Source: Athalassotoga saccharophila
GTDB lineage: Bacteria; Thermotogota; Thermotogae; Mesoaciditogales; Mesoaciditogaceae
Assembly: GCF_009936215.1 (NCBI RefSeq)
Contig: NZ_AP019551.1
Coordinates: 1,512,708-1,576,707 of the forward strand
Length of the DNA stretch: 64,000 bases
Direction: 5' to 3'
Shown: positions 1-64,000 of the stretch, one piece after another
How positions within the stretch are numbered: position 1 is the stretch's first letter
Layout of the letters: each line of letters begins with the position of its first letter
Notes under the pieces: model-generated
What the model was told of the DNA's origin: nothing
Seen by the model: the letters and a program-made list of their open reading frames with translations, nothing else
Databases searched by the model: none
Made by a program: the position numbers and the translations under genes

Positions 1-53
1 TAAAGATTATTAAAAGCATTAACAATGGAATTGATTTTTTCATTTTCTCACCT

Positions 54-812
54 TCAATAATTCAGATTTGGCTCGAACAAAGTTCTTACAGAGAAGAAAG
101 ATTCTGGTATGTCTATGTTAGATTGGATATTTTCTATCTCCAATCTTGTTTCTGAACTTCCATCGGCCATTTTCATATCTATTTGTTTGTACGACCAGTG
201 GCCATCGAAATTGGTAAGATCCTTGCATATCATAGTTTTGTAAAGGGAAGTTCCTTTATAAAATTCTACTTTTTGCGGAAGCATGTGATCGATTTCTATT
301 GTCATTATGAGTTTAGAATATTCGAAATTTGTGTTTGGCTTTGAGGTAACTTCCAAAATATAGCACGTAGCACTTTTCGAAATAAGATCGTAATTTGCAT
401 TTTGCTCTTGAGCGTAAAGCAATGAGAGATCGTTAAATGTGAAATCAGATCCTGCAAATTTCGAATTTTTGGATGATCCCGCTATTCTTTCAATTCTATG
501 ATAGGCCGGCATGTAAAGATATTCATCGTTAGAACCCAAACTCAAAAATGACATACCTTTTATGCTTTCGGGAGAGACAAAACGTATAAGCGCATATTTT
601 TGATCTGTAGATTTGTTGTAAATGTAAATGAATAGTGTATAACTGTCTACCTGACCATTTTCAGATATCTTCATGTTCATTTCTATTTTCTGGTTTTTAA
701 AATCTGAATTTTGGTTTATGACCTGGTTTATAACCTCCTGACCGGTCATCGAAAATGCAACAATCCACGTTGTAACTAAAATACCGAGAAGTACAAAGAA
801 ACTTTTTTTCAT
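54..812 (-). CDS. LolA-like outer-membrane lipoprotein-sorting protein
   Basis: A 252-residue exported protein. It begins with a Lys-Lys-initiated hydrophobic signal peptide (about residues 1-22), followed by a soluble beta-rich body with the pattern of the LolA-like family that accompanies MMPL exporters: RFVSPESIKGMSFL and YMPAYHRIERI blocks near residues 75-110 and a DLTNFDGHW segment near 198. Such proteins are thought to bind a lipid or hydrophobic cargo in the periplasm and cooperate with the transporter. The gene starts one base after the stop of the MMPL gene, so the two are co-transcribed. Family assignment is good; cargo unknown. Confidence 0.75.
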   Translation of the reverse strand: MKKSFFVLLGILVTTWIVAFSMTGQEVINQVINQNSDFKNQKIEMNMKISENGQVDSYTLFIYIYNKSTDQKYALIRFVSPESIKGMSFLSLGSNDEYLYMPAYHRIERIAGSSKNSKFAGSDFTFNDLSLLYAQEQNANYDLISKSATCYILEVTSKPNTNFEYSKLIMTIEIDHMLPQKVEFYKGTSLYKTMICKDLTNFDGHWSYKQIDMKMADGSSETRLEIENIQSNIDIPESFFSVRTLFEPNLNY

Positions 813-813
813 G

Positions 814-3585
814 TTATTTCACCCTTTCTTTCTTGAATTTTTTATTTAAAAAGTCTTCTCTCAAAAAAGACAATAAAGATGGAAGTAGGATTATCACAAG
901 TACCAAAGAAATTATCATGGTCGAAATCGTCAGTATGGCAAATTGTTTCAATCCTCCTATTGTAGAGAAGAAGAACATTGCAAATCCTGCGGAGGAAGAA
1001 ATAGAATTCAAAAGTAGACCCTTTCCCGAGGTTGAAAATGTCTTAATTATGGCGTCGCTAATGCCATTAGATCTACCGTATTCTATTCTGAAACGACTGA
1101 AGATTTGAATTACGTAATCGACACCGACTCCAACTGTCATGGAGGCAATTGTAATGTTTATGGCATTCAAACTTATACCAAAAATACCCATAATACCAAA
1201 ATTAACGATCATTGTTAAAAGCACCGGAAAAATACCGATTAATCCCATAAGCCATGAATTTGTTTGAATCATCAACAATACAAACACAAGTATGATTGAT
1301 ATAATCATCGATTCACATTGATCGTTTATTATAATGGACGAAACATAATTTGTCAGTATTGGAACACCTGTTAATTTAACATCAAAGGAATTTGAGCCAT
1401 TCGGATCGTATACGGGTATTTTTCTGCTGGATAATGTCCATGACAGATTATTGACTTCTTCGTCTGAAAGACCTTTTACATTTGAAAGCAGTGATTTGGC
1501 GTAATCTTTTCTTGCAATCTGTGCTAAAACAGAATCCTGAGATTCTATTACCGGAGAGATCATTGATGTGTTATCAGGACCTATCTTGCTATTAAGGTTA
1601 TCTTCAAGAGTTTTATTCGAATATCCCTCTTTGAAAGTATCTAACAACGCCATACGGAGATCAGATGTTGAAAATCCAGATATCATTCCATAACTGCCAA
1701 TCATATCTGTCAAATAATTGACCAAATTCGTTGCATCTTTTGATAATACAGTTTCGTTACTTGATAAAAGAATTCTTGATACTATGGAATCTATGTCCGT
1801 ACTGTTGTAGTCTAAATTAAGCGATTTCATATAATCTGTGACATAATTTTCCATCGATAAAATGGCAGACTTAACTTCAACCGGACTTGCTGAATCTAAA
1901 TTCACATACGAATATCTTTTGTAAATGTTTGAATTTATAAAATCAGTCAATGAATCTTGAAGTGCTTTTATTTTTTTACTTGATTCAACATTGACTCTTA
2001 GTAAGACTATGCTCTCGGTTGCACCTGAATTGACGATTTCAGAAAGATTGCTTCCTTTCATCAAAAACCAAAGGTTTTGGATTTTGCTGTCAGAAGAAGG
2101 TATGTAGTTTTGACCGTTAAATTTATCATTCATGTTCTGAATAACTCTGGCAAGTGAATAAGATCCTCCTACAACTTTAAAATTATTCTCTGCATAATTA
2201 GAGATTAAAATCTCGCTTCTTAAAAGATAGGGATCAAGGGCATTTCCCTTAAAATCTACGATCACAAAATCAGATCCGCCAAATTGATCGTTGAAGAAGT
2301 TCATAGAATGACCTATTGAATTGTTATTACCAACAAGTTTATTCAGACTCATATCTGGACTAACTTTGTATATGAAAATAGATATTCCGGCGACAATCGC
2401 AATTGCAATTATCATGGATGACAATCTGTGCTTGAGGATATTTTTTGCAATCTTGGACCAAAAAGAAATTTCACCCTTAGATTGAGATACATTTTTGCAA
2501 TAGAATGATGATACCGCAGGTGTAAAGATAATATTGATTATAAGGGCATAAAAGATACCGAGAGCAGTGAAAATTCCAAAATACCTTATAGGATCTATGC
2601 CGACGGTTAAAAGTGATAGAAATGCTATTATAACAGTAAAAGCGCTTAAAGATATGGCAATGCCGATATCTCTTAAAGTATTTGAAGTTCTAACGACATG
2701 ATCTGAATCTCCTTCTTCCATGTATTTGTTCACTATGTATATTCCGTATGCATTGCCGAGTGCGATAACTATAATTGGCATAGCGACATCTGCAAGGGTC
2801 ATCGTCATTCCAAGTAAATGGATGGTACCCAATACCCATATTGAAGACATTATGACGGAGATTAAGGGAAGGGCAAATCCTATTAAATTTCTAAAACTGA
2901 GTAAAAGTACTAATGCTATCGCAAGAAGAGCGAGCGGAATTAAAATGCTGATATTGTGTATCGCTATACTTTGAGCGTAAACGTCTGAAGGAGATAAACC
3001 TGAAAAGTAAATTTTTTCAGCGGTAGAATTATTTTTTATAAAAGTTTCTATTTTCTTCGTAATAGAGATACTACTTGCCGGATTCGTGAAATTGGGCAAA
3101 CCTACCAGTATTATCGTTGATTTACCATTTGGAGAGACAAATTGTCCCTTAAAAATAGGGGAATGTGTTACTTCATACTCCAACGCTGCAGATTGGTTTG
3201 ACGTTTGTGGAATGCTTTTTGATATTGTAGATATTTCCATTGATCCGTTCACATTAGTTATCCACGGAGCATTTGTAAGAGACATTACAGAAGTAACATC
3301 TTTCATTTTTGATAATCCATTTGTCAAATCTGAAATGTTTTGTATGGATGATTTTGAAAAGAGATCCTTGTATTCAAGTCCAACAAGAACAAGATTATTC
3401 ATTTTGAAATTGTCCAGAACGTTTTTCAAAAAAAGATTTTCGGGATTATTTTGCGGTACGTAAGTTGTTATATCATCAACGATCTTTATTTTCATGGCTT
3501 GATATCCCATGAAAATAGTTACACCTACAAACAACACAATAATCAAGATTCTATGTTTTGCAATCCAAGTTCCAAGTTTTGGCAT
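814..3585 (-). CDS. MMPL/RND-family exporter (HAE3-like)
   Basis: A 923-residue inner-membrane protein with the two-fold repeat of RND/MMPL exporters: one N-terminal membrane helix, a large extracytoplasmic loop (about 35-205), five or six helices (about 210-365), a second helix plus loop (about 390-735) and a terminal helix bundle (about 740-910). The TM4-like segments ADVAMPIIVIALGNAYGIY and TVGVGVDYVIQIFSRFR carry the polar residues expected for proton coupling. It probably exports lipids, hopanoids or hydrophobic compounds together with the LolA-like protein encoded immediately downstream. It has its own upstream region with a palindrome, consistent with repressor control. Substrate cannot be read from sequence. 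Confidence 0.85.
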   Translation of the reverse strand: MPKLGTWIAKHRILIIVLFVGVTIFMGYQAMKIKIVDDITTYVPQNNPENLFLKNVLDNFKMNNLVLVGLEYKDLFSKSSIQNISDLTNGLSKMKDVTSVMSLTNAPWITNVNGSMEISTISKSIPQTSNQSAALEYEVTHSPIFKGQFVSPNGKSTIILVGLPNFTNPASSISITKKIETFIKNNSTAEKIYFSGLSPSDVYAQSIAIHNISILIPLALLAIALVLLLSFRNLIGFALPLISVIMSSIWVLGTIHLLGMTMTLADVAMPIIVIALGNAYGIYIVNKYMEEGDSDHVVRTSNTLRDIGIAISLSAFTVIIAFLSLLTVGIDPIRYFGIFTALGIFYALIINIIFTPAVSSFYCKNVSQSKGEISFWSKIAKNILKHRLSSMIIAIAIVAGISIFIYKVSPDMSLNKLVGNNNSIGHSMNFFNDQFGGSDFVIVDFKGNALDPYLLRSEILISNYAENNFKVVGGSYSLARVIQNMNDKFNGQNYIPSSDSKIQNLWFLMKGSNLSEIVNSGATESIVLLRVNVESSKKIKALQDSLTDFINSNIYKRYSYVNLDSASPVEVKSAILSMENYVTDYMKSLNLDYNSTDIDSIVSRILLSSNETVLSKDATNLVNYLTDMIGSYGMISGFSTSDLRMALLDTFKEGYSNKTLEDNLNSKIGPDNTSMISPVIESQDSVLAQIARKDYAKSLLSNVKGLSDEEVNNLSWTLSSRKIPVYDPNGSNSFDVKLTGVPILTNYVSSIIINDQCESMIISIILVFVLLMIQTNSWLMGLIGIFPVLLTMIVNFGIMGIFGISLNAINITIASMTVGVGVDYVIQIFSRFRIEYGRSNGISDAIIKTFSTSGKGLLLNSISSSAGFAMFFFSTIGGLKQFAILTISTMIISLVLVIILLPSLLSFLREDFLNKKFKKERVK

Positions 3586-3611
3586 TTTTACCCTCCATCA
3601 TTTTTACGCGT

Positions 3612-3625
3612 TGCATAATTATGCA
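3612..3625. promoter_or_regulatory. 14-bp perfect palindrome upstream of the MMPL gene
   Basis: TGCATAATTATGCA is a perfect palindrome 27 bases before the MMPL start codon, and the half-site TGCATAA occurs again just beside it (3628-3634). This is the geometry of a dimeric repressor operator overlapping a promoter. Which regulator binds is unknown; the TetR protein at 6974 is a candidate, although its presumed operator at 7557 is different. Confidence 0.4.
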
Positions 3626-3726
3626 CTGCATAAATACTAACACGGCTTTTTGTCGTTTATGTTAATAAATATGGCAAATAGATGGAAGAAACGGTAATAT
3701 TTTTATTAACCACGTTTCACAAAAAG

Positions 3727-3762
3727 AAATATCCGGTTGCCTTAAACAGCGGCCGGATATTT
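3727..3762 (-). terminator. Rho-independent terminator of the mannosidase gene
   Basis: Read on the minus strand, AAATATCCGG and CCGGATATTT form a 10-bp stem around a 16-base loop, followed by CTTTTTG. It lies directly after the stop codon of the alpha-mannosidase. The remaining intergenic sequence 3586-3786 otherwise holds only the MMPL promoter region. Confidence 0.7.
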
Positions 3763-3786
3763 AAAAAAGTACTTATATGCTAAAAA

Positions 3787-6700
3787 TCAATTTATGACTG
3801 TCTTCACTTCAAATGGCTTTAATTCTAACTTTTTTACATTCTTGAATTTGTCTTCAAGAATATTCGACAAAATAACAGACTTCGAAAATTCAACGGATGT
3901 TCTCTTCCCGTAAGGCTCATAAAATCTTATCACGACACCGTCGCCGTCCTCTTCGCGCTTTATTGCCGACAAAATGACAGACTCATCATCGAAAATTCTC
4001 AAAGGTTTCATAAAGTCTTCGACCTCTCCTTGTGCCACAGGTATGGGCGTGTTAAGGACGATCGCGTGCTTTACCGTTTTCTCTTTCCACTCCTTTCCCG
4101 TCGGAAAGAGAGAGAATGTGAATTCGTGATGACCTTCGTCCGAATAAAAATCAGGCATCGTCGATCCTCTCACAAGAGACAAACTTACATCGCTTCCATT
4201 TATCCCACACCCATACTTCGAATCGTTAACGACGCTTATTCCGAAATCCTCTTCCGAAAGGTTCAGCCATCTGTGGTATGGTACCTCGAATTTCGCCTGT
4301 TCGTAGGGATTGTTTTTGGTCGTCTTTCTTTTTATCATGCCGTAGGCTATCTCGAAGGTCGCCTCCCTTGTTAACAGATCCATCGGCATGTCAAGTCTTA
4401 GATTGTACCTTCTCGTGTGCCAGTCAAGATTGAATTTCAAATCAACGTTATCGTAATTGTCGTAAATCCTTGCGATCATTTCTATCTTGGATCCTTCGAA
4501 TTCGTATTCGAATTTCAAAGATGCCATCGCAGGCCCATTTTCGTAAAGATACACCCTCTTCGGCTCAAGCCTTACCTCTTTTTCAGAATCGTACGGTACA
4601 TCCCACCCTTCAAATTCCGCCGGAATGTCCCGTCTTGCTACAAGAGAAAAACCCTCTTTGAAAAGATATCTCTTTGCCTTTTTGTCAAAGACGTTAACTC
4701 TGTCATCCTTTATTTCGACTTTAATTAGCGCATTTTCAAGAGATTTGTCCTCTGCCTTTATGTTCCCTTTTACATCCTTCGATTTAGAAAGAGTCAAAGT
4801 CTTAAGACCGTCTATTTCCTTCCCGATCACAAAAGTGCCGTCCTTTCCTTTTTGAACGATGCAATCCGTGTAGAAGCCGGCAGATATATCCACATTTCTC
4901 AAAAGTATGGGCAATTTCAAGTTTGTCACATTGACGATACTCAATTTTTCTTTGTCCGTTTTTGTATGTTTTGAAATTATCTCGCCGACGAGAGAATTGA
5001 TCTTCTTCTTTTGATCTTCTAACATTTCACCGAATTCTTTGTACACTTCTCCTATTGACGATCCGGGCAGTACATCGTGAAATTGCGCGCGGGCGAGTGC
5101 CATTCTCGCATCTGTCAGCACTTTGTATGGGTATTCCGCGCCGTTTTTGTAATCCGCACTCGACAAAACCTCGGCCGTATAAAGCAGGTTTTCCATCTGT
5201 CTGTTTAGTCTTTTGATTATCGACTGGTTTGTGTAAGTTCCTCTGTGGAATTCAAGATAAAGTTCGTCATCCATGACAGGCAGATCTTTGAATTTGTAAC
5301 CTTCGAAGACCTTCTCGAAATTCTTTATCTCCAACTTTGGAAGACCCGGTAAATTTCTCATAAGACTGTATCTTGTCATCATCTCGTCCGTAGGTCCTCC
5401 GCCCCCGTCTCCGTATCCGAATGTAAGAATTGAAAATGGCACATCGCTCTTTTTTTCTTTGTGAAAGTCCCATCCGAGTTTTAAATCCTTGGGAGTGAGC
5501 GGAGAGTTATATCCTTCTGTTGCGGTAAACAGATGCGTCACAATTTCTGTGCCGTCAAGACCTCGCCAGACAAACCACGAATAAGGAAAGATATTCTTGT
5601 CGCTCCAGACGAGTTTGGTCGTGACAAAGTAATCGATGCCGCTTTCTTTCATGATTTGAGGAAGTGACCATGTAAAGCCGAACGTATCGGGAAGGTATCC
5701 TATTTTGCATCTTTTTCCGAACTCTTTTTCAAAGAATTTCTGACCGTACAAAAACTGGCGGGCAATCGATTCTCCAGAGGTAAGGTTTGCGTCGAACTCT
5801 ATGACGCTTCCTCCGATAGGCTCCCACCTTCCGTCTTTGACGTAAGATCTTATCTTTTCAAAGAGTTCAGGCTCGCGCGCTTTGAAATCTTCGTAGTACG
5901 CACTCGATGACTGTGTGAATTTAAAATCGGGGAATTTTTCCATCATCCTCAAAGCGTTGGCAAAGGTCCTCACTATCTTCCTTCTCGTCTCTTTCAAAGG
6001 CCAAAGCCATGCGTAATCTATGTGTGAATGGCCCATTGCGTAAATCGTAAAAGGCAAACCTTCCATCTTCAAAGAGTCGATAAGGTGCTTTGTCGCATTT
6101 ATAATTTGGGATCTGACCTTTTGGCTCAATTTGACGCCGAGATTTACTTTGAAATCGGGTGCTTCCCATTCCTTCATGAGGTCGGCCATCATCTCATCAT
6201 CCAAACTCCTCGATTCATACTCATGCGTTGAAGATGGAATGTCTATCATGCCGAGAGATTCCATAAAGACTTTGTATATCCTGTCTTTCAGTTCATCGTC
6301 GACGGCCTCTATGAGATTTGAGACCATATCAAAGGCAAGAAAGCCATCCAAAACCTCTTTGTCAAAGGTCGTCACAAAGGCTTTCTCAAGCGACGGAGTG
6401 TAATTTGTCGTCCCGAACAGACCCTTCGGAACACTTTCAACCTCGATCGAGTGGGATTTTCCATCGCAAAACTTTGTAACGTCCAAGAATCTGTGATGCT
6501 CGTTTATCTCGCCGTAAGAGACGGAATCTATCCTGACAAGCGATTCTCCTCCGGTCCATATTTCTAAAGAGACGGCCTGAGAAGAGCCGGCCTTTTCTAA
6601 AACAACGCTTGATCTAAAGATGACCGGAAATTCTTTGTGATTCCACATCTCTCCGATTTTTATCTTTTTTGCCTTTCCGTTTACCTCGATGGTCCAGTTA

Positions 6701-6804
6701 TCAATCACTTTTCTTGAGATAATCGAAAGCGGAAATAACTCGCTGACCTGCCTTTTGAGTCTTCTGTAATCAAGGTCTTTCCATTTGCCGGATGAGAAGT
6801 ACAT
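3787..6804 (-). CDS. GH38 alpha-mannosidase
   Basis: A 1005-residue cytoplasmic (no signal peptide) glycoside hydrolase family 38 enzyme that removes alpha-linked mannose from oligosaccharides. The catalytic domain contains GHSHIDYAWLWPL (about 258-270, His and Asp zinc ligands), the segment PIGGSVIEFDANL (about 330), and YLPDTFGFTWSLPQ (about 373), whose Asp is the expected nucleophile. A middle helical region near 555-590 holds QFHDVLPGSSI, which supplies another zinc-ligand His, and the C-terminal beta domains follow. Length is normal for bacterial GH38. The start follows AAAGGGG seven bases upstream. It is a single-gene unit with its own terminator, convergent with nothing and divergent from the TetR gene. 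Confidence 0.93.
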   Translation of the reverse strand: MYFSSGKWKDLDYRRLKRQVSELFPLSIISRKVIDNWTIEVNGKAKKIKIGEMWNHKEFPVIFRSSVVLEKAGSSQAVSLEIWTGGESLVRIDSVSYGEINEHHRFLDVTKFCDGKSHSIEVESVPKGLFGTTNYTPSLEKAFVTTFDKEVLDGFLAFDMVSNLIEAVDDELKDRIYKVFMESLGMIDIPSSTHEYESRSLDDEMMADLMKEWEAPDFKVNLGVKLSQKVRSQIINATKHLIDSLKMEGLPFTIYAMGHSHIDYAWLWPLKETRRKIVRTFANALRMMEKFPDFKFTQSSSAYYEDFKAREPELFEKIRSYVKDGRWEPIGGSVIEFDANLTSGESIARQFLYGQKFFEKEFGKRCKIGYLPDTFGFTWSLPQIMKESGIDYFVTTKLVWSDKNIFPYSWFVWRGLDGTEIVTHLFTATEGYNSPLTPKDLKLGWDFHKEKKSDVPFSILTFGYGDGGGGPTDEMMTRYSLMRNLPGLPKLEIKNFEKVFEGYKFKDLPVMDDELYLEFHRGTYTNQSIIKRLNRQMENLLYTAEVLSSADYKNGAEYPYKVLTDARMALARAQFHDVLPGSSIGEVYKEFGEMLEDQKKKINSLVGEIISKHTKTDKEKLSIVNVTNLKLPILLRNVDISAGFYTDCIVQKGKDGTFVIGKEIDGLKTLTLSKSKDVKGNIKAEDKSLENALIKVEIKDDRVNVFDKKAKRYLFKEGFSLVARRDIPAEFEGWDVPYDSEKEVRLEPKRVYLYENGPAMASLKFEYEFEGSKIEMIARIYDNYDNVDLKFNLDWHTRRYNLRLDMPMDLLTREATFEIAYGMIKRKTTKNNPYEQAKFEVPYHRWLNLSEEDFGISVVNDSKYGCGINGSDVSLSLVRGSTMPDFYSDEGHHEFTFSLFPTGKEWKEKTVKHAIVLNTPIPVAQGEVEDFMKPLRIFDDESVILSAIKREEDGDGVVIRFYEPYGKRTSVEFSKSVILSNILEDKFKNVKKLELKPFEVKTVIN

Positions 6805-6902
6805 ATTATCAACCCCTTTTCACGTTCAAATTATTTTGGAAGTACGTACCATCTTGTCACTCTCATATAGATCATATCAGCAGAGAATCATAAATCATGC
6901 TA

Positions 6903-6931
6903 TTGAAATGCTAAAAAATATATGTTATGAT
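6903..6931 (+). promoter_or_regulatory. Sigma-A-like promoter of the TetR gene
   Basis: TTGAAA (6903-6908), a 17-base spacer and TATGAT (6926-6931) lie 43 bases before the chosen TetR start. It supports the downstream ATG at 6974 rather than an ORF start inside the mannosidase gene. Confidence 0.55.
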
Positions 6932-6973
6932 GTTATCGAACATAAAACTATTTTGGTCGAAAAGAGTGATTTG

Positions 6974-7540
6974 ATGGACGAAAGAGATAAAATAATCGAA
7001 TCGGCGCGGGAACTTTTTGCCAAATACGGTTTTAAAAAGACAACGATGGATGAGATAGCCTCTAAATCAAGAAAAGGAAAGAGCACTCTTTACTATTATT
7101 TCAAAAGCAAAGAAGAGATACTCAAAGCCATTGTGGATATTGAAGCGGAAGAGTTGAAATCAAAACTCGAACTTGCTCTTAAAGAGAGCAATTCTCCCGA
7201 GCAAAAGTTGAAGAATTACATAATAACAAGGATGAAAGCAATGAAAGCACTTTCAAATCTTTACGTTGCTTTCAAAGATGAATATTTAGAGATGTACGAT
7301 TTCATAAATCAAGTAAGAAAAGATTATGACGACTACGAAATAAGTGTCTTCGAAGATATACTCGAAAATGGGATAAATGAGGGTATATTCGATGTGAAAG
7401 ACGTTTATTTGACGGCCTACGTTATGGCAATGGCAACAAAGGGAATAGAATACAAATTCGCAACGTCAAATGATTTTGAAATAGAAAAAAACGTTGAAAT
7501 TCTTGTAGATATACTTTTCAACGGAATAGTTGTAAGGTAA
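6974..7540 (+). CDS. TetR/AcrR-family transcriptional regulator
   Basis: A 188-residue one-component repressor. The N-terminal helix-turn-helix is typical: AARELFAKYGFKKTTMDEIA-type sequence (residues 10-30; here SARELFAKYGFKKTTMDEIA) and KGKSTLYYYFKSKEEIL (35-51). The C-terminal two-thirds is a helical ligand-binding domain without recognisable ligand specificity. The open frame extends upstream, but the homology begins at the ATG used here, just behind a sigma-A-like promoter. The next gene in the same direction is a reductase whose promoter carries a 9+9 inverted repeat, so this regulator probably controls that gene and perhaps the MMPL export pair. Confidence 0.85.
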   Translation: MDERDKIIESARELFAKYGFKKTTMDEIASKSRKGKSTLYYYFKSKEEILKAIVDIEAEELKSKLELALKESNSPEQKLKNYIITRMKAMKALSNLYVAFKDEYLEMYDFINQVRKDYDDYEISVFEDILENGINEGIFDVKDVYLTAYVMAMATKGIEYKFATSNDFEIEKNVEILVDILFNGIVVR

Positions 7541-7556
7541 TTTTTTTTACCGCTAA

Positions 7557-7581
7557 TAGACTAAAAAACTAATTTAGTCTA
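7557..7581. promoter_or_regulatory. Inverted-repeat operator before the reductase gene
   Basis: TAGACTAAA and TTTAGTCTA are perfect 9-bp arms separated by seven bases, located 24 bases before the reductase start and 17 bases after the TetR stop. This is the arrangement of a TetR-type operator. No hairpin-plus-T-tract is present, so a terminator is less likely. Confidence 0.6.
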
Positions 7582-7604
7582 AAATTATGAAAGGAGGTGC
7601 TAAA

Positions 7605-8639
7605 ATGATAGTTGTAACAGGGGCAACCGGGCATATCGGTAACGTACTTGTGAAAGCACTTGTCAAAAGAGGCGAGAAGGTAAGAGCATTCGTCATGCCA
7701 TCCGAAAGTCTCACTCCACTTGCTGGCCTTGATGTAGAGTACTTTTATGGAGATGTAAGAGACATAAAATCGCTTCAAGAAGGTTTCCGTGATGCGAAAA
7801 TCGTTTATCATCTGGCCGGGATAGTTTCGATTTCTAAAAAATCCAAAAATATCTTTGATGTCAATGTCGGTGGCACTCAAAACGTGATAAAAGCGTGCCT
7901 TGATTGTAAGGTTGAAAGACTTGTTTACATGAGTTCGATCCATGCCTTTGTAGAGCCACCAAAGGGCGTCCCAATAACAGAGACAAAATCTTTCGATCCA
8001 TCCAGAGTTGTCGGCGAATACGCCGAATCGAAGGCAATGGCAACGATCGCGGTTTTACAATCCATTGATAAAGGTCTCGATGCCGTAATCGTTCATCCGA
8101 CGGGTGTCATAGGTCCATACGAGTACAAATTATCTAACATTGGTCAGATGATCTATAACTTTATGAGGGGTAAAATTCATTTTTACATAAATGGCGCTTA
8201 TGATTTCGTTGATGTCAGAGATGTGGTTGATGGAACGATACTTGCGTGCGAGAAAGGAAGACGCGGAGAAAATTATATCCTTTCGGGAGAGCGGATCACA
8301 GTCAAAAGAATTTTTGAGATTTTAGCGGAAGTATCCGGAATAAAATGTCCATCCGTTGAAATTCCGATATGGATTGCAAGATCGGTAGCACCTATTTTTG
8401 AGTTATCTCACGATCTTTTTAAAAAATCGGATCAACAAACTTACACCGCTTACTCGATTCATACACTTTTGAGCAATTCTTTGACTTCTCACGAAAAGGC
8501 ATCTAAAGAATTGGGATATTTACCTCGAAGTATTGAAATATCGATAAAAGATACCGCAAAATGGATAAGCGATTTAAAAACTTCCTATTCTAAACATCCT
8601 GCAATTCATAGGAAAAAAATGCACTACTGGCCTAATTAG
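7605..8639 (+). CDS. NAD(P)-dependent epimerase/dehydratase (dihydroflavonol-reductase-like extended SDR)
   Basis: A 344-residue extended short-chain dehydrogenase. The Rossmann motif VTGATGHIGNVLVKAL lies at residues 4-19, followed by the DVRD segment (about 51) and YHLAGIVS (about 70), and the catalytic YAESK motif (about 142-146) with an upstream Ser (YMSSIHA). It reduces or epimerises a sugar or carbonyl substrate using NAD(P)H; substrate is unknown. The start is set by AGGAGG seven bases upstream; an ORF start six codons earlier lies on that ribosome-binding site. Probably regulated by the preceding TetR protein through the inverted repeat at 7557. Confidence 0.8.
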   Translation: MIVVTGATGHIGNVLVKALVKRGEKVRAFVMPSESLTPLAGLDVEYFYGDVRDIKSLQEGFRDAKIVYHLAGIVSISKKSKNIFDVNVGGTQNVIKACLDCKVERLVYMSSIHAFVEPPKGVPITETKSFDPSRVVGEYAESKAMATIAVLQSIDKGLDAVIVHPTGVIGPYEYKLSNIGQMIYNFMRGKIHFYINGAYDFVDVRDVVDGTILACEKGRRGENYILSGERITVKRIFEILAEVSGIKCPSVEIPIWIARSVAPIFELSHDLFKKSDQQTYTAYSIHTLLSNSLTSHEKASKELGYLPRSIEISIKDTAKWISDLKTSYSKHPAIHRKKMHYWPN

Positions 8640-9053
8640 CATGTGGCGCGTGGCAGGTAGCGGGTGGCACGTAGAATAAAATTGAGAATTGAAAATGAAC
8701 AATTTTCAATTTTTAATTTGCAATTATCAATTAGTTCCACTCACTGTTCACCGGTGCCATTGGCCATAGGCCATGCACCGAATTAAGCACGTAGCACGTA
8801 GTTCGTGGCACGTAGTAAAAAATTGAGAATTGAAAATGGACAATTTTCAATTTTTAATTTGCAATTATCAATTAGTCCCATTCACTGCTCACTGGAGCCA
8901 TTGGCCATAAGCCATGCACCGAATTAAGCACGTAGCACGTAGTTCGTGGCACGTAGTAAAAAATTGAGAATTGAAAATGGACAATTTTCAATTTGCAATT
9001 ATCAATTAGTTCCACTCACTGCTCACTGGAGCCATTGGCCATAGGCCATGCGC
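8640..9053. repeat. Three tandem copies of a ~140-bp palindromic repeat (array-1 trailer)
   Basis: No gene is seen here. The stretch is built of three similar units. Each has a CACGTAG-rich head, a hairpin made of AATTGAAAAT and ATTTTCAATT arms around GGACA (the first unit has GAACA), a TTGCAATTATCAATTAG tail, and a segment with CATTGGCCAT and GGCCATGC. The last unit runs directly into the first, degenerate CRISPR repeat. Single copies of the same element lie at 10105, 22761 and 33562, so it marks the leader-distal end of every array. It resembles a REP- or MITE-like non-coding repeat. Confidence 0.8.
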
Positions 9054-9681
9054 CAACTCATTCCTCAAAGGTAGGATAGAAACTACACTTTCTGTTTTAT
9101 TATCCCATTCTTGAAGTGGTTTTCATTCCTCAAAGGTAGGATAGAAACGGTTGCTGAATATAAAGAGTGGCTCAATGCCACGTATCCGTTTTCATTCCTC
9201 AAAGGTAGGATAGAAACGTATGTATAGTAAAGAAAAAGGGTTTGTGAAATTCGAGTTTTCATTCCTCAAAGGTAGGATAGAAACAGGTGAATGAAATCGT
9301 TAAAGAGGTTTTTTAGCCACGTTTTCATTCCTCAAAGGTAGGATAGAAACCTTAAATCACATGTGGAGGTGTATATAATGTTTAGGTTTTCATTCCTCAA
9401 AGGTAGGATAGAAACACGCAAAGAGACAGACATATCGTAGGAATAGATAGTTTTCATTCCTCAAAGGTAGGATATAAACCATGTTTGAATATGTGTGGGA
9501 CGATCAGATTGGTAGGTTTTCATTCCTCAAAGGTAGGATATAAACTGCGCGTATGTTTGGCGTAGTGCTTTATTTTCATTTTGGTTTTCATTCCTCAAAG
9601 GTAGGATATAAACGATTGTTCATGTTCTTCATATTCTTTTATTTTATTTTTGTTTTCATTCCTCAAAGGTAGGATATAAAC
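9054..9681 (-). CRISPR. CRISPR array 1 (10 repeats, 9 spacers)
   Basis: Ten 30-bp repeats, GTTTTCATTCCTC...GGATAGAAAC on the plus strand, with nine spacers of 34-39 bases. The first repeat (9054-9083) is degenerate at its first five bases, as expected for the leader-distal end. A promoter and leader abut the other end, so transcription runs on the minus strand and the processed crRNA 5-prime tag would be ATGAAAAC. The six leader-distal repeats end GGATAGAAAC and the four leader-proximal ones GGATATAAAC, one position changed. Both this repeat and those of arrays 2 and 3 are otherwise identical. Confidence 0.97.
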
Positions 9682-10095
9682 CCGTTGACATAGTATAACA
9701 TAAGGATTTCTAAAAGTCAATTTTGGGAAAAAGTATGTGAACTTGTATACATAAAAGTGAGATAAAAGCTTTAGTGATAATTATTTATGTAAGAAATCCG
9801 ATCGTCGTCGATCTCCGGGGGTTTTTCGAGTATCGTAGGTCGACGACGATGGTAAATGAAGTATGAATGATGTTAAGAGAAAAGGAGGCGATGGAAATGA
9901 TCTGTGGATATATGTAAATATATTTGATTATTGGAGATAATTAATATGAGTTCTTATGTGATTGAATGTTAAGGGTCGGGTGTGTAACAAAAGAGGTGGG
10001 GAAAAGAAGCTGAATTTAACGTAAAAGGGTATATACTCGCAATTCAATGGTAAAATATGAGAGGTTATTCACCTATGCTGTAACATACCAGATCA
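9682..10095 (-). promoter_or_regulatory. CRISPR leader 1 with promoter and GC-rich inverted repeat
   Basis: About 410 bases that recur, with some divergence, after arrays 2 and 3. A minus-strand promoter, TTGACT (9715-9720), 17-base spacer and TATACT (9692-9697), would start transcription a few bases before the first repeat. Perfect 11-bp arms ATCGTCGTCGA (9801-9811) and TCGACGACGAT (9840-9850) enclose a 28-base loop and are conserved in all three leaders. No convincing gene is seen; very short frames behind AGGAGG on the plus strand differ among copies. Confidence 0.85.
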
Positions 10096-10104
10096 AAATA
10101 ATTG

Positions 10105-10195
10105 GCGGGTAGCGGGTGGCACGTAGAATAAAATTGAGAATTGAAAATGGACAATTTTCAATTTTTAATTTGCAATTATCAATTAGTTCCACTGA
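10105..10195. repeat. Single copy of the palindromic repeat at the pcp 3-prime end
   Basis: The GGGTGGCACGTAG head, the AATTGAAAAT/ATTTTCAATT hairpin and the TTGCAATTATCAATTAGTT tail match the units at 8640-9053. The tail overlaps the last codons of pcp, supplying its stop codon and final residues. Confidence 0.75.
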
Positions 10196-10812
10196 TTGCT
10201 TACTGATATTTCGTTTGCAATGACTCTTAAAGCAATTTCAATGGCACGTGTCATGTCTTCTAAAGACATAAAAGGAGTGTCTGGTCTGTCAAGTACCTGT
10301 TCAGAAGAATATGGTACGTGAATAAATCCTGCTTTGATTGGCAGATTATTTTTATGGATGTGGTTTAGAATGCCATACATAAGATGATTGCATACATAAG
10401 TTCCTGCCGTGTTTGAAATTACGGCGGGTATTTTTTCTTTTTTGATCTCTTCAACGATATGTTTTATTGGGATAGTCGCAAAGTAAGCCGGCATTCCGTC
10501 CAAATCGATTGGAGTGTCTACAGGTTGTTGGCCAGCGTTATCTGGTATCCTTGCATCGTCGATGTTTATCGCCACTCTTTCAACGTTTATACTGGATTTT
10601 TTGGCGGCCTGCCCAATGCTAAGAACGGCATCCGGACTTATTTCTTGAATTTTCTCTATAACCTTTTTTGTAGACGAATAAAAGACTGTTGGAACCTGCA
10701 TCTTTATTATTTCGGCGTTCACTATTTGATCTTTTAAATTTTTGAGAACTTCATAAGATGGATTTATCTTCTCTTTTTCAAAAGGCTCGAAAGCCGTTAC
10801 AAGTATTTTCAT
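10183..10812 (-). CDS. pcp: Pyroglutamyl-peptidase I (peptidase family C15)
   Basis: A 209-residue cytosolic cysteine peptidase that removes N-terminal pyroglutamate from peptides. It begins with the family motif ILVTAFEPF (residues 3-11). The Glu-containing block INIDDARIPDNAG lies near 83-95, and the catalytic Cys sits in SNTAGTYVCNHLMYGIL (about 133-149), with the expected His in FIHVPYS (about 163). Length matches bacterial and archaeal Pcp. It stands alone. The last few residues (SNQWN) come from the repeat element that follows, which suggests the element inserted at the 3-prime end and replaced the original terminus without harming the core. Confidence 0.93.
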   Translation of the reverse strand: MKILVTAFEPFEKEKINPSYEVLKNLKDQIVNAEIIKMQVPTVFYSSTKKVIEKIQEISPDAVLSIGQAAKKSSINVERVAINIDDARIPDNAGQQPVDTPIDLDGMPAYFATIPIKHIVEEIKKEKIPAVISNTAGTYVCNHLMYGILNHIHKNNLPIKAGFIHVPYSSEQVLDRPDTPFMSLEDMTRAIEIALRVIANEISVSNQWN

Positions 10813-10854
10813 GATCCATTCCTTTCTATTTGATTTATAAAGATTTTATCACAT

Positions 10855-10883
10855 TTGACTTTGATAATTATTTTTGTTATAAT
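10855..10883 (+). promoter_or_regulatory. Sigma-A-like promoter of the Rieske-flavodoxin operon
   Basis: TTGACT (10855-10860), 17-base spacer and TATAAT (10878-10883), a near-consensus promoter. It would give a leader of about 60 bases before the GTG start at 10951. Confidence 0.75.
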
Positions 10884-10950
10884 AATGAACTATCAGTATT
10901 ATAAAAGTATTTTACAATAATCGAACTTTAATTTGAAGGAGGATGATGGT

Positions 10951-11931
10951 GTGATTTACAATCAATGGTATATAGTACTTGACTCAAAAGAAGTCAAGAA
11001 AGAAAAAATAACCGCAGTCAAAAGATTAGGCAAGGATTTGCTATTCTGGAGAGATAATTCAAATCAAATTCACTGCGTAGAGCGAAGGTGCGCCCATAGA
11101 GGGGCCGATCTTGCGCTTGGAAAGATAGTCAACGATCATGTCCAGTGCCCGTTTCATGGAATAGAATATGATGGATCTGGCAGAGGTGTCTTGATTCCTT
11201 CGATTGGCAAGAACGGCATGGTAAGATCGAATTTCAAAGTTAAAAGTTATCCTGTCATCGAAAAAGGTGGCTTTGTCTTCATGTGGTTTGGAGAAGAAAA
11301 GGATCTTCCAGAGATAAAATGGTTAGAAGGTATAGACGAAACTTTCAACTATTCATCTCTTACGGATATATGGCCCGTGCATTATTCAAGGTCAATAGAA
11401 AACCAGTTGGATGTCTCTCATCTTCCTTTTGTCCATTACAACACGATAGGACGTGGCGGAAGAACTCTGGTCAACGGCCCGATCGTCGAATACAAAGATG
11501 GGATTATCAACGTGTGGGTAAACAACGTTGTCGACAACGGTCAAAAGCCTTTGAAACCGGAAGAGGTAAAAAAAGAAGATTGCATAGGAAGATTGCAATT
11601 CATCTTTCCGAATTACTGGCAAAACATCATAAACAAAGATTTAAGAGTCGTGGCGGCATTTGTCCCGATAGACGATTCAAATACCATAATATATCTTAGA
11701 TTCTACCAGAGATTTTTGAAGGTGCCGCTCATTCGAAATTTGGTAACGAAAATATCGATGCCTTTCAACAAAAAAATCCTTAATCAGGATAAAAGGGTTG
11801 TCATTACTCAAAGGCCAATAAAAAGTGAGTTGAGAATGAACGAGAATCTTTATCAAGGAGATCTACCTATAATCATTTACAGACGTGTAAGAGAAGAACT
11901 AAAAAAATCTTCAAAAGAGGTGTCTGAATGA
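10951..11931 (+). CDS. Rieske non-heme iron oxygenase (PaO/VanA-like)
   Basis: A 326-residue protein with an N-terminal Rieske [2Fe-2S] domain: CAHRGADLALG (Cys-x-His) and CPFHGIEYDG (Cys-x-x-His) at about residues 46-76. The catalytic domain carries the mononuclear iron site LDVSHLPFVHYN (about 153-164). Such enzymes use O2 and two electrons to hydroxylate or demethylate ring substrates; related proteins act on carotenoids, chlorophyll catabolites and aromatics. The substrate is not evident. The start is the GTG eight bases after GGAGG. Its stop overlaps the flavodoxin start (ATGA), so the flavodoxin may feed electrons to it. An O2-using enzyme is unexpected in an anaerobe. The carotenoid operon lies just beyond, convergent. 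Confidence 0.85.
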   Translation: MIYNQWYIVLDSKEVKKEKITAVKRLGKDLLFWRDNSNQIHCVERRCAHRGADLALGKIVNDHVQCPFHGIEYDGSGRGVLIPSIGKNGMVRSNFKVKSYPVIEKGGFVFMWFGEEKDLPEIKWLEGIDETFNYSSLTDIWPVHYSRSIENQLDVSHLPFVHYNTIGRGGRTLVNGPIVEYKDGIINVWVNNVVDNGQKPLKPEEVKKEDCIGRLQFIFPNYWQNIINKDLRVVAAFVPIDDSNTIIYLRFYQRFLKVPLIRNLVTKISMPFNKKILNQDKRVVITQRPIKSELRMNENLYQGDLPIIIYRRVREELKKSSKEVSE

Positions 11932-12380
11932 AATACAGTGTTGTTTTCTTCTCAAGAACGGGAAATAGCAAAAGAGTGGCCGAGAAAATATCGAAGGTTC
12001 TGGGTGTAAAACCGATCGAAATAATTCAAGAAAATCCGAGTTTCAAAGGTTTATTCGGATATTTGAAGGCCGGCTATTATTCGATGAGGAACAAAAGTGT
12101 CAAAATCAAAATCAGTGAAAATTACAAAGACGCTGACAGGTATATCGTTGTCTCACCTTTGTGGGCAGGAAAGCCTGCGAATGCAACGGTGGAATTTTTA
12201 AGACTTGTTCCGCCCGGTAAAGTCACGTTGGTACTTACATGTATCGGAAGTGATACGGACAAAATTGTGAATGATTACGAATCAAAAAACGGTAAATTCA
12301 AATCACATTATGGGATTGTGAAAAAACTTAAAAATGAGGAAAAGGTGATAGACGAAATTTTGAAAAATCTTCAGAAATAG
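11928..12380 (+). CDS. Flavodoxin-like protein
   Basis: A 150-residue single-domain protein with the FMN-phosphate loop SRTGNSKRVAEKI (residues 9-21) and the SPLWAGKPANA loop (about 74-84) that stacks on the flavin. It overlaps the Rieske oxygenase gene by four bases and lies at the end of that operon, convergent with the carotenoid operon (stop codons adjoin at 12380/12381). It probably passes single electrons to the oxygenase. Reductase for the flavodoxin is not in the window. Confidence 0.8.
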   Translation: MKYSVVFFSRTGNSKRVAEKISKVLGVKPIEIIQENPSFKGLFGYLKAGYYSMRNKSVKIKISENYKDADRYIVVSPLWAGKPANATVEFLRLVPPGKVTLVLTCIGSDTDKIVNDYESKNGKFKSHYGIVKKLKNEEKVIDEILKNLQK

Positions 12381-13346
12381 TTATTTTAAAGATATTTTTT
12401 TGCTTTTGTCATTCTTTATATCTTCCAAAATATCGCCGTTTATTTCTAAGCCGGAATTTATTCCTTTCCCTTTGAAAAGGATCGAACCTTTAGATCTTAA
12501 TGTTATTTCGATTTCCGAATTCAGACTTTCTTTTATTCTGCCGTTCATGTCTCCGTTTTTGGGCGATAAAAGGATGTTATCACCATGCTTCGATATTTTA
12601 ACATCGATCGATTCGGTTCCTTTGATAGCCTTCAGAAGGACGGTATTCTCTTTTATCTGAAGATCAGAAATTTTTGATCCATTGTAAGTCGTAAATTGGT
12701 AAATATGTCCTTCCAAATAAAGCCCTATTATGAAGCCCACAAAATAATTTCTTCCGAAAGGCACGTTGGCAATAGAGAGCGTGAAGGAAACTTTTTCATT
12801 TTCAAAGTCGTTGGAAGCGGCCCATATCCATGATTTAGGAAAGGATCGGCCCCAATCTTTTTCGATGTAACCATTTCCTCCGTTAAAGTCAATACGCTTT
12901 CCGTTAACTGTGACATTTCCGTTCAATTTGTGGGTGAAACTTAAAATTCCGTGATAGCACTCCAAAAAGTTGAAAAAGCCGTAATAACCCATTGCCCCGG
13001 GACTCAAAATTTTTACGGGCCACGGTGTTAAGTTTTGAAATATCAAATTTGCCGAAATGTATTCTGATTCGAAGGAAAAGCCTTCTAAAGAAAAATGATT
13101 TTTACCAATGGAAATCCAAAATGGTTTGTTTGAAAATTTAAAGTCTTGAAATTTGAATCTGTAGTAGTTTGAGAAGTTTCTGCTGTCTATTATCTGGATG
13201 AAGGCATGAGAATCTTCTCCGATTGAAATTCCGGGTATGACGGCAAAAACATAGTCTTTTTGAGAAGATGTGTTTTTAAAGTACCAACCCTCGAAAAATT
13301 TATTTTTGTTTTTGCCGTGAAAGTTTTGAGGCTTCCATATATTCAT
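12381..13346 (-). CDS. Tocopherol-cyclase-like lipocalin-type protein
   Basis: A 321-residue protein whose N-terminal NKFFEGWYFKN (about residues 14-24) and later NGYIEKDWGRSFPKSWIWA blocks (about 155-175) are characteristic of the tocopherol cyclase family (Pfam Tocopherol_cycl). In plants and cyanobacteria the family closes the chromanol ring of vitamin E; prokaryotic relatives also occur with isoprenoid genes of unknown reaction, including carotenoid hydratase/cyclase-like roles. It is the last gene of the carotenoid operon and overlaps the preceding gene by ATGA. Since a phytol-kinase fusion is in the same operon, a prenyl-lipid role is likely, but no HPP-derived quinol pathway is visible, so true tocopherol synthesis is unproven. 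Confidence 0.7.
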   Translation of the reverse strand: MNIWKPQNFHGKNKNKFFEGWYFKNTSSQKDYVFAVIPGISIGEDSHAFIQIIDSRNFSNYYRFKFQDFKFSNKPFWISIGKNHFSLEGFSFESEYISANLIFQNLTPWPVKILSPGAMGYYGFFNFLECYHGILSFTHKLNGNVTVNGKRIDFNGGNGYIEKDWGRSFPKSWIWAASNDFENEKVSFTLSIANVPFGRNYFVGFIIGLYLEGHIYQFTTYNGSKISDLQIKENTVLLKAIKGTESIDVKISKHGDNILLSPKNGDMNGRIKESLNSEIEITLRSKGSILFKGKGINSGLEINGDILEDIKNDKSKKISLK

Positions 13347-13837
13347 GATTTTGTTCCTTTCATATGATCTAAAACCTTCATAAGCCTTATCCTGTTGTAT
13401 CTTTGGGCAAAAATGCACGGGCAGTTCATAAAAAATGTGTATATTATCATTATTATGTCTCCGAAAAGTGGGTTAAACAGGAAAAAAATTATCAAAAAGG
13501 GAAGATGGATAAGATGAACGAATTCTGCCCTTCTCGTTTCTATTATGAATTTTTCGATGTACCCTTCTTCTAAACTTGCAAGTTTTTTCTTTGGAAAACC
13601 ATTTCTGTCAACAAGCCGTGCACCGTCAGGCAATATGTTCTTCCATTTTTTTATCCCCAATAATGTGTACAACTTTCCATCCATCTCTATAATGCTTTTC
13701 TTGTAAGGCCACACATCTTTTTCAAAATACTTCGATGGAATTCTTGCGCCTATGTATCCTATTATTATATGTATCAAAGGCCAGAGAGAAAAATCGAGTA
13801 TAATAGTGAGAGTTTGATTTAATTCGAAGATTTTCAA
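13343..13837 (-). CDS. CrtO-like glycosyl-carotenoid acyltransferase
   Basis: A 164-residue membrane protein resembling the staphyloxanthin-pathway CrtO family. It has two or three hydrophobic helices (about 9-30 and 106-140) and the terminal block NCPCIFAQRYNRIRL (about 137-151), which matches the family's NxPCxxxQRYNR motif. In Staphylococcus the enzyme acylates the glucose added by CrtQ. The start is a TTG overlapping the CrtQ-like stop as TTGA, six bases after GGGAGG; the longer frame from 13873 would place that ribosome-binding site inside the gene. Position directly after the CrtQ-like gene supports the paired glycosylation and acylation steps. Confidence 0.7.
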   Translation of the reverse strand: MKIFELNQTLTIILDFSLWPLIHIIIGYIGARIPSKYFEKDVWPYKKSIIEMDGKLYTLLGIKKWKNILPDGARLVDRNGFPKKKLASLEEGYIEKFIIETRRAEFVHLIHLPFLIIFFLFNPLFGDIIMIIYTFFMNCPCIFAQRYNRIRLMKVLDHMKGTKS

Positions 13838-14907
13838 GAGATTCCTCCCGTCTTTATCTTTCTTCCCTTCCATCTAACATTTCTGAAAATGAAAGTTTTT
13901 ATCAGAGAATAAAAGAAGACAAAAACGAAAAAGGCTATGTGCACGGGAAAAAGAAAAGCGCTTACAAGTCCAAAATTCCCAACCCGGCGCGAAAGTAGAT
14001 AAAATTGAATGGCATACATTACGTACAAAATAAGATAGAAAGGAGATTTATACATGTAAAAGATAACGCTTATAGATCCGTTTATCCATAAAAAGATCAT
14101 CAGGAAAAATAATGGATTCGATCTCGATGCGCCGGTCGCAAAATTTTTTGTCCATCCTTCAACGAGAGATTTCAAGTTTTCGGGATACATTCTAAAACTT
14201 ATTAACTTTCCACCCAAAAAATTATGAACGGGCAAAGCACTTTTCATAAAAGATTTCGCAATCGCGACATCATCGACAACTGAATTCTTTATCTTTTCGT
14301 GTCCTCCTGACGTCTCATAATCCTTTCTCGAGCATACCAAACATGGTCCAAATGCACCTATTGGTTTTAGTTTTGATCCTATAATTGAAAACTCCTTCAT
14401 CGACATCATGACGATGATGTTGAACGTGGCAGATAATTTTTCATGGACTCTTACGGCATTGTGCCATGGCTGGATCGAGATAAGGCCTCCGTATTTTTGA
14501 TGAACTTTTAATAGACTTTTTATGGCATTCTTTGAAAGTGTGACATCTGCGTCGAGAAAGATGAGTATATCTCCTGTTGAATGTTTGTAACCTCTCCAGC
14601 AGGCATTGGACTTCCCAGTCCATCCATCTGGTAAATCTTCGACTTGAATAACATCGACACCAAATGTTCTTGCGATGGAAAATGTTCTGTCTGTTGATTG
14701 ATCGTCCACGACTATTATTTCGTCTATTTGGATGCTTTGATCTTTGAGAGATCCAAGAAGGTTTCCTATGTTTTTTTCTTCGTTTCGTGCCGGAATTATG
14801 ATGGATATCTTTTTATCTTTATCGAAATCGTAAGACTCAGGAATCTCATTTTTTCTCCAGAACAAGAGAAATCCCAAAAACCACTCTAAGAGTATGACCA
14901 CATTCAT
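13834..14907 (-). CDS. CrtQ-like family-2 glycosyltransferase
   Basis: A 357-residue membrane-associated glycosyltransferase. One N-terminal hydrophobic helix is followed by the GT2 fold: ISIIIPARNEEKNIG (about 33-47), IIVVDDQSTD (about 63-72), GWTGKSNACWRG (about 90) and FLDADVTLS (about 112-120, the DxD metal site), then several helices at the C-terminus. This is the architecture of 4,4-prime-diaponeurosporenoate glycosyltransferase CrtQ, which glucosylates a carotenoid. It overlaps the upstream DUF92 fusion by ATGA and the downstream acyltransferase by TTGA. Acceptor identity is inferred from the operon. Confidence 0.75.
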   Translation of the reverse strand: MNVVILLEWFLGFLLFWRKNEIPESYDFDKDKKISIIIPARNEEKNIGNLLGSLKDQSIQIDEIIVVDDQSTDRTFSIARTFGVDVIQVEDLPDGWTGKSNACWRGYKHSTGDILIFLDADVTLSKNAIKSLLKVHQKYGGLISIQPWHNAVRVHEKLSATFNIIVMMSMKEFSIIGSKLKPIGAFGPCLVCSRKDYETSGGHEKIKNSVVDDVAIAKSFMKSALPVHNFLGGKLISFRMYPENLKSLVEGWTKNFATGASRSNPLFFLMIFLWINGSISVIFYMYKSPFYLILYVMYAIQFYLLSRRVGNFGLVSAFLFPVHIAFFVFVFFYSLIKTFIFRNVRWKGRKIKTGGIS

Positions 14908-16349
14908 ATCACAAGGGAATAAATAAATGTAAAGATCAACGTCGTGATCGCACAACTTGCGAAATTGACGAAGTCGTTGTTGATAAAAGAAAAGCCATAG
15001 TAGATTTTGTTTTCTTTTCCATTCCAGAATCTTCTCTCGACGATCAATCCGTCTTCAGTTACATATTTGACCTCAAATAACGCTCCTATGATCGAATCTA
15101 TTATCGATCCTACAAATCCTGCTATTCCTATTAGAATGAAAAGTTCCCAACCTTTTTGTGAATTTCCTTCAAAGATCGCAAATACCCCGCTTATTATAAA
15201 AGCACCGATCAACGATGCCAAAAATCCAATTGTACTTACCCCTCCCGAAAGACCTGGCTTTAGGGTTTTGAAATTTATTATCGAAATTGGTTCTCTCCGA
15301 CTCAAAATTCCTATCTCACTCCCCCATGTATCCGAATTCGATTCGGCAAATGAGATTGCAGTTGCGATGAGAAATAGATCATTTTTCGTCAAAAAGTAAA
15401 GGATCGTTGCCACCATTCCCACTCCGCCGTTTGCAAGCACCTGAAGGTAATCCCTCTGGCCACCCTTTTCATTTATTTTCTGAGATTCGGCCTTCTTACT
15501 ATGACCAATCCTGCTGACAATTGATGCAGACACGAAAAAAACCATAAGCAAGAGGTACGAAAGCCAGTTTATCATCAGAATGATCGAACCGACCGCAAAA
15601 CCTGCAAGAAAACCAGTTTTATCGACGGCATTTTTTCTGTAAGAGAACAATGCCGCAAAGAAATTTACTATTATTGCCAAGAACGGGAAAATATCAGAAT
15701 TGACGAATAAAAAAGCAAGAAGAGCAGTTAAGATCGGAACGGTAAGGTTATCTATTCCAAAAGGAGTTATTATCTCTATTATCGTAGATAAAGCGGCAAT
15801 TTCAAACGAAAAAAGTATTGCCCGTTCTATGCCGAAATTTTGCAAGAAAAGGAAAGAAACTAAAAATGTGGCACCAAACATAACTGCCGATCCTTCGAGA
15901 GATTTGTTGTCAAAGATCTTCACTTTTGTCTTTCCGAAGGATTTGCCTATCAATCCTGCAAGGCCATCGCCATAACCCATCGTGAGAATTCCTATTCCCG
16001 CCGCGTAGAAGGGAATGAGTCTGTAATAGGAAAGCAAGACAAGTACCAAAAGGGAAATTGGAAAATAAACTGTTCCAACATTTGATTTTTCTTCTATTTC
16101 CATTCCTTTGAAAATATCATGCCTGTAAGAGATGTAATTTATTATTATAAAAGATATAGGCCCTATTGAGGCTATAAAAGGGTCTTTCATCGTTGATATG
16201 GCTATGAACCACCAGTTTGAAACGCCTATGTGAACTATCTTTCTTGTGATGTAATCGGAAAGGTGAAAAAATTTGTTCAAAATACTCGAAAGAATTATGA
16301 ACGAAAATACAAACGCGTAAGAAATCAACAATCCCCAGTATTGATTCAT
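14904..16349 (-). CDS. Fused phytol/polyprenol kinase (VTE5-like) and DUF92 (VTE6-like) membrane protein
   Basis: A 481-residue polytopic membrane protein with two recognisable halves. Residues 1-235 resemble the CTP-dependent phytol/dolichol kinase family: TRKIVHIGVSNWW near 35 and GIGILTMGYGDGLAGLIGKS near 118-137. Residues 240-481 resemble DUF92/TMEM19 proteins: AFAESNSDTWGSEIG-type sequence (here SFAESNSDTWGSEIGIL, about 338-354), GLSGGVSTIGFLAS (about 370-383) and GSIIDSIIGALFE (about 412). In plants VTE5 phosphorylates phytol and VTE6 (DUF92) phosphorylates phytyl phosphate; here both are in one chain. It sits in the carotenoid operon, so it may recycle or activate an isoprenoid alcohol. 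Reaction order is inferred. Confidence 0.75.
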   Translation of the reverse strand: MNQYWGLLISYAFVFSFIILSSILNKFFHLSDYITRKIVHIGVSNWWFIAISTMKDPFIASIGPISFIIINYISYRHDIFKGMEIEEKSNVGTVYFPISLLVLVLLSYYRLIPFYAAGIGILTMGYGDGLAGLIGKSFGKTKVKIFDNKSLEGSAVMFGATFLVSFLFLQNFGIERAILFSFEIAALSTIIEIITPFGIDNLTVPILTALLAFLFVNSDIFPFLAIIVNFFAALFSYRKNAVDKTGFLAGFAVGSIILMINWLSYLLLMVFFVSASIVSRIGHSKKAESQKINEKGGQRDYLQVLANGGVGMVATILYFLTKNDLFLIATAISFAESNSDTWGSEIGILSRREPISIINFKTLKPGLSGGVSTIGFLASLIGAFIISGVFAIFEGNSQKGWELFILIGIAGFVGSIIDSIIGALFEVKYVTEDGLIVERRFWNGKENKIYYGFSFINNDFVNFASCAITTLIFTFIYSLVI

Positions 16350-16369
16350 TTATCCTCCCGTATTCAATC

Positions 16370-17005
16370 TTAATATATATCGAGAATTAAGAAAAATATC
16401 GATTGAACGATTATGTATATCCACGGCAAATTGCTTTTGAATTTTACATTTTTTAAAGACAGAGAAAACAAAAAAGATATCACAAACCATGCAATGTAAT
16501 TTTGAACCGGAACCGAACCATCCCATTTCCAGAAAGAAAATGCGACTGCCGATGGCTCCATTAAGATATCAAAAATGACTGCAAATGTTGACGCAATGAA
16601 AGATCTAAAAAGGAAATTTCTTGATCTCAAAACGTTCGATGCGAAATAATTCCAGGAAAAGACGACTACAACCCAGTTCAAACCTATCAAAAATGGAACA
16701 CCATAAATTCCCGGTCCGAGCACATTTCCGTAAGAATACCGGCCAAAGATCATTCCGGTATTTACACCCAAAATCTCTATAAAAAGGCCTGCAAAGAAAA
16801 TGTATACGTACAAAGGAATGATTTTCTTTCCGTTATCGTTGAAAATTTTGAAAAGTATAACAAGCCCGAACAAAAAGAGTATGTAAGGTGTTAACAAGAT
16901 TATAATAGGTCTTATCAAAATAAAGCCTATGACTCCAACCAAATAAATACTTATTATGGATCTTAAAACTCTTTTATCTTCTAAAATGTCATTTAGGTAA
17001 GACAA
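16370..17005 (-). CDS. cruF: CruF-like carotenoid hydratase (DUF422)
   Basis: A 211-residue membrane protein of the DUF422/CruF family, which adds water across a terminal carotenoid double bond (1-prime-hydroxylation, as in myxoxanthophyll or bacterioruberin synthesis). Visible features are about six hydrophobic helices, the block GVNTGMIFGRYSYGNVLGP (about 79-97), FLIGLNWVVVVFSW, and ILMEPSAVAFSFWKW (about 147-161) with conserved acidic and aromatic residues. The TTG start overlaps the end of crtB by 17 bases. It would create the tertiary hydroxyl that the CrtQ-like enzyme could glycosylate. Confidence 0.78.
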   Translation of the reverse strand: MSYLNDILEDKRVLRSIISIYLVGVIGFILIRPIIILLTPYILFLFGLVILFKIFNDNGKKIIPLYVYIFFAGLFIEILGVNTGMIFGRYSYGNVLGPGIYGVPFLIGLNWVVVVFSWNYFASNVLRSRNFLFRSFIASTFAVIFDILMEPSAVAFSFWKWDGSVPVQNYIAWFVISFLFSLSLKNVKFKSNLPWIYIIVQSIFFLILDIY

Positions 17006-17807
17006 CTCTGAATCCCACCCTTGAAATTATTCTAAATTTCGAAGGCTTTACTTTCTTTTTTAAAACTATAAAAGGATCCGATCTTATCTTTTTGGCAGTC
17101 CACCTGTACATGTCCGCGGCTGCCATTATCGGTATCCTATATCTTACAGGTATATAACCGAACCCTTTTCTTGCAATATCATCCCAGGCTTCATATCTTT
17201 TCACGTTAAGCAAAATGAATTCTTCAAATGCCAATTCATCTGCAAATGGATCTTCGTAGACTCTCTCATCAAAATTTTCAATTGGAAGGTATCTTCGCCC
17301 AAGTTTTTTGTCCTCATCGATGTCTCTTACAAAGTTTATGTACTGAAAGGCTCGACCAAGCATTTTTGCGTAATAAAAAGAATCTTCATCGAGATCCATT
17401 ATTCTTGCCATGAAAAGACCTATGACCTCAGCCGATCCATATATGTAATCGAGAGTTTCAGAAATCGTCGAGTACTTTTTCTTGAAAATATCCATTTCCA
17501 TCGATTTAAAAAAAGCCTCGATCCAGTCGGGGTTGAATTTCTTCTCAAATGAAAGTTGAATAAAATCATTTATGATTTTGTCTTCAGAATGTCCGACCTT
17601 AAAACTTTCTCTGTAAGTCCTGACAAAATCGTTGAATTCTTTTACCTTTTGAGGAATGGCATCGACATAATCATCAGCAATTCTCACAAAAGCATAAAGT
17701 CTAAAAACATCTTTTCTTACTTCGTCCGGGAAAAAAAGGCTCGAATTGAAAAAAGTTTTACTTCCACTTTTAAATATTTGTCTTTGAAGATCTACGTCGT
17801 TGGACAT
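16989..17807 (-). CDS. crtB: Phytoene/dehydrosqualene synthase
   Basis: A 272-residue squalene/phytoene synthase family enzyme that condenses two prenyl diphosphates head to head, the first committed step of carotenoid synthesis. The first Asp-rich motif is VRIADDYVDAI (about 41-51) and the second is FVRDIDEDKKLGRRYLP (about 158-174). A substrate length (C15 or C20) cannot be decided by eye, so CrtM-like activity is possible. It starts on the last base of the crtI stop (TAATG) and overlaps cruF, indicating translational coupling in the carotenoid operon. Confidence 0.9.
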   Translation of the reverse strand: MSNDVDLQRQIFKSGSKTFFNSSLFFPDEVRKDVFRLYAFVRIADDYVDAIPQKVKEFNDFVRTYRESFKVGHSEDKIINDFIQLSFEKKFNPDWIEAFFKSMEMDIFKKKYSTISETLDYIYGSAEVIGLFMARIMDLDEDSFYYAKMLGRAFQYINFVRDIDEDKKLGRRYLPIENFDERVYEDPFADELAFEEFILLNVKRYEAWDDIARKGFGYIPVRYRIPIMAAADMYRWTAKKIRSDPFIVLKKKVKPSKFRIISRVGFRVVLPK

Positions 17808-19276
17808 TACCTTTTCCCCATCACAAGGTTGGCTGCAAGTTGGCCTGATATCAAAACCATGGGCACTCCGACTCCCGGCTGGGTCATCTGGCCTGCATAG
17901 AAAAGATTATCCACTTTTTTGTTTATCAAAAGAGGTCTAAAAGCCGCGGATTGATTTAAAGTATGGGCCAGGCCCAGAGCCGTACCTTTGTATGCGTTAA
18001 ACATTTTTTGACAATCGCTTACCGTACACATGTTTTCGTACTCTATATGACTTTCTATATCTTCTCCTGTTATTTCTTTGAAATTTTGTAATATCTTTGA
18101 TCTGAAATCAAGTCTTTTGTCAAGCGGATCATCGAGACCGGGAGCAATTGGAACGAGAAAGAATACAATTTCTTTGCCGCTTTCGACTATAGTTGGATCG
18201 CTTTTTGAAGGAGTTCCTATGTAATAAGAAGGATTATCTGGCCATTTTGGATCTTTAAAAATAGAGTCAAAATGTTTCTCCCAATCCCGATCGAAGTACA
18301 ACGTATGGTGGAGTAAACTATTCACTTTTTTATCAAGACCGAAACAGAACTTGAACATGGAAGGACCAAAGACCTTCTTTTCCCAGTATTTCATGTCATA
18401 ATTTCTGTATTTCGGATCTAACAGTTCCATCTCGGTATGCATGTAATCGGAATTCGCAATGACGAAATCCGCTTCAAAGAAATCGGATTCTGTTTTTACG
18501 CCAATTGCCTTTCCATCTTTAACGTCTATCGAAATGACCTTTTGCCTTGTAAGATACTTTGCACCTAAACTCTTTCCAAGTTTTACGAACGCATTCGCAA
18601 CCTCTCCGAATCCGCCAACTGGATACCATATGCCTCTAATCATGTCGGCATAGGAAAGAATGGTATAAAGTGAAGGAGTGAAGTATGGACTATTGCCAAG
18701 AAAGACAGAATGGTATTCTAAAAGTTGTCTTATTTTTTTGCTCTTGAAGTATTTTTGGATAAAATCGTCTAAATTGGAAAAGATATCGAATTTCATACCC
18801 GCGAAGATTGTTCTTAAAGATAAGAAATCGAAGATAGTTCTGTAATCTTTGTATATGAACTGATCCATTGCGATTTGATACTTCATGCCGGCCTGTTCTA
18901 TGTACCTTTTTAGATTTTTTCCGCCGTTCTTCTCTATTTTCTCGAAAACATCGTAATTTTTCTCAACATCTGAATAAATATCAACATAATCTCTATTGCC
19001 AAAATACACCCTGTAACTTGGATCAAGCCTTACAAGTTTATAAAAATCGGATACTTTTTTGCCGAACAGAGAAAAATAATTCTCAAAAACTTCCGGCATC
19101 AAATACCAAGAAGGGCCTGCATCGACCGTGAAACCTTTATCTTTGAAAACTCTTATTCTTCCTCCGAAATAGGCATTTTTCTCAATAACGGTAACATCAA
19201 ATCCTTCCTTTGCAAGCAAAGCGGCCGCGCTGAGCCCTCCTATACCGCTACCTATTACCACGACTTTTTTGACCAT
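17807..19276 (-). CDS. crtI: Phytoene desaturase family FAD enzyme
   Basis: A 489-residue amine-oxidase-type FAD protein of the CrtI/CrtN family. It has the dinucleotide-binding motif VVIGSGIGGLSAAALLA near the N-terminus with VIEKNAYFGGR following, and the family's C-terminal block NLFYAGQMTQPGVGVPMV (about 458-475). It introduces double bonds into phytoene or dehydrosqualene. It is the first gene of the seven-gene operon and lies behind a sigma-A-like promoter. The ATG is chosen because GGAGAT is six bases upstream; a GTG two codons earlier is too close to it. Exact desaturation extent is unknown. Confidence 0.9.
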   Translation of the reverse strand: MVKKVVVIGSGIGGLSAAALLAKEGFDVTVIEKNAYFGGRIRVFKDKGFTVDAGPSWYLMPEVFENYFSLFGKKVSDFYKLVRLDPSYRVYFGNRDYVDIYSDVEKNYDVFEKIEKNGGKNLKRYIEQAGMKYQIAMDQFIYKDYRTIFDFLSLRTIFAGMKFDIFSNLDDFIQKYFKSKKIRQLLEYHSVFLGNSPYFTPSLYTILSYADMIRGIWYPVGGFGEVANAFVKLGKSLGAKYLTRQKVISIDVKDGKAIGVKTESDFFEADFVIANSDYMHTEMELLDPKYRNYDMKYWEKKVFGPSMFKFCFGLDKKVNSLLHHTLYFDRDWEKHFDSIFKDPKWPDNPSYYIGTPSKSDPTIVESGKEIVFFLVPIAPGLDDPLDKRLDFRSKILQNFKEITGEDIESHIEYENMCTVSDCQKMFNAYKGTALGLAHTLNQSAAFRPLLINKKVDNLFYAGQMTQPGVGVPMVLISGQLAANLVMGKR

Positions 19277-19311
19277 TTTCACATCTCCATCAATACTTTA
19301 CATTCGTTATT

Positions 19312-19341
19312 ATCATAACAGAAAATAGTTATCAATGTCAA
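19312..19341 (-). promoter_or_regulatory. Promoter of the carotenoid operon
   Basis: On the minus strand TTGACA (19336-19341), 18-base spacer and TATGAT (19312-19317) lie about 36 bases before the crtI start. It is a consensus -35 and a good -10. Confidence 0.65.
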
Positions 19342-19377
19342 ATTATAAAAAGTCGCCTTTCGGGGACTTAAGTTTAT

Positions 19378-19445
19378 TTTATGAATTACTCCCACTTATA
19401 GAAATGGGAGTTTCCTGCTTCAATGGATGATAACTCTTAGACTGA
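19378..19445. other. Possible IS200/IS605 end relic
   Basis: ACTCCCA (19388-19394) and TGGGAGT (19405-19411) form a hairpin followed by TTCCTGCTTCAATGGATGA. This wording resembles the right ends of IS200/IS605-family elements and their guide-RNA tails. No transposase or tnpB is nearby. The remainder of 19342-19471 is AT-rich with no gene; it separates the carotenoid operon from the exported protein. Confidence 0.35.
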
Positions 19446-19471
19446 AGATAGGGATTTCTTGCTAATTATTG

Positions 19472-19915
19472 CTAAAATACGTAAAAGATCCCGCCGGACA
19501 TGGTAAGTAAAGAATAACTGGGCCAAGAAAAACCAATCGCGGTGTATGAGAGTGTTTTAACATTTACAGTTGGAAAATAGGCGTTTAAAATCAACGCCGG
19601 GCCGGCAAAAACACTCCCATAGACTCCAAGAAATGAATATACTTCAACATCGGCAACAGCACCATATCCTATCTTTATAGATCCTATCTCCTGACCCGTC
19701 GAAGATTTTCCAAAATCGAGGTTATAGAGATCTCCTATTTTCATTCCTCCTCCAGCCATTATCCCAAGAGGATATGAAATTCCCGCATAGATAAAAGTCG
19801 ACGGTGATAATTCAGTTCCCACAGAGATTGCTCCACCTGTAAATCCCACCATCAAAGCAAAACTGCTAATGCAGATGATACTGATTACCGCTAAGACCAG
19901 AATGAAACTTTTCAT
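19472..19915 (-). CDS. Exported hypothetical beta-rich protein
   Basis: A 147-residue protein that I do not recognise. It starts with a clear signal peptide (residues 1-20, KSFILVLAVISIICISSFA). The mature part is glycine- and aromatic-rich with alternating hydrophobic residues and a terminal GGIFYVF, which is the pattern of a small outer-membrane beta-barrel or toga-surface protein ending in Phe. It is transcribed divergently from the pullulanase gene, with about 165 bases between the two start codons. No function can be assigned. Confidence 0.6.
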   Translation of the reverse strand: MKSFILVLAVISIICISSFALMVGFTGGAISVGTELSPSTFIYAGISYPLGIMAGGGMKIGDLYNLDFGKSSTGQEIGSIKIGYGAVADVEVYSFLGVYGSVFAGPALILNAYFPTVNVKTLSYTAIGFSWPSYSLLTMSGGIFYVF

Positions 19916-20041
19916 TTTTATCCCCCCTATTTTGAAGTAAGATTAAATCAAAATAATTGTACCATATTTCAAAAAATTTTCAATGATGTTTATCATATGA
20001 AGATGAAAAAATTTAGAAATAGAAAATCAATATTAATTTGC

Positions 20042-20050
20042 TGGTATAAT
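20042..20050 (+). promoter_or_regulatory. Extended -10 promoter of pulA
   Basis: TGGTATAAT is an extended -10 element 32 bases before the chosen pulA start. No good -35 is visible, which fits an extended -10 promoter. Confidence 0.55.
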
Positions 20051-20082
20051 ATCTTTGTCTTACAATCAAGGAGGTGTTCAAA

Positions 20083-22683
20083 TTGAGGAGGTATTCGTTA
20101 ATACTGTTCGTTTTGCTTGTTATTATTTCAAGCGTTATCTTTGCATCCATCTATCCCTCGCTTTCGGCAGGCAAAACGGCGGCAGATTTCGGTGCACAGA
20201 CGGTGCTCATTGTTCATTATCACCGCTACGATGGAGATTACGCTGGATGGAATTTGTGGGTATGGCCCTACAGACCAGAAAGTTTGGCCGGATCAGCGTA
20301 TCAATTCACCGGAGAGGACAGTTACGGACCTTATGCGATAATAAAATTCGATCAAAAGTACACCCAACTTGGTTTCATAGTAAGGCTAAATGACTGGCAA
20401 GCAAAAGACGTGTCCGAAGACAGGCACGTTGTCATACCTCCGTCTGGTGTGGCAGAAATATGGGTTTTGGAGGGACAATATGAATGGTACACAAATCCTA
20501 ACGATATTGACATATCACCGAGAGTTATGGGCGCATTTTTAAATTCTCTAAACAAAATAGATCTCTACCTTACAAATCCAATAGAAACCAAGGACTGGAA
20601 AGGTAATGTGTTTTTCACAGTTGGAGGAAAGGAATGGCCAATATCTGACGTTGAGCCGGCAATTCCGGGATCAATCTCCAAAACTTCTTACGTAGAGATA
20701 ACGCTAAAATCTTCACTTTCAACATATGATGTTTCAAAACCCATGATCGTAGAGATAAAGGGATTTCAACCTGCCATCGTTTACGCTTACAAAGCCTTAA
20801 ATGATCCAAAATTTTATTATTCAGGACAGTTGGGCCCGATTTACACACCGGCCGAGACAACCTTCAAAGTATGGTCTCCGGTTTCTGAATGGGCAAAGGT
20901 TTTGCTTTACAAAACGGCTGACGCCACTCTTCCTTATGCAACTTACGACATGTCAAGAAATGATCAGGGAGTATGGAGTGTTACCGTTAAAGGAAATCTC
21001 AATGGCGTTTATTATCTTTATGAGTTCTATTCATACAATCAGGAAAGGATAACGCCCGACATAAATTGCTACGCGGCAGATATGTACAACAGAAAATCGA
21101 TGGTTGTTGATCTTGCAGATACGAATCCACCAGATTGGTCAAAAGATCGTTCCCCATCTCTTGCCCATAGAGTCGACGCGATAATATACGAATTAGATGT
21201 GAGAGATTTTTCAGTCGATCCAAATTCGGGAGTTCCGGCACAATATCGTGGCAAGTATCTTGCCTTTACGGCAACGGGAACAACTTACGATGGAATTCCA
21301 ACCGGAATAGATCATCTTAAAGCACTTGGCATAACAGATGTTCAGATAATGCCCATACAGGATTTCTGGAATGAGCCATTTGATCAATATAACTGGGGGT
21401 ATATAACATATCTGTTTAATGTACCCGAGGCCCAATATTCAACAGATCCTCAAAATCCAGCAAGCACAATAGAACAGGTCAAAGAAATGATCGAGTCTCT
21501 TCACAAAAACGGTATCGGAGTTATCATGGATGTCGTTTACAATCACACATCCGGGGTGGGCAAAAATTCCCCATTCGATCAAACAGTTCCTTACTATTAC
21601 TACAGAATAGACGAAAAGGGTGCATACCTTAACCAGTCTGGCGTTGGAAATACAATAGCGACTGAAAATACGATGGCAAGAAAGTATATAATCGATTCTT
21701 TGAAATACTGGGTAAAGGAATATCACGTTAATGGTTTCAGATTTGATCTTCTTGGCCTTTTTGACAAACAAACAGTTAAGGAGATTGTCGATCAATTGCA
21801 TGAAATAGATCCACAAATTTTGCTTTACGGCGAGCCTTGGGGTGGATGGGGAGTTACTCCTCTCTTCGGAAAGGGAGATCAAAAGGGAATGAAGATAGCC
21901 GTTTTTAACGATGATCTCAGAGACGCAATAATTGGAAGTGTTTTTGACATAACGGCAAAAGGGTTCATAGAAGGGGCAAACAAAAACATACTCATTCAGA
22001 GAGGTGTCGTGGGTGAAATTCCATATTCTCAGGTTATATCTGGCTTTACACAGGAGCCCGGAGAGACGATAAATTACGTTACATGTCATGACAATTACAC
22101 ACTGTGGGACAAAATAAGCGGCGCCGCGACAAATTGGACTGTTGAACAAAAAGAGGCTGCAGATAAACTTGCGAATGGAATAATTCTAACATCGCAGGGA
22201 ATTCCTTTCATTGCGGGAGGAGAGGAATTTGCAAGAACAAAGGGAGGAAATGGAAACAGTTACGATGCTGGAGATGCAGTCAACCAGTTCGACTGGTCAA
22301 GGCTCGATACCTTCTATTCTCTTAATGAATATTACCAAGGACTAATAGAATTGAGAAAAGCACATCCTGCCTTTAGAATGTATACAGCCGATCAAATAAA
22401 ATCTTCTATAACATTTTTCCCAACACAATATAAACAAGTAACTCAATATCTCAGAATGCCAATAGCATTCGTTGCTTACGAAATTCACGGAAGTCCAAAT
22501 GGTGATACGTGGAAGAATATAATCGTCATTTACAATGGAGAAACATCAAGTGTCAAATTCACATTGCCAGATGGTCAATGGGATCTTGTGGTAGATCAAA
22601 ACCATACAGGAATAAAAACAATAGACATTTTATCCGGAGAAATAGAAGTTCCACCAACAGCGATGTATGTCTTGCATCAATAA
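20083..22683 (+). CDS. pulA: Type I pullulanase, secreted
   Basis: An 866-residue GH13 debranching enzyme that hydrolyses alpha-1,6 bonds in pullulan and starch dextrins outside the cell. A signal peptide (RRYSLILFVLLVIISSVIFA) precedes a CBM41-type starch-binding module (VHYHRYDGDYAGWNLWVW, about 47-64), then a CBM48-like domain (TTFKVWSPVSEWAKVLLYK). The catalytic barrel follows with YNWGYITYLFNVPE (type I pullulanase motif), NGFRFDLLGLFD (nucleophile Asp), LLYGEPWGGWG (acid Glu) and TCHDNYTLWDK. The family motif usually reads YNWGYDP; here it is YNWGYITY. Start is TTG, eight bases after AGGAGG. It closely resembles Thermotoga PulA. Confidence 0.94.
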   Translation: MRRYSLILFVLLVIISSVIFASIYPSLSAGKTAADFGAQTVLIVHYHRYDGDYAGWNLWVWPYRPESLAGSAYQFTGEDSYGPYAIIKFDQKYTQLGFIVRLNDWQAKDVSEDRHVVIPPSGVAEIWVLEGQYEWYTNPNDIDISPRVMGAFLNSLNKIDLYLTNPIETKDWKGNVFFTVGGKEWPISDVEPAIPGSISKTSYVEITLKSSLSTYDVSKPMIVEIKGFQPAIVYAYKALNDPKFYYSGQLGPIYTPAETTFKVWSPVSEWAKVLLYKTADATLPYATYDMSRNDQGVWSVTVKGNLNGVYYLYEFYSYNQERITPDINCYAADMYNRKSMVVDLADTNPPDWSKDRSPSLAHRVDAIIYELDVRDFSVDPNSGVPAQYRGKYLAFTATGTTYDGIPTGIDHLKALGITDVQIMPIQDFWNEPFDQYNWGYITYLFNVPEAQYSTDPQNPASTIEQVKEMIESLHKNGIGVIMDVVYNHTSGVGKNSPFDQTVPYYYYRIDEKGAYLNQSGVGNTIATENTMARKYIIDSLKYWVKEYHVNGFRFDLLGLFDKQTVKEIVDQLHEIDPQILLYGEPWGGWGVTPLFGKGDQKGMKIAVFNDDLRDAIIGSVFDITAKGFIEGANKNILIQRGVVGEIPYSQVISGFTQEPGETINYVTCHDNYTLWDKISGAATNWTVEQKEAADKLANGIILTSQGIPFIAGGEEFARTKGGNGNSYDAGDAVNQFDWSRLDTFYSLNEYYQGLIELRKAHPAFRMYTADQIKSSITFFPTQYKQVTQYLRMPIAFVAYEIHGSPNGDTWKNIIVIYNGETSSVKFTLPDGQWDLVVDQNHTGIKTIDILSGEIEVPPTAMYVLHQ

Positions 22684-22690
22684 TTAAAAA

Positions 22691-22713
22691 GGCCGCCGAA
22701 CAGGCGGCTTTTT
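22691..22713 (+). terminator. pulA terminator
   Basis: GCCGCC and GGCGGC form a GC stem around GAACA, followed by TTTTT, eight bases after the pulA stop codon. Confidence 0.85.
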
Positions 22714-22760
22714 CATTCCTCGATTAAAGAAAATTCGTGACGCGTAAGGTAGGATACAAC
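22710..22760. repeat. Split CRISPR-repeat remnant
   Basis: TTTTCATTCCTC (22710-22721) and AAGGTAGGATACAAC (22746-22760) are the two halves of the CRISPR repeat, separated by 24 unrelated bases and with one changed base near the end. It overlaps the T-tract of the pulA terminator. It may be a decayed repeat left by an older array. Confidence 0.45.
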
Positions 22761-22897
22761 TTGAGCACGTAGCGGGTGGCTCGTGGCATGTAGAATAAAA
22801 TTGAGAATTGAAAATGGACAATTTTCAATTTTTAATTTGCAATTATCAATTAGTTCCACTCACTGCTCACCAGCACCATTGGCCATAAGCCATGCGC
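22761..22897. repeat. Palindromic repeat at the trailer of array 2
   Basis: One copy of the element described at 8640: CACGTAG-rich head, AATTGAAAAT/ATTTTCAATT hairpin, TTGCAATTATCAATTAG tail and GGCCATAAGCCATGC segment, running into the degenerate first repeat of array 2. No gene. Confidence 0.75.
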
Positions 22898-23526
22898 CAA
22901 CTCATTCCTCAAAGGTAGGATAGAAACTTGATCTAAAAGAGTCTTATTGCGACAACGTCTTTTGTTTTCATTCCTCAAAGGTAGGATAGAAACGATTATC
23001 ATCTTTAGCGTTCAGATCGAATATATCTGTGTTTTCATTCCTCAAAGGTAGGATAGAAACAGAAAATGTATCAGGATTGAATAATGGTAGGTCATAGTTT
23101 TCATTCCTCAAAGGTAGGATAGAAACGTAAAATGATAAATGATTTCGTTACGTGGGCGATGCGTTTTCATTCCTCAAAGGTAGGATAGAAACTTCCCCGC
23201 TTATATGGGGGAGAAATGGACACGGAATAGTTTTCATTCCTCAAAGGTAGGATAGAAACTATCATATGATATAGATGCTAACTGTCACATATAAGTTTTC
23301 ATTCCTCAAAGGTAGGATAGAAACCTTACATTGGCAACACAAGATAAATTTATAGCTAAGTTTTCATTCCTCAAAGGTAGGATAGAAACAATAGTTGTAT
23401 GTGACACATAATTCGAGTTAAGTTTGTGTTTTCATTCCTCAAAGGTAGGATAGAAACCCTTGCTCTCCCAGAAGAGAGGGCTTGGATGAGAAACTTGTTT
23501 TCATTCCTCAAAGGTAGGATAGAAAC
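22898..23526 (-). CRISPR. CRISPR array 2 (10 repeats, 9 spacers)
   Basis: Ten 30-bp repeats with nine spacers of 35-39 bases. The leader-distal repeat (22898-22927) has the same degenerate first bases as in arrays 1 and 3. All repeats end GGATAGAAAC; none has the T variant. The leader and the cas2 end of the type I-B operon are immediately to the right, so this is the array physically linked to the adaptation genes. Transcription is minus strand. Confidence 0.97.
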
Positions 23527-23940
23527 TCGTTGACATAGTATAACATAAGGATTTCTAAAAGTCAATTTTGGGAAAAAGTATGTGAACTTGTATACATAAA
23601 AGTGAGATAAAAGCTTTAGTGATAATTATTTATGTAAGAAATCCGATCGTCGTCGATCTCCGGGGGTTTTTCGAGTATCGTAGGTCGACGACGATGGTAA
23701 ATGAAGTATGAATGATGTTAAGAGAAAAGGAGGCAATGGAAATGATCTGTGAATATACGCAAATCTATTCGGTTATTGGAGATAATTAATATGAGTTCTT
23801 ATGTGATTGAATGTTAAGGATCGGGTGTGTAACAAAAGAGGTGGAGAAAAGAGGCTGAATTTAGAACAAAAGAATATATATTCGCAATCCAATGGTAAAA
23901 TATGAGAGGTCATTCACCTGCGTTGTAACATATCAGATCG
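23527..23940 (-). promoter_or_regulatory. CRISPR leader 2
   Basis: Conserved leader nearly identical to leader 3. Minus-strand promoter: TTGACT (23560-23565), 17 bases, TATACT (23537-23542). The inverted repeat arms lie at 23646-23656 and 23685-23695. The conserved block ends a few bases inside the 3-prime end of cas2. Confidence 0.85.
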
Positions 23941-24208
23941 TGTAAGACGTACCGTTTGCGAGAGGATTTTTCTCCGTGCCTATTACTTCTTTATCGAAAA
24001 GATCTTTTGTTTTTAATTTAAAAAATAACACGCTGTCTTTTTCCTCTTCGATTTTGTCTTTGATTTTTGATTTCAGTTCTCTGAATTTTGCTGCAGTTAT
24101 TTCACCTTCAAATACAGAGTTTTGGATCCACGTTAGATATTCCCGTCCTATTTTGAGAATTTTACCAACACGCTTTTCTTCTATGTCGTAGACCATTATG
24201 ACGTACAT
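23933..24208 (-). CDS. cas2: CRISPR adaptation protein Cas2
   Basis: A 91-residue ferredoxin-fold protein. The N-terminal MYVIMVYDIEEKRVGKILKI carries the conserved Asp of the Cas2 family at position 8, and WIQNSVFEGEIT (about 31-42) matches the second family block. It forms the integrase complex with Cas1. It is the last gene of the type I-B operon, seven bases after the cas1 stop, and its last codons overlap the leader of array 2. Confidence 0.93.
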   Translation of the reverse strand: MYVIMVYDIEEKRVGKILKIGREYLTWIQNSVFEGEITAAKFRELKSKIKDKIEEEKDSVLFFKLKTKDLFDKEVIGTEKNPLANGTSYTI

Positions 24209-24214
24209 AGTTTA

Positions 24215-25211
24215 TCACCACTTCGAAACATAAGGAGTGTATTCTTTGTCTCCCAAAAAGTGCTTTTCAAGTTTATAAAGTTCAAGTCTTATGAGGTATT
24301 TGTATGAAACTTTTTTCTTTATCTTTGGATGGGAGATGGTCGTTGATAGTTGATTTTCGATTTCTTCGACAAATTTCTTCTTCCCGCTTTCGTTCATGTA
24401 TATGCCTTGGAGATGAGGGGAAAAATCATTTTTTTGTTATGATCTTTTTGTTTATCAAAGAAAATATGCTTCTGTCTACTATTATTGGCTTGAAAATTTC
24501 TGCAATATCTAAATTGAGTGAAAATCTTCTGAAATTCGTTGTATGAAGATATCCTATTCGCGGATCAAGGTGTGTTTTGTAGATTTCAGAGAGTACAGTC
24601 GAATAAATTATCGAATTTCCAAAACTTATCAGCGCATTTACTTCATTGGAAGGCGGCTGCCTTGTTCTATTTACGAAAGGAAAATCTGAATTATCGATAA
24701 TTCTGTCGAACGCAGAATAATAAATATTTCTTGAATTGCCTTCCAATCCCATGAGCATGTCCACACTTTCGGTTTTGAATATCTCATCGAGAAATGCTTC
24801 CAATTTGGTCTCTATTTCAAAAAGATCTTTACCTCTATTTTTGTAGTACGAAATTATCGCAAGCATGTTCTCTATTGATCCTTGAACAAATCTTTGTGCG
24901 AGACTTAATCTTTTTCGATCATCTTTATAATATTCGACCTGCTGAAGTATTAATTCTCCAGATTCGAGGTATTCTCGCGGATAGTATGTGCCTATGTAAT
25001 ATTCGTAATGGTTGTAAAGATGCAGTGGAATGCCATTCTGGGTTAAAAATTCAAGCGCATCTTTGTTAAAGTCTAAATTTCCAAAGCAGTGAATTTCAGA
25101 AACATTCTCTATGGGTATGTAGTTTTTGGTACCATCTTCTTGCTCTATGAAAATTGTGTTTTGCTTTCTCGACAATCTGCCATTTTTAAAAACATAAAGT
25201 CTTCTCGACAT
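24215..25211 (-). CDS. cas1: Cas1 integrase, interrupted by a one-base frameshift
   Basis: Cas1 integrates new spacers with Cas2. The first 261 codons (25211-24426) run through the family's N-terminal beta domain and most of the helical catalytic domain: GLEGNSRNIYYSAFD (about 155) supplies the catalytic Glu, HLDPRIGYLHTTNFRRFSLNLDIAEIFKP (as two blocks, about 218-246) the His and Asp. The frame then stops at TGA directly after ACA AAA AAA. The expected Cas1 ending (HLQGIYMNESGKKKF through EYTPYVSKW) continues in the -1 frame to 24215. The total, about 332 residues, is normal. The A-A-A-A-A-A-A run is phased as a slippery A AAA AAA heptamer, so a -1 frameshift or transcriptional slippage could restore the protein; a mutation or sequencing error is equally possible. 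Confidence 0.85.
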
Positions 25212-25220
25212 ATTATCACC

Positions 25221-25715
25221 TTAGGAAAAACACAAAGATTGGAATCCACATTTCTTACAATAAGATGTTTCTATGATTTTCGGTGGAGTATCAAGAGAGA
25301 TCACTTCGGACAATTCGGCTATTTTCGAATGAAGGAGTTTCTCTTTTTCTTCATCAAAAGTAATGCTTACTATTTTCTTTTCCGTTGGAAACCTCAATTG
25401 ACCTGTCAGATTAATCCCAATTTCCCTTAGTTTCTCCATGTAATAGATCAACTGAATTTCAGCGCTTTCAGCGCTCTTAGAACTCTTTTTTATTTCGGCC
25501 ACTATGACTTCTCCGTTTTTTTCGGTGACAAAATCAATTTTTGCGCCTTCTATTTCAATTTCTTTCAAATTCATGTAAAGGTAACTTTCTTCGTGGATTA
25601 ACCTTCCGACCGTTAAAAAATAATTGTCTTCTTCGGGAGATATGGCTCTTGACATGAACCATGCCTCTCTTGGACACATCACAAATGCTCCAAGCATAGA
25701 AGGAGTTATTCTCAC
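25221..25715 (-). CDS. cas4: Cas4 exonuclease
   Basis: A 164-residue RecB-like nuclease with an iron-sulfur cluster that trims pre-spacers and selects PAMs. The first cluster Cys is in MCPREAWFMSR (about 13-23) and the last three in SYCKKCGFQSLCFS at the C-terminus. The nuclease motifs GRLIHEE, KIDFVTE and VAEIKKSS lie between. It overlaps cas3 by four bases (ATGA) and precedes cas1, the normal type I-B order. Confidence 0.92.
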   Translation of the reverse strand: MRITPSMLGAFVMCPREAWFMSRAISPEEDNYFLTVGRLIHEESYLYMNLKEIEIEGAKIDFVTEKNGEVIVAEIKKSSKSAESAEIQLIYYMEKLREIGINLTGQLRFPTEKKIVSITFDEEKEKLLHSKIAELSEVISLDTPPKIIETSYCKKCGFQSLCFS

Positions 25716-28033
25716 ATTATCATCACGTCCTTTTGAGGAATTTTGAATCCTATTTCTTCATCGTAAAAATCATTCAGCCTGTCTTTTTGAACAAGATAGA
25801 ATGAATTGCCCATTTTACGATCTAAAATAGGTGGTCCATTTTCCATCAATGACTTGGTTAGATTGATAGAGATCATGTATTGATTCATTTTTTTGAACAG
25901 GCTGATAGCCTTTACATACCATTCTTTAGGATCGAGTGATTGAATTTCCTCGAATTCATTCCGTAGTTCAACGGCCTTCTCATCGTATTCGATATAAATA
26001 TTCGCATTTAAAAATCCCTTTATTATTGAAAAAGTAGATATCGGAGGGTTTTCAATGGCTTTGTTTTGAGAAAAGTAAAAAAGCATCTTTAAAGCATTCA
26101 AGTATTTTTCAGACTGGGCTATGTAATTTGAAACCCTTTCAAAATAAGGATTTATTAAACTTTCTTCGAATTTTTCTTCGGTTATTTCAGATATTTCATT
26201 GAATATCTCTCTTGAAATGCCCACTAAAAGATCGTCGTAAACCAAATTAGAGTAAGAGGTACCGTTGTCATTTTTAAGATCGATCAAATGGACTATTCCC
26301 ATATCGATTGTGTAATTCCTATTACATCTTCCACAACTTTGAATTATAGAATCCACCGGTGCCATATCTCTGTAGACCGTGTCAAAATCTATGTCCATTC
26401 CTGCCTCAACAACTTGAGTGCTCACAAGCAATTTTACGTCCCCCTTGTTTATTTCGTTTATAACCTTTTCTCTCAATTTAGGAATGACACCAGCCGAAAG
26501 GTAACATCTTTTTATTTTTGCACCTTCAAACATTTTGAAAAAATTCTGAGACGAAGAAATGGTATTTAAAACAACGAGTACTCTTTTATCTTTTTTAAGA
26601 TCATCATCAACCATTTCGTAAAGACTCTCTAAAGTGTTGAGGTTCTTTGTTTCATTCACAATTTTTATCCTCTTAAGCATAAATTTGTCTTTTGCAAGTT
26701 CTTTCGAATCTATAAAGATTTTGGGCTTTGTTGCCGTAGTGAGTATGAAATAGGTCCCTGTATTTTTGGCGATGAAGTTGAAAACTTCCGAAATCAATTT
26801 CCAGTATTCGTGCGGTATGTTCTGTATCTCGTCCAAAATCACGATAGCCCCAAAGATAGTGTGAAGTTTTCGAATGTCAGATCTTCTGTTCGAGATCAAC
26901 CCTTCGAATAAACTTACAAAGGTTGTAACTATTATTTCCGAGTCCCATCCGGATATCAAAAGAGATGAAAGATCCTCGTCCAAAGGTCCAACTTCATCGT
27001 CTGTGTATTCGTTCGGAGCAAGATGGTGCTGGACGAGCAAAAGATCCGTGCTCACTTCTCGATCAATTGAAAGCACATCTTTTATTCTTTGGGCATTTTG
27101 GTCTACCAAACTTGTAAATGGAAGGGCATATATTATCTTAGGAATCCGCCCTTCGGAGTCTTTTACCATTTCCCTTAATTTAAGAGCAAAGTCGAATGAC
27201 GTTAGGGTTTTGCCGATTCCTGTGGGAACTGTTATCGTGTAAAAATGATCTTGGAGAGATATCTCTGAGTTGAGAACATCTTTGTGAACAGCCTCTCTTA
27301 AATCGTTTATTATCCCCTCGGAATTTTTGAAATGAGACTCCATATATTTCTGTACCACTTTTGTGTCAAAGTCGATCCTTTTTGAAAATTTACGGCCGTA
27401 AGTTGCCGCATCCAGCCTGTCTGCATCGATGAGAATGGAATACAAAAAATTAATCGCGAAATAAGATGAAAGATCATTTTTTGAATTCAACACGTCATCA
27501 ATCTCGGTATCTATCTCCGATATCTCATCGATAATTTCTGCCGTTTTTTGAGGCGATATTTCAACATGAGTTTGATCTTTAAACCATGTTGCAAATTCTT
27601 TGTCTATACTTTTTGTCACGTTGACAAGTCTTTCTTCGCTGTACTTTAGTTCGGCAACTTCATCGATGTAGTATTTTAAAAACCCATGATGGCGCCTTAC
27701 AACAACAAATGCGTAAAATGAAATTTCTTTTGCTTTCTCATCTGCTTTTGAGAAGCATTCCTTTGCCGCAGCGTAAGCGTAAATTGCCGATATCTCGGAG
27801 TGTGGGGATTTTACATTCGATCCTGTTAATTTTTCCTGAAATTTCTTCGTTGCTTTTCCTAAATCATGCGAGATGGCAATAACATGAATTAGACTCTTAA
27901 AAAGTTCTGTCTCAATTCCAAAAGCCTTTTGGGTATCTAATTTTTGATCTTCAAAGAAATCTAACATTATCTTTTCGACACCCAAAAGGTGATCAACCAA
28001 AGGTCTTTGCGGATGTGAATACAGCATGATCAC
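25712..28033 (-). CDS. cas3: Cas3 HD nuclease-helicase (type I-B)
   Basis: A 773-residue effector nuclease recruited by Cascade. The N-terminal HD domain has SHPQRPLVDHLLGVE (about 6-20) and ISHDLGKATKKFQ (about 54-66). The superfamily-2 helicase follows with TVPTGIGKTLTSFDF (Walker A, about 267-281), VILDEIQNIP (motif II, DEIQ variant, about 395-404), TTATKP (motif III) and QVVEAGMDIDFD plus QSCGRCNR (motifs V/VI, about 532-562). The start is GTG or the ATG two codons later, both overlapping the cas5 end. Every catalytic element looks intact. Confidence 0.93.
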   Translation of the reverse strand: MIMLYSHPQRPLVDHLLGVEKIMLDFFEDQKLDTQKAFGIETELFKSLIHVIAISHDLGKATKKFQEKLTGSNVKSPHSEISAIYAYAAAKECFSKADEKAKEISFYAFVVVRRHHGFLKYYIDEVAELKYSEERLVNVTKSIDKEFATWFKDQTHVEISPQKTAEIIDEISEIDTEIDDVLNSKNDLSSYFAINFLYSILIDADRLDAATYGRKFSKRIDFDTKVVQKYMESHFKNSEGIINDLREAVHKDVLNSEISLQDHFYTITVPTGIGKTLTSFDFALKLREMVKDSEGRIPKIIYALPFTSLVDQNAQRIKDVLSIDREVSTDLLLVQHHLAPNEYTDDEVGPLDEDLSSLLISGWDSEIIVTTFVSLFEGLISNRRSDIRKLHTIFGAIVILDEIQNIPHEYWKLISEVFNFIAKNTGTYFILTTATKPKIFIDSKELAKDKFMLKRIKIVNETKNLNTLESLYEMVDDDLKKDKRVLVVLNTISSSQNFFKMFEGAKIKRCYLSAGVIPKLREKVINEINKGDVKLLVSTQVVEAGMDIDFDTVYRDMAPVDSIIQSCGRCNRNYTIDMGIVHLIDLKNDNGTSYSNLVYDDLLVGISREIFNEISEITEEKFEESLINPYFERVSNYIAQSEKYLNALKMLFYFSQNKAIENPPISTFSIIKGFLNANIYIEYDEKAVELRNEFEEIQSLDPKEWYVKAISLFKKMNQYMISINLTKSLMENGPPILDRKMGNSFYLVQKDRLNDFYDEEIGFKIPQKDVMIM

Positions 28034-28728
28034 ATGAAAATTAAATAATCATCGTTAACTCTAAAGACCGTTTCTTCATCTCCGACGACAACCTTTATTC
28101 CGCCGAGATTGGGGTTGTATATGTAATCCCTGTTTGAGACAAAATTTCTTTTTTCGTCTATTTCGTATGGCAAAGTATCGAAGATATATTTTTGATCATC
28201 CATAGGCTTAAAAATCAAATTGTCGATCTTAGGAACAACGCTGCTTACTATAACCTCCGTCTGAGGTTTTACCCATTGAATTGGAAAGTCTCCGATGTAT
28301 TCTATCTTTGCTATGTTTGATGCCGTGCCAAGATATGGCGTGTAAAAACTCTCCCTGTTTATGATCTTGTTTTTCAGAGTTAACAATTTTGATTCTTCCC
28401 ATGAAATATATAATTTGTAAGAGGGATTGTATATCATCTCGGTCAGAGTAAGGATATTAGGACTGGGAGCATTTTGCTTTGTGTTTAGGTTTTTGAAGGT
28501 AGTGCTTTTTTTCTGGATAGGCTTTAAGATTTTAACGGCAACTTTGAATTCTTTAAAGAAAGATATGTAATGATTTTGATCGTCATTCCCCCATCCCAAA
28601 ACGGCGGCTATCATGCCGATGATAGCCGTCCTCGGTGGAAAATCATACGTCAAAGAAGATGTTGTTGTGTATGGCTTTCTGAACACACCAAATCTTGAAG
28701 AAACTTCAAAAACAGATATTTTCTCCAT
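28030..28728 (-). CDS. cas5: Cas5 (type I-B, Cas5h/Cas5t-like)
   Basis: A 232-residue RAMP protein of Cascade that caps the crRNA 5-prime handle. The N-terminal block FEVSSRFGVFRKPYTTTSSLTY (read as two parts, about residues 7-28) and the following FPPRTAIIGMIAAVLGW (about 31-47) are the Cas5 signature. The rest is a beta-rich RAMP fold. It starts four bases after cas7 and overlaps cas3. No catalytic residues are expected in this subtype. Confidence 0.92.
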   Translation of the reverse strand: MEKISVFEVSSRFGVFRKPYTTTSSLTYDFPPRTAIIGMIAAVLGWGNDDQNHYISFFKEFKVAVKILKPIQKKSTTFKNLNTKQNAPSPNILTLTEMIYNPSYKLYISWEESKLLTLKNKIINRESFYTPYLGTASNIAKIEYIGDFPIQWVKPQTEVIVSSVVPKIDNLIFKPMDDQKYIFDTLPYEIDEKRNFVSNRDYIYNPNLGGIKVVVGDEETVFRVNDDYLIFM

Positions 28729-28731
28729 TAA

Positions 28732-29637
28732 TCAAGCCTCCATCTTGAATTTCTCGACATTTACTCCTTCCAAAGTATTAAATTCTGGGGTGATTTTGAG
28801 TTCGTCGCTTGATAAATATCTAACCCTTGAAATTCTTTTTGCATTTCTTTTTATCAGATCAAACAATTTTGTTAAATCTAAAGTGTAATCAAGAGCAGAT
28901 CTTATCTCATTTTCAGATTTTTCTGTTTTTAAAGAAATAAAGGCATCCAATCCGCCATTGTGTGTGTCATCATTGTATTCGATCTGTACAAGCAATCTTG
29001 GAAGTTGTTCCATCTTCGATCTTGTTATAAGGTCTTTTGTACCAAACCAAAGTGCTTTGAAAAATTCTTCAACATCGTCTTCGGTTAATTTTGTGTTTAC
29101 AGCCGCGTTTTGATTTATCACTCCGTAAAAGGCTATTAATGCGTAAGGTACAAGGTATTCTTCACGAAATGATGACATTTGAGCGTTTTCTCTCGACGCA
29201 AAGGCTGCTGTTCCTTTTATGTAAGAAAGATCTACGGCATGTAAAGACTCTCCCATTCTCATCTGAATAGGTCCGACGAGTGTTACGGAATCGCCGGCAC
29301 TACCCTTTTTTGCAAGTTTGATAGGAAGCATTCCACCAAAAAGTCTTATGTCTATTGCTTTATTAAGTATGTCATTGAGAGGATCTTTTGAATCGCCTAT
29401 GAGTGCTTTTGTTCTGCCTTCAGAAGTTTGAACATCTGTAGATTTTGAAATGAATATTGTCTTTCCGCTTTGTTCGAGATAATCTCTGACCGTTCTTTTG
29501 AGTCTAACATCGCTCACGAGCACATGTGAAGTTATCTCGTCATATCTTGGTTTGTTTTCATCGTTCGGATCTCCGTTTGGGTTTCCCCATTTCACATCAT
29601 AGAGAAACAGAAATTCAGATCTCTTCAGTTTTTCCAT
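28732..29637 (-). CDS. cas7: Cas7 (Csh2-like backbone subunit)
   Basis: A 301-residue RAMP subunit that polymerises along the crRNA spacer. The N-terminal FLYDVKWGNPNGDPNDENKP (about 11-30) is the hallmark of the Csh2/Cst2 type, followed by DVRLKRTVRDYL (about 43-54). RENAQMSSFREEYLVPYALI (about 151-170) is also typical. It overlaps the end of cas8b by 23 bases and precedes cas5. Confidence 0.93.
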   Translation of the reverse strand: MEKLKRSEFLFLYDVKWGNPNGDPNDENKPRYDEITSHVLVSDVRLKRTVRDYLEQSGKTIFISKSTDVQTSEGRTKALIGDSKDPLNDILNKAIDIRLFGGMLPIKLAKKGSAGDSVTLVGPIQMRMGESLHAVDLSYIKGTAAFASRENAQMSSFREEYLVPYALIAFYGVINQNAAVNTKLTEDDVEEFFKALWFGTKDLITRSKMEQLPRLLVQIEYNDDTHNGGLDAFISLKTEKSENEIRSALDYTLDLTKLFDLIKRNAKRISRVRYLSSDELKITPEFNTLEGVNVEKFKMEA

Positions 29638-31447
29638 TATCTTCTTCCCCTTTCGAAATTTTTAGTGGTTCTGCAAATGACAATGTCATGCCCGATACAA
29701 AGATGAAATTGGCTTCATCGATATCTAATTCCCAATTGGTGGTCAAATTAAGGTAATACGCGCACAATCTTTTTAGAATATCGACGTTTTTTGAATTTAA
29801 ATAGCAGTTGTCGTTTGACGAATATTCGATCATCTTGTTTATGACTTTTGCGTAGAGACCTTTGAAATCCTCTCTTTTCATTCTCAAACCTTTAAGTTGT
29901 GAATAAAATGGTGCTTTTGACCTATCCATTTTGTTTTGCTGGCATGCAACCAATCTGCCGACAAGTACGCCCAAATAGAACAATCCCTTTTTCTCGCTTG
30001 TGTCAAATGAATTGTTGAAAAATTCGTCTACCCTTTTGTCCAATTCATACTCTTCCCCGCTTAGATTCGAAGCCATCTTAACGCTCCTTTCATCTTTATT
30101 TAGAAACTTAAACAAATCCAAAATCGTCATTGCATCGTAAACGTAAATTCTAAAATCTTCTTTGAATTCTCCGTCGGTATAAATGGTAGATCTTATCTTT
30201 TTGATGGCATTGGAGATTATCAAATTACGTTGTGGCTTTCTTTTCTCGAGTATTCCCCTTACAACTATGTAAAAATCTTTGAGATTGGGCTTTTTTGATC
30301 CTTTGGCTGTCAAATCATATATGGTTCGTAAAGTGAAATCGTACCATTCTCCGGCAATCTTTTTATAAATTGAATCCACACGATCCATCGCGTCAGATAT
30401 CTCTTTTATCCATGTCGGAGGCATATCCTGAATGTTCAAAATTATCTGCCTTTGTGCATTGTTCGGTCTGTAAAAGACGAAGTCGATCGATGTAAAGTCC
30501 GAAAAAACTCTTGAGTTTTTTAGAATTCTCATTTCAAAGACAGATCTGCGCTTTGTTGAATCTTTATCAAGAGTCACAGAATTTATCCTTTTGATGTTAT
30601 CTATGGTGCTTTTTATCGCATCTAAATTGCCATTGAGAGATTTGGGTATGACCCAAACTTTGTCTTGAGAATAAAATGGAAAATCAAGATTTTTTAAAAT
30701 GATCTTGGATCCAAGTTGCATGTCTTTATAACAGTCTTCGCATATGGGAAGAATTTTGTTTACGTTTTTTGGATTCATATCGGGCAAAAATCCACGTTTT
30801 TCAACAGTTGCAAATTTGAAAATTTCTATATCGCTCAATTTTTTCTTCGAGATCGGTGCATTTCTTCCGCACACGCAACAAACTGAATCAGACGAAGTTT
30901 GGCTCTGATTTGATTTCACAAAGGCTTCCAAAATCTCTTTAACATCTGCGGGATAAGATACTTTACCGTTTGATTCGAATTCAAATGTTAAAATCGCGTT
31001 TTTGTTTGAAAAAGTGATCATCTTTTGAGAAACTTTCTGTGCAATTTCGTCTATGTTGTTATCGAGAAAATCGGCAAAATTCTTCAAAAATTGTGAGTTC
31101 ATACCTTTTATGAAATTCGAATATTTGCCAAATGGTTTTAAGATTTGATCTGCTTTTTCATCGTTGACATATTCGTAAGATTTCAAAAAGATTGTCGGGG
31201 AAAAAAGATTTTTATCATTGCCATAGAGTTGTTTGTAAAGTAATGGGTATGGATCGGATTTTAGATAACTGGGTACTATGTCTTTGAGCGAAAAATTGTA
31301 ATTGCTGTCAAATTCTACCTTTACGACTATTGCCTGAATATTTTCAGGATTATCTTTGACCTTTACAGAAGAAGGAAAAGCGCTCAGCAGTCTGTCGGTA
31401 TCATTTCCACCGTAGATCCTGCCTATGTCTCTTACCGATTTAAGCAT
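29615..31447 (-). CDS. cas8b: Cas8b/Csh1 large subunit
   Basis: A 610-residue large subunit of type I-B Cascade, expected to recognise the PAM and recruit Cas3. It carries a Cys4 zinc-ribbon-like site: CCVCGRNAP (about 191-199) and PICEDCYKDM (about 235-244). The body is otherwise poorly conserved, as is usual for Cas8b, with the Csh1-like block GLFYLGVLVGRLVACQQNKM (about 494-513). Start: ATG behind GAGGTG; the longer frame begins inside the leader. Gene order cas8b-cas7-cas5-cas3 identifies the subtype. No cas6 is in the operon. Confidence 0.88.
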   Translation of the reverse strand: MLKSVRDIGRIYGGNDTDRLLSAFPSSVKVKDNPENIQAIVVKVEFDSNYNFSLKDIVPSYLKSDPYPLLYKQLYGNDKNLFSPTIFLKSYEYVNDEKADQILKPFGKYSNFIKGMNSQFLKNFADFLDNNIDEIAQKVSQKMITFSNKNAILTFEFESNGKVSYPADVKEILEAFVKSNQSQTSSDSVCCVCGRNAPISKKKLSDIEIFKFATVEKRGFLPDMNPKNVNKILPICEDCYKDMQLGSKIILKNLDFPFYSQDKVWVIPKSLNGNLDAIKSTIDNIKRINSVTLDKDSTKRRSVFEMRILKNSRVFSDFTSIDFVFYRPNNAQRQIILNIQDMPPTWIKEISDAMDRVDSIYKKIAGEWYDFTLRTIYDLTAKGSKKPNLKDFYIVVRGILEKRKPQRNLIISNAIKKIRSTIYTDGEFKEDFRIYVYDAMTILDLFKFLNKDERSVKMASNLSGEEYELDKRVDEFFNNSFDTSEKKGLFYLGVLVGRLVACQQNKMDRSKAPFYSQLKGLRMKREDFKGLYAKVINKMIEYSSNDNCYLNSKNVDILKRLCAYYLNLTTNWELDIDEANFIFVSGMTLSFAEPLKISKGEEDNGKTEEI

Positions 31448-31489
31448 TTCATCACCTCGATTTATCAAAAAGGTATATCATGCTTGATT

Positions 31490-32134
31490 TTAATCAAATT
31501 TTATCGAATAAGATGTACTCCCAAGACTTTCTACCCCTTTTACAATCATTTTCTCTTTCCCGATTCCGGATATCTTTGCACCCATCGAATTGAGAAATCT
31601 TGCAAGATCTACCACCTCCGCCTCCCTTGCACAGTTTGAAATTTCAACAGTCGTCCCTTTCAATAAAACTGAGGTCATCATAAGATGATCTGTCGCCTTA
31701 ATACTTGGAAAGCGCATCTCTATTTTTACGTCTTTGGGTGCCTTTCTAAAGATTGCATCGATGAAATCCCCTTCTTCTTTTACATCGATACCGAGTTGTC
31801 TTAATCCTTCGATATGAATATCTATTGGTCTTGGTCCTATCGAAGATCCTGAACGATAAAATACCCTTGAATGACCCGTCCTTATTGCAAGGGGACCAAG
31901 AAAAAGTATTGCCGTCCCAATTGGCCTGTATCTTATCTCACCGTCGAGATTTCCTCCTTTCGAATAAAACATATCTCCGTCAAGGTACACATTCCTAAAT
32001 CCTTTCAAAAAATCGATCATTTCTCTTACAGACGGCACATCCGGAATATTTCTGATTTCTATATCTCCATCGCTTAGCACCGACGATGCAATAACTGCCA
32101 AAGTTTCATCTTCAAATCTGTGATCATTTGTCAT
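31490..32134 (-). CDS. Stand-alone MurA domain-I-like protein
   Basis: A 214-residue protein related to the EPSP-synthase/MurA superfamily but only half its length. It matches the region of MurA (about residues 22-230) that forms domain I: GPLAIRTG, GSSIGPRPIDIHIEGLRQLG (about 95-114), NCAREAEVVDLARFLNSMGA (about 170-190) and VKGVESLG. The second domain is absent. At the position of the catalytic Cys loop (usually GGCTIGARP) it reads SGSSIGPRP, so the Cys is replaced by Ser. It is unlikely to be a normal enolpyruvyl transferase and may bind UDP-sugar or nucleotides, or be a partner of another half. The start follows GGAGG. It lies just upstream of cas8b on the same strand. Confidence 0.65.
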   Translation of the reverse strand: MTNDHRFEDETLAVIASSVLSDGDIEIRNIPDVPSVREMIDFLKGFRNVYLDGDMFYSKGGNLDGEIRYRPIGTAILFLGPLAIRTGHSRVFYRSGSSIGPRPIDIHIEGLRQLGIDVKEEGDFIDAIFRKAPKDVKIEMRFPSIKATDHLMMTSVLLKGTTVEISNCAREAEVVDLARFLNSMGAKISGIGKEKMIVKGVESLGSTSYSIKFD

Positions 32135-32153
32135 AATTTCATCCTCCAATAAA

Positions 32154-32177
32154 TATGCCCACACATGTGCGGGCATA
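32154..32177 (-). terminator. Hairpin between the small protein and MurA-like genes
   Basis: TATGCCC and GGGCATA arms enclose the palindrome CACATGTG, followed on the minus strand by TTTATTGG. It could be a weak terminator or an attenuator/processing site within the operon. Confidence 0.5.
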
Positions 32178-32181
32178 AGTA

Positions 32182-32379
32182 TTACCTTGCCTGAGTTGTA
32201 GAAATAAGATGTCCTTTTTCGTCGTATACATAGGCTATATTTCCGCGTCTTATCGTGACCGTTGTAGATGTATAGCCCATAAGTTCACATTCCGAACCGC
32301 ATCCTATCGTCCATAAAACCCTGTTGCCTTCCGCGTAAACATATAAAATACCTCCTCTTTTGATCGCGGTGATTATCAT
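32182..32379 (-). CDS. Small conserved beta-type protein
   Basis: A 65-residue protein of unknown function. It has an internal repeat-like pattern: GILYVYAEGNRVLWTIG and GNIAYVYDEKGHLIST, suggesting two small beta-hairpin units. Similar short proteins of the wording LVGYTSSTVTVRRG are, as far as I recall, common hypothetical proteins in plasmids and phages. It overlaps the UDG-like gene by ATGA and has GGAGGT six bases before its start, so it is real and co-translated. Confidence 0.6.
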   Translation of the reverse strand: MIITAIKRGGILYVYAEGNRVLWTIGCGSECELMGYTSTTVTIRRGNIAYVYDEKGHLISTTQAR

Positions 32380-33155
32380 GCCTGTACCTCCTTGCCTTTG
32401 ACAAATTGACTTAAAATTTCAATCTCTTTCAAAGAAAGGTTGGTAGATAATTTGTGAGGTTTGAATGAGTTTGGATGTGGAAGAAATACGATATATCTTT
32501 CTACATTCTCTATTTGGATGGGTCCAATGAGTTTATGATTCTTACCTGTTGATATGTTGTAATAAGAACTGAATACCCCTTTTGCAGTTGATCCTAATAC
32601 TATTATAACCTTTGCAGGGCTCAAAGAAATAACAGAAGATAAATACCTTTGGGGGCATATTTTGCATGCCTCTTTTACACCGTATTCGTGCGGCGATTTG
32701 CAATGCACAACTTCAGTCATGGCATAATCAGTCCCGGGAATGGCATTTTCTATAACTTCGTTTGCTATGCTCTTGAGCGTTACCCAGAAGCGGACAGCAG
32801 GACTGTAAGTACCATCTTTTTTGAGATATCTTATTCCATCCCTTGTGAATTTAGATCCTTTGTCAAAGCAGGTGATAAAAAAGGTTTCAATCGATTCCAC
32901 ATCCCAGTTCCACGTTGGGAAGTTTTCGTCGAAACTTATGCCGGGGTTAGAACTTACAAATAGAATATTTGCTTTTTCTATGTGGCCTCTCCATGGTTCC
33001 GGCACCTGAAAATGGTTAAGAGAAAAAGAAGAGTAGGACTCAGACTGCGATTTAACGATTTTAGAACATTCACCTGAACCTTTGTCTATGACTTCTTGAA
33101 TCAAAGGGCAGTGAATGATGTTTTGCATTACGGCATAAATATTATCCGTAGCCAT
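32376..33155 (-). CDS. Uracil-DNA-glycosylase-superfamily-like protein
   Basis: A 259-residue protein. The segment ILFVSSNPGISFDENFP (about 45-61) resembles motif 1 of UDG-superfamily proteins (GxNPG type), VVHCKSPHEYG (about 144) is a mid-domain element with Cys, and FLPHPNSFKPHK (about 224-235) resembles the terminal HPS/HPN motif. The Cys-rich CKSPHEYG...CKICPQRY could bind an iron-sulfur cluster as in family 4/5 UDGs, although only three or four Cys are seen. Relatives are often annotated as UDG-like proteins near defence genes. The start follows AAAGGAGG. The gene is preceded by the AGTGTGATTA element and may open the type I-B operon. Confidence 0.6.
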   Translation of the reverse strand: MATDNIYAVMQNIIHCPLIQEVIDKGSGECSKIVKSQSESYSSFSLNHFQVPEPWRGHIEKANILFVSSNPGISFDENFPTWNWDVESIETFFITCFDKGSKFTRDGIRYLKKDGTYSPAVRFWVTLKSIANEVIENAIPGTDYAMTEVVHCKSPHEYGVKEACKICPQRYLSSVISLSPAKVIIVLGSTAKGVFSSYYNISTGKNHKLIGPIQIENVERYIVFLPHPNSFKPHKLSTNLSLKEIEILSQFVKGKEVQA

Positions 33156-33167
33156 ATTATCGCCTCC

Positions 33168-33191
33168 TTTCAAATTCTTTAATCACACTTT
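33168..33191 (-). promoter_or_regulatory. AGTGTGATTA element, copy 1 (UDG-like/type I-B operon)
   Basis: Minus-strand AGTGTGATTA (33180-33189) followed by AAGAATTTGAAAG and then the ribosome-binding site of the UDG-like gene. It sits just after a terminator, so it marks a new transcription unit. Identical core in six places, all in this defence island. Confidence 0.6.
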
Positions 33192-33213
33192 TGACGACAT
33201 TTCTAAGAAAAAT

Positions 33214-33237
33214 CCCCGCAGCCTTGTTTCTGCGGGG
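33214..33237 (-). terminator. Terminator after the small ORF pair
   Basis: On the minus strand CCCCGCAG and CTGCGGGG form a strong 8-bp stem with an eight-base loop, followed by ATTTTTC. It ends the unit of the two small ORFs. Confidence 0.8.
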
Positions 33238-33246
33238 GATGTTACA

Positions 33247-33348
33247 TTATAGAAGCGACCAGATCAAAATTTCTACTATAAGTTTGAGTTTCTCTATCCG
33301 ATCGTCTCCAAATTCTTTCCAATATTCACGAAACAGGTTTTTTATCAT
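33247..33348 (-). CDS. Small ORF, 33 residues
   Basis: Encodes MIKNLFREYWKEFGDDRIEK followed by a short hydrophobic amphipathic tail. It overlaps the preceding small ORF in another frame and lies before a strong terminator. No family recognised; a small helical peptide, possibly a toxin-antitoxin or regulatory peptide. Confidence 0.35.
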   Translation of the reverse strand: MIKNLFREYWKEFGDDRIEKLKLIVEILIWSLL

Positions 33349-33478
33349 TTCTGGTCTCTTCTACTTGTTTTCCATGTTTCTCTTCTTCAGGCCAGGTCAG
33401 CAACAAGGAGCTGATTTCGGCAATGGTCTGAGAAGCGATTAATAAGATCTTTCCTGCTAAAACTGTTTTTTCACTCAT
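33326..33478 (-). CDS. Small ORF, 50 residues
   Basis: Begins MSEKTVLAGKILLIASQTIA, with GGAG seven bases before the ATG. It has a hydrophobic helix (residues 6-29) and a charged tail. It is preceded by the AGTGTGATTA element at 33519 and followed by the overlapping 33-residue ORF and a terminator, so the two form a tiny transcription unit between array 3 and the type I-B operon. Function unknown. Confidence 0.45.
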   Translation of the reverse strand: MSEKTVLAGKILLIASQTIAEISSLLLTWPEEEKHGKQVEETRNDKKPVS

Positions 33479-33508
33479 GGAATTACTCCTTTTAATTTTT
33501 TCATTTCT

Positions 33509-33530
33509 TCAGATTTTATAATCACACTTT
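33509..33530 (-). promoter_or_regulatory. AGTGTGATTA element, copy 2 (small ORF pair)
   Basis: Minus-strand AGTGTGATTA (33519-33528) followed by TAAAATCTGAAG, about 40 bases before the 50-residue ORF. Confidence 0.55.
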
Positions 33531-33561
33531 TTCTATTTTCGCTTTTAAAAAAGAAGTAAAT

Positions 33562-33689
33562 TAAGCACGTAGCGGGTGGCTCGTGGCATGTAGTAAAAAT
33601 GGAGAATTGAAAATGGACAATTTTCAATTTGCAATTATCAATTAGTTCCACTCACTGCTCACTGGAGCCATTGGCCATAGGCCATGCGC
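33562..33689. repeat. Palindromic repeat at the trailer of array 3
   Basis: One copy of the 8640-type element (CACGTAG head, GAATTGAAAATGG hairpin arm, CAATTATCAATTAG tail, GGCCATAGGCCATGC segment), running into the degenerate first repeat. No gene is seen between 33479 and 33689 apart from the element at 33509. Confidence 0.75.
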
Positions 33690-35210
33690 CAACTCATTCC
33701 TCAAAGGTAGGATAGAAACATAGATTTGAGGGTCTTAATTCTAATTATGTATCACATGTTTTCATTCCTCAAAGGTAGGATAGAAACGGAGATAATATGA
33801 AGTATAAACAAATTGATTGGTGGTTTTCATTCCTCAAAGGTAGGATAGAAACTTTGATGGAGAAATATATGAAATGGTGATTGGACTGTAGTTTTCATTC
33901 CTCAAAGGTAGGATATAAACTATGGCATGGTACAACATAGTGGTAGTAAAACCTACCACGTTTTCATTCCTCAAAGGTAGGATATAAACTGGATGCCTCC
34001 ATATATTGCCAGGTGAGTAATCGCTAGTTTTCATTCCTCAAAGGTAGGATATAAACAAAGAAGGTAGCATTAAGAAAATTAATGTTTTCATTCCTGTTTT
34101 CATTCCTCAAAGGTAGGATATAAACCAAAGATCCAAAGCCAGTATGGGATGATGAGATAGGTTTTCATTCCTCAAAGGTAGGATATAAACAACAGGAATG
34201 AACCCATGTTTGAGCATAAAGATTTCGAGTTTTCATTCCTCAAAGGTAGGATATAAACAAAGAAGGTAGCATTAAGAAAATTAATGTTTTCATTCCTGTT
34301 TTCATTCCTCAAAGGTAGGATATAAACCAAAGATCCAAAGCCAGTATGGGATGATGAGATAGGTTTTCATTCCTCAAAGGTAGGATATAAACTGAAATAG
34401 AGCATGCAGCATTAAAAGAATTTCTGAAAGTTTTCATTCCTCAAAGGTAGGATATAAACAGAGAAGTCGTTAAGAAATTAGCAGGTGTCACTATGTTTTC
34501 ATTCCTCAAAGGTAGGATATAAACTGGCCCTTTATGGGGCCTTTTATTTTTTCAAAAAGCCCGGTTTTCATTCCTCAAAGGTAGGATATAAACATATCTT
34601 GCCTATGATATGACAAATCATTTCTTTGTAGCATTTGTTTTCATTCCTCAAAGGTAGGATATAAACGACGATAGTCGCGATAAATGGACTGAATATTGCA
34701 GTCGGTTTTCATTCCTCAAAGGTAGGATATAAACGGTGAAGGAGCTTGGGGCAATACAGGAGAAAACAGGTTTTCATTCCTCAAAGGTAGGATATAAACA
34801 AGAACTTAAGCCAAGCATTCCATTCTTCGTCTGTGTTTTCATTCCTCAAAGGTAGGATATAAACTGACAAAGTATCATTTGGGCTCGATTTAGTGTTAGA
34901 GTTTTCATTCCTCAAAGGTAGGATATAAACACCGAAAATTGCCTCTAACCTTTACTGTGAGGTGCCGAGTTTTCATTCCTCAAAGGTAGGATATAAACGG
35001 TATTATATTAAACATATATTATTTCACCTCCTTTTCATGTTTTCATTCCTCAAAGGTAGGATAGAAACCATAAAAATTGAAGTACCGAGTTATTATGTCA
35101 CTTCTATTTGTTTTCATTCCTCAAAGGTAGGATAGAAACCATAAAAATTGAAGTACCGAGTTATTATGTCACTTCTATTTGTTTTCATTCCTCAAAGGTA
35201 GGATAGAAAC
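33690..35210 (-). CRISPR. CRISPR array 3 (23 repeats, 22 spacers)
   Basis: Twenty-three 30-bp repeats and 22 spacers of 35-43 bases. Repeats 1-3 (distal) and 21-23 (leader-proximal) end GGATAGAAAC; repeats 4-20 end GGATATAAAC. Two spacers (34057-34095 and 34126-34160) recur as a block at 34259-34297 and 34328-34362, and the first of them ends with an extra GTTTTCATTCCT copied from the repeat. The two leader-proximal spacers (35069-35109, 35140-35180) are identical. Transcription runs on the minus strand from the leader at the right. Confidence 0.97.
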
Positions 35211-35624
35211 TCGTTGACATAGTATAACATAAGGATTTCTAAAAGTCAATTTTGGGAAAAAGTATGTGAACTTGTATACATAAAAGTGAGATAAAAGCTT
35301 TAGTGATAATTATTTATGTAAGAAATCCGATCGTCGTCGATCTCCGGGGGTTTTTCGAGTATCGTAGGTCGACGACGATGGTAAATGAAGTATGAATGAT
35401 GTTAAGAGAAAAGGAGGCAATGGAAATGATCTGTGAATATACGCAAATCTATTCGGTTATTGGAGATAATTAATATGAGTTCTTATGTGATTGAATGTTA
35501 AGGATCGGGTGTGTAACAAAAGAGGTGGAGAAAAGAGGCTGAATTTAGAACAAAAGAATATATATTCGCAATCCAATGGTAAAATATGAGAGGTCATTCA
35601 CCTGCGTTGTAACATGCCAGATCG
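35211..35624 (-). promoter_or_regulatory. CRISPR leader 3
   Basis: Near-identical to leader 2. Minus-strand promoter TTGACT (35244-35249), 17 bases, TATACT (35221-35226). The 11-bp inverted arms are at 35330-35340 and 35369-35379. No gene seen. Confidence 0.85.
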
Positions 35625-35640
35625 CTATGATAATTCAATC

Positions 35641-35739
35641 CTAAAAGAACTTTTTCAATGACTTAAGAATTAAAATTACAACAACTACAATTATGAAAAT
35701 AATAACGTCCCCTGCTGTCAAGATTATTCCCCCTTTCAT
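35641..35739 (-). CDS. Small transmembrane peptide, 32 (or 26) residues
   Basis: Reading from ATG at 35739 gives MKGGIILTAG and then a continuous hydrophobic helix (DVIIFIIVVVVILIL) ended by KSLKKFF. An in-frame TTG at 35721, seven bases after GGGGG, would give 26 residues and is the better-placed start. One helix plus a basic end resembles small membrane toxins or effector accessory peptides. It follows darT and the 64-residue membrane protein. Confidence 0.45.
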   Translation of the reverse strand: MKGGIILTAGDVIIFIIVVVVILILKSLKKFF

Positions 35740-35766
35740 ACATTTTTGACCGATGTCGATATTTCA

Positions 35767-35961
35767 TTATTTCTTGTTGTTCCACTTGTCATCTTGTTTG
35801 CCTTGATCTGGAAGCACTAAAATTATTAGCAATCCAAGGAAACCAAGTATCAATCCAAGAAAAAAGGCGGCTCTTTCGTTTATGCCTTTGCTTTCGGCTA
35901 TGTTCATGCTTACAAGCCCCATCGCAAGGTTAAAAAAGAATAGTACAAAAATCCATATCAT
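35767..35961 (-). CDS. Small two-helix membrane protein
   Basis: A 64-residue protein with two hydrophobic helices (about 1-20 and 29-49, FFLGLILGFLGLLIILVLP) joined by SKGINERAA, and a charged tail. The start overlaps the darT stop (ATGA), so it is translated with darT. No family recognised with certainty; the topology resembles short phospholipase-D nuclease-N-like or holin-like membrane proteins. Confidence 0.55.
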   Translation of the reverse strand: MIWIFVLFFFNLAMGLVSMNIAESKGINERAAFFLGLILGFLGLLIILVLPDQGKQDDKWNNKK

Positions 35962-36590
35962 ACTACCATCCCCCTAAAAAAGAATTCTTCACTTTCATCT
36001 ACATAGATTTTTTCTGGATTTAAGCCGGTTAAATTTATGATTCGTGTTTTTTGATCGTAATTTTCTACGATGATTCTTTTTATCCATTTTGGCTCTATTA
36101 TATTTCTTACGAGTATTTCAGACTGCATGACTCCTTTAATTTCATCGTCTGTTGAGTCATGCCAACTTCTCGCAAAAACTTTATCCATATCGAGAAATTC
36201 TTTTATTCTAACATTGCTCAGCATTTCTATACCCGCATTATTTTTGGCAGCGTTGAGATTTGATATGAAAACATCTTCAGGCCTTTTTTCCATTACGAAA
36301 TCAGTATCAAATTCAATTATAACGACCTTTTTACCTTCTTTAAGAATTCTGTAAAGCATTGCATTTCTTGGATTAAGATATGTACTTGCATAATCATGAA
36401 GCCTTTTGCTTTCCCTTCTTTGTTGTATTCCTTGATCGGAGATATCATTGAATCTTATTTTCGCTTTGTTCATCAAATTTCTCGAAAGAAGGCCATGTTT
36501 AACTATCAAAGAAACGTTGTTTTCGTCGGTCATGTGATAGACACTTTCAATTCCTTCAACTTTTAAAAGGTTGTATTTTTGAATCACCAA
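35958..36590 (-). CDS. darT: DarT-like DNA ADP-ribosyltransferase toxin
   Basis: A protein of about 210 residues of the DarT (DUF4433) family, which ADP-ribosylates thymidine in single-stranded DNA and can stop phage replication. The NAD-binding start is VYHMTDENNVSLIVKHGLLS (about 17-36); RFNDISDQGIQQRRESKRLH (about 46-65) and YLNPRNAMLY (about 71-80) follow; the catalytic Glu is in MQSEILVRN (about 157). The first in-frame codon lies upstream of the ribosome-binding site GGAGG, so the TTG at 36590 is preferred. It has its own AGTGTGATTA element and lies next to darG, which encodes the matching antitoxin. Confidence 0.85.
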   Translation of the reverse strand: MVIQKYNLLKVEGIESVYHMTDENNVSLIVKHGLLSRNLMNKAKIRFNDISDQGIQQRRESKRLHDYASTYLNPRNAMLYRILKEGKKVVIIEFDTDFVMEKRPEDVFISNLNAAKNNAGIEMLSNVRIKEFLDMDKVFARSWHDSTDDEIKGVMQSEILVRNIIEPKWIKRIIVENYDQKTRIINLTGLNPEKIYVDESEEFFFRGMVV

Positions 36591-36619
36591 TTGTAGGTCA
36601 CCTCCTTTGGAATTATCTT

Positions 36620-36641
36620 TCAAATTCTTTAATCACACTTT
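36620..36641 (-). promoter_or_regulatory. AGTGTGATTA element, copy 3 (darT)
   Basis: Minus-strand AGTGTGATTA (36630-36639) followed by AAGAATTTGAAAG, between the darG terminator and darT. The 24-base context is identical to copy 1. Confidence 0.6.
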
Positions 36642-36656
36642 GAATGGAAAACAAAA

Positions 36657-36680
36657 AGCGATTCCCATAAGGGAATCGCT
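36657..36680 (-). terminator. Terminator after darG
   Basis: AGCGATTCCC and GGGAATCGCT form a perfect 10-bp stem with an ATAA-size loop, followed on the minus strand by TTTTTG. It separates darG from darT. Confidence 0.85.
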
Positions 36681-36696
36681 AATATGGATTTTGAAC

Positions 36697-37368
36697 TTAT
36701 TTCGATGCTATGTCTATGAGCATTTTATAATTTTTGTCTCCTATGCCTCTTATGTTTAGAATGTCTCTGAAGCGTTTTATTTTGTTTTGATTTTCTTTTA
36801 CAAGTTTAATAACTTTTATGATTTCTTTGGGACAATCGTAATCAAAAAAAGGAGAATTTTCAGAGGAACATCTGCTGACAAGGTCGGAAATTTTTTCAAG
36901 GGCTTTTTGTTCCTTTGGTCCAATCTCGGCATCTATTGCTATTATGATTTCGCATTCTAAATCATGCAATTTCAAAATCTCTTTTTCGACATGTTCCCAA
37001 TCAAGATGACCGAGGGAAGCACCAATCTTCGGAATGGCAACAGACTTCAATTTACGACTTAAAATTTCATGTCTTAGATTTTCTATCCCTTTCGAGATCC
37101 ATTCAATTTTGGACGGAAGTTTATAATCGTCTTTTGTTGCCATATTCCCTATGACGATATTTTTCCCTTCCCACACCCAGAGATCACCGGACTTTATCTC
37201 ATTTTTTTCGCATTTTTTGATGTATTCTTTTTCCATTTCGGGAAAGCGAATGGCAAATTCCTTTGCGAGGCCTTTACCCATGTATCCTTTTGTGTTTATC
37301 GTGTTGACGACCATGTCTTTTTCTTCAATGAATTCAAATACAGAGTATGGAGATAAGATGATGCTCAT
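36697..37368 (-). CDS. darG: DarG-like macrodomain antitoxin
   Basis: A 223-residue protein. The N-terminal macrodomain (about 1-150) removes ADP-ribose from DNA: VVNTINTKGYMGKGLAKEFA (about 19-38) is the ADP-ribose-binding loop of the DarG type, and VAIPKIGASLGHLDWEHVE (about 108-126) the second loop. The C-terminal part is helical with a final helix-hairpin-helix-like RDILNIRGIGDKNYKMLI. The ATG overlaps the cas6 stop (ATGA), so the antitoxin is translated with cas6 while the toxin has its own unit; this is unlike the usual darT-darG order. Confidence 0.85.
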   Translation of the reverse strand: MSIILSPYSVFEFIEEKDMVVNTINTKGYMGKGLAKEFAIRFPEMEKEYIKKCEKNEIKSGDLWVWEGKNIVIGNMATKDDYKLPSKIEWISKGIENLRHEILSRKLKSVAIPKIGASLGHLDWEHVEKEILKLHDLECEIIIAIDAEIGPKEQKALEKISDLVSRCSSENSPFFDYDCPKEIIKVIKLVKENQNKIKRFRDILNIRGIGDKNYKMLIDIASK

Positions 37369-38111
37369 TTTTGTTCCTCTGTCTCTATGAATCCAAATCC
37401 CTGAGAATTTCTCGATCCTATTCCGCTTCTGTACGCAAATTTTATCATCTCGATGTCTCCTTTCATTTTGTAAAGGCCGGTCCACCCTTTTATTACAAAT
37501 GGTCTTTCTTTGTCTTTTTCATAAAGCAAGACTTTGAAATCATTTTCTTGAATTTTAAATGGCTCTATCGATACCTCGCAGTTTTTCTCGTAAAGGGCAG
37601 AGTATTTTCTTTTTATATTTTCTATAAGGTATAAACTAAATTCTTCTTCATTCGGATTAAGATAAACCGTCTTTTTTTTGCCTTCATTTTCAAGCGTTTT
37701 GTGAACTGTGACGGGAGAAAGTGCTCTAAAATACATTTCTTCTTCAAATTCAGGCTCTTTAACCGGCATTATGGACTTTATCTTTATGGGTTGATTTCCT
37801 ATTTTGTACTCCGATCTTTTTAGGACTTTCTCTGCCACTGCCATGCAAAAATCTTCTACTGGACTTGAAAAATAAAGCCTGACGGGACTTTTGAATTCGT
37901 GCTTTCCGTCGTAAAATTTATGATTTCCCATTAAAGGTGAATAAACGAAAAGATGGTAACTTTTACTGTCAGAGTTGTAAACTTTGCCGTGAAGGTCTCC
38001 TTCTCTTCCGAGTTCGTACACAAATGATTGAAGTAGATAAGCAAAATTCTTTGGAAGTAAGATCTTATCTCCATTCAACGCTTCAAACTCCAAAGATATT
38101 CTCGAAATCAT
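37365..38111 (-). CDS. cas6: Cas6 crRNA-processing endoribonuclease
   Basis: A 248-residue RAMP ribonuclease that cuts pre-crRNA at the repeat. The C-terminal glycine-rich loop GIGSRNSQGFGFIE (about 229-242) is the Cas6 signature, with FSSPVEDFCMAVAEKVL (about 80-96) and RALSPVTVH (about 128) typical of the family. Its catalytic His is probably within the first 50 residues (LLQSFVYELG... region has HGK and YHLF) but cannot be fixed by eye. It is the only Cas6 in the window, so it should serve all three arrays and both effector types. A stable hairpin and an AGTGTGATTA element precede it. Confidence 0.9.
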   Translation of the reverse strand: MISRISLEFEALNGDKILLPKNFAYLLQSFVYELGREGDLHGKVYNSDSKSYHLFVYSPLMGNHKFYDGKHEFKSPVRLYFSSPVEDFCMAVAEKVLKRSEYKIGNQPIKIKSIMPVKEPEFEEEMYFRALSPVTVHKTLENEGKKKTVYLNPNEEEFSLYLIENIKRKYSALYEKNCEVSIEPFKIQENDFKVLLYEKDKERPFVIKGWTGLYKMKGDIEMIKFAYRSGIGSRNSQGFGFIETEEQK

Positions 38112-38125
38112 CTCACACCTCCCAA

Positions 38126-38152
38126 AATATGGGCGGTCGTACCGCCCATATT
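38126..38152 (-). promoter_or_regulatory. 12-bp perfect hairpin in the cas6 5-prime region
   Basis: AATATGGGCGGT and ACCGCCCATATT pair perfectly around a three-base loop, between the AGTGTGATTA element and the GGGAGG ribosome-binding site of cas6. It could be a terminator for cmr6A with a short T-run, a translational control element, or an RNA site bound by Cas6 itself. Confidence 0.55.
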
Positions 38153-38167
38153 AATTAATCACACTTT
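38150..38167 (-). promoter_or_regulatory. AGTGTGATTA element, copy 4 (cas6)
   Basis: Minus-strand AGTGTGATTA (38156-38165) includes the stop codon of cmr6A (GTG TGA). The second half, AATTTGAA in other copies, is replaced by AATATGGG where the hairpin begins. Confidence 0.55.
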
Positions 38168-38932
38168 TACCATTCTTCCATAACCTACGGATGTTTTTCC
38201 ACCAACTCCTACTTCTTTAAATGCTTTCTCAATTAAACTTTGAACTTCCGAGACGATCTTTTCATCCCTTCCAAGGATGGTAAATTCAAAAACTTTCCCT
38301 TCGGATATTCTCAAAAAGTAAACTGGGTTTGGACTAAACCAGTCGTTTGGCGCTTTGCCTTTTGAATAATAATCCTGAAAATGATTGTTTATTATATCGA
38401 CTTTGTAAGATCCGTTTCCACTTATCATGTAAGCGTTGAGAAAATCAACCTCTCCGGATTTTGGATTATCATCATCGTCGCTTCCAAAATATCTGTTTAT
38501 CTTTGACTTTTCTTCATCTGTGCCGTAAAGGGTTACATAACTTCTTATAACTCCCTTAATGCTCGACGACGGTATAATTGGAATGCCAAGATTTCTTTCA
38601 AGAGTTATTCCATTTTCTATTGCCGAATCGCGTCCCATACCGATACAAAGGCCGCTTACCGATTTGAGCATGAATGTTCTGACTGCGTATCCCTGATTTT
38701 TCAGACCATTTGCCACACTTTCCATCCTATTTTTGTATGCGGTGTAAATGTCGACATTTCCGAATTTGTAATTTGAAAAAAGGGATTCGGCTATCTCCTT
38801 AAGGTGCTTCAATTTATTTGCAGAATCGGAATTGTATTCTTTCGCGCTAAGACATTTGTCAAACAAAAATGATGGATTGAAAGTTTTTTGAATCCTTATG
38901 TTCCCGGGTAATTTATATTCCATCTCAATCAC
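38159..38932 (-). CDS. cmr6: Cmr6 (module A)
   Basis: A 257-residue RAMP subunit of the type III-B complex. IPIIPSSSIKGVIRSYVTLYG (two blocks, about 115-135) carries the Cmr6 PxSSxKG motif, GEVDFLNAYMIS follows, and the protein ends with the glycine-rich GVGGKTSVGYGRM loop typical of Cmr6. It is last in the module-A gene order 1-2-3-4-5-6 and overlaps cmr5 by eight bases. Confidence 0.92.
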   Translation of the reverse strand: MIEMEYKLPGNIRIQKTFNPSFLFDKCLSAKEYNSDSANKLKHLKEIAESLFSNYKFGNVDIYTAYKNRMESVANGLKNQGYAVRTFMLKSVSGLCIGMGRDSAIENGITLERNLGIPIIPSSSIKGVIRSYVTLYGTDEEKSKINRYFGSDDDDNPKSGEVDFLNAYMISGNGSYKVDIINNHFQDYYSKGKAPNDWFSPNPVYFLRISEGKVFEFTILGRDEKIVSEVQSLIEKAFKEVGVGGKTSVGYGRMVKV

Positions 38933-39275
38933 CTACAATGTCAACATAGCGTCTGAGCCATTTTAGCGTGATCATCAAACGTCTTTGAAAGTTGATGTAA
39001 TCGGTCAAATTCATGCTTAGAAGTTTTTCTGAAAGAGAATTTCCATTAGGGTTGTATTTTAAATACTTCAATTCATCTTCTATGTTTTTGATCAATTCGA
39101 GATGATGTTTTTCTGCCTTAGACTCACAAAAACTGACAGCCTGAGCAAGACCGTTCGACATTACCATAGATCCGAATGATTTGCAAAGATTTTTGTATTT
39201 ATCTCCACAACTTTGAATACCCCTTTGAGCATACCCGAGAGACCTTTTTGCTGTTTCCAATTCGTAATCTGTCAT
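38925..39275 (-). CDS. cmr5: Cmr5 (module A)
   Basis: A 116-residue all-helical small subunit. The segment CKSFGSMVMSNGLAQAVSF (about 30-48) matches the Cmr5 family block around a conserved N-G-L, and LMITLKWLRRYVD (about 100-112) is the usual terminal helix. It overlaps cmr4 (ATGA) and cmr6. Confidence 0.88.
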   Translation of the reverse strand: MTDYELETAKRSLGYAQRGIQSCGDKYKNLCKSFGSMVMSNGLAQAVSFCESKAEKHHLELIKNIEDELKYLKYNPNGNSLSEKLLSMNLTDYINFQRRLMITLKWLRRYVDIVGD

Positions 39276-40126
39276 TTCAATCGCCTCGCTGTAAAGATTC
39301 CCTTTCCTATAGTTTTGTTTCCGCCGACCGAAAATCTTTTGCCATCGAAGTTATCAATAAAATTTTTGCATTTATCATTTTCTTCGTAAGAGACCGTGAA
39401 ATACATTACCGTGTCTTCTGGAAGATCTTCCTCATACCAAAGTGCTCCATTTTCGACAACCCCGGTCTTAGGATCTATTCTTATGCGTGGGTTTACCTCG
39501 GTGAGATTTTTGACAAAGAAGGTAAAGAGATCATCTTTCACAAGTACAAGCGCATTTTGAATGTGATATCTAAGATAGTCGTAAACCTGATCCTGAGGTA
39601 TGGCATTTTTTGCAAGATATTCCGCAAAGAGTTTAACGTAGTCATCTTTTGTCGACTTTAAGGAAAATTCTTCGACAAACACCTCTCCATTTTCAACACA
39701 ACTCTCACTTGAGACAAGTGCATCCATCTTAAAATCCGAATTAAAAGGCAAAACTGCTTTTGCATTTGCCATAGAGACAGCCTGATTGTATTTGCTTATC
39801 ACCATAGGGCAGGTTATCCATACAAATGGTACCTTCACGCTTCTTACAGGAAAGACAAGGATTTTTGCGTCGCTAAAGGCCAAATGTCCAGCCTCTGCAT
39901 CTTCGGGCTTTGAAACGTCTTCGGGACCAAAGAGGAAATTTTGATCTTTGACGTTGTTCTTTCTTGAATAATCGCGAATGGATCCTTTAAGAGACGATGA
40001 CCAGATCACAGGATAATCCGTGTGTCTTTCTCTTTGAATTGGTAAATCTACTATGCCTATATCACTGCCACTTCCGGCATGCACAGGCGTTTCGGCGTAA
40101 ATGTGGAAAAGTTCAAATTTATTCAT
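39272..40126 (-). CDS. cmr4: Cmr4 (module A), target-RNA-cleaving backbone subunit
   Basis: A 284-residue RAMP subunit that forms the filament and cuts target RNA every six bases. AETPVHAGSGSDIGIVDLPI (about 10-29) contains the family motif and the catalytic Asp (IVDLPIQRERH). SSLKGSIRDYSR (about 43-54) is the RAMP SxKG element, and GGNKTIGKGIF near the end is the glycine-rich loop. The active-site Asp is present, so this subunit should be functional, although its module lost an intact cmr3. Confidence 0.92.
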   Translation of the reverse strand: MNKFELFHIYAETPVHAGSGSDIGIVDLPIQRERHTDYPVIWSSSLKGSIRDYSRKNNVKDQNFLFGPEDVSKPEDAEAGHLAFSDAKILVFPVRSVKVPFVWITCPMVISKYNQAVSMANAKAVLPFNSDFKMDALVSSESCVENGEVFVEEFSLKSTKDDYVKLFAEYLAKNAIPQDQVYDYLRYHIQNALVLVKDDLFTFFVKNLTEVNPRIRIDPKTGVVENGALWYEEDLPEDTVMYFTVSYEENDKCKNFIDNFDGKRFSVGGNKTIGKGIFTARRLK

Positions 40127-40363
40127 AATCCCATCCTCCTATCAATGATCTTCCAAATCCATACTCTTCCATTTCATCCGTGAATGTTATAAAACCATCT
40201 GATTTTATTTCCCTTTCGCTTTCTACAAAGTAAACGCTTCCGGCCGGAACCGCAAGTTTTGACGCACGCGTTTTATTTTTTGCGATATCGAAAGTCGAAA
40301 CTGTTATGCTCTTTGCATTTGCAATCGAGACAAGTTTGCATTTCACACCGTTTATGAATATAT
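40119..40363 (-). pseudogene. cmr3: cmr3 (module A), 3-prime fragment
   Basis: Encodes the last part of Cmr3: NGVKCKLVSIANAKSITVST, then FDIAKNKTRA, VPAGSVYFVE and GFGRSLIGGWD. The fragment aligns with the same region of the intact module-B Cmr3 (YDIAKNKPKMM, VPAGSVYYFE). The gene was cut by the insertion sequence at 40364; joining the flanks with one copy of ATATAT restores a continuous frame (GENIFINGVKCK). A GTG at 40346 could still start a 75-residue product. Confidence 0.9.
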
Positions 40364-42213
40364 CCCACTTTCCGCAGATAAAAAACAGTTTTTTGGATTT
40401 ATTTGAAACTCATGTTTTAAAATTGAAAGTGGGAAATGATTAGAGTCAGTAATAGCCAAAGAAGCATTTGCTGTAACCTTGACGCACATCACAAAGATTA
40501 TACCACTATTTACCGTTTCGGATAGAGTCCATTGATTTATGCCTTTCTGCTGCTATGATCTATTTGAAAAAGACAGCGGAGGTAGAAAAATGGAAATCAC
40601 TACAAAGCAACTTGATCACCATGGACTTGTGGCTGGGACATTTGATAAATTTGAAATGGGAGAGGTCATTGAAAAGAGAATACCGAAAGTCCGGAACTTC
40701 AATCTTTCAACGTCTGCGATAATAAAAGCGATGATCATACTCGGGCTTGGTTTTGTTGACAGGAGATTGTACTTTGCAGGGAGTTATTTTGAGAACTGGG
40801 ATGTTGAGAAACTTTTAGGCGAAGGAACTAAACCGGAAGATCTTAACGATGACGCTCTCGGCAGAGTGCTTGACAAGATTTATGATTACGGTCCAACGGA
40901 ATTATTTCAAGAGATAGCGGCGCACGCTTTGAACAAACTTGAAATGGATGTTCACCTCGTTCACACCGATACCACAAGCGTGAGTGTAAGCGGCAATTAC
41001 GAGATGGAAGACGGGACGAATGGTTTTAAGATCACCTTCGGTCATTCGAAAGATCACAGACAGGATTTGAAACAATTCGTGATAGGGATGGTTGTAAATC
41101 AGCATGGAATGCCGATGTTTGCCAAAACATACAACGGGAACGAATCGGATAAAGAGTCGATCAAAGAAATGGTCAAAGCAATCAGGAAGAACATTGACAA
41201 AGACAAGAAAGTCTATCATGTGGCAGACAGTGCTTTCTACACTGCGGAAAACATTAGCGAACTCAGAACAACATACTGGATAAGCCATGTGCCGTCTACG
41301 ATAAAAGAGGCTGAAGAAATGCTAAATAAAGAAGTTGAATTTCGTCCGACCAAAATTGAAGGATATGAAGTGTATTCCGAAATAAGCAATTACGGCGGGA
41401 TAAAACAAAAATGGATAATGGTGAATTCGAAATATCTTAAAGAACAGGAACTGAAAACATTTGACAGGCATTTGAAAAAAAGCAAGACAGAAGCGGAAAA
41501 GTCATTGAAAAAGACTGTGACGAAAGAACGGTATTTTTGTTCTGAAGACGGAATAAACAAGTCCAGACAATGGATGGAAGCTCATCCTCTTTTCAAATAC
41601 GACAAGTTTGAGATAAAGAGCGTAAGAGTCAGAACTGACGGGAAAAGAGGAAGGCCTAAAGATGGGGATCCGACGATAGAAATGTATGAAATAGATGCTG
41701 AGATAGGTCTGAATGAAGAAGCGGTTGAAAAGGCCAAAGCAAAACTCGGAAGATTCATACTTTCAACGAACGACATTGAACTTGAAGATGAAAAAGTGCT
41801 CGAATATTACAAAAACCAGACAACGGTCGAAAGAGGATTCAGGTTTTTGAAAGACAAAAGTTTCGGAGTAAGCGATGTGTATCTGAAAAAGCCCGGACGG
41901 ATTCAGGCACTTGTGATGATAATGGTATTGACGTTATTGGTGTACTCGCTTTCGGAATGGGAAATAAGGCGCACATTGAAAGAGACAGGGCAAACATTTC
42001 CGAATCAGTTGAAAAAGCCGACAAACAGGCCGACATTCAGGTGGATATGTCAGAACTTCATGAACATAACCGTTGTAAATGTGGTTACAGATGGGCAAAC
42101 AACCACACAGATAGCGAATTTAAAAGATTTGCAGATCAAAGTGATAAGACTTTTGGGAGTTGAATATGAAAAATATTATTTCTGATCAAAGATGTGCGAA
42201 ATGTGGGATATAT
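40358..42213. mobile_element. IS1634-family insertion sequence in cmr3
   Basis: The element proper is 40364-42207 (1844 bp). Its ends are inverted: CCCACTTTCCGCA at the left and the complement of CCCACATTTCGCAC at the right. The 6-bp target ATATAT is duplicated at 40358-40363 and 42208-42213. Removing the element and one target copy restores the cmr3 reading frame exactly, so the insertion was clean and fairly recent. Sequence 40376-40589 upstream of the transposase holds no other gene. Confidence 0.93.
40590..42185 (+). CDS. IS1634-family (IS4 superfamily) transposase
   Basis: A 531-residue DDE transposase. The N-terminal TTKQLDHHGLVAGTFDKF (about 4-21) is the DUF4277-type start typical of IS1634 relatives. 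The catalytic core has VHTDTTSVSVSGNY (first Asp, about 130), YHVADSAFYTAENI (second Asp, about 209) and the YxxRxxVE-type helix YYKNQTTVERGFRFLKDK (Glu, about 409-426). GGAGGT precedes the ATG by seven bases; the longer frame starts before this site. It is antiparallel to the cmr genes, and its length suggests an intact, possibly active enzyme. Confidence 0.93.
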   Translation: MEITTKQLDHHGLVAGTFDKFEMGEVIEKRIPKVRNFNLSTSAIIKAMIILGLGFVDRRLYFAGSYFENWDVEKLLGEGTKPEDLNDDALGRVLDKIYDYGPTELFQEIAAHALNKLEMDVHLVHTDTTSVSVSGNYEMEDGTNGFKITFGHSKDHRQDLKQFVIGMVVNQHGMPMFAKTYNGNESDKESIKEMVKAIRKNIDKDKKVYHVADSAFYTAENISELRTTYWISHVPSTIKEAEEMLNKEVEFRPTKIEGYEVYSEISNYGGIKQKWIMVNSKYLKEQELKTFDRHLKKSKTEAEKSLKKTVTKERYFCSEDGINKSRQWMEAHPLFKYDKFEIKSVRVRTDGKRGRPKDGDPTIEMYEIDAEIGLNEEAVEKAKAKLGRFILSTNDIELEDEKVLEYYKNQTTVERGFRFLKDKSFGVSDVYLKKPGRIQALVMIMVLTLLVYSLSEWEIRRTLKETGQTFPNQLKKPTNRPTFRWICQNFMNITVVNVVTDGQTTTQIANLKDLQIKVIRLLGVEYEKYYF

Positions 42214-43042
42214 TTTCTCCATCGAAATTTTGGGGAAGTACTCCGTTTTTAAATATGGCAGGCGTTGCAAGGTATATCATTATTCTTCCTTTCAACGTCT
42301 TGGGAGGTATCGTAACATCTTCGATTTTTGTAAATGCCACATGTCTTTCACCACCGAGAAAGACCGATTTTACGTTGTTCAATTTTCCCATATCATTTTC
42401 GACAAATGAAGCAAATCCACATCCATCACGAAATCTTATAGTCGCCTCTCTGTAGATGTACCTCTTTTCGGCCGCTCCTTTTGCTTTGTCAATTTTTATC
42501 CCTATTCTGTTTTCGATTTCGTAAGTTTTGAATTTGTCCTTTTCGATAGTTATAATGTCTTTGCCATTTAGAAATTCTAAGAGCGAATTCAAATCCAAAT
42601 ACTTTATGTCTGGCTCTTCAAGTGTTTCGTAAGATCTGTGCCACAATTTTGTCAGAATTGCGACTTTGTCACCGGAGACTATTTTGTATCGATCAAGTTT
42701 TTGAAATGGTTTTAATTTTATAAGAGTTAAAGTTTTATCTTCATCCGATCCTTTAAGCATGGATAGATTTCGTGGCATCGGAAAGAAGATGTTATTTTGA
42801 TCAAAGGTAAAGGGTCCTATTGATCTGAATTTGCCGTGTTCTGTCGTTGTACCTATGAAATCTTTATATTTACCATTTTTAAAATCCTCCATTGATTCAA
42901 TTAGAGAAGTTCTCAAAGCACCGTAAAAGACGCTTGGAAGAGGATAGTGGGCATTTATTGCCTCATTGTCACTGCCTGCATCGAATGGTTTGGCGTCTCT
43001 GAAGAATAAAACATCCTGGGGATAGAATTTGACGATTTTCAA
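42208..43042 (-). pseudogene. cmr3: cmr3 (module A), 5-prime fragment
   Basis: About 279 genuine residues of Cmr3 beginning with a TTG start overlapping the cmr2 stop. FYPQDVLFFRDAKPFDAGSD (about 5-24) is the Cmr3 N-terminal signature and LPSVFYGALRTSLIE (about 33-47) the next block. The frame runs a few codons into the insertion sequence (ending SHIFDQK) before a stop at 42176. The missing C-terminal quarter includes the glycine loop, so the product is probably not functional; module-B Cmr3 might substitute. Confidence 0.92.
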
Positions 43043-45519
43043 CGGGTATCACCCCTTTTTGCAAAAAGCATTTCGTTCAAAAGTGTTGTGCGTTTTATCA
43101 TTTTGTCCTCATCAAGGTTAGATGTCTCGAGGAACTCTTTTAAATAATTTGACATTTCTTCCTTAATCTTTTCTTTTTGATCTTTTGAAAGTTTAGATGA
43201 AAGTCTCTTTTCTATGAGATAATCTAAATACTTTTCAAATACCTCTTTAGAATCAATGACAGCCTTTAGATCCTGTGTAAATGAGAGTTTTGAATTTTTC
43301 CCTTCAAAGTATCCTTCACGATCTGCCAAAAGTTTTACGAGTTTGGGAGAGATCTTTTCTTCATCCTTATCTTTGCCCGTAAACTCTAAAATCTTTTCGG
43401 CGATTTTTAGAATGTCTTTTGGTGAATCCCACTTTGAAGATGAAAAAGAGATCTGGCCGGAACGTCTTACCGTGTAAAGTGCAAATGCATTTCTTCCTTC
43501 ATGATCTTTGGCTTTATGTTCGGCCTCGCGCGCGTATTTGAGCAATTCTGAAAGTGGATATTCGTAATGGCCAACGGCAATTCCGGCACTCATCGAAGCG
43601 TTTAGTCCCATAACCTGTGAGACAGGCTTGTCCGATTTGAATATGAACCCATCTTTGAACTCTACGTCTTTGAGTTTTAGATCTTTTCCGCAAAATGCCT
43701 TTCTCAATTCGTCTGCGCAGGCAAAAACTTCAAATGCCGGCAAAAATGCCATAACGTCATCTCCTCCGGCGTATATCAAAAGGCCGCCGTGCTTTGATAC
43801 TATTTCATCGACATAGGTCGTGAAATTGGTCAGTGCAGAGGTTATTGCCCTGTGATATGCCGGATACACAAATCTTTGAGACCTGAGGAATTCTTCATCA
43901 ATTGATTTCTTGAAAGTTGTGTGATTTAGCGTAAAGTCAGAGAAGGATTCTTCCCATTTTGGAGCTTTTTGACCGGATATCCATTTGCCCATCTGGTCTC
44001 CGTCCATCAAAAGGACGCCTATCTTTGCACCTTCTTTTTTATTTGGATCTTCTTCCGTTGAAACAATTTTATCTGGCAATAGCAGTCCTATGGCTATTTC
44101 GTCAGTTGATGGAACATGACCGTATTTTTTGAAATGATTCGTGACAATATCTTTGTATCTTTCTTCCACACAGTATCTTTTTATCGCGTCGAGAGCGTTG
44201 AGTTTGTCGTCTGTGTCATTTTCCACTTTGATCGAGACGACATGTTCGAACCTTCCGGAGAGATTATCGTTGTCGATGCCGTCTTTGCCTGTATAACTTT
44301 CAAATGGTACGGTCATTTTGACGGCGTCGAGATCTCTTCTTGCCATCTCGAAGATAAGGCCGTAAAATGCATCTATTCTAAGTTTATAGGTATCTGTCTT
44401 TGTTGTTATCTTTTCAATTGTTGAATGAAAAGGTTCAAATTTTTGATCGAATTTTTCGTTGAAATACGTTTCGAACTTTTGATAAAATTCTTCCGGTGTC
44501 TTTGGCCATTTCGTTATCGAATGGTAAAATTCTGGAAAGGTCTTTACCTGTTTGTCCCACAATGTCTCGTCTTTGAGTTTTCCTTTTGATTTGAAATATG
44601 TTTTTGCGTCATCGGCAAGTGTTTGCCATCTTTGCTTGAGATTGTTTCTGACCTTATTCGCGAGCGCTTCGGCATCTTCGCTTTCGACGATAGCGAGAAA
44701 TTTATTGGGTATAGAGGCGTAGAAATCTGAGAGAGTTTCGTGATCCATTAAATCTACACCTTTAGATTCTATCCATTCTTTTACCCTTTTTTGCTTGTGC
44801 AAATCCGGGAAGACTATCGCGTCGGGACCGAATTCTTCGGCGATATCCAACATGCAGTCGAGAGAAAGTTGGGATAGTAAATAACTTCCCGCCCATAGAT
44901 CGACCGTCTTTCTTGCAGAGGCTATGAATGATTGAACAGGTCCTATCGAGATGAAAAGAAAGGCTGGATCTTTAATACCACTTAAGGCAGATGTCATGAA
45001 CAAATGATCGAGTATTGAATGATTCGGCATCCTCGTGTCGGCCGGAACAAGTGTTGTTTCAAGATACTTTTCGGTCCACTTTGGAAGGTCCCACCATAAT
45101 TTTAAAAACATCCGTTTGTAATCTATATGTCTTTCGGAAGTTTTGTAATCTTTTATGGGATCTATCATCTCTTCGATGAACTTTTGGTGTAAAGTCAAAA
45201 ACATGTCGGTTGCTTCTCTCTCGGAGATCTTTTTGTAATTTTGAATTTCTACTTTGGATCCGCCAAGCGAATGTTTCCATACCGCATCTTTGCCGATAAA
45301 ACTTTGGCATATACGACCATCTTCAGAACAATTTGATTTTTCAGCAGGAAATAAAAACCTGTCCATGGAAGAGGCTTGGGCGTCGGCATTCTTTTCTTCA
45401 CCTGTAAGTCCGATCTTTTCGTTTATTTCGCCAAGGAGTTTTTCGTGACCTCTTATGTTTAAAAATTTATAGGCGGGGTCATGGATTAATCCATTTAATT
45501 TGTAATTCCAGTCATTCAT
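43039..45519 (-). CDS. cmr2: Cas10/Cmr2 (module A) with HD-like and GGDD palm
   Basis: An 826-residue signature subunit of type III-B. The N-terminus has NGLIHDPAYKFL (His-Asp, about 9-20), an HD-nuclease-type start. ISIGPVQSFIASARKTVDLW (about 188-207) opens the first Palm region. The active Palm motif LIYAGGDDVMAFLPAF lies near residues 596-611, predicting cyclic oligoadenylate synthesis from ATP upon target binding. GISVGHYEYPLSELLKYARE-type sequence (GIAVGHYEYP) follows. It overlaps cmr1 (ATGA) and cmr3 (TTGA). Both enzymatic centres look intact. Confidence 0.94.
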   Translation of the reverse strand: MNDWNYKLNGLIHDPAYKFLNIRGHEKLLGEINEKIGLTGEEKNADAQASSMDRFLFPAEKSNCSEDGRICQSFIGKDAVWKHSLGGSKVEIQNYKKISEREATDMFLTLHQKFIEEMIDPIKDYKTSERHIDYKRMFLKLWWDLPKWTEKYLETTLVPADTRMPNHSILDHLFMTSALSGIKDPAFLFISIGPVQSFIASARKTVDLWAGSYLLSQLSLDCMLDIAEEFGPDAIVFPDLHKQKRVKEWIESKGVDLMDHETLSDFYASIPNKFLAIVESEDAEALANKVRNNLKQRWQTLADDAKTYFKSKGKLKDETLWDKQVKTFPEFYHSITKWPKTPEEFYQKFETYFNEKFDQKFEPFHSTIEKITTKTDTYKLRIDAFYGLIFEMARRDLDAVKMTVPFESYTGKDGIDNDNLSGRFEHVVSIKVENDTDDKLNALDAIKRYCVEERYKDIVTNHFKKYGHVPSTDEIAIGLLLPDKIVSTEEDPNKKEGAKIGVLLMDGDQMGKWISGQKAPKWEESFSDFTLNHTTFKKSIDEEFLRSQRFVYPAYHRAITSALTNFTTYVDEIVSKHGGLLIYAGGDDVMAFLPAFEVFACADELRKAFCGKDLKLKDVEFKDGFIFKSDKPVSQVMGLNASMSAGIAVGHYEYPLSELLKYAREAEHKAKDHEGRNAFALYTVRRSGQISFSSSKWDSPKDILKIAEKILEFTGKDKDEEKISPKLVKLLADREGYFEGKNSKLSFTQDLKAVIDSKEVFEKYLDYLIEKRLSSKLSKDQKEKIKEEMSNYLKEFLETSNLDEDKMIKRTTLLNEMLFAKRGDTR

Positions 45520-46763
45520 TGTTTCAACCCCCAAATCTCTCCGAATTTTTTGTAGACCTCATTGAAATCATCAGAAATATTTACAATTTTTTTGTTTTCG
45601 TTCGACTCTTTATCCTCTTTTTTATTTTTGTCCAACTTCTCAATTGCTATAAGTTTACCATCACTGCAAATCGCTGCTTCCAAAAAAGCATAAACCATGT
45701 AATATTTTGAATTGTACTTTTTCAAATTCATGTGAAGTGGGGAGGTTTTTCTCCCAGTAGAATTATCTAAAGTTACACGTGGTTTTTGATTAAGGTAAAG
45801 AATCGGAAGCCCGAGCAATGCACGCTTGGCCTTGTAATGTGGGTTTGTGTAAGCACTTTTGAAATAACTGTCTTTCTCGAGTGATCTTCTGAGTTTGTAA
45901 TAATTTTGGCCAACCATACTTAAGGCCTGATTGTAATCTTTACCTGACAATTCAATGGCACCAAAGGTTATCGATTTTTGAGGATCAAAAAACGGATAAG
46001 TCGGAAGCCCTTTGAACTCGACTGGATTGAAATTCAGATTTTGACGTTCTTTTGGGTTAATACTTTCAAATATTTCTTTTGATTTCTGGTAGATATTTTC
46101 AACGGCATCTTTTGACATTTGTGCCAAATTTGCAGGGTTGAACTGGTAGATATTTTCAACGGCATCTTTTGAATTTGCAGGGTTGAATTGGATTGATTTT
46201 ATCTGAAAACTTCCAAATCCTTTGTCAGTTCTTGCGCCTATTCCCCCAAAGGTAGAATACAAAAAGATGACATTGTCGATGATGGATTCTATTCTTTGAA
46301 CTTCTTTTTGATTCAGAGATCCGTCCTGATTGGCAGAAAAGAAAGAAAAATTGATCTTGAAAGTCCCGCTATCCGCGTAAGACTTCCATTCTTCTTTTCT
46401 TATTGTTTTATCTTTTACTTTAATTTTTAAAGTTTCATACATTCCAAAGGCGAGGTATTTTATGGGATCGATCGAGAAACGAATGTTTTGCATTCTAAAA
46501 CTTTGACCCTGAATTGGAGTTGATTTGGAAGAAAGATTTGAATCGACAGAGATTATGACTTTAGATTTTTGGGATGTGTCTCCGAAGATGTACGATTCTA
46601 TGAATTTAAGTGCCGGGATGTTGTCTTTAAGTTTTGAAGAAAGGGCCGTCCTAAACCAGAACCTTAATCCACCCTTTATTTCCGTTGCCCTCAGTTCAAA
46701 GGCTTTTGGATCGGCGCCGTGGGCAAACATTGGACTTATAATTTCACATTCGTAACTTTTCAT
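45516..46763 (-). CDS. cmr1: Cmr1 (module A)
   Basis: A 415-residue RAMP subunit that caps the 3-prime end of the crRNA. The N-terminal CEIISPMFAHGADPKAFELR (about 5-24) and IKGGLRFWFRTALS (about 30-43) are the Cmr1 signature, and GGIGARTDKGFGSFQI (about 172-187) the glycine loop. It carries an internal in-frame tandem duplication (46086-46142 and 46143-46187) giving FNPANSKDAVENIYQ followed by FNPANLAQMSKDAVENIYQ, just after the glycine loop. AGGTGG precedes the ATG. Confidence 0.92.
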   Translation of the reverse strand: MKSYECEIISPMFAHGADPKAFELRATEIKGGLRFWFRTALSSKLKDNIPALKFIESYIFGDTSQKSKVIISVDSNLSSKSTPIQGQSFRMQNIRFSIDPIKYLAFGMYETLKIKVKDKTIRKEEWKSYADSGTFKINFSFFSANQDGSLNQKEVQRIESIIDNVIFLYSTFGGIGARTDKGFGSFQIKSIQFNPANSKDAVENIYQFNPANLAQMSKDAVENIYQKSKEIFESINPKERQNLNFNPVEFKGLPTYPFFDPQKSITFGAIELSGKDYNQALSMVGQNYYKLRRSLEKDSYFKSAYTNPHYKAKRALLGLPILYLNQKPRVTLDNSTGRKTSPLHMNLKKYNSKYYMVYAFLEAAICSDGKLIAIEKLDKNKKEDKESNENKKIVNISDDFNEVYKKFGEIWGLKQ

Positions 46764-46767
46764 CTTA

Positions 46768-47853
46768 TCACCACCTTTTCATCGCCTCTTCTATATGAAT
46801 TTTTAAAGCGATTTTTTGATTTTCCGTCTTTGCCGTTGTCTTTGCTATAAAGCCTATTGTCTCTCCATTTTTTGTGAAATATATTTCGAAATCATCACCT
46901 TTGACGTTTACCTTTGTTTTGTAATCGCTATTCGGGTTGTAATAGGAGCACCTTAATTCTTTTATATATGGAATCTCAAGAAGTTTTTTTGATATCCCGT
47001 ACTTTTCATCGAATCTTGAAGAATTCGGCTCATTTGAACTTGAGATGTATTTAGGATCAGATGTACGTTTGGAGGGAAGATTATTCGTATCGGTTTTAAA
47101 AAGTTCTTTAAAACTTTTGTGGAAGATAACTCCCATTGGGCTAAGACCGTATATCTTTTCGTTACCTCCCTTTTCAAAGTCAAATAGAACTTTTAATTGA
47201 GGGTCTGCAGATCTTACAATTTCTTCATTTGCCTCAAGTTTTTCAAGGCTTTCGAGTAAATCGTAATTTTTCATCCAAAAACTGTAATCGAATGACACAG
47301 GCATCGGGGGAAGTTCTATTATCTCGTTGAATCCTTCGAACATGTAGTAAACAGGAATTTTAAGTATCTGGCCGATAAGAGTTGCGAATGATATCTGCGC
47401 TTTGTATCCTCCGGTTGCGTTTATTATGGTCGTCTCTGGAGATTGAGAAGAGAGATCAACGAGGGTATTTGCAATTTCTTTGAGACCTTTGTTTCGAAAT
47501 TCAAATCTTTCTTCACCGGTAAGACCCTTTATCTCTTTGATGTACACATTTGTGAACTTAAGAGGCGATCTTTCATTTTCAAAGTAATCTTTCAAAACTT
47601 CTCCCGTCTTTCGTCCATCTTCCGTGTCCGAGACAAGCAAAAAGATGTCATATTTGTCGTGAACGAAACCCTGTTTTACTATGCTGTAGGTAGAGTTTAT
47701 TTCCGCTCCGCATATCTTTTCAGATGGATCTTCCGAGATAAGCCTTTTGACGATAGACTCTTTTGAAAAGGCGGTCTTAAGATTTGGATCTTCCTTCTCA
47801 AAGTTCGTGAGTAAACTTCTTCCGACCGTGCATATAACGCGCTGTCTGAACAT
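46768..47853 (-). CDS. CARF-domain ancillary protein A (APE2256-type, Csm6/Csx1-like)
   Basis: A 361-residue protein with an N-terminal CARF domain (about 1-195): VICTVGRSLLTNF (5-17), IINATGGYKAQISFATLIGQ (about 139-158) and IPVYYMFEGFNEIIELPP are the CARF fold blocks that bind cyclic oligoadenylate. The middle is helical. The last 60 residues form an alpha/beta unit (FEIYFTKNGETIGFIAK) that might be a RelE-like RNase as in CARF-RelE (Cami1-type) proteins; no HEPN RxxxxH motif is seen. The start overlaps the cmr6B stop (TAATG). It is the likely toxic output of type III signalling, but the effector domain is tentative. Confidence 0.75.
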   Translation of the reverse strand: MFRQRVICTVGRSLLTNFEKEDPNLKTAFSKESIVKRLISEDPSEKICGAEINSTYSIVKQGFVHDKYDIFLLVSDTEDGRKTGEVLKDYFENERSPLKFTNVYIKEIKGLTGEERFEFRNKGLKEIANTLVDLSSQSPETTIINATGGYKAQISFATLIGQILKIPVYYMFEGFNEIIELPPMPVSFDYSFWMKNYDLLESLEKLEANEEIVRSADPQLKVLFDFEKGGNEKIYGLSPMGVIFHKSFKELFKTDTNNLPSKRTSDPKYISSSNEPNSSRFDEKYGISKKLLEIPYIKELRCSYYNPNSDYKTKVNVKGDDFEIYFTKNGETIGFIAKTTAKTENQKIALKIHIEEAMKRW

Positions 47854-48677
47854 TAAATCACTTCCCTATCAAACATTCTGCCATAACCAACAGTCGTTTT
47901 AGATCCTATTCCATTTTCCTTCAATGCTTTCTGAATGTTTTTTAGAACATAATTTATTACAGTATCATCTGAGTGTACCTTCGTTTTAAATTCTTCAATT
48001 TTTGCATCGCCTTTAATTGCTACCATGAAATAAAATTGTGTGTTATTATCTATTGTAAGGAAGAAAACGGGAATAGGATTATAATAATCAACTGGAAATT
48101 TATTATTTTCTATATAGTAAGGTTGATAGTGAGGATTCAATATATCAACTTTCAATCTTGGTTTTGTAGAGGGGTAGGCATCAAAAAAAATCATTTTCCC
48201 TTCTGTTGCTTTTTTATAAAACGAATTCTCTGGAGATCCGAAAATGTAGCAAAACAATTCATCTTTTAAAGCTTCTTCCTCGGATTTATCAAATATTTCA
48301 TTTATTATGTAACTTCTAACAACACCTTTTATTGATTGTCCCGGAATATAAGGAAATCCAAACACATGATGCAGTGTCATTCCCGTCTCATACACAGATT
48401 CATTTCCAAGGCCAATTACCATTTTACCTTTAATTACGAATTGTTTAGCGATAACTTTATAGTTCCTATTCTTAAAATCATTTTGAATTTCTAAAAGCCT
48501 TTTATTCAAAACATTTAAAATTTCTTCGTTAAAATCGAATTTTATGTTACTAACAGAGAAGTTCTCGTAGTATTCTGGATATTTATTTAATTTCAAACTA
48601 AAATTATCTATTTGTTCTTTTTCTATTTTCTTATTAAATATAAGTGCCATTATATCCTGTGGCAAATATTCGCTCAT
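47853..48677 (-). CDS. cmr6: Cmr6 (module B)
   Basis: A 274-residue paralogue of the module-A Cmr6. Shared blocks are FGFPYIPGQSIKGVVRSYII (about 110-129, PGxSxKG motif), EGKMIFFDAYPS and the terminal GIGSKTTVGYGRMF loop. It is much more AT-rich and Lys/Asn/Ile-rich than its module-A counterpart. It overlaps cmr5B and CARF-A by one base each. Confidence 0.92.
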   Translation of the reverse strand: MSEYLPQDIMALIFNKKIEKEQIDNFSLKLNKYPEYYENFSVSNIKFDFNEEILNVLNKRLLEIQNDFKNRNYKVIAKQFVIKGKMVIGLGNESVYETGMTLHHVFGFPYIPGQSIKGVVRSYIINEIFDKSEEEALKDELFCYIFGSPENSFYKKATEGKMIFFDAYPSTKPRLKVDILNPHYQPYYIENNKFPVDYYNPIPVFFLTIDNNTQFYFMVAIKGDAKIEEFKTKVHSDDTVINYVLKNIQKALKENGIGSKTTVGYGRMFDREVI

Positions 48678-49069
48678 TAATTTTCATCTCCTTCTATCAT
48701 ACTCTCGACAAATCTTTTCATCCACGTTAGTAATGCTATTACTTCATTTGTAATTATTCGATATTCATAGGAATTTTTTCTAATTATTTCACTTATCAAA
48801 TTTTCATTAATAAGTTTTTTGTATATTAGCCATTGTTCAATCTGAACATAAATTTTATTATAAGCAGATTCTTCTCTTTTAGATTCTCCTATTTTAGAAT
48901 TTATAAAAGCCATGGTCGGTCCTAACCCATTTACTTTTATAAGCATCGGAATCTTTTTTACGTATGATTTGTATTTTTTTTGTTCGTCTGGTTTCAAAAT
49001 TTGCTTTGCTTCAAAAACAAAATCATAAGCTTTACTCGCTCTTCCATCTTCTAAAGTCATATCAATCAC
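48677..49069 (-). CDS. cmr5: Cmr5 (module B)
   Basis: A 130-residue helical small subunit. KYKSYVKKIPMLIKVNGLGPTMAF (read as two parts, about 37-60) contains the family N-G-L; RIITNEVIALLTWMKRFVES is the terminal helix. It overlaps cmr4B by four bases and cmr6B by one base. Confidence 0.87.
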   Translation of the reverse strand: MIDMTLEDGRASKAYDFVFEAKQILKPDEQKKYKSYVKKIPMLIKVNGLGPTMAFINSKIGESKREESAYNKIYVQIEQWLIYKKLINENLISEIIRKNSYEYRIITNEVIALLTWMKRFVESMIEGDEN

Positions 49070-50022
49070 CCCAATGTGAGTTTTACTATACCTTTTCCTA
49101 TTGTCGAATTAGCACCTATTTGTAACCTTTTAGGGAAATTGTCGACAAAATATTTTTGAACTAATTTATCGGCAATTACTTCATTTGTTTTCACATTTTC
49201 ATCAAAGAAAAAGGATTTTTGAAATTCATCAATTAAAACAGGAGAGAAAAGAGCCATTGAGTACAACACAGTTTCAGAAGGTAAATATTCTTCGTTGAAT
49301 AATGCTGTACTACTTACCGTTCCAGTTAAATTGTCTATTTTTGTTCTTGTAATTACTTCCGTTGAATTAATGACAAAATCTTTGAAATCATCGTCATTCA
49401 ATACAACCAAATTTGTTTTTAATTTCGACTTTAAAAATGGTTCTTTTTGATCTTTAAAAATCATTTCTGATAATTGTTGAGATAAATCATTATATTTTTG
49501 ATCTTTTTTTACTTCAAAGGCAAATTCTTCTAAGACAACTTTATTATTGTCTATTACTACTTGTGAATTTAACGGAACCCCCTGCTCTGATGGTATTAGG
49601 AGATTATTAGAATAATTCATCATTTCTAAATCTTCTTTAAATCTATTTAAAACTCTCGGGCATGTTATCCATGCGAAGACACCTTTAATGGATTTGACTG
49701 GAAAGAGAAGAATTTTAGCATCAGCAAAACCTATTGCGCTGGCAAAATGTTCTTTATCTTTGAAATTTTCTTTAATAACTTCACTTTCATCTGATGGATC
49801 ATACCCAAATGCGATATGAATTTTTCTTTTTTCATCTTCAGCTTTTGCTCTTTCTTCAAACGCTTCTCTTATACATCCTTTTAAACTCGATCCTTCTATC
49901 TTTGGAAAGTCAGTATGTCTTTCTCTTTGAATAGGAAGATCAATAATTCCAAGATCGCTACCACTTCCAACATGTAAAGGCGTTTCCACATAAATGAAAA
50001 TAGGTTTTGCACTCTTAAACAT
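49066..50022 (-). CDS. cmr4: Cmr4 (module B)
   Basis: A 318-residue RAMP backbone nuclease. VETPLHVGSGSDLGIIDLPI (about 13-32) includes the catalytic Asp; SSLKGCIREAFEE and the terminal GANSTIGKGIVKL follow. Some insertions make it longer than the module-A protein. The ATG used is eight bases after AGGGG; GTG and ATG codons three residues earlier overlap that site. Confidence 0.92.
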   Translation of the reverse strand: MFKSAKPIFIYVETPLHVGSGSDLGIIDLPIQRERHTDFPKIEGSSLKGCIREAFEERAKAEDEKRKIHIAFGYDPSDESEVIKENFKDKEHFASAIGFADAKILLFPVKSIKGVFAWITCPRVLNRFKEDLEMMNYSNNLLIPSEQGVPLNSQVVIDNNKVVLEEFAFEVKKDQKYNDLSQQLSEMIFKDQKEPFLKSKLKTNLVVLNDDDFKDFVINSTEVITRTKIDNLTGTVSSTALFNEEYLPSETVLYSMALFSPVLIDEFQKSFFFDENVKTNEVIADKLVQKYFVDNFPKRLQIGANSTIGKGIVKLTLG

Positions 50023-50034
50023 TTTCATCACCCC

Positions 50035-51144
50035 TTAAATTTTTGATTTATTGATAACTCGTATTTTAGAATTTTTGATAATACTTTCACGGTCTATATA
50101 TGTGCCACCAGAATCTAAATATTTTTGTTCTTCTATTTCCTTGTTAAAAACTTTATATATGTATATGTTATCTTCGATCTCAAAATAAAATATTCTATTA
50201 TTGTTATTTCCATCATCATAAACTATATGTTTACCTTTGCCCTTAATTTCTTTTTTTGATTTTCTTATTTCAGATTTATAGAATTTCTCTTCGAGTATTC
50301 TTTTGATATCTGGCATTTTATTTATGTCATTCCATACCTCGTCAGGACAATAAAAAAAGAATTTTTCGAATTTATATTTATCCCAAAATATCTTCCCCAT
50401 TGGATTTAAATCACATATATCACCTGCATCTTCTATTAACGATGATGCATCTTGCAGAAATTGGCGATTCAGCAGATCTTTTTTACGAGTGGGAAATTGT
50501 TCTAACTTTAGAAATTCACTCTGATATTTTTCAAATATTTCATTATTTATTTTTAATGGAGCTTGAGGTATTTTTATCAATTCTTCTGTTTCTTCAAATT
50601 TGTAATAGATTGGTATTTCATTTATCTGGGCCAATATAGTTAAAAATGGGATTAAACCTTTATACCCTCCAGTAAGATTGAAAACCATATCACCGAAATA
50701 TTGAAATTCTTTATAAAACCAATTTAAAATATTTGGAATTCCTTCTTTTTCGAAGGCTTTTCTATCCTCTACTTGAAGTCCTTTTATGACTTGATTTTTA
50801 TCATTAAAAATCACGTTTATTTTAGGTTTATGATCATAACTTTCGAACCATTTTAAAATTATTTCGCTTGCTATCTTTGAAGTTATCGTATATGTTGATA
50901 TTAAATAAACTTCAAGATCTTCTTTTAAATCTTCTGAGATCTTTATAATGCTAGTTATCTCAGCACTTGCATCTTTTTTCCCCTGTGCCCATTTTAATAT
51001 GTTATTTTCTAAAACCTTCAGTTCTTCTTCCATATTTTCCCATTTATCAATTGAAAGTTTTAACATTTGTAAGTTGGTATTTCCATTATTTTTTCTATAA
51101 TTTTCAATTATAGACGCTCCAACTGTTGAAATGACATTCTTCAT
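50035..51144 (-). CDS. CARF-domain ancillary protein B
   Basis: A 369-residue relative of CARF protein A. The CARF domain (about 1-200) has NVISTVGASIIENYRKN (3-19), MVFNLTGGYKGLIPFLTI (about 151-168) and IPIYYKFEETEELIKIP (about 175-191). The C-terminal portion (FYFEIEDNIYIYKVFNKE near 315) again looks like a small alpha/beta domain that may be RelE-like. It sits inside the cmr operon between cmr3B and cmr4B, so each module has one CARF partner. Ring-nuclease activity is an alternative role. Confidence 0.72.
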   Translation of the reverse strand: MKNVISTVGASIIENYRKNNGNTNLQMLKLSIDKWENMEEELKVLENNILKWAQGKKDASAEITSIIKISEDLKEDLEVYLISTYTITSKIASEIILKWFESYDHKPKINVIFNDKNQVIKGLQVEDRKAFEKEGIPNILNWFYKEFQYFGDMVFNLTGGYKGLIPFLTILAQINEIPIYYKFEETEELIKIPQAPLKINNEIFEKYQSEFLKLEQFPTRKKDLLNRQFLQDASSLIEDAGDICDLNPMGKIFWDKYKFEKFFFYCPDEVWNDINKMPDIKRILEEKFYKSEIRKSKKEIKGKGKHIVYDDGNNNNRIFYFEIEDNIYIYKVFNKEIEEQKYLDSGGTYIDRESIIKNSKIRVINKSKI

Positions 51145-51154
51145 TTTTATCACC

Positions 51155-52192
51155 TCAGTAAAACAAAATTGTTATTCCAAATCCCTCGCTTGAAAGTTCC
51201 TCAGAAATCGACTGATATTGAAAAGCAGATTTTATACTTTCAAAGTCTCCTTTCAATACCTCAAAATAATAAACACTACCAGCAGGGACAAACTTTTTCA
51301 TCATTTTTGGTTTATTTTTGGCAATATCATATCCTCCAGCCATTATCGGTTTGCCAACAACGGCTGTTATAAGTTTTAAATGTAGATTTTTATATTTTCC
51401 TTCAAAATTTTCATCGAGCCATGAAGGAATCCAACCTTTTTTGAAATAGGCAGGGGTCATAAGATATAGTCTTAAATAGTCTTTTAATTCAGATACTCTA
51501 AAAAGTTGTTGGATGCTACGTGGAATTTCTATTTCTTTATAGTAGGCGGCTTTTCCCTCTCCTCCTAATTTAAGAATTCCATTTGTAAGTTCTAATCCAT
51601 CGTAATCTACTAAAAATGATTTTAAAAGATTCGGTCTTACCATTCTTGCTTTATAGAGCCGGCCTTCTTCTTCATCTGTAGTTTTCAATTTGTTCCTTCC
51701 TATTCCTATATGAGTTTCATATTTTATTAAATTTTCTGCTTTAAATAGAGGGCTTTGAGTTACAATACTCGTAATATTAAAATACGAATTCTCAAGGCTT
51801 TCTACTTTTTTATTTACTGGACTTGTTAGTAACTTCGGCAATTTGAAATTTGAATAAAACCTATCAGGCTTTTTATCTAAAACTAATTTAAAAAGTTCAT
51901 TTGAATCGTTTTGATCTTTTGGTAAAACAAAGTCCAATGGAGTTTGCAAAAAGATACTTCCATCTTTATCCTTAAGAAAAACTCCCTTTATCTTTAAGCT
52001 TTTAGTTGGATCTTTGTCAGTATTTACAAATTTAAAACTTTCTGAATGTTCAGAGAAATAAGCTGTCCTGATGGCACCATAAATAGTAGATGGCATTGGT
52101 GGAAATATACTATTAGCCGTGGTTTCTTCACCCATCGTGTACTCTTTTGTATTTCTAAAAAACAGTGTATCAAGAGGTGTTATTTCAATCAT
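51155..52192 (-). CDS. cmr3: Cmr3 (module B), intact
   Basis: A 345-residue RAMP subunit that binds the crRNA 5-prime tag. ITPLDTLFFRNTKEYTMG (about 3-20) is the Cmr3 start, FPPMPSTIYGAIRTAYF (about 27-43) the next block, and GGYDIAKNKPKMMKKFVPAG (about 283-302) plus SSEGFGITILFY the C-terminal loop. The ATG overlaps cmr2B by eight bases; an upstream in-frame ATG (52225) lies inside cmr2B. Because the module-A copy is disrupted, this is the only complete Cmr3. Confidence 0.92.
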   Translation of the reverse strand: MIEITPLDTLFFRNTKEYTMGEETTANSIFPPMPSTIYGAIRTAYFSEHSESFKFVNTDKDPTKSLKIKGVFLKDKDGSIFLQTPLDFVLPKDQNDSNELFKLVLDKKPDRFYSNFKLPKLLTSPVNKKVESLENSYFNITSIVTQSPLFKAENLIKYETHIGIGRNKLKTTDEEEGRLYKARMVRPNLLKSFLVDYDGLELTNGILKLGGEGKAAYYKEIEIPRSIQQLFRVSELKDYLRLYLMTPAYFKKGWIPSWLDENFEGKYKNLHLKLITAVVGKPIMAGGYDIAKNKPKMMKKFVPAGSVYYFEVLKGDFESIKSAFQYQSISEELSSEGFGITILFY

Positions 52193-53873
52193 TTTCAATC
52201 TGCCTCCTAACAAAATCAAGCACATTTAAAATATCAAACAACTCTTCTTTGTTTTTGGTTTGCGAGCAATTGTATAACTCGTAAATACTTTGAACTAATT
52301 TGTCTATTTCTTTTTTCTTTCTTATGTTAAATTCTTCGTCTGTTTCGTGATTTAGCTTTTCCATCATACAAGAACGTTTAACAAGTCTTTCTATTTCACT
52401 TTCAATCATAAGTTGTTCGTTATTTTCATTATCTAAATTTTTAAATTCCATTTGAATTGTTTTTATAAAATTATTGGAAAAATTTGAGGAAGATAGTTCA
52501 AATAAAATGTTATTGAGATAATCTATCATCCATTTATTTTTATCGTTTTTCCATTTGAATCTTGTTTTTAATATCTCACCGGATCCCTTTATTACGGCAA
52601 TGGCTATAGAATCTTTACCAGGATTTTCTTTGGCATAATGTTCCATTTCTCTTGCCCAATTTAAGGAATCATAGAGAGGATCTTTGTAATGTGCAATAGA
52701 TATTCCAGCCGAGAATGTTATGAATTTATCTAATTCAAAATCATTCTTCAATTGATTATTAACTATTTCATCAAAAGCTTTTCTAAGATCTTTTAATGCG
52801 TCAAATATATAGTTGATATTTACAAATCCCAGAAAGTCTTCTCCCCCTGCATAAACTATTTTTCCATATTTGTCATCTATTATTTCTTTAGTTTTTTCGG
52901 CAAATCGTCCAAGAGATTTGGACAATGATTTGTGAAATTCCATCAATTTTTGATTGTCTTTGAGATTTTCTCCTGAAAGTTGCTTACCCATTGAATCACC
53001 ATCAAAGGTTATGATTCCATAGTACTTCGAAAGTTTTAATTTTCTTTCTTTGAATATTTCTTCGTTTTGGAATTTTATATTATCTAAATTAGGAATTAAA
53101 TTCCCAATTCCATTATTTTTAAAGTATCTATCGTTCAAATTTTCTTCGTAAAGTAACTCCGGGTCATATCGTGGCCCAAATACATTCTTGAATTTTATGT
53201 ATTTTTCATCATCTTTCAATTCTTGTATAACATTGTATAAAGCTATTTCTGCCACCGAAGGAAAAGAACTTTCAGAATATTTTCTCTTAGTAAAGCAAAC
53301 TTCGCAAAGAACTTCTCCTTCAGAGAAAGTAAAATCATTTTCTATTCTTACTGCGTCGGGGGTCAAATTTTTTATCACCTTTGAATTGTTGTAAAATTTT
53401 CCAATACGTTCACCACAAACAGAGCATTTTCTAAAACTTGTATCTTCCATTACTTGATTAAAAGTTCTTACATTTTTAACTGAGCCTAATAAAGATTCAA
53501 TTTCACTGAAATTCTTTATGTAATCATTGTATGGAATTGAAACCCAGTGTATGTCAAGAAAATCATAAAAATTAGAAGGATTTTTTATGTGTGTTTTTTG
53601 ATTTATAATTGAAACAAATTTATTTCTAACTTTCTTTTCAAGTGCTTCCCCAAAAAGTTGCGGATCATCAACTGTTATTTTTGCTAAAAATCTATTTGGG
53701 AGAGATTTCATATCTTTATCTGGGAAAATAACTTCTATTTTATCACCGTTGATAGCAAAAGATATTAAATCAGATAATAGAGTACTCCCTCCAAACAAAT
53801 CTCTCGCTTTTCTCGCCTGCGATATAAAAGATTGGACAGGTCCTATTGTAAATAAGAAGAGATATTCGTTCAC
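52185..53873 (-). CDS. cmr2: Cas10/Cmr2 (module B), HD-less with GGED palm
   Basis: A 562-residue short Cas10. It begins at FTIGPVQSFISQARKARDLF (residues 8-27), the point where the Palm region starts in normal Cmr2, so the N-terminal HD nuclease domain is absent. A Cys4 zinc site is present: CSVCGERIG (about 154-162) and EVLCEVCFTKRK (about 190-201). The Palm motif is IVYAGGEDFLGFVNI (about 337-351), GGED instead of GGDD; the acidic pair remains, so nucleotide cyclisation may persist. It lacks DNase but may make signal molecules. The GTG start overlaps cmr1B (GTGA). Confidence 0.9.
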   Translation of the reverse strand: MNEYLFLFTIGPVQSFISQARKARDLFGGSTLLSDLISFAINGDKIEVIFPDKDMKSLPNRFLAKITVDDPQLFGEALEKKVRNKFVSIINQKTHIKNPSNFYDFLDIHWVSIPYNDYIKNFSEIESLLGSVKNVRTFNQVMEDTSFRKCSVCGERIGKFYNNSKVIKNLTPDAVRIENDFTFSEGEVLCEVCFTKRKYSESSFPSVAEIALYNVIQELKDDEKYIKFKNVFGPRYDPELLYEENLNDRYFKNNGIGNLIPNLDNIKFQNEEIFKERKLKLSKYYGIITFDGDSMGKQLSGENLKDNQKLMEFHKSLSKSLGRFAEKTKEIIDDKYGKIVYAGGEDFLGFVNINYIFDALKDLRKAFDEIVNNQLKNDFELDKFITFSAGISIAHYKDPLYDSLNWAREMEHYAKENPGKDSIAIAVIKGSGEILKTRFKWKNDKNKWMIDYLNNILFELSSSNFSNNFIKTIQMEFKNLDNENNEQLMIESEIERLVKRSCMMEKLNHETDEEFNIRKKKEIDKLVQSIYELYNCSQTKNKEELFDILNVLDFVRRQIEND

Positions 53874-54744
53874 TTTATACCACTTCCTTTTTTTATTAAT
53901 TCATTCTTGAAATTTTCTAATTTCTCTTGTTTTACTTCAACGCAACTTGGAGGAGCAGAATGAAGCGTAGTTACAACAGATGAAAATTTGTCATCGCTTG
54001 TCTGTAAAATTGAAACATAGATTGGAGATGCAAATCTACAATAATTATTGCCGTTGATGCGAATAAATGAATGTTTATGGGATGCTTCATCTATAATTCT
54101 TCTAACATCTTCTGCATTATCATTAAAAGATTGACCAATTTCAACTGTTTCTATCCAAGGATACTCAAGTTTTGATTTTTTTAAAACCTTTATTTTTTTA
54201 TTTTCCTCATCTATTTCATAATTAGATGAAATATTTTTAATAACCTTAAAAATATCTTTTAAGTCTATTCCCTGATTTCCTAATTCTTCATTATTTATTT
54301 TTTCTACTTTGAATGACCCATTCCCCTTCTTGCTCTTCTTCCAAGTCCACCTAAATAAGATACAAGTAGGAATAAATTTTTGATGAATTCTTGATTTATT
54401 CTTTTTTTATCATTTATGTAAAAAACAACCTTAAATTGTTGCTTTATTAAACCATTCAATTTAAACGACTTATGAGGTAACAGAGTATATTCTTGATTTT
54501 GTACATTTTCTTTGTTTTCAATAACGATCGAAAAACTACTCTTTTTAGGGTTATCATCAACGCCACCAAACAAATTTTTTTCTTTTTCTTTCATTTCATT
54601 AATTTCAAGATCACTGTTAATCGCTCTCCACCAGAATCGCATCGCTGCCTTAATGGATGTTTCTCTCAATTCAGGAACTTTTTTATCCACCCCAAAAAGA
54701 AACATTGGAGTTATTATCTTACATTCAAAGGTTATACTTTCCAA
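53870..54744 (-). CDS. cmr1: Cmr1 (module B), interrupted by a frameshift
   Basis: The first 146 codons give a Cmr1 start (CKIITPMFLFGVDKKVPELR, IKAAMRFWWRAINS) and reach the glycine/arginine loop LGGLGRRARRGMGHSK before a stop at 54304. The expected continuation lies in the other frame: GNGSFKVEKINNEELG and on through SFIRINGNNYCRFASPIYVS to HSAPPSCVEVKQEKLENF, ending at 53870 exactly in a GTGA overlap with cmr2B. One extra G in the GGGG run (54323-54326, minus strand) would read RARRGNGSF, the normal loop. Total length would be about 291 residues. Start is TTG after AGGGGG. It may be a mutation, a sequencing error or slippage. Confidence 0.85.
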
Positions 54745-54759
54745 ATTAATTACCCCCTT

Positions 54760-54782
54760 TCAAATTCATTAATCACACTTTA
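54760..54782 (-). promoter_or_regulatory. AGTGTGATTA element, copy 5 (cmr1B)
   Basis: Minus-strand AGTGTGATTA (54770-54779) immediately after the CYTH-CARF-HD stop codon, followed by ATGAATTTGAAAGGGGG, whose end is the cmr1B ribosome-binding site. No terminator precedes it. Confidence 0.6.
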
Positions 54783-57341
54783 TGACTCTATTGCCAAATT
54801 TTTCAGTTTTTCATTGGCAAGTTGAAGGCCAGAACTTTTAAATTCATTATTTATATCTTTTTTTATATCTTTTACTATATCTTCTACTTTCTCTTCTGGC
54901 ACTTTCTTTTCAGGATATACTTTGATGTAAAGCGTTTCTTCTTTTGGATTGTAAAATTCTGGCATTATACTTTTTACAGCCTGATGCTTTTCGAAATGCT
55001 GAAATTGTCTTGATTTGAAGGCTATTCTGTCGGCCTTTTTTATGTATTCATCTATGAATATCACTTTTTTATCCGCGACATTTTCGAGATTCGATCTTAT
55101 TTCTTTGTATACAATATCTTCTATTTCACAAGCAACATTGTCTAAAGCCTTCCAATCTTGCGCGTCAAGATATTCGAGCGTTTTTAATATTTTTTCGGTC
55201 ATATCCAATTTGGAAAGCATCGAATTATTTGCAAGAAAGTCATAGCACAAACTTTCTATTTCGTCTTTTGTTCTTTGAACTCTTATTTGAGTGTATTCAT
55301 CCATGACGGTTCTGTCTGACTGGACATCTGTCGAGTCTATGAATTTAAGCCATCTTGCCGCAAGCATTATCATCTTTTTCCATTCTTTGGAATTTTTAAA
55401 CAATTCGTCTTCATTCAATCTTGCCTCGAGAGATTTTATCTTTATCTTGAGATTATCTATGAAACCTTTGCGAGAAGGATTTTCATTTTCGCCTATAGGA
55501 AGGTACTGTCTGTGGTATTTGCTTACGTACATTATGGCCTTCTTAAGTCTTGCGATTTTTTCTTTATCTTCATCTATTTTTTCTATTCCATCCAAAAGAT
55601 TCTCATTCTCTATCAACTGATAACTCAATTCACTGTGCAAATCTCTCACAACGCTCGGAAGACCATCAATGCTAAATTCAATTCCATTATCCGTTGTGTA
55701 ATTAAGAACTGTATGGCCTAAATCATGAATGTTCATCGCCACGGCAAGAATGAAATAGAATTCTTTTCTAAGATCGGGATTAACTCCGTTCAAGAAATTT
55801 TCTTCTCCCATAATTCTTACAAGGTTGAATCCGAATTCCATTAGTCTTTTGCTGTGTCTTTGAGAATGTTCGACCGTTTCGGGAATAAGATCTCCTATCC
55901 ATCTCAAACTCCAGATCGGAATTTTTTCATTAACAAAGTTTATCATCTTGTCGTCTCTTATAAGATCTATGAAATTTTTCCCGTGACCGAATGGTAATTT
56001 GCGGGCATTATCGTAATTCGCTTTTATCTCGTTCAATATTGGAACAGTTATAAGTTGTCCTTCTGGAGAAATGGAAAAAAGTTCCTTTAAAAACTCTGGC
56101 AAAATCACAAAAATATTGTAATTTATAATTTCTCCATTTTGGACCTTTGAAGATATTAAATCGAAATATGGGCTGTAATCGTCAATGGTCTCATTGTTCC
56201 ATCCAATAGGGAGAGGGGGGAATTTTAACTGAACCATTTTCTGTTCACTGATACCATCTGTTATCTCATTTTTCTGCTTGTAATAAAATGCTTTTTTGTT
56301 AAAAAGGCTGTAAATGGCAAGTTCTATCCCCGGGTATTTCTGCCCCCCTGTTAAGTCGATTAACGTATTTCGACCATCTTTATTATCATCTGCAACTTTT
56401 GAAATAACGTCAAATATTTCACGAAGAGATTTGTAAGCAGAATCTTGACTTGAAGAATCATAATTTATCGGTGAATAAGAGCATTCTAACCCAAATATTC
56501 TATTTACCGCCTCTTTAAGAAGAGTATAATCATGAGGATAGTCTTTACCTTTTTCAAAAGATGGAAAGACAAGAAAATGCACTTTTTCCACTTCAAAACC
56601 GCTTTTTATGAAAAGGTACAAGGCATCTATTTCTCCGATAAATTCTCTGTATTTGTTCGATTTGGTTAATTCTTCTAAACGTACATTAAAATTTTTATCT
56701 TTTCCCGCCCCTTGTCCTTGGGTCATAATGACCGTCACAGGACCTATGAGTCTATTTTGGACATATTCGATAATCTTAAGAGGTTTTATTTCTCGCTTTT
56801 TAGCCTTATAAAAGTTTTGATACGATTTTTCTTTTGTCAAATCCTTAACGTCTGTGATCTCAAGTCCGATGCCTTTTAATTCATTCTCGAAATATGAATC
56901 GTCTTTATCTTCTTTGGTTTCGATTTCAAGGTAATACAATCCCGGATCATCATTTTTTAGTATATCCTTGTTGTCTATTTCCAAAAATTCGTCAAGAAAT
57001 ATTTCCGGATTTTCTTTGATTATGTATCTTATCTTTACAACGTTTTTCTTTTTTTCTAAATCAGATAGATTTATATCTTTTCGTGGATCCAGAAAATCTT
57101 TTGTTTCGAATCTTTTTTCTGGATTATCTGTGAGTGTTTTGGTTGCTTTTTCCCAGACATGTGTATGGCCTATCACTTCGTCGTAAGAAATAGTTAGCCT
57201 TATACGCTTTTGAGGGTTTTCTGTCTCTTCGTACCATTGAATTATTCCGATCTTTTTAATGCTGTTGTGCTTCAAACGCTCGATCTTTTCGCGATCTTCG
57301 AGAAGATATTTTCTTTCAATTTCTTTAGTTTCTTCGGTCAT
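54780..57341 (-). CDS. CYTH-CARF-HD multidomain signalling protein
   Basis: An 853-residue protein with three domains in an unusual order. Residues 1-185 form a CYTH (triphosphate tunnel) domain: EIERK (7-11) is the ExExK signature, KRIRLT and KIRYII supply basic strands and LYYLEIETKE (136-144) a late acidic strand. Residues 195-375 look like a CARF domain: VTVIMTQGQGAGKD, VHFLVFPSFEKG and the ligand loop LIDLTGGQKYPG (327-338). Residues 485-700 hold an HD phosphohydrolase: EHSQRHSKRL (491), NIHDLGHTVLN (537-547) and DLHSELSYQL (567). CYTH enzymes hydrolyse or cyclise triphosphates, CARF binds cyclic oligoadenylate and HD cleaves phosphodiesters, so the protein may sense, degrade or make nucleotide signals. 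The start follows GGAGGT; an element AGTGTGATTA is upstream. Confidence 0.72.
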   Translation of the reverse strand: MTEETKEIERKYLLEDREKIERLKHNSIKKIGIIQWYEETENPQKRIRLTISYDEVIGHTHVWEKATKTLTDNPEKRFETKDFLDPRKDINLSDLEKKKNVVKIRYIIKENPEIFLDEFLEIDNKDILKNDDPGLYYLEIETKEDKDDSYFENELKGIGLEITDVKDLTKEKSYQNFYKAKKREIKPLKIIEYVQNRLIGPVTVIMTQGQGAGKDKNFNVRLEELTKSNKYREFIGEIDALYLFIKSGFEVEKVHFLVFPSFEKGKDYPHDYTLLKEAVNRIFGLECSYSPINYDSSSQDSAYKSLREIFDVISKVADDNKDGRNTLIDLTGGQKYPGIELAIYSLFNKKAFYYKQKNEITDGISEQKMVQLKFPPLPIGWNNETIDDYSPYFDLISSKVQNGEIINYNIFVILPEFLKELFSISPEGQLITVPILNEIKANYDNARKLPFGHGKNFIDLIRDDKMINFVNEKIPIWSLRWIGDLIPETVEHSQRHSKRLMEFGFNLVRIMGEENFLNGVNPDLRKEFYFILAVAMNIHDLGHTVLNYTTDNGIEFSIDGLPSVVRDLHSELSYQLIENENLLDGIEKIDEDKEKIARLKKAIMYVSKYHRQYLPIGENENPSRKGFIDNLKIKIKSLEARLNEDELFKNSKEWKKMIMLAARWLKFIDSTDVQSDRTVMDEYTQIRVQRTKDEIESLCYDFLANNSMLSKLDMTEKILKTLEYLDAQDWKALDNVACEIEDIVYKEIRSNLENVADKKVIFIDEYIKKADRIAFKSRQFQHFEKHQAVKSIMPEFYNPKEETLYIKVYPEKKVPEEKVEDIVKDIKKDINNEFKSSGLQLANEKLKNLAIES

Positions 57342-57360
57342 TCTCCACCTCCGACTTAAT

Positions 57361-57383
57361 TTCAAATTTTATAATCACACTAT
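57361..57383 (-). promoter_or_regulatory. AGTGTGATTA element, copy 6 (CYTH-CARF-HD)
   Basis: Minus-strand AGTGTGATTA (57372-57381) contains the stop codon of the AAA+ gene (GTG TGA) and is followed by TAAAATTTGAAATT, 30 bases before the CYTH-CARF-HD start. Confidence 0.6.
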
Positions 57384-58757
57384 TTCAAAATCTTTCTCAA
57401 GTATGCAATCACGACCGTCTATGTATGCGTTCATTATTGCCTCTTTGACAAGACTTTCGAGTTCTCTGAAATTTCCAGGATAGTCGTACCTTTCAAGTTT
57501 TTCTATCGCCTTTAAACTTATCCTTTTGATCTCTTTTTCTTTTTGGAGAGAAGTTAACTGATCCTGAAGGACAAAACTCAGAATATATCTGAAATCACTT
57601 TTTCTCTCTTTCAAAGACGGTATTCTAATAGAATAATCAAATCTCTCAAACAGGTCTCTTCTGAAATTTCCGGTTTCTATCTCTTTTTTGATATCTTTAT
57701 TCGTTGCCGCTATGATCATCACGGGCACCTTTAACCCCCGAGGATCGGAATATCCATCTATCGTTACTTTCATATCATCTAAATACGTTAAAAGTTTTGC
57801 CTGAATCTTTTCACTTATTTCACCTATTTCATCCAAAAAAATAACTCCGCCCGTGTTTGAAAGAAATTTCCCCATCTTGTAAAGGCTTCCGGTAAAGGAT
57901 CCCGGAAAGGTTCCGAAGAGTTCAGAATCGACTATTGTTTCGGAAATGTTGACAAGGGTAACTTTTGCAAAGTGATCTTCAAAGTCATTTTCTAAGAATT
58001 TGCGCGCTATGTATTTTGCAAAGAGTGTTTTTCCGCTGCCGGTAGGTCCGGTTATCAATATGGAAGGCAATTTCCCAATTGAAAGTTCTTTCGATTTATT
58101 GTTTATTTCTCCAAAAATTTTTTGAACTTTGCTTAGTTCTTGAGTGTTGGAGTTTTCTAATTTTTTTAATTCATCTATTGCGCTCTTAACATCTTTCCTG
58201 AATTTTTGAAATTGTTTTGCCGTAGATTTTAATGACTCAACGATTCTGTTGGCTTTAAAGATGACAGAGCGCATATTTTCATCTGAGAACATGGATATGA
58301 ATTTTTCTTTAGAATAATTGGAAAGATCTATTTTCCAGTTTACCGGCTTGGACATTTCCGACTCTAAAAATCGAGTGCTTAATTTATCACGGACAAGTCT
58401 TTTTAGAACGTCTTCGAATCTTGCCATCTCAGAATACTCTTTTCTTTCACCGTAAAATCTTTTAACATCGAAGATGGCGTAAACGTAAGATCTTTGCTGG
58501 GCATTAACGACTGCCCTTTCATTCAATTCACCATCGACAAGATATATCTTGTTCATGATCTTATCTTTCTCATCATTTGATTCTTTTACGATAACTATGT
58601 CATTTTTATCGAACTTGGATGGAAATTCATCCACAGGGCAAAATTCAACTTTACCTTCTATATCCGGCTTGTTTTTCAAAATGACATTTATTAGTTCTTC
58701 TACAGGCTTGTCATCTTCACAATCGCATTTAACGTAAAAAATCTTAATCTTGTCCAT
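57375..58757 (-). CDS. Sigma54-activator-type AAA+ ATPase without a DNA-binding domain
   Basis: A 460-residue protein. Residues 1-225 are an unrecognised regulatory part with a possible alpha/beta start (KIKIFYVKCDCED) and a coiled-coil-like stretch (170-225). Residues 228-440 are a complete bacterial enhancer-binding-protein ATPase: Walker A GPTGSGKT (236-243), ELFGTFPGSFTGS (279-291, matching ELFGxxxGAFTGA), Walker B VIFLDEIGE (305-313), AATNKD (350-355), FRRDLFERFD (365-374, Arg fingers) and YPGNFRELE (426-434). The chain ends at 460 with no Fis-type helix-turn-helix. The GAFTGA loop normally contacts sigma54; here the neighbour is an atypical RNA polymerase, so promoter opening for that enzyme is a plausible role. 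RtcR-like proteins are the closest known analogy. Confidence 0.8.
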   Translation of the reverse strand: MDKIKIFYVKCDCEDDKPVEELINVILKNKPDIEGKVEFCPVDEFPSKFDKNDIVIVKESNDEKDKIMNKIYLVDGELNERAVVNAQQRSYVYAIFDVKRFYGERKEYSEMARFEDVLKRLVRDKLSTRFLESEMSKPVNWKIDLSNYSKEKFISMFSDENMRSVIFKANRIVESLKSTAKQFQKFRKDVKSAIDELKKLENSNTQELSKVQKIFGEINNKSKELSIGKLPSILITGPTGSGKTLFAKYIARKFLENDFEDHFAKVTLVNISETIVDSELFGTFPGSFTGSLYKMGKFLSNTGGVIFLDEIGEISEKIQAKLLTYLDDMKVTIDGYSDPRGLKVPVMIIAATNKDIKKEIETGNFRRDLFERFDYSIRIPSLKERKSDFRYILSFVLQDQLTSLQKEKEIKRISLKAIEKLERYDYPGNFRELESLVKEAIMNAYIDGRDCILEKDFEIV

Positions 58758-59598
58758 TTTTACCACCTAAATGTTTGAGTATATTTTTGAACTCATCATT
58801 TTTATTTAAATTCTCAAAAAAAGTGTCTTCGGTAAATGTTTTTTCTTCTGATGATCTTAGAATTTCATTCAAAATTTCCAGCACAGAATTTGTCTTTCTA
58901 AGGCAATCTCCGTTTAAAGATTTGGAGTCTAATTTTATGAAATCATCTTTGAGTTTTTGAGATTTACCTATACCGATTCTAAAAAGCGTCATTGCGAGAG
59001 TCTTGACATTTGGCTTACCGTTGAAGGTCAGGGCAGAGATTTTGACATCGACACCGTCCCAGAATCTCATGTAATAACTGAGAAAGTGTCTGTTGGTTTT
59101 GTTTTTAATATCGGTAGAATTTTCATTCACCTTCAAAAGCATCTCGGATTTGAACCGTTCGTAAAAATCTTCTCTGCGCGGATTTTCAAAGTCGTAAAAT
59201 CCATTTGCGTAACTTTCTATCACCGACGCGGCTTTCGAAAAGTTCTCAAAACTGTTGTGTTTGAAGTAAGATGTTTCTTTATCATTACCATAACCTTTAA
59301 AGCCATAATGGATAACCCTGAATTTTTCACCCTTTAAAATTAAAAGGACTGTTTTTATCTTTGGAGGATATTTGGGAAGTTCCAAATTCAAAATATCAAG
59401 ATTTAGAGATGTATCTTTTTGACTTTGATCGTCATTTTCATCTTCTGTGTATATCTCTTCATCTTCATTTTCATCGTAATCGAGTAAATCTTCTTTTGAA
59501 AGCGATGACTCGATAGGTGAAGATTTTTTTAGATCTTTCCTTGAGAATTTGTTTTTTTCTTTTTCTTTTTGCGTTTGCCTAATTTTATTCTTTTCCAT
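58744..59598 (-). CDS. Unknown acidic protein encoded between polymerase and ATPase
   Basis: A 284-residue protein with no family I can name. Residues 1-30 are Lys-rich (EKNKIRQTQKEKEKNKFSRK), residues 35-70 strongly acidic (DYDENEDEEIYTEDENDDQ) and likely disordered. From about 75 there is a folded part with KTVLLILKGEKFRVIHYG, FLSYYMRFWDGVDVKISALT (about 160) and helices to the end, in two lobes. It overlaps the polymerase end by 14 bases and the ATPase start by 14 bases, so the three genes are translationally coupled. The context suggests a subunit, initiation factor or anti-factor of the polymerase. The ATG is chosen because GGAGG lies nine bases upstream. Confidence 0.6.
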   Translation of the reverse strand: MEKNKIRQTQKEKEKNKFSRKDLKKSSPIESSLSKEDLLDYDENEDEEIYTEDENDDQSQKDTSLNLDILNLELPKYPPKIKTVLLILKGEKFRVIHYGFKGYGNDKETSYFKHNSFENFSKAASVIESYANGFYDFENPRREDFYERFKSEMLLKVNENSTDIKNKTNRHFLSYYMRFWDGVDVKISALTFNGKPNVKTLAMTLFRIGIGKSQKLKDDFIKLDSKSLNGDCLRKTNSVLEILNEILRSSEEKTFTEDTFFENLNKNDEFKNILKHLGGKNGQD

Positions 59599-62500
59599 CC
59601 AAGATCGCCTCCACTTCGTCTGGCAAAAGTGCATAAATGGACTTTGGAGATCTCTCCTCTATCCGATCGATCTTTTCAAACGCTTTTGCTATATTGCTTT
59701 TCTTTATGCCGTTTTCTTTCTTTCCAGGAGGATTTTCGAAACTCAAAGCAGAGAAGAAACCATAGTTTTTAAGATCTGTGAGATACTTTTTCATCTGGCC
59801 TTCTGTTTCTATTTTGTTATTCTTCATGTACATAAACAATATTTCAAGGTAGATGGATGATACGTCTATCGTCTTTAAAAGCCATTCTTTCTTGTCTGAG
59901 TCTTTGCCGGTCATCAACTTTATCAAATCTTCATTTGCGAGATTTACAAGGTAATCAACAAAACTTTTCTCCATTCTTCTGAAAAATCTGCTCGATACCG
60001 CAGACATTTTGAAATCCGACTTACTTGTCTGGAAGGTCTTCATTGACAGTTGAGTGCCACGTTCTCCTATCGTGTGTCCCGATATCACGCCTATGAAGTC
60101 TCCGATTCTAAAACTTTCATCTGAAGTGGAAGGATTTATGCCGCAGCACTTTTCGCAGGGACCATTTTCTGACTTGCATGTTACAGGGCTTCTGAGTATA
60201 AAACCATCTGTTGCTTTTTCTTTCATTTCTTTTAAATTGTCAAAGTTAACAAGTACCCACTCTTCATCTTCTTTGAATTTTATGTATCTTCCATTTATAA
60301 TTCTTTCTATATCGTACTTCCCGACTAATTTTTCGATATCTGTTTTTGTGAATTCTATCCCTTCATTCGTTCCACAATCGTGGGAAGAGATTCTGAGAGG
60401 ATATAAGAATTCGACCATCTTTCTTGTGAAATATCCCGCTTCGGCGACGTGCAATTTTTTGTCAAGCATTGACTTCCTTCCTCGTACGGCAAGACAACTG
60501 TCAAAATTCTCGAGACCATTTCCTATGTAAAATTCGAGAGGAATTCCATTAGAGAAATTTCCTATGTTTTGATCTCCTATCTTTATCTCTTTGTAAATGG
60601 ACTGGAAATTTTCGGCCTTTCCTCTTGCCTTCGATTCCTCGATCTTTTTGATGTCCCCCATTCCACCTTTAGCCTCGAAGAATGACACGCTTAAATTTTG
60701 GGATGTTGCAATTTCAAGCATTTCTTTTTGTATGTCGAGAAGTTTCTCTGGCACATCTTTGTGGGATAATATTATCTCTTTTATCTTTTCGGAAAGGTTG
60801 GAATTTTTATCTTTCAAATAATTTCCATAGGTCATATCCTGTGAGATCGAAATTGAAAAATCTCTGTTTCCAATCTTGAAAAGATGATTCGAAGGTGTCA
60901 TCTTTTTCATCGTTGATCTGATCTTCTCGTTCTGATCGGAAGGATAATACACGGCCATCGTATCCCCGTCAAAATCGGCTCCGAATCCTTCGCACACCAT
61001 TATTGGAAGACCTATGGCGTAATTTTCCCAGAAGATCGGATAAAAAGCCTGTATGCTATGAAGATGAAGGGAAGGCTGACGGTTTAGAAGTACCATAATT
61101 TCATTTAATTTGCAATAAGAATTGGCAATGTCAGCGAACTCTCTTCTTTTGATCATGTCCCCTTCAAGAATAGATCTTTCGTTTTCAAACTTAAGATTAA
61201 ACCATTCGAGGGCGAAATCAACGGGGAGATAAACGTGATCTACGTCTATATCCGTTGCAGGAACTATCGTTGCGCGACCGGAATAATGAATCCTTCTTCC
61301 GAGCATTGCCGTACGCGGGAATCCATCTTTTGATATCAAAAATTTTGCCTCTTTATAGGCCTTACCCTTTCTATCTTTTATCATATCCAAAATTTCTTCA
61401 TTTTTATCGTCCTTTAAGCCGTCTAATTTTTGAACAAAGAGTTTTCCGCCCTCCTTTAAAGGCCTTATCGTGAAATTGTGGTACTCATCCAAAAGTGTGT
61501 TGAAGGAGTTCAAGTATTTATAATATTCTTTCCATCGGGTAAGATTCGTTTTTGCAAAGAGTTGTATTACCGGTATCGCCTTATGATCGAATAAGGTCCA
61601 AAATTCCATCTCTCCTATTCTCTGGCCACCATTGTTTTTACGTCCCTTGTAGGGCTGAAATGTTATTTCTGAAATATGCTTTGTATGTCCGATGACGTGG
61701 AGTTTGTCCCTTACACAATGATCCAAGCGCACAAAATACTGGTATCCGACAATCGCGCTAAAGACAGTTTCCTTTCCGTTGACTTTGACATGCAGTGGAA
61801 ATTTTCCATTTTCATCGCCGCCAAGCGCTTTAAGTTGTGAGATCAATTTGTCAGGATCGACTTTAGAATCAACACTTCCATCTGTAAAGTTTACAAGCGT
61901 ACCATGGGTCTCTATCAACTGACCAAGATTCATTCTTGTAATTATTCCGAATGGACTGAGAATAAGATCGAGGATCTTTTTCTTCCCGTCTATCTCGACG
62001 TAGGGCATTTCTTCATCTTCGAGTATTCTCGAAATAGTTCCTTTGTTTCCATATCTACCAGTTATTTTGTCTCCAACCTCAAGTGGTTTTTCAACTTTTA
62101 CGGGTATTCTTATCGTCAAATGACTCATGGAAATCATTTCTTTTACAAGCGGAGGAGTTATATCTCCTATTTCAAAACAATCCTTTGTTATGTTCAAAGT
62201 ATATGTGTACCTTTGATCAAATAAAAAAGACCTTTTCAAATCTTTGTTTTCATTTCCATCAAAAAATACCCTTCTCCTAAGATAAAGATCGCCATACACA
62301 ACATTTTGAGTTTTGACGAATTCATAAACAATCTCAATAGATTTTCCGCTTTGAACTTTCGATTGTATGACAAACTTCTTTGTACTTCTGCCAGATTCAA
62401 TTATTTCATAATCGATTGGAAGCGGGACTTCATCTTCTATTTTCAGTTCTTCTCTCGATTCTATCTTCATCTTTTGAGAGAATGATTTTGAGGCGACTAT

Positions 62501-63448
62501 TCCATCCTCAAAATTAAGACCATCAAAGAGTGCATATCCGACAAAAGCATTTACTCCTAAATCGAAGCCAATTTGGTCTTCAATGCCAGTCTTAACGATG
62601 GGTTTTTCACTTCCAACGACTCTAATGGCCTGCTTTAAGTTTTTTCCTCCCATCATTGCCCTTGGCGTGTCATTGTAAGTTAAAAATGGAACGAGTAAAG
62701 TCGAATAACTGAAAAAATCATTAGAACTTTTGATATCTGAATCTATGGCCAATTTTTTAGCGTTGTACCTTGCGCCGAGAGACAAAAACAAAGAAAGGCC
62801 TATCTCTTCTGATTCAGGGCTTTCGAGTAGATCTATCTTCCCAAGATGTGATTTGTGTGGATATCTCATCGTGTCTGCAACAACGCTTCCATGGTACACT
62901 ACTTTTCTTGTGTTGGAAATCTTAAGCAATGGATTTGATTCGTCAAGTTCAAAAAGAGAGGGAATTCTTACAAACCGTTTTGATTCTGGATCTATTTTAT
63001 GAATCTTCGTTCCTATCTCTACCGTGCTTAAATTTGCCGAGATCATGTACTCAAAAAGTTCAGATTCATCTTTGAATTGAAGTGCACGATCGTAAGAACT
63101 CATTATCTGAATGGCCTTATCCAAAAAATATCCAGGAATCACGAAAAAATTCTTTAGATCCATGTTTTTTACCTGTTCTTTCAATTGTTCAGGTTTTTCG
63201 ATAAGCACAAATGGAGAATAATAATTCTTTCCCATCCATTTGTAAATTCCATCATTTGGAATCAGGCAAAGGAATTCGACCTCTAACGGATCGTAAATCC
63301 TTGAGTTGATTTGTAATTTGACGATTTTGTATAACTCATCCTTAATAAAAAAATTACTTGTAGAGATTATCTTTAGAGCGTCGTAGTTGAAAACTTTGGG
63401 CCTGTAATTAGAAATAAAAAAATTTAATCCATCGAATATTTCTTCCAT
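59585..63448 (-). CDS. Single-chain DNA-directed RNA polymerase: fused compact beta and beta-prime cores
   Basis: A 1287-residue protein containing, in order, the hallmark blocks of both large RNAP subunits. Beta part: HKSHLGKIDLLESPESEEIG (198-217), NDTPRAMMGGKNLKQA (259-274), FDGLNFEDGIVAS (308-320), GDKITGRYGNKGTISRI (459-475), PFGIITRMNLGQLIETHG (499-516), NNGGQRIGEMEFWTL (605-619). Beta-prime part: GRRIHYSGRATIV (717-729), LLNRQPSLHLHSIQAF (787-802), GADFDGDTMAVYYP (823-836, catalytic Asp triad), VRGRKSMLDKKLHVAEAGYF (988-1007), DCGTNEGI (1024-1031), then CKSENGPCEKC (1091-1101, zinc ligands with C1025) and GHTIGERGTQLSMKTFQT (1124-1141). It is less than half of normal beta plus beta-prime. 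Only about 100 residues separate GEMEFW from GRRIHYSGR, so the N-terminal zinc finger and sigma-binding clamp helices of beta-prime are missing. An ATT at 63469, eight bases after AGGAGG, could be the real start, adding seven residues. Confidence 0.93.
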   Translation of the reverse strand: MEEIFDGLNFFISNYRPKVFNYDALKIISTSNFFIKDELYKIVKLQINSRIYDPLEVEFLCLIPNDGIYKWMGKNYYSPFVLIEKPEQLKEQVKNMDLKNFFVIPGYFLDKAIQIMSSYDRALQFKDESELFEYMISANLSTVEIGTKIHKIDPESKRFVRIPSLFELDESNPLLKISNTRKVVYHGSVVADTMRYPHKSHLGKIDLLESPESEEIGLSLFLSLGARYNAKKLAIDSDIKSSNDFFSYSTLLVPFLTYNDTPRAMMGGKNLKQAIRVVGSEKPIVKTGIEDQIGFDLGVNAFVGYALFDGLNFEDGIVASKSFSQKMKIESREELKIEDEVPLPIDYEIIESGRSTKKFVIQSKVQSGKSIEIVYEFVKTQNVVYGDLYLRRRVFFDGNENKDLKRSFLFDQRYTYTLNITKDCFEIGDITPPLVKEMISMSHLTIRIPVKVEKPLEVGDKITGRYGNKGTISRILEDEEMPYVEIDGKKKILDLILSPFGIITRMNLGQLIETHGTLVNFTDGSVDSKVDPDKLISQLKALGGDENGKFPLHVKVNGKETVFSAIVGYQYFVRLDHCVRDKLHVIGHTKHISEITFQPYKGRKNNGGQRIGEMEFWTLFDHKAIPVIQLFAKTNLTRWKEYYKYLNSFNTLLDEYHNFTIRPLKEGGKLFVQKLDGLKDDKNEEILDMIKDRKGKAYKEAKFLISKDGFPRTAMLGRRIHYSGRATIVPATDIDVDHVYLPVDFALEWFNLKFENERSILEGDMIKRREFADIANSYCKLNEIMVLLNRQPSLHLHSIQAFYPIFWENYAIGLPIMVCEGFGADFDGDTMAVYYPSDQNEKIRSTMKKMTPSNHLFKIGNRDFSISISQDMTYGNYLKDKNSNLSEKIKEIILSHKDVPEKLLDIQKEMLEIATSQNLSVSFFEAKGGMGDIKKIEESKARGKAENFQSIYKEIKIGDQNIGNFSNGIPLEFYIGNGLENFDSCLAVRGRKSMLDKKLHVAEAGYFTRKMVEFLYPLRISSHDCGTNEGIEFTKTDIEKLVGKYDIERIINGRYIKFKEDEEWVLVNFDNLKEMKEKATDGFILRSPVTCKSENGPCEKCCGINPSTSDESFRIGDFIGVISGHTIGERGTQLSMKTFQTSKSDFKMSAVSSRFFRRMEKSFVDYLVNLANEDLIKLMTGKDSDKKEWLLKTIDVSSIYLEILFMYMKNNKIETEGQMKKYLTDLKNYGFFSALSFENPPGKKENGIKKSNIAKAFEKIDRIEERSPKSIYALLPDEVEAILDGKE

Positions 63449-63534
63449 GGAAAAATCAATTTCATTAATAGAAATCGCCTCCTATTTTTAAAATGAATTT
63501 TATTTATCTTTAAAAAAGAAGTTTACAGAACTAA

Positions 63535-63563
63535 ATTATAACATTTCTAAATCATAATTTAAA
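63535..63563 (-). promoter_or_regulatory. Sigma-A-like promoter of the polymerase operon
   Basis: On the minus strand TATAAT (63535-63540) with a weak TTTAAA (63558-63563) at 17-base spacing, 87 bases before the ATG. The AGTGTGATTA element is absent here, so the polymerase would be made by the house-keeping enzyme. The rest of 63470-63634 contains the 5-prime leader and the promoter of the divergent gene. Confidence 0.5.
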
Positions 63564-63634
63564 TATCATTACAAAATGAAGACTTAATTTTTGAATGGAA
63601 AGATAGTATAATCATTCGGAAAGGAAGCGATCTT

Positions 63635-64000
63635 ATGAGATGGGCAATCGTTGGATTTGGAAGTATATCAAAGAATAGATTCTTGCCCGCCCTGCGCGAG
63701 GCTGGAGGAACGCTTGTAAGCGTTGTTACCTCCCATCCAGAAGCGGTTAAAATAGATGGTGTGAAGGTCGTGACAAGAGTAGCAGATTTAAAAGATGTAG
63801 ACGTTGTCTACATTGCAACGCCAAATGCTTTCCACATGGATCAAACTATAGAATGTGCCAGACTTGGGATAAACGTCTTTTGTGAAAAGCCTGTAGGAAT
63901 GAACGCAAAAGAGGCTTACAAGATGGCAGAATTTTGCGATAAGGTTGGCATCACATTTGGAGTTGCTCACATGGGAAGATTTAACAGTTACAATATACTT
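63635..64000 (+). CDS. Gfo/Idh/MocA-family oxidoreductase (partial, runs off the window)
   Basis: The first 122 codons of an NAD(P)-dependent sugar or inositol dehydrogenase-like protein. The Rossmann motif AIVGFGSISKNRFLPAL (4-20), DVVYIATPNAFH (about 55-66) and the family's EKPVG loop (NVFCEKPVGMNAKEA, about 79-93) with the catalytic Lys are visible. TATAAT (63607-63612) and AGGAAG precede the ATG. It appears to be ordinary metabolism beyond the defence island; substrate cannot be stated from this part. Confidence 0.85.
   Translation, partial: MRWAIVGFGSISKNRFLPALREAGGTLVSVVTSHPEAVKIDGVKVVTRVADLKDVDVVYIATPNAFHMDQTIECARLGINVFCEKPVGMNAKEAYKMAEFCDKVGITFGVAHMGRFNSYNIL

Follow-up and report, generated by a model that had tools for sequence, protein, structure and literature searches.

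A CYTH-CARF-HD protein of a type III-B CRISPR locus as a possible cyclic-oligoadenylate-gated sensor in a module of four parts that has its own RNA polymerase

Introduction

Type III CRISPR systems usually respond to infection with nucleases, proteases and membrane proteins. In the Calp system, CalpL, CalpT and CalpS are a SAVED-Lon protease, an anti-sigma factor and a sigma factor, respectively, and the sigma factor works on the host RNA polymerase (RNAP). The available part of a report on Calp describes the conversion of a CRISPR cyclic oligoadenylate (cOA) signal into a transcriptional response (PMC12751052). UAS-58, in the available text of the source that lists it, was entered in 2023 without further study as "two-component RNAPol + CARF", a CARF protein and an RNAP near type III loci (Altae-Tran 2023, PMC10910872). 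The PADLOC collection contains the families CARF7--CARF_CYTH_HD (PDLC01929) and CARF7--CARF_HD (PDLC01933), as catalogue entries whose profiles carry neither a function nor a link to an RNAP. The name of the former presumably stems from the 2020 CARF classification. The CARF7 group includes the Crn1 ring nucleases (PMC12409355). A literature search for functional studies of a CYTH-CARF-HD protein found none.

The protein described here is encoded in the window, a 64,000-nucleotide stretch of Athalassotoga saccharophila DNA. It is genuine, and its architecture is already catalogued: the PDLC01929 profile, which has the same domain order, matches nearly its whole length (E=1.3e-127; residues 89-840 against profile positions 10-697 of 706). 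The earlier note on this DNA knew of no type III effector for which this order had been described, a statement overtaken by the named family, and also by the legend of the CARF panel for UAS-58, which names CYTH, HD and FleQ in the part of the source available (PMC10910872). The locus, with an RNAP and a CARF protein beside type III CRISPR, fits the available description of UAS-58 and is probably an instance of it; new with respect to that text are a gene of unassigned family, the absence of sigma-54 from some hosts, and co-inheritance in two phyla (PMC10910872). The likeness to Calp is one of working principle, the relay of a cOA signal to transcription, which on the side of the present module is presumed. 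The proteins are unrelated, and the module brings its own RNAP, whereas Calp relies on that of the host.

Organization of the locus

The CYTH-CARF-HD gene and its neighbors are as follows.

59585..63448, minus strand: fused minimal beta-beta' RNAP, 1287 aa, catalytic motifs intact
58744..59634, minus strand: unknown protein, 296 aa (below, the intervening protein), with a basic N-terminus, an acidic disordered stretch and a folded part of ~170 aa
57375..58766, minus strand: sigma-54-activator-like AAA+ ATPase, 463 aa, no C-terminal HTH, N-terminal 190 aa of unassigned kind
54780..57341, minus strand: CYTH-CARF-HD protein P0001, 853 aa, ATG start, Shine-Dalgarno sequence GGAGGTG
54304..54744, minus strand: 5' part of cmr1, frame broken afterwards
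52185..53873, minus strand: Cas10/Cmr2 (short), motif GGED
50035..51153, minus strand: CARF7 CARF-RelE protein in the cmr operon
46768..47853, minus strand: CARF7 CARF-DUF2103 protein
43039..45534, minus strand: second Cas10/Cmr2, motif GGDD
33687..35214, no strand assigned: CRISPR array, 23 repeats, 65-73 nt spacing

The RNAP, intervening and AAA+ genes lie upstream of the CYTH-CARF-HD gene on the same strand, and the latter closes the run. The RNAP and intervening genes overlap by 50 nt and the intervening and AAA+ genes by 23 nt; gaps of 33 and 35 nt separate the CYTH-CARF-HD gene from the AAA+ gene and from cmr1, respectively. The earlier note recognized the three-domain protein and overlooked these linked genes just upstream of it. 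Downstream follow the broken cmr1, cas10, cmr3, the CARF-RelE gene, cmr4, cmr5 and cmr6; with the second cmr set beyond them, positions 38159-54744 hold two tandem type III-B sets, each with its own Cas10 and CARF7 proteins. Judged by their motifs (GGED and GGDD), both Cas10 proteins are cyclase-competent. The genome of the window also carries an ordinary rpoB and an ordinary rpoN. The cmr1 of the first operon is split, with a stop after 146 aa and the remainder in another frame (53870-54300); the second cmr1, at 45516-46763, appears intact.

Domains and active sites of the CYTH-CARF-HD protein

Three regions were assigned in the protein.

56793..57335, minus strand: CYTH / triphosphate tunnel domain, residues 3-183, fold match to SaTTM, PH1819 and AtTTM3, tunnel residues conserved
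55998..56744, minus strand: CARF domain, residues 200-448, fold match to Cami1, Sis0811, Cad1 and Csm6, profile match to 3qyf
54783..55949, minus strand: HD domain and C-terminal helices, residues 465-853, HD-CE Pfam match, invariant H/D residues

An AlphaFold2 model built from 10 family members (mean pLDDT 79, pTM 0.77) was used for structural comparison. The CYTH part (residues 4-181) matches 7nsa (Z 12.9, rmsd 2.9, 149 aligned), and its fold matches extend to the vaccinia capping RNA triphosphatase, in addition to the three listed above; the CYTH fold by itself does not distinguish a class IV cyclase from a triphosphatase. Of the complete CYTH copies, all but the degenerate one of L028 retain the 13 tunnel residues that were checked, and that of L032 differs only at a 14th site, E118. 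The CARF part (residues 200-448) is matched by Cami1 (8phj; Z 14.8, rmsd 7.0, 218 aligned), and further by Cad1, Csm6 and the ring nucleases Sis0811 and Sso2081. The GG-x-K loop is present, and position 335 is K or R in all relatives.

The HD part resembles the C-terminal, HD-like portion of PPX/GppA (6pc0; Z 14.2, rmsd 3.3, 179 aligned), a match found among those listed, which are mostly CARF matches, leaving room for other HD folds. This match is helical and, thus, weaker evidence by fold alone. The assignment is supported by sequence, through the HD-CE family (PF24391), which was matched in 28 of 28 relatives (best 9e-15; 27.1 bits against a cut-off of 27 for the domain of the window protein itself), and through the invariant histidines and aspartates of the metal site. 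The candidate ligands H492, H496, H539, D540, H543, H569 and H610 do not vary across 37 relatives, nor do D669 and D672 across the 36 that reach that far. Sequence conservation along the protein is highest in this part. Sequence did not mark the domain clearly as a dNTPase or phosphodiesterase (PDE), with PDB matches at E values of only 0.12-0.84, the best being the weak match to the HD protein 2o6i (E=0.12).

The residues to which the earlier note had pointed, E7/E9/K11 (EIERK), D329-L-T-G-G333 followed by K335, and H539/D540, are all in place in one chain. It had named a central domain unlike CARF, or incomplete HD ligands, as grounds for giving up its reading; the central fold was found to be CARF-like and the ligands to be invariant. 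The CYTH-CARF-HD protein was absent from the viral contigs and the plasmids that were searched.

The partner proteins

The extra RNAP keeps the motifs ADFDGD and GDK..GR.GNKG and the trigger loop GERGTQLSM.TF, and the catalytic barrels are present. Its family profile matches only residues 452-1113 of the host's own RpoB and 596-1338 of RpoC; the N-terminal ~450 aa of beta and the N-terminal clamp region of beta' fall outside the match. The fused single-chain phage RNAPs likewise unite beta and beta' in one chain. The module RNAPs differ from them in forming a separate clade, in being shorter and bacterial, and in their linkage to CARF genes. In a tree of 37 sequences, only seven of them cellular, with long branches and unusual composition, the module RNAPs constitute one clade (100/100) that groups with phage RNAPs. 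A recent origin by copying of the host rpoBC was considered and rejected; a single clade with cellular RNAPs was excluded (AU p=0.008).

The AAA+ protein keeps the Walker A and B motifs, the arginine residues and a GAFTGA-like loop in 33 of 33 copies. It shares the AAA+ domain and this loop with RtcR and the NtrC family of sigma-54 activators, but differs from them in lacking an HTH and in occurring in hosts without sigma-54. A C-terminal HTH was looked for and none was found, the AAA+ match stopping at about residue 450 of 463, and the N-terminal domain showed no match to CARF or receiver domains. Judged as a bEBP, the protein has the loop and lacks the combination of an HTH and a genomic sigma-54. 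An rpoN match is missing from four genomes (G006, G007, G094 and G097) and covers only 28 residues in G095, while G000 has rpoN. In the hosts without detectable sigma-54, the substrate of the AAA+ protein must be something else. Many Thermotogota carry divergent sigma-54 proteins, whose match to the rpoN model is confined to its N- and C-terminal parts.

The intervening protein always sits between the RNAP and AAA+ genes. It evolves fast, and 31 of 32 copies have an acidic stretch at about residues 26-90, usually preceded by a basic N-terminal segment and followed by a folded part. Its structure model is poor (pLDDT 47), and searches of Pfam and PDB returned no match. Kinship with sigma-54 was tried and rejected (hhalign probability 14% against rpoN). 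The intervening protein may be the substrate of the AAA+ motor, and may occupy or tether the polymerase channel.

Co-inheritance in two phyla

The survey covered 103 genomes of Thermotogota and 185 of Synergistota, the phylum of Fretibacterium. In Thermotogota, the CARF protein occurs in 19 of 103 genomes and the extra RNAP in 27 of 103; all 19 genomes with the CARF protein have the extra RNAP, versus 8 of the other 84 (Fisher p=9e-15). The association was also found at the level of genera (13/13, p=4e-7) and within genera in which presence varies (combined p of about 2e-7), and in some Thermotogota the two proteins co-occur even though their genes are separated by tens of kilobases or placed on different contigs. 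Cas10 was detected at E<=1e-10 in 18 of the 19 genomes with the CYTH-CARF-HD protein.

Synergistota have the RNAP in 14 of 185 genomes, and 13 of these 14 encode a CARF-HD protein without CYTH (p=2e-13), the counterpart of the CYTH-less PADLOC family PDLC01933. Its gene lies directly upstream of the RNAP gene, on the same strand, in all 13 genomes, and the order CARF-HD, RNAP, intervening protein, AAA+ was observed wherever contig and annotation reach that far. The patterns in the two phyla define a shared unit, consisting of CARF-HD and the RNAP-intervening-AAA+ genes, to which CYTH has been added in Thermotogota. Some members that retain CARF-HD and the RNAP have lost CYTH or keep it in degenerate form; CARF-HD is the conserved core and CYTH is optional. 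Co-inheritance with the RNAP and the AAA+ protein indicates that the CYTH-CARF-HD protein is probably part of an immune device rather than a lone enzyme. CARF-HD is also present in cmr operons without the RNAP in some Synergistota (L214-L216 and L218), and can thus probably act alone.

Proposed function and alternatives

A role of the CYTH-CARF-HD protein as a cOA sensor is well supported by the CARF fold, the cmr operon and the two Cas10 genes. It is possible, and is our tentative preference, that it is a cOA-gated hydrolase of type III-B CRISPR and serves as sensor for a module of four parts, one of them a dedicated RNAP. As the locus suggests, Cas10 of the adjacent cmr genes would sense target RNA and make a cOA, which a CARF dimer would bind, with cA4 as the most likely ligand judging by the nearest structures. 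Binding might switch on the HD metal site, a putative phosphohydrolase of the HD-CE group, and possibly also the CYTH tunnel, which could bind or trim 5'-triphosphates (pppRNA, NTP or PPPi). The hydrolase would act together with, or gate, the minimal RNAP inherited with it; to start or to clear, this RNAP may need the AAA+ motor working on the acidic-tailed intervening protein rather than on sigma-54. The net effect would be an infection-triggered shift in the transcripts of the private polymerase, as well as in the pools of triphosphates or the 5' ends of RNA. RNAP uses NTPs and yields RNA with a 5'-triphosphate, and the CYTH/TTM fold is known from proteins that bind triphosphates or remove them; a shared substrate is, thus, the simplest link between CYTH and the RNAP. 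More doubtful is a fuller version, in which type III CRISPR has captured a phage-related RNAP. An AAA+ motor of the sigma-54 type would start this RNAP by acting on a partner other than a sigma factor, and the cOA-sensing CARF-HD protein would gate it, allowing infected cells to continue or begin transcription that is beyond the reach of phage shut-off.

The occurrence of CARF-HD without the RNAP, in several Synergistota cmr operons, makes a stand-alone nucleotide-hydrolyzing effector the strongest rival. The protein would then be a cOA-activated toxin, in which a dNTPase- or PDE-like HD domain and CYTH deplete (d)NTPs or related triphosphates, and the RNAP genes would belong to a separate neighboring system. 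The HDLGH motif and the weak resemblance to 2o6i are in keeping with such an activity, and Cad1, in the available part of the report, provides a precedent for type III effectors that attack nucleotide pools (PMC11645235), but the RNAP is co-inherited in two phyla, and we regard this reading as rather unlikely. The earlier note had left a choice between maker, sensor and eraser of nucleotide signals, of which the sensor has gained ground. An eraser, a ring nuclease or a cOA/pppA-degrading enzyme that resets the alarm made by Cas10, is conceivable given the membership of Crn1 in CARF7 and the fold matches to Sis0811 and Sso2081; it is nevertheless improbable, as HD or CYTH would be superfluous for a ring nuclease, the same operons hold two other CARF proteins, and the HD part is the most strongly conserved. 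A maker is the least likely of the three and scarcely credible: the CYTH fold and the ExExK motif would suit a cyclase of the class IV type that makes cAMP or some other cyclic nucleotide, but the nearest folds (SaTTM, AtTTM3 and the vaccinia enzyme) are triphosphatases, and certain members with CARF-HD and the RNAP have a lost or degenerate CYTH.

If the CARF protein does work with the extra polymerase, as in the preferred reading, CRISPR would own a whole transcription machine, and a sigma-54-type motor would operate in the absence of sigma-54, a point of relevance to the way in which such motors open polymerases. Co-inheritance makes both directly testable, and the strongly preferred partnership, the phage-related polymerase and the sigma-54-independent motor make the module worthy of laboratory work.

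Variants at individual loci

As exceptions that speak against the module, the RNAP-intervening-AAA+ genes occur without detectable Cas10 or CARF in four Thermotogota genomes (G011, G022, G057 and G064), and as a broken copy in G059. In the latter (L086), which lacks a detectable Cas10, the gene of the extra RNAP is split over several frames. A gene with matches to the conflict-system domains PDC-M16A and TBP-TOTE lies just past the AAA+ gene of a CARF-less RNAP operon (L069:985-3330). Three CYTH-CARF-HD proteins (L032:5411-8584, L033:5486-8713 and L035:3333-6482) carry an extra C-terminal domain that resembles a second CARF (LLTPLGTSPG ... VNLAGGTSF). The first of these is adjoined by a DEAD helicase of ~1050 aa (L032:8598-11747; PADLOC C3a193, "poss. 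alt. Cas3"), and genes of similar size are found at the same place in L033, L034 and L035.

Follow-up and report, generated by a model that had tools for sequence, protein, structure and literature searches.

Enhancer-binding-type ATPases (bEBPs) such as NtrC1, NtrX, PspF and NorR share with the ATPase described here an AAA+ core, an L1 loop insertion and arginine fingers. Group 5 bEBPs naturally lack a C-terminal HTH DNA-binding domain, and the bEBP relatives TyrR and VpsR work with the sigma-70 housekeeping polymerase and bind DNA. Beta and beta' are joined in one chain, as in the polymerase of this locus, in the full-length fused polymerases of the NCBIfam models PRK09603 and PRK14844, which presumably serve a housekeeping role. 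TyrR is termed a sigma-70 factor in a reference title within PMC4894688. The L1 loops of PspF pull the N terminus of sigma-54 according to the accessible text of PMC12054792, and engagement of both the initiation factor and promoter DNA by the bEBP L1 loop is described in the accessible parts of PMC12054792 and PMC7175178. RtcR, a CARF-bEBP, has a bEBP ATPase, a sensory N-terminal alpha/beta domain and a CARF context in common with the locus studied here (excerpts of PMC4012209). The polymerases of YonO and Thermus phage P23-45 are, like the one reported below, one-chain, reduced relatives of the multisubunit polymerase (excerpts of PMC5467207 and PMC10770324), and in the P23-45 enzymes a variable clamp is built in part from the connector that joins the barrels (excerpts of PMC10770324).

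This work describes a locus of Athalassotoga saccharophila that lies in a stretch of 64,000 nucleotides (contig NZ_AP019551.1, positions 1,512,708 to 1,576,707), hereafter the window. To judge from their sequences, the products of three adjacent genes look like a separate transcription machine that consists of a one-piece RNA polymerase, a small charged partner and a ring-ATPase. With confidence that is about evenly balanced, and by a mechanism that we infer, we read the ATPase as the dedicated remodelling motor of a CRISPR-linked, sigma-54-independent machine of polymerase, partner and ATPase. No description of a CRISPR-linked single-chain polymerase with a bEBP-clade ATPase was found in open-licence full texts, a scope outside which subscription papers and bioRxiv preprints mostly fall.

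The polymerase-partner-ATPase cassette

The cassette and its features, all on the minus strand, are:

63535-63563, minus strand: upstream of the polymerase gene, candidate sigma-70 promoter TTTAAA-17-TATAAT, its second hexamer preceded by TG
59585-63448, minus strand: single-chain fused beta-beta' RNA polymerase, 1287 aa, with Rpb2_6 and Rpb1_2 domains
58744-59598, minus strand: partner protein, 284 aa, ATG at 59598, with a basic N-terminal segment, an acidic segment and a poorly conserved core
57375-58757, minus strand: bEBP-clade AAA+ ATPase, 460 aa from the ATG at 58757
58362-58757, minus strand: N-terminal alpha/beta domain of the ATPase, without known sequence relatives, of receiver-like topology in the AlphaFold model
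58026-58049, minus strand: Walker A GPTGSGKT (residue 240)
57885-57902, minus strand: L1 loop GSFTGS (residues 289-294 of the 463-aa form)
57819-57845, minus strand: Walker B VIFLDEIGE

An overlap of 14 nt joins the polymerase gene to the partner gene, and another of 14 nt joins the partner gene to the ATPase gene, which bears out the translational linkage to the polymerase operon that was noted in the initial annotation. The ATPase frame also has a longer form of 463 aa (57375-58766, minus strand) from a GTG at 58766. The polymerase frame extends seven codons upstream of its first ATG (63449-63469) to an ATT at 63469, behind an AGGAGG; since relatives also have a reading frame there, translation of the polymerase may start at this ATT. 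Sigma-70 matches such as TTTAAA-17-TATAAT are no commoner here than in shuffled sequence.

The fused polymerase was found in 27 of 103 Thermotogota genomes (E ≤ 1e-60), and the 76 genomes without a match at this threshold make its distribution patchy, which counts against our best reading. Order and strand of polymerase, partner and ATPase are the same in all 23 checkable genomes (24 loci, G097 having two), a count made without G002, G054 and G075 (contig ends) and G059 (broken polymerase frame, partner not found). ATPase and polymerase distances are strongly correlated (Mantel r 0.92, 22 loci, p 0.0001), as are polymerase-partner and ATPase-partner distances (r 0.91 and r 0.89, 19 loci, p 0.0001 for ATPase-partner), a correlation that cannot separate joint vertical descent from joint transfer. 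In three close pairs, dN/dS is 0.10-0.34 for the three cassette genes. The 27 Thermotogota cassette-family copies are separated from other bEBPs in an unrooted AAA+ domain tree with a support of 0.998; the value of 0.426 on the rerooted tree is a rerooting artefact. By this comparison of sequences, polymerase, partner and ATPase are a conserved, co-inherited cassette, and the coupling of the ATPase to the fused polymerase that was first read from one locus is upheld by both gene order and correlated distances. A weak ATPase match (G041:C23, E 3.9e-4, locus L130) was left out, there being no cassette at that place.

In a Neomarinimicrobiota MAG in which no rpoN was detected (L073, 4860-12619), a fused polymerase is encoded together with two small ORFs and a bEBP ATPase. 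This ATPase carries KSGHDKA where GAFTGA would stand and ends in a tail of 162 residues. This arrangement occurs in one of the 245 genomes searched around L073, namely L073 itself, and was not counted as a family member, as the two small ORFs gave no match to the partner profile.

Both catalytic barrels of the polymerase lie in one chain with a DxDGD-type catalytic site, as defines a two-barrel single-chain polymerase. The catalytic ADFDGD is present in 24 of 24 aligned Thermotogota polymerases (aligned without G024, a near copy of G029, and without G041, G053 and G059), and the trigger-loop motif GE-GTQ in all 23 that reach that region. The family profile aligns to residues 464-1090 of the genome's own RpoB and 634-1346 of its own RpoC and to nothing else significantly; the separate housekeeping rpoB and rpoC are also encoded in this 2.04-Mb genome. 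A linker of about 64 residues replaces the first 633 RpoC residues in the window polymerase, and 20 residues are deleted at RpoB 838. We take the replaced RpoC segment to comprise the zinc ribbon, lid, rudder and the clamp helices docking sigma region 2, and the deletion presumably corresponds to the flap tip, the site of sigma region 4. The polymerase has no recognizable sequence counterpart of the sigma-docking flap tip or beta' clamp helices. Because the barrel connector of P23-45 contributes to a variable clamp, a small alternative clamp is possible in the fused polymerase. A viral or plasmid origin was considered and rejected, since no polymerase match reached 80% coverage of the query among the 54 phage and 66 plasmid records that matched. 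In 27 viral polymerase loci, there was no partner match, and the ATPase profile gave two weak matches.

The partner belongs to no Pfam or NCBIfam family and is weakly conserved. In the 22 copies listed, its start is K/R/Q-rich (8-16 K, R or Q within the first 35 residues) and is followed by an acidic stretch with a net charge of -10 to -21 over 40 residues. Its AlphaFold model has a pLDDT of 50 and was not used for fold inference, so the case for the partner as ATPase substrate is built on charge pattern and gene order. A tenth partner match (G075:C29, E 5e-4) lies opposite other reading frames with no polymerase or ATPase nearby and was therefore discarded as spurious.

The ATPase, its L1 loop and sigma-54

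The ATPase is assigned to the NtrC/PspF clade by Pfam Sigma54_activat (PF00158, E 2.2e-35), and its other motifs are intact (sensor I ATN, arginine fingers FRRDLFERF, sensor II YPGNFRELE), which confirms the full bEBP signature with GSFTGS. AAA_lid_14 (Pfam) spans residues 386-447, and the chain stops after this lid. Only 28 residues follow sensor II, compared with 87-124 in four canonical bEBPs of the same genome, and no C-terminal HTH DNA-binding domain was found in the window ATPase, in line with what had been read from the window. Across the polymerase-linked ATPases, 26-33 residues follow sensor II in 25 of 25 assessable copies, all without a DNA-binding domain; G032 was omitted, as a contig end cuts its ATPase after the loop.

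The N-terminal domain is present in 21 of the 103 Thermotogota genomes. In the AlphaFold model of the ATPase (mean pLDDT 80 for the whole protein and 57-83 per ten-residue block over residues 1-140), its beta-alpha order resembles a receiver, and a structure search aligned receiver-plus-AAA+ chains to the model over residues 7-463 with a large rmsd. Alignment columns E110, K119, R123, W141 and K142 are invariant, and E107, F114, S155 and D159 nearly so. There is no conserved phospho-acceptor Asp with companion residues at the ends of strands 1 or 3, and a profile comparison with two receivers of the same genome gave no match, nor could the domain be placed in a Pfam family. Provisionally, the modelled domain may be called pseudo-receiver-like. 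An RtcR-type CARF domain, with which the initial annotation proposed a comparison, found no support. Alignment with hhalign against a single E. coli RtcR gave no match (a weak test), no CARF or RtcR family is among the Pfam matches listed for 26 ATPase members, and the structure-match lists, which are filled by the AAA+ domain and so carry no weight here, name no CARF protein; CARF was detected in neighbouring genes of the locus and not in the ATPase. An eIF3_N match in one member only (E 1.9e-4) was taken as chance. Viral contigs held no relative of the ATPase N-terminus.

The L1 loop reads G[AS][FYW]T[GD][ASG] in 26 of 26 polymerase-linked Thermotogota ATPases; it is exactly GAFTGA in three of them and GSFTGS in the window copy only (1/26). 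Five canonical bEBPs of the same genome have GAFTGA (four) or GAYTGA (one). Since the relatives vary and three have GAFTGA itself, GSFTGS is not diagnostic of the family, and its use as an argument against a sigma-54 role is weakened when it stands alone. Because the loop is retained in all 26, a role in initiation is favoured.

An rpoN gene is encoded in the genome of the window (PF04552, E 9.2e-48) and in 21 of 28 genomes in total (27 with the polymerase, plus G010), which counts against the sigma-54-independent reading. It was not found in the other seven (G006, G007, G053, G054, G094, G095 and G097), where a second rpoN domain agrees; some of the genomes are drafts, but completeness is 99% for both G094 and G095, in 5-6 contigs. 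No PF00158 match in G094, G095 or G097 is strong apart from those of the cassette ATPases (106-119 bits); the others score 27-33 bits in reading frames of 500-830 aa. The pattern TGGCAC-N5-TTGCW has no match in the window (0.02 expected), as had been noted for a TGGCAC-N5-TTGC promoter from the outset. A relaxed sigma-54 pattern gives six two-mismatch matches in the window, a number reached by 3 of 100 shuffles, and none of them lies at the cassette start. The initial annotation had named a canonical rpoN with matching promoters as evidence against its reading: the gene is present, to the detriment of that reading, and the promoters were not found, to its benefit. Independence from sigma-54 is further supported by the lack of rpoN in 7 of 28 genomes, together with a polymerase in which the sigma docking elements find no counterpart.

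These data bear directly on the view that the ATPase is an ordinary sigma-54 activator, a group 5 bEBP that controls the CRISPR locus by way of the housekeeping sigma-54 polymerase. The rpoN gene of the window's genome and the exact GAFTGA of three of 26 relatives fit such an activator, but seven of 28 genomes keep the cassette without rpoN, no sigma-54 promoter lies near the cassette and the linked polymerase lacks sigma docking elements; we consider this view very improbable.

CRISPR context and proposed role

Three CRISPR arrays lie in the window, along with two sets of type III-B-like genes and a type I-B-like cas set, a label that we assume from its order cas8-cas7-cas5-cas3-cas4-cas1. 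The features closest to the argument are:

54780-57365, minus strand: CARF/HD-CE protein, immediately after the ATPase gene (distance 9 nt to its TTG start and 33 nt to its first ATG)
47853-54744, minus strand: type III-B cmr genes (Cmr1, Cas10/Cmr2, Cmr3, Cmr4, small-subunit candidate, Cmr6-like) and a further CARF-type protein, with the small subunit and Cmr6-like assigned by position alone
35221-35249, minus strand: CRISPR leader end, TTGACT-17-TATACT, the same for each of the three arrays
33694-35210, minus strand: CRISPR array of at least 23 repeats, leader at the high-coordinate end

The CARF/HD-CE protein has weak HD-CE and CARF matches below curated cut-offs, both of which are clear in the homologue at L142. 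Its EIERKYLL-like start, which is not scored by Pfam, we take to recall CYTH/triphosphate tunnel enzymes. The operon of the first type III-B module may be interrupted by a transposase-like ORF (40539-42185, named by eye) that separates its Cmr4-like gene from its Cmr3-like gene.

Of the 28 cassette loci, 22 have an array, a cas homologue or a CARF homologue in their vicinity, compared with one of 20 rpoN control loci (Fisher 2.6e-7). The 28 loci comprise 27 scripted ones and the window by its own annotation, to the exclusion of L130 and L147, which have no polymerase, and of L134, a 4.3-kb contig with part of the G054 polymerase; of the control loci, 19 come from polymerase-bearing genomes and the other from G010. 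The cas queries were taken from the window and two cassette loci. The proximity of L034 and L139 rests on CARF or CARF/HD proteins alone, and L133, which holds the locus supplying one Cas6 query, matches two other Cas6 queries too. At L128, L129, L131, L142, L143, L139 and in the window, the cassette is adjoined or overlapped by a co-directional CARF or CARF/HD gene. The polymerase gene overlaps with a CARF gene (PF09651; E 1.5e-31 in L128) at L128, L129 and L131 and with a CARF/HD-CE gene at L142 and L143; a CARF/HD-CE gene comes after the ATPase at L139 and in the window. Cas6 follows the ATPase in L029, L031, L032, L033, L133 and L135, and CRISPR arrays come directly after it in L131, L132 and L141. 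The overlaps of CARF and polymerase genes, found in several genomes, suggest that the cassette is linked to type III systems by signalling. Superfamily 1-type helicases adjoin the cassette or its CARF gene at L128 (11948-14503) and L028 (6804-9440).

The cassette could also be a CRISPR-independent defence-island module, producing for instance interfering transcripts from phage templates, that clusters with cas genes via shared islands. Six of the 28 loci have neither cas gene nor array, of which four are on contigs below 10 kb and two (L136 and L138) on stretches of 14-19 kb, and DarT, macro-domain or NADAR genes recur nearby, but the overlap of CARF genes with the polymerase gene in several genomes speaks against such a module, to which we assign a low probability. 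The DarT (PF14487), macro-domain or NADAR-DarT1 genes lie near the cassette or cas genes in the window (35958-37485) and in L127, L031, L032 and L132; those of L031 and L032 were named by eye and used as queries.

As TTGACT-17-TATACT stands at the end of each of the three leaders, the arrays have a housekeeping promoter at their disposal. The fused polymerase may still transcribe the arrays; the sigma-70-like promoters on both leaders and cassette count against our best reading. The three leaders also share a perfect 11-bp inverted repeat (ATCGTCGTCGA ... TCGACGACGAT) at 35330-35379, 23646-23695 and 9801-9850, about 80 bp upstream of this promoter, which is possibly a regulator site.

One ATPase of the family has lost the L1 loop. 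In G010, from the window's own genus (locus L147, 8487-13047), the loop is deleted, no polymerase or partner was detected in the genome, and the ATPase adjoins and overlaps an HD-CE gene; in the AAA+ domain tree it is nested within the cassette ATPase family. Its position beside an HD-CE protein without polymerase implies that the ATPase may have a second client, and the loss of the loop, a single case, ties the loop to polymerase and partner and not to the HD-CE protein. It is conceivable, if quite unlikely, that the main client of the ATPase is the CARF/HD-CE protein or some other defence effector, with the polymerase as a separate effector in the same operon. In favour of this view, the ATPase adjoins the CARF/HD-CE gene at L139 and in the window and overlaps an HD-CE gene in G010, without polymerase; most cassettes, however, have partner and polymerase upstream and no HD-CE gene adjoining the ATPase, and it is in G010 that the loop was lost.

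On the remodelling-motor reading that we prefer, the ATPase probably pulls on the partner, by analogy with the action of PspF on the sigma-54 N terminus. The L1 loops of a putative ATPase hexamer would take hold of a flexible segment, for which the partner's charged N-terminal tail is the likeliest candidate; this tail could be held as the N terminus of sigma-54 is held by L1 loops. What is remodelled during initiation may also be the polymerase. ATP hydrolysis would then allow the polymerase to load on or open its DNA. The pseudo-receiver-like N-terminal domain or the CARF proteins of the locus may act as the gate, such that the machine would run while type III CRISPR signalling is on.

Alternatively, the ATPase could be a chaperone or recycling factor that removes stalled fused polymerase from DNA or assembles the polymerase. 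The missing DNA-binding domain in 25 of 25 assessable copies suits this role, and the tight co-inheritance with the polymerase fits any direct partner. We regard it as unlikely, given that the kept L1 loop is the element that in bEBPs engages initiation factor and promoter DNA (accessible parts of PMC12054792 and PMC7175178). By falling weight, the alternatives to the remodelling motor are chaperoning or recycling, action on the HD-CE protein, CRISPR-independent defence and sigma-54 activation.

Should a bEBP-clade ATPase indeed work with a polymerase without sigma docking elements, ATP-driven activation would not be tied to sigma-54, and three genes of one operon would offer a minimal system for how such ATPases melt DNA. 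If the polymerase is dedicated to CRISPR loci, it would add a new layer to adaptive immunity. A bolder version, tentative and in our view rather doubtful, is that Thermotogota CRISPR immunity has its own sigma-free holoenzyme, with a one-chain polymerase, a stand-in factor for sigma-54, a ring ATPase as opener and a cyclic-oligoadenylate switch, that would keep defence transcription going when a phage shuts down or hijacks the host polymerase.

Comparison with known systems

The AlphaFold model of the ATPase matches NtrC1 (1ny5) with a Z of 22.7 over residues 7-463 (355 aligned), the rmsd of 22.5 stemming from domain placement. Unlike NtrC1, NtrX, PspF and NorR, the cassette ATPase has no C-terminal DNA-binding domain, a relaxed GAFTGA and its own polymerase, and it occurs without rpoN in 7 of 28 genomes. 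It differs from RtcR in that it has no detectable N-terminal relation to the E. coli protein, no HTH and no adjoining rtcBA, and in that CARF is found here in separate proteins of the locus.

YonO and the P23-45 polymerases are phage-encoded, unlike the cassette polymerase, and YonO has no detectable trigger loop, whereas the cassette polymerases keep the trigger-loop motif. No bEBP-type ATPase partner is described for the phage enzymes in the accessible text of PMC5467207 and PMC10770324, and none that is convincing was found in the 27 viral loci. The full-length fused polymerases of PRK09603 and PRK14844 have models of about 2800-2900 positions, compared with 1287 aa for the cassette polymerase, which is encoded beside separate, normal rpoB and rpoC. 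TyrR and VpsR, unlike the cassette ATPase, bind DNA and use the housekeeping polymerase; what they share with the cassette ATPase as read here is a bEBP core that is used without sigma-54.

What the first reader, a model, noticed from the sequence alone, without database searches (positions are those of the whole stretch)
59585..63469. Compact fused beta/beta-prime RNA polymerase at the edge of a CRISPR type III island
Seen: both sets of RNAP signatures, including GADFDGD, in one 1287-residue chain encoded on the same strand as, and upstream of, an AAA+ ATPase, a CARF protein and two cmr modules. Known: cellular beta and beta-prime total about 2500-2900 residues; single-chain relatives such as the SPbeta phage YonO protein exist but are very divergent. 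Here most catalytic blocks remain close to bacterial RNAP while the beta-prime clamp helices that bind sigma are missing. Inference: a dedicated, sigma-independent polymerase for defence genes, or one that copies RNA or makes a signal.
Basis: partly seen in the sequence, partly recalled or inferred. Interest (0 to 1): 0.97.

Follow-up and report, generated by a model that had tools for sequence, protein, structure and literature searches.

The report
Defence island's private RNA polymerase system
Some bacteria carry, next to their CRISPR immune genes, a small one-piece second RNA polymerase with its own ATP-driven partner protein and its own private start signals in front of defence genes, which suggests that immunity can be switched on by a dedicated transcription machine.

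Summary
In detail: a 1287-aa open frame holds both catalytic halves of bacterial RNA polymerase with all active-site motifs intact, while the clamp helices and flap tip that bind sigma are missing. The host keeps normal rpoB and rpoC. The gene is not an orphan. In 25 of 25 Thermotogota loci with enough DNA, 12 Synergistota loci and single loci from four more groups it heads a fixed operon: polymerase, a ~180-380 aa protein with an acidic linker, and an NtrC-type AAA+ ATPase (GAFTGA-like loop, receiver-like N-terminus, no DNA-binding domain). A CARF-HD protein joins the operon in both main phyla, and cas genes are usually adjacent. No member was found in 2.9 million viral contigs. Several carriers lack sigma-54. 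A 24-nt element, AAAGTGTGATTA-N6/7-TGAAA, occurs at only five places in the 2.04-Mb genome, all in this island, all just upstream of defence genes. Relatives carry the same AAAGTGT core with a lineage-specific block ahead of Cas4, Cas6, DarT and helicases. I conclude that this is a self-contained transcription system with private promoters for a CRISPR/defence regulon. Promoter recognition and signal input are inferred. Two congeners of the host, and one of another carrier, keep a few sites without the polymerase.

The parts
59585..63448 (-). single-chain compact RNA polymerase (beta-like part ~55-640, beta-prime-like part ~690-1240)
   Evidence: Pfam/NCBIfam/PDB profile hits; catalytic motifs intact, clamp helices and ZBD1 absent
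58744..59634 (-). third operon protein, 296 aa (start perhaps 59598): basic N-terminus, acidic linker, C-terminal domain of unknown fold; candidate initiation factor
   Evidence: always between RNAP and AAA+; acidic stretch conserved across phyla; no Pfam or PDB relative
57375..58766 (-). NtrC/bEBP-type AAA+ ATPase, receiver-like N-terminus, GAFTGA-like loop GSFTGS, no HTH
   Evidence: Sigma54_activat 2e-35; AF2 pLDDT 83, matches NtrC1 1ny5 Z 25.8 over 354 residues; motifs in homologues
54780..57365 (-). CARF-CYTH-HD protein (real start probably ATG near 57341)
   Evidence: PADLOC CARF_CYTH_HD 1.3e-127; adjacent homologues in Thermotogota and Synergistota
63535..63563 (-). sigma-70-type promoter TTTAAA-17-TATAAT (extended -10) ahead of the RNAP operon
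   Evidence: consensus match only
57360..57383 (-). private promoter-like element before CARF-HD
54758..54781 (-). private promoter-like element before cmr1 and its cmr operon
36618..36641 (-). private promoter-like element before darT
33168..33191 (-). private promoter-like element before the UDG-like gene
33507..33530 (-). private promoter-like element before a 50-aa ORF (33326-33478)
38144..38167 (-). partial element (first half only) before cas6
48677..54744 (-). type III-B module: cmr1, cas10/cmr2 (GGED), cmr3, CARF, cmr4, cmr5
38159..47853 (-). second cmr module with cas10 carrying GGDD and a CARF gene; interrupted by a transposase at 40539-42185
37365..38111 (-). cas6
   Evidence: PF01881 3.6e-34
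35958..37485 (-). darT and macro-domain pair
   Evidence: PF14487 3e-34, PF01661 1.5e-12
32376..33173 (-). UDG-superfamily gene under a private element
   Evidence: PF03167 2e-6

Best explanation
This is a complete, host-encoded second transcription machine serving a CRISPR/defence regulon. SHOWN: a single-chain two-barrel RNA polymerase with intact catalytic motifs but no sigma-binding clamp helices, in an operon with a small acidic-linker protein and an NtrC-type AAA+ ATPase, often also a CARF-HD protein; and a 24-nt element, unique to the island in this genome, at the 5' ends of defence genes. INFERRED: the housekeeping enzyme makes the RNAP operon from a sigma-A promoter. The compact polymerase, probably with the middle protein as its initiation factor, binds the AAAGTGT-N4-R-(N6/7)-TGRA elements. 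The AAA+ ring, which has no DNA-binding domain, engages the initiation complex through its GAFTGA-like loop and uses ATP to open the DNA, as sigma-54 activators do. The pseudo-receiver domain, and the linked CARF-HD protein that senses or removes Cas10-made cyclic oligoadenylates, gate the process, so that infection switches on cas genes, DarT, nucleases and small ORFs independently of the host polymerase that phages usually attack.
For: Operon RNAP-third-AAA+ in all 25 Thermotogota loci with enough DNA, one of them a decayed copy; the same order in Synergistota (12 loci), Methylobacter, Desulfobulbaceae, Victivallales and Nitrospirae. CARF-HD lies immediately upstream of RNAP in the Synergistota loci read at their 5' end, and abuts it in Thermotogota L029 and L031. 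RNAP tree: one cellular clade apart from canonical and viral fused enzymes, with signatures MG[AG]KN[LM][KR]Q and GERGTQ. AAA+: homologues keep Walker A and nearly all the GAFTGA-like loop, Walker B and R-finger; none an HTH; model matches NtrC1. Element: 5 sites at up to 3 mismatches in 2.04 Mb, all in the island, 0 in the reversed control, 0.13 expected in the window. Same core with genome-constant block in G035, G012, G084, G014, G098, G069, G073; 28 of 224 sites within 40 kb of RNAP against 4.4 expected. New sites predicted by the block fall before Cas4 (G014), Cas6 (G098) and on Cas10 contigs. Only 2 of 24 sites carry a sigma-70-like promoter.
Against: Nothing shows directly that this polymerase reads these elements. 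Congeners G001 and G002 (of the host) and G021 (of G035) keep one or two sites without a detectable compact polymerase. Carriers in families f7 and f10, and G061, G079, G011, G023, G004, show no such elements near the gene. The general pattern was partly derived from loci later tested. The middle protein has no detectable homology across phyla or to sigma-54, and its AF2 model failed. L061 has RNAP and middle gene but no AAA+.
Confidence: 0.68

Rival explanations
1. The compact polymerase is real, but the AAAGTGT elements are promoters or operators for the housekeeping RNAP plus some other island regulator; the polymerase transcribes something else (for example invader DNA or one long operon).
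For: Elements persist in RNAP-less congeners G001, G002, G021; many RNAP carriers lack them.
Against: The sequence block differs between RNAP lineages but is constant within a genome; G098, with two polymerases, has two blocks. Sites lie beside the polymerase gene. 22 of 24 have no sigma-70-like promoter.
Confidence: 0.17
2. It is a domesticated or passenger polymerase of a mobile element that also carries defence cargo; the elements are the mobile element's promoters and the CRISPR link is hitch-hiking.
For: Patchy distribution, 27 of 101 genomes; transposase inside the island; a CRISPR spacer in G035 contains the element, so some invader probably carries it; decayed copy in G064 (L046).
Against: No member of the clade in 2.9 million viral contigs; none with over 80% coverage among phages or plasmids. 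No structural or integrase gene recurs beside it. Elements precede cas genes themselves.
Confidence: 0.1
3. An RNA-dependent or template-independent polymerase that amplifies crRNA targets or makes a signal, like eukaryotic RdRP (QDE-1).
For: The two-barrel fold class includes RdRPs such as QDE-1 (PMC10770324); neighbourhood rich in CARF genes.
Against: Sequence blocks are close to bacterial DNA-dependent RNAP and the constant partner is a promoter-opening type of AAA+ ATPase.
Confidence: 0.04
4. The AAA+ protein is an ordinary sigma-54 activator that controls the island through housekeeping RNAP-sigma54, merely neighbouring the odd polymerase.
For: GAFTGA-like loop kept; rpoN present in the host and most carriers.
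Against: No HTH in any homologue; G011, G023, G074, G084, G098 and the Synergistota G102 lack a clear rpoN yet keep RNAP and AAA+; the two genes stay together across phyla.
Confidence: 0.05

Closest known systems
YonO of Bacillus phage SPbeta (PMC5467207)
   Same: single-chain two-barrel RNAP derived from the multi-subunit family; transcribes a dedicated gene set
   Different: YonO is phage-borne and shares only a few residues with cellular RNAP; here long blocks remain, the gene is cellular, and an AAA+ and a third protein accompany it. YonO's promoter sequence was not determined in that paper.
Phage P23-45 nvRNAP and vRNAP, and other viral fused RNAPs (PMC10770324)
   Same: single-chain two-barrel enzymes with their own promoter motifs; the vRNAP lacks a clamp
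   Different: viral; the ~2000-aa fused viral RNAPs sampled here form a separate clade and lack the AAA+ neighbour
Sigma-54 holoenzyme with bEBP activators (NtrC1, PspF, RtcR)
   Same: AAA+ ring with GAFTGA-like loop, Walker motifs and arginine finger; receiver-like N-domain as in NtrC1
   Different: no HTH DNA-binding domain; partner is a compact RNAP; some carriers have no rpoN
RtcR_PspF2 CARF-AAA-HTH family in PADLOC
   Same: AAA+ region matches at 1.7e-52
   Different: only the AAA+ part matches; the N-terminus models as receiver-like, and the HTH is absent
Type III CRISPR-Cas accessory CARF effectors
   Same: CARF-CYTH-HD gene in the operon neighbourhood, Cas10 with GGDD in the island
   Different: the accessory here includes an entire transcription machine, not a nuclease

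Membership tests
two-barrel (DPBB) RNA polymerase superfamily | both DPBB blocks with the metal-binding DFDGD, bridge helix and trigger loop | tested here: met
   GDK..GRYGNKG, GADFDGD, GYFTR, GERGTQ in order; Pfam hits
canonical bacterial RNAP core | separate beta and beta-prime subunits with sigma-binding clamp helices and flap tip | tested here: not met
   one chain; RNNRL clamp motif, ZBD1 and flap-tip region not found; host rpoB and rpoC exist separately
YonO-like polymerases | single chain with homology confined to a few catalytic residues | tested here: inconclusive
   much more extensive similarity than YonO is described as having; YonO itself was not aligned
phage fused RNAPs | encoded by viruses; groups with viral fused enzymes | tested here: not met
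   separate clade; signature finds no true viral member
bEBP / sigma-54 activators | AAA+ with GAFTGA loop, Walker A/B, R-finger | tested here: met
bEBP / sigma-54 activators | C-terminal HTH for enhancer binding | tested here: not met
   chain ends at the AAA+ lid
bEBP / sigma-54 activators | acts on sigma-54 | tested here: inconclusive
   rpoN in the host and most carriers, absent from several
sigma-54 (for the middle protein) | sequence homology to RpoN | tested here: not met
   hhalign probability under 1%; only the layout, acidic linker after the N-terminus, is similar
type III CRISPR-Cas accessory module | constant genomic association with Cas10 loci | tested here: inconclusive
   cas or CARF genes near 21 of 28 Thermotogota loci, but some carriers (e.g. 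complete G070, G061) lack a clear Cas10

The most novel reading that the evidence does not exclude
A cellular, non-viral second RNA polymerase of the multi-subunit lineage, reduced to one chain, with its own AAA+ opener, its own initiation factor and its own private, lineage-specific promoters, which switches on a CRISPR/defence regulon on cyclic-oligoadenylate signalling and so keeps immunity transcribed when a phage disables the host polymerase.
Probability: 0.45. Interest if true: 0.98.

Novelty: categorically new. Interest (0 to 1): 0.94.

Why it matters
By my knowledge bacteria use one RNA polymerase core and vary sigma factors; regulon-specific extra polymerases are a phage trait. A host-encoded one devoted to immunity would be a new principle of gene control, a natural way to escape phage takeover of transcription, and a compact thermophilic promoter-specific polymerase. 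The series from ~2300 aa near-canonical forms (Nitrospirae, Jettenia) to ~1240 aa forms (Thermotogota) also offers a record of how a polymerase can be pared down.

Tried and rejected
(1) AlphaFold of the middle protein: pLDDT 45, not searched further. (2) Homology of the middle protein across phyla, to RpoN, Pfam or PDB: none. The 383-aa protein of the tandem pair in L060 (1767-4298) lacks the acidic linker, so it was not counted. (3) CARF N-terminus on the AAA+, suggested by PADLOC's RtcR_PspF2 hit: the model matches NtrC1 with its receiver instead; that list is dominated by the AAA+ part. (4) Strict dependence on type III CRISPR: rejected, some carriers have no clear Cas10. (5) Origin within the viral fused RNAP clade: rejected by tree and signature scan. 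(6) Repeated elements in Synergistota, f7 and f10 islands: none found. (7) Window CRISPR arrays as targets: their leaders carry a sigma-A-like promoter instead. (8) Viral contigs carrying the element: 3 and 0 matches in 2.9 million, taken as chance and not read. (9) Hairpin near CRISPR leaders: no Rfam match. (11) Literature searches found no report of such a system; the library is partial, and the main CARF classification paper (NAR 2020) was not held.

Full report
WHAT IS THERE. The open frame at 59585-63448 (-) encodes 1287 residues. Pfam, NCBIfam and PDB profiles find beta-type domains in its first half and beta-prime-type domains in its second half. The genome also has an ordinary rpoB (1146 aa) and rpoC (1666 aa), so this is a second polymerase. 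Aligned to those, it keeps the two double-psi barrels, the GADFDGD metal site, bridge helix and trigger loop, but nothing corresponds to RpoC 1-566, which holds the first zinc domain and clamp, or to RpoB 1-452. Clamp-helix and ZBD1 motifs occur in host RpoC and in none of the single-chain enzymes examined. The beta flap tip is also not recognisable. The catalytic machine thus looks intact while the surfaces that bind sigma-70 are gone.

IT IS A FAMILY WITH FIXED PARTNERS. The host belongs to the Thermotogota: related genomes are named Kosmotogaceae, Thermotogaceae and Petrotoga. Of 101 Thermotogota-class genomes searched, 27 carry a relative, some incomplete. Gene maps of 28 loci show that the polymerase is followed on the same strand by a 180-314 aa gene and then by an AAA+ ATPase in every locus with enough DNA (25 loci, one of them, L046, a decayed copy). 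A scan of genomes of 84,980 species brought relatives from Synergistota, Methylobacter, Desulfobulbaceae, Victivallales, Jettenia and a Nitrospirae genome. In five of these the order polymerase, middle gene, AAA+ is the same. In Synergistota a signature pattern found 15 of 188 genomes. Twelve Synergistota loci show the three genes (in L058, L230 and L232 after unmasking antisense frames), and a CARF-HD gene lies immediately upstream of the polymerase in every Synergistota locus whose 5' side is held, in most cases abutting or overlapping its start, with Cas10, Cas6 or Cas1 homologues in several. The pattern is rare in Desulfobacterota (2 of 395, one of them the known locus).

NOT A PHAGE GENE. 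Many viral contigs carry fused ~2000-aa polymerases, but in a tree of the conserved core these form one clade, canonical enzymes another, and all cellular single-chain enzymes, most with AAA+ partners, a third (SH-aLRT 90). The third group shares MG[AG]KN[LM][KR]Q, where the host's canonical enzyme has MGSNMQRQ, and GERGTQ, where it has GEPGTQ. The first signature gave no true polymerase in 2.9 million viral contigs. The 80 viral loci have no such AAA+ neighbour beyond one weak hit. Long, near-canonical members (Nitrospirae, Jettenia) have short branches and the Thermotogota members are the most compact, which suggests reduction from a beta/beta-prime fusion (inference).

THE PARTNERS. The AAA+ protein has the Sigma54_activat domain. 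Homologues keep the Walker A motif and, nearly all, the GAFTGA-like loop, Walker B and arginine finger; none has the C-terminal HTH. An AlphaFold model (pLDDT 83) matches the sigma-54 activator NtrC1, receiver plus AAA+, with Z 25.8 over 354 residues. The phosphorylatable aspartate of receivers does not appear conserved (read). At least five Thermotogota carriers and Synergistota G102 lack a clear rpoN, so the ATPase cannot work through sigma-54 there; draft assemblies are a caveat. The middle protein has no known relatives. It has an acidic stretch after its N-terminus in 57% (Thermotogota), 91% (Synergistota) and 80% (others) of cases at a threshold met by 0.9% of 1001 other ORFs. Sigma-54 also has an acidic region after its activator-binding N-terminus, so the layout is suggestive, but profile comparison finds no homology. 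The gene after the AAA+ in the window is CARF-CYTH-HD; one Cas10 of the island has the GGDD motif for cyclic-oligoadenylate synthesis and the other has GGED.

PRIVATE PROMOTER-LIKE ELEMENTS. A 24-nt sequence AAAGTGTGATTA-NNN-AATTTGAAA occurs five times in the window where 0.13 are expected, and nowhere else in the 2.04-Mb genome at up to three mismatches. All five lie on the strand of the genes, with the start codon 36-52 nt from their 5' end: before CARF-HD, cmr1, darT, a UDG-like gene and a 50-aa ORF; half an element precedes cas6. In G069 and G073, from another family, the same element precedes darT and two small ORFs beside the polymerase. Other carriers have the same AAAGTGT core with a different following block: AAATG in G035, GTGTA in G012, ACTTA in G084, GCATA in G014, GTATA and ATACA in G098, which has two polymerases. 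Across 24 carriers, 28 of 224 genome-wide matches lie within 40 kb of the polymerase, 4.4 expected; the pattern was partly defined on these loci, so this number is optimistic. A cleaner test is the sites found later by block recurrence: in G014 they fall on two Cas10 contigs and before Cas4 and a helicase; in G098 before Cas6; in G012 on the Cas10 contig. In fifteen relatives without the polymerase the recurrent blocks seen are identical or near-identical multi-copy repeats, but the list was cut short for the last genome. Only 2 of 24 sites have a sigma-70-like promoter within reach, while the polymerase operon itself has a good one.

LIMITS. Two congeners of the host (G001, G002) and one of G035 (G021) keep one or two elements but no detectable polymerase. 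In G021 the site lies about 60 nt before a CRISPR-repeat-like sequence. About half of the Thermotogota carriers and all Synergistota show no recognisable element. The association is with defence islands (cas, CARF, DarT, argonaute), not with type III alone.

MECHANISM. The parts fit an ATP-dependent transcription system: polymerase plus initiation factor recognise the private element, and the AAA+ ring opens the complex, gated by its pseudo-receiver and by the CARF-HD protein. Shown are the anatomy, the linkage and the elements; recognition, opening and signal input are inferred.

NOVELTY. Single-chain two-barrel polymerases are known from phages (PMC5467207, PMC10770324) and sigma-54 activators are textbook. 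A host-encoded polymerase with its own activator and private promoters for immunity is, as far as the held literature shows, not described.

Noticed in passing
L293:4200-4300 (G035 contig C1): A CRISPR spacer (AACAACGTAAAAGTGTAAATGTACACTTTGAGGAGTAAG between two perfect repeats) contains the promoter-like element with the host's own AAATG block, so an invader carrying this element has probably been met.
   Followed up: partly
L292 end and L291 start (G012); window upstream of arrays ending at 9681, 23526, 35210: A GC-rich hairpin with a shared AAAACCCC..GATCGACG part follows the element in G012 and sits in all three CRISPR leaders of the window; no Rfam match.
   Followed up: partly
L064:2721-5566: The Nitrospirae locus has an RT-Cas1 fusion and a CRISPR array beside the long form of the polymerase; its AAA+ carries a C-terminal NUDIX-like stretch (weak hit), and the Methylobacter polymerase (L059) an N-terminal one.
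   Followed up: no
L060:1767-4298: A second AAA+ of the same kind with a 383-aa upstream gene, without a polymerase, 4 kb from the full system.
   Followed up: no
L039 and L041: Argonaute (MID/PIWI) and a TOTE-type primase-polymerase gene lie beside the compact polymerase in two Thermotogota genomes (domains tested in L039 only).
   Followed up: no
window 40539-42185: DDE transposase inserted within the second cmr module, between cmr3 and cmr4.
   Followed up: no
L046 (G064:C9): A decayed copy of the polymerase with its AAA+ still present, in the same context as the intact locus L030.
   Followed up: partly
viral contigs L128-L207: A large clade of ~2000-aa single-chain beta/beta-prime polymerases in viral contigs; its two members inspected lack the GERGTQ trigger-loop signature.
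   Followed up: partly
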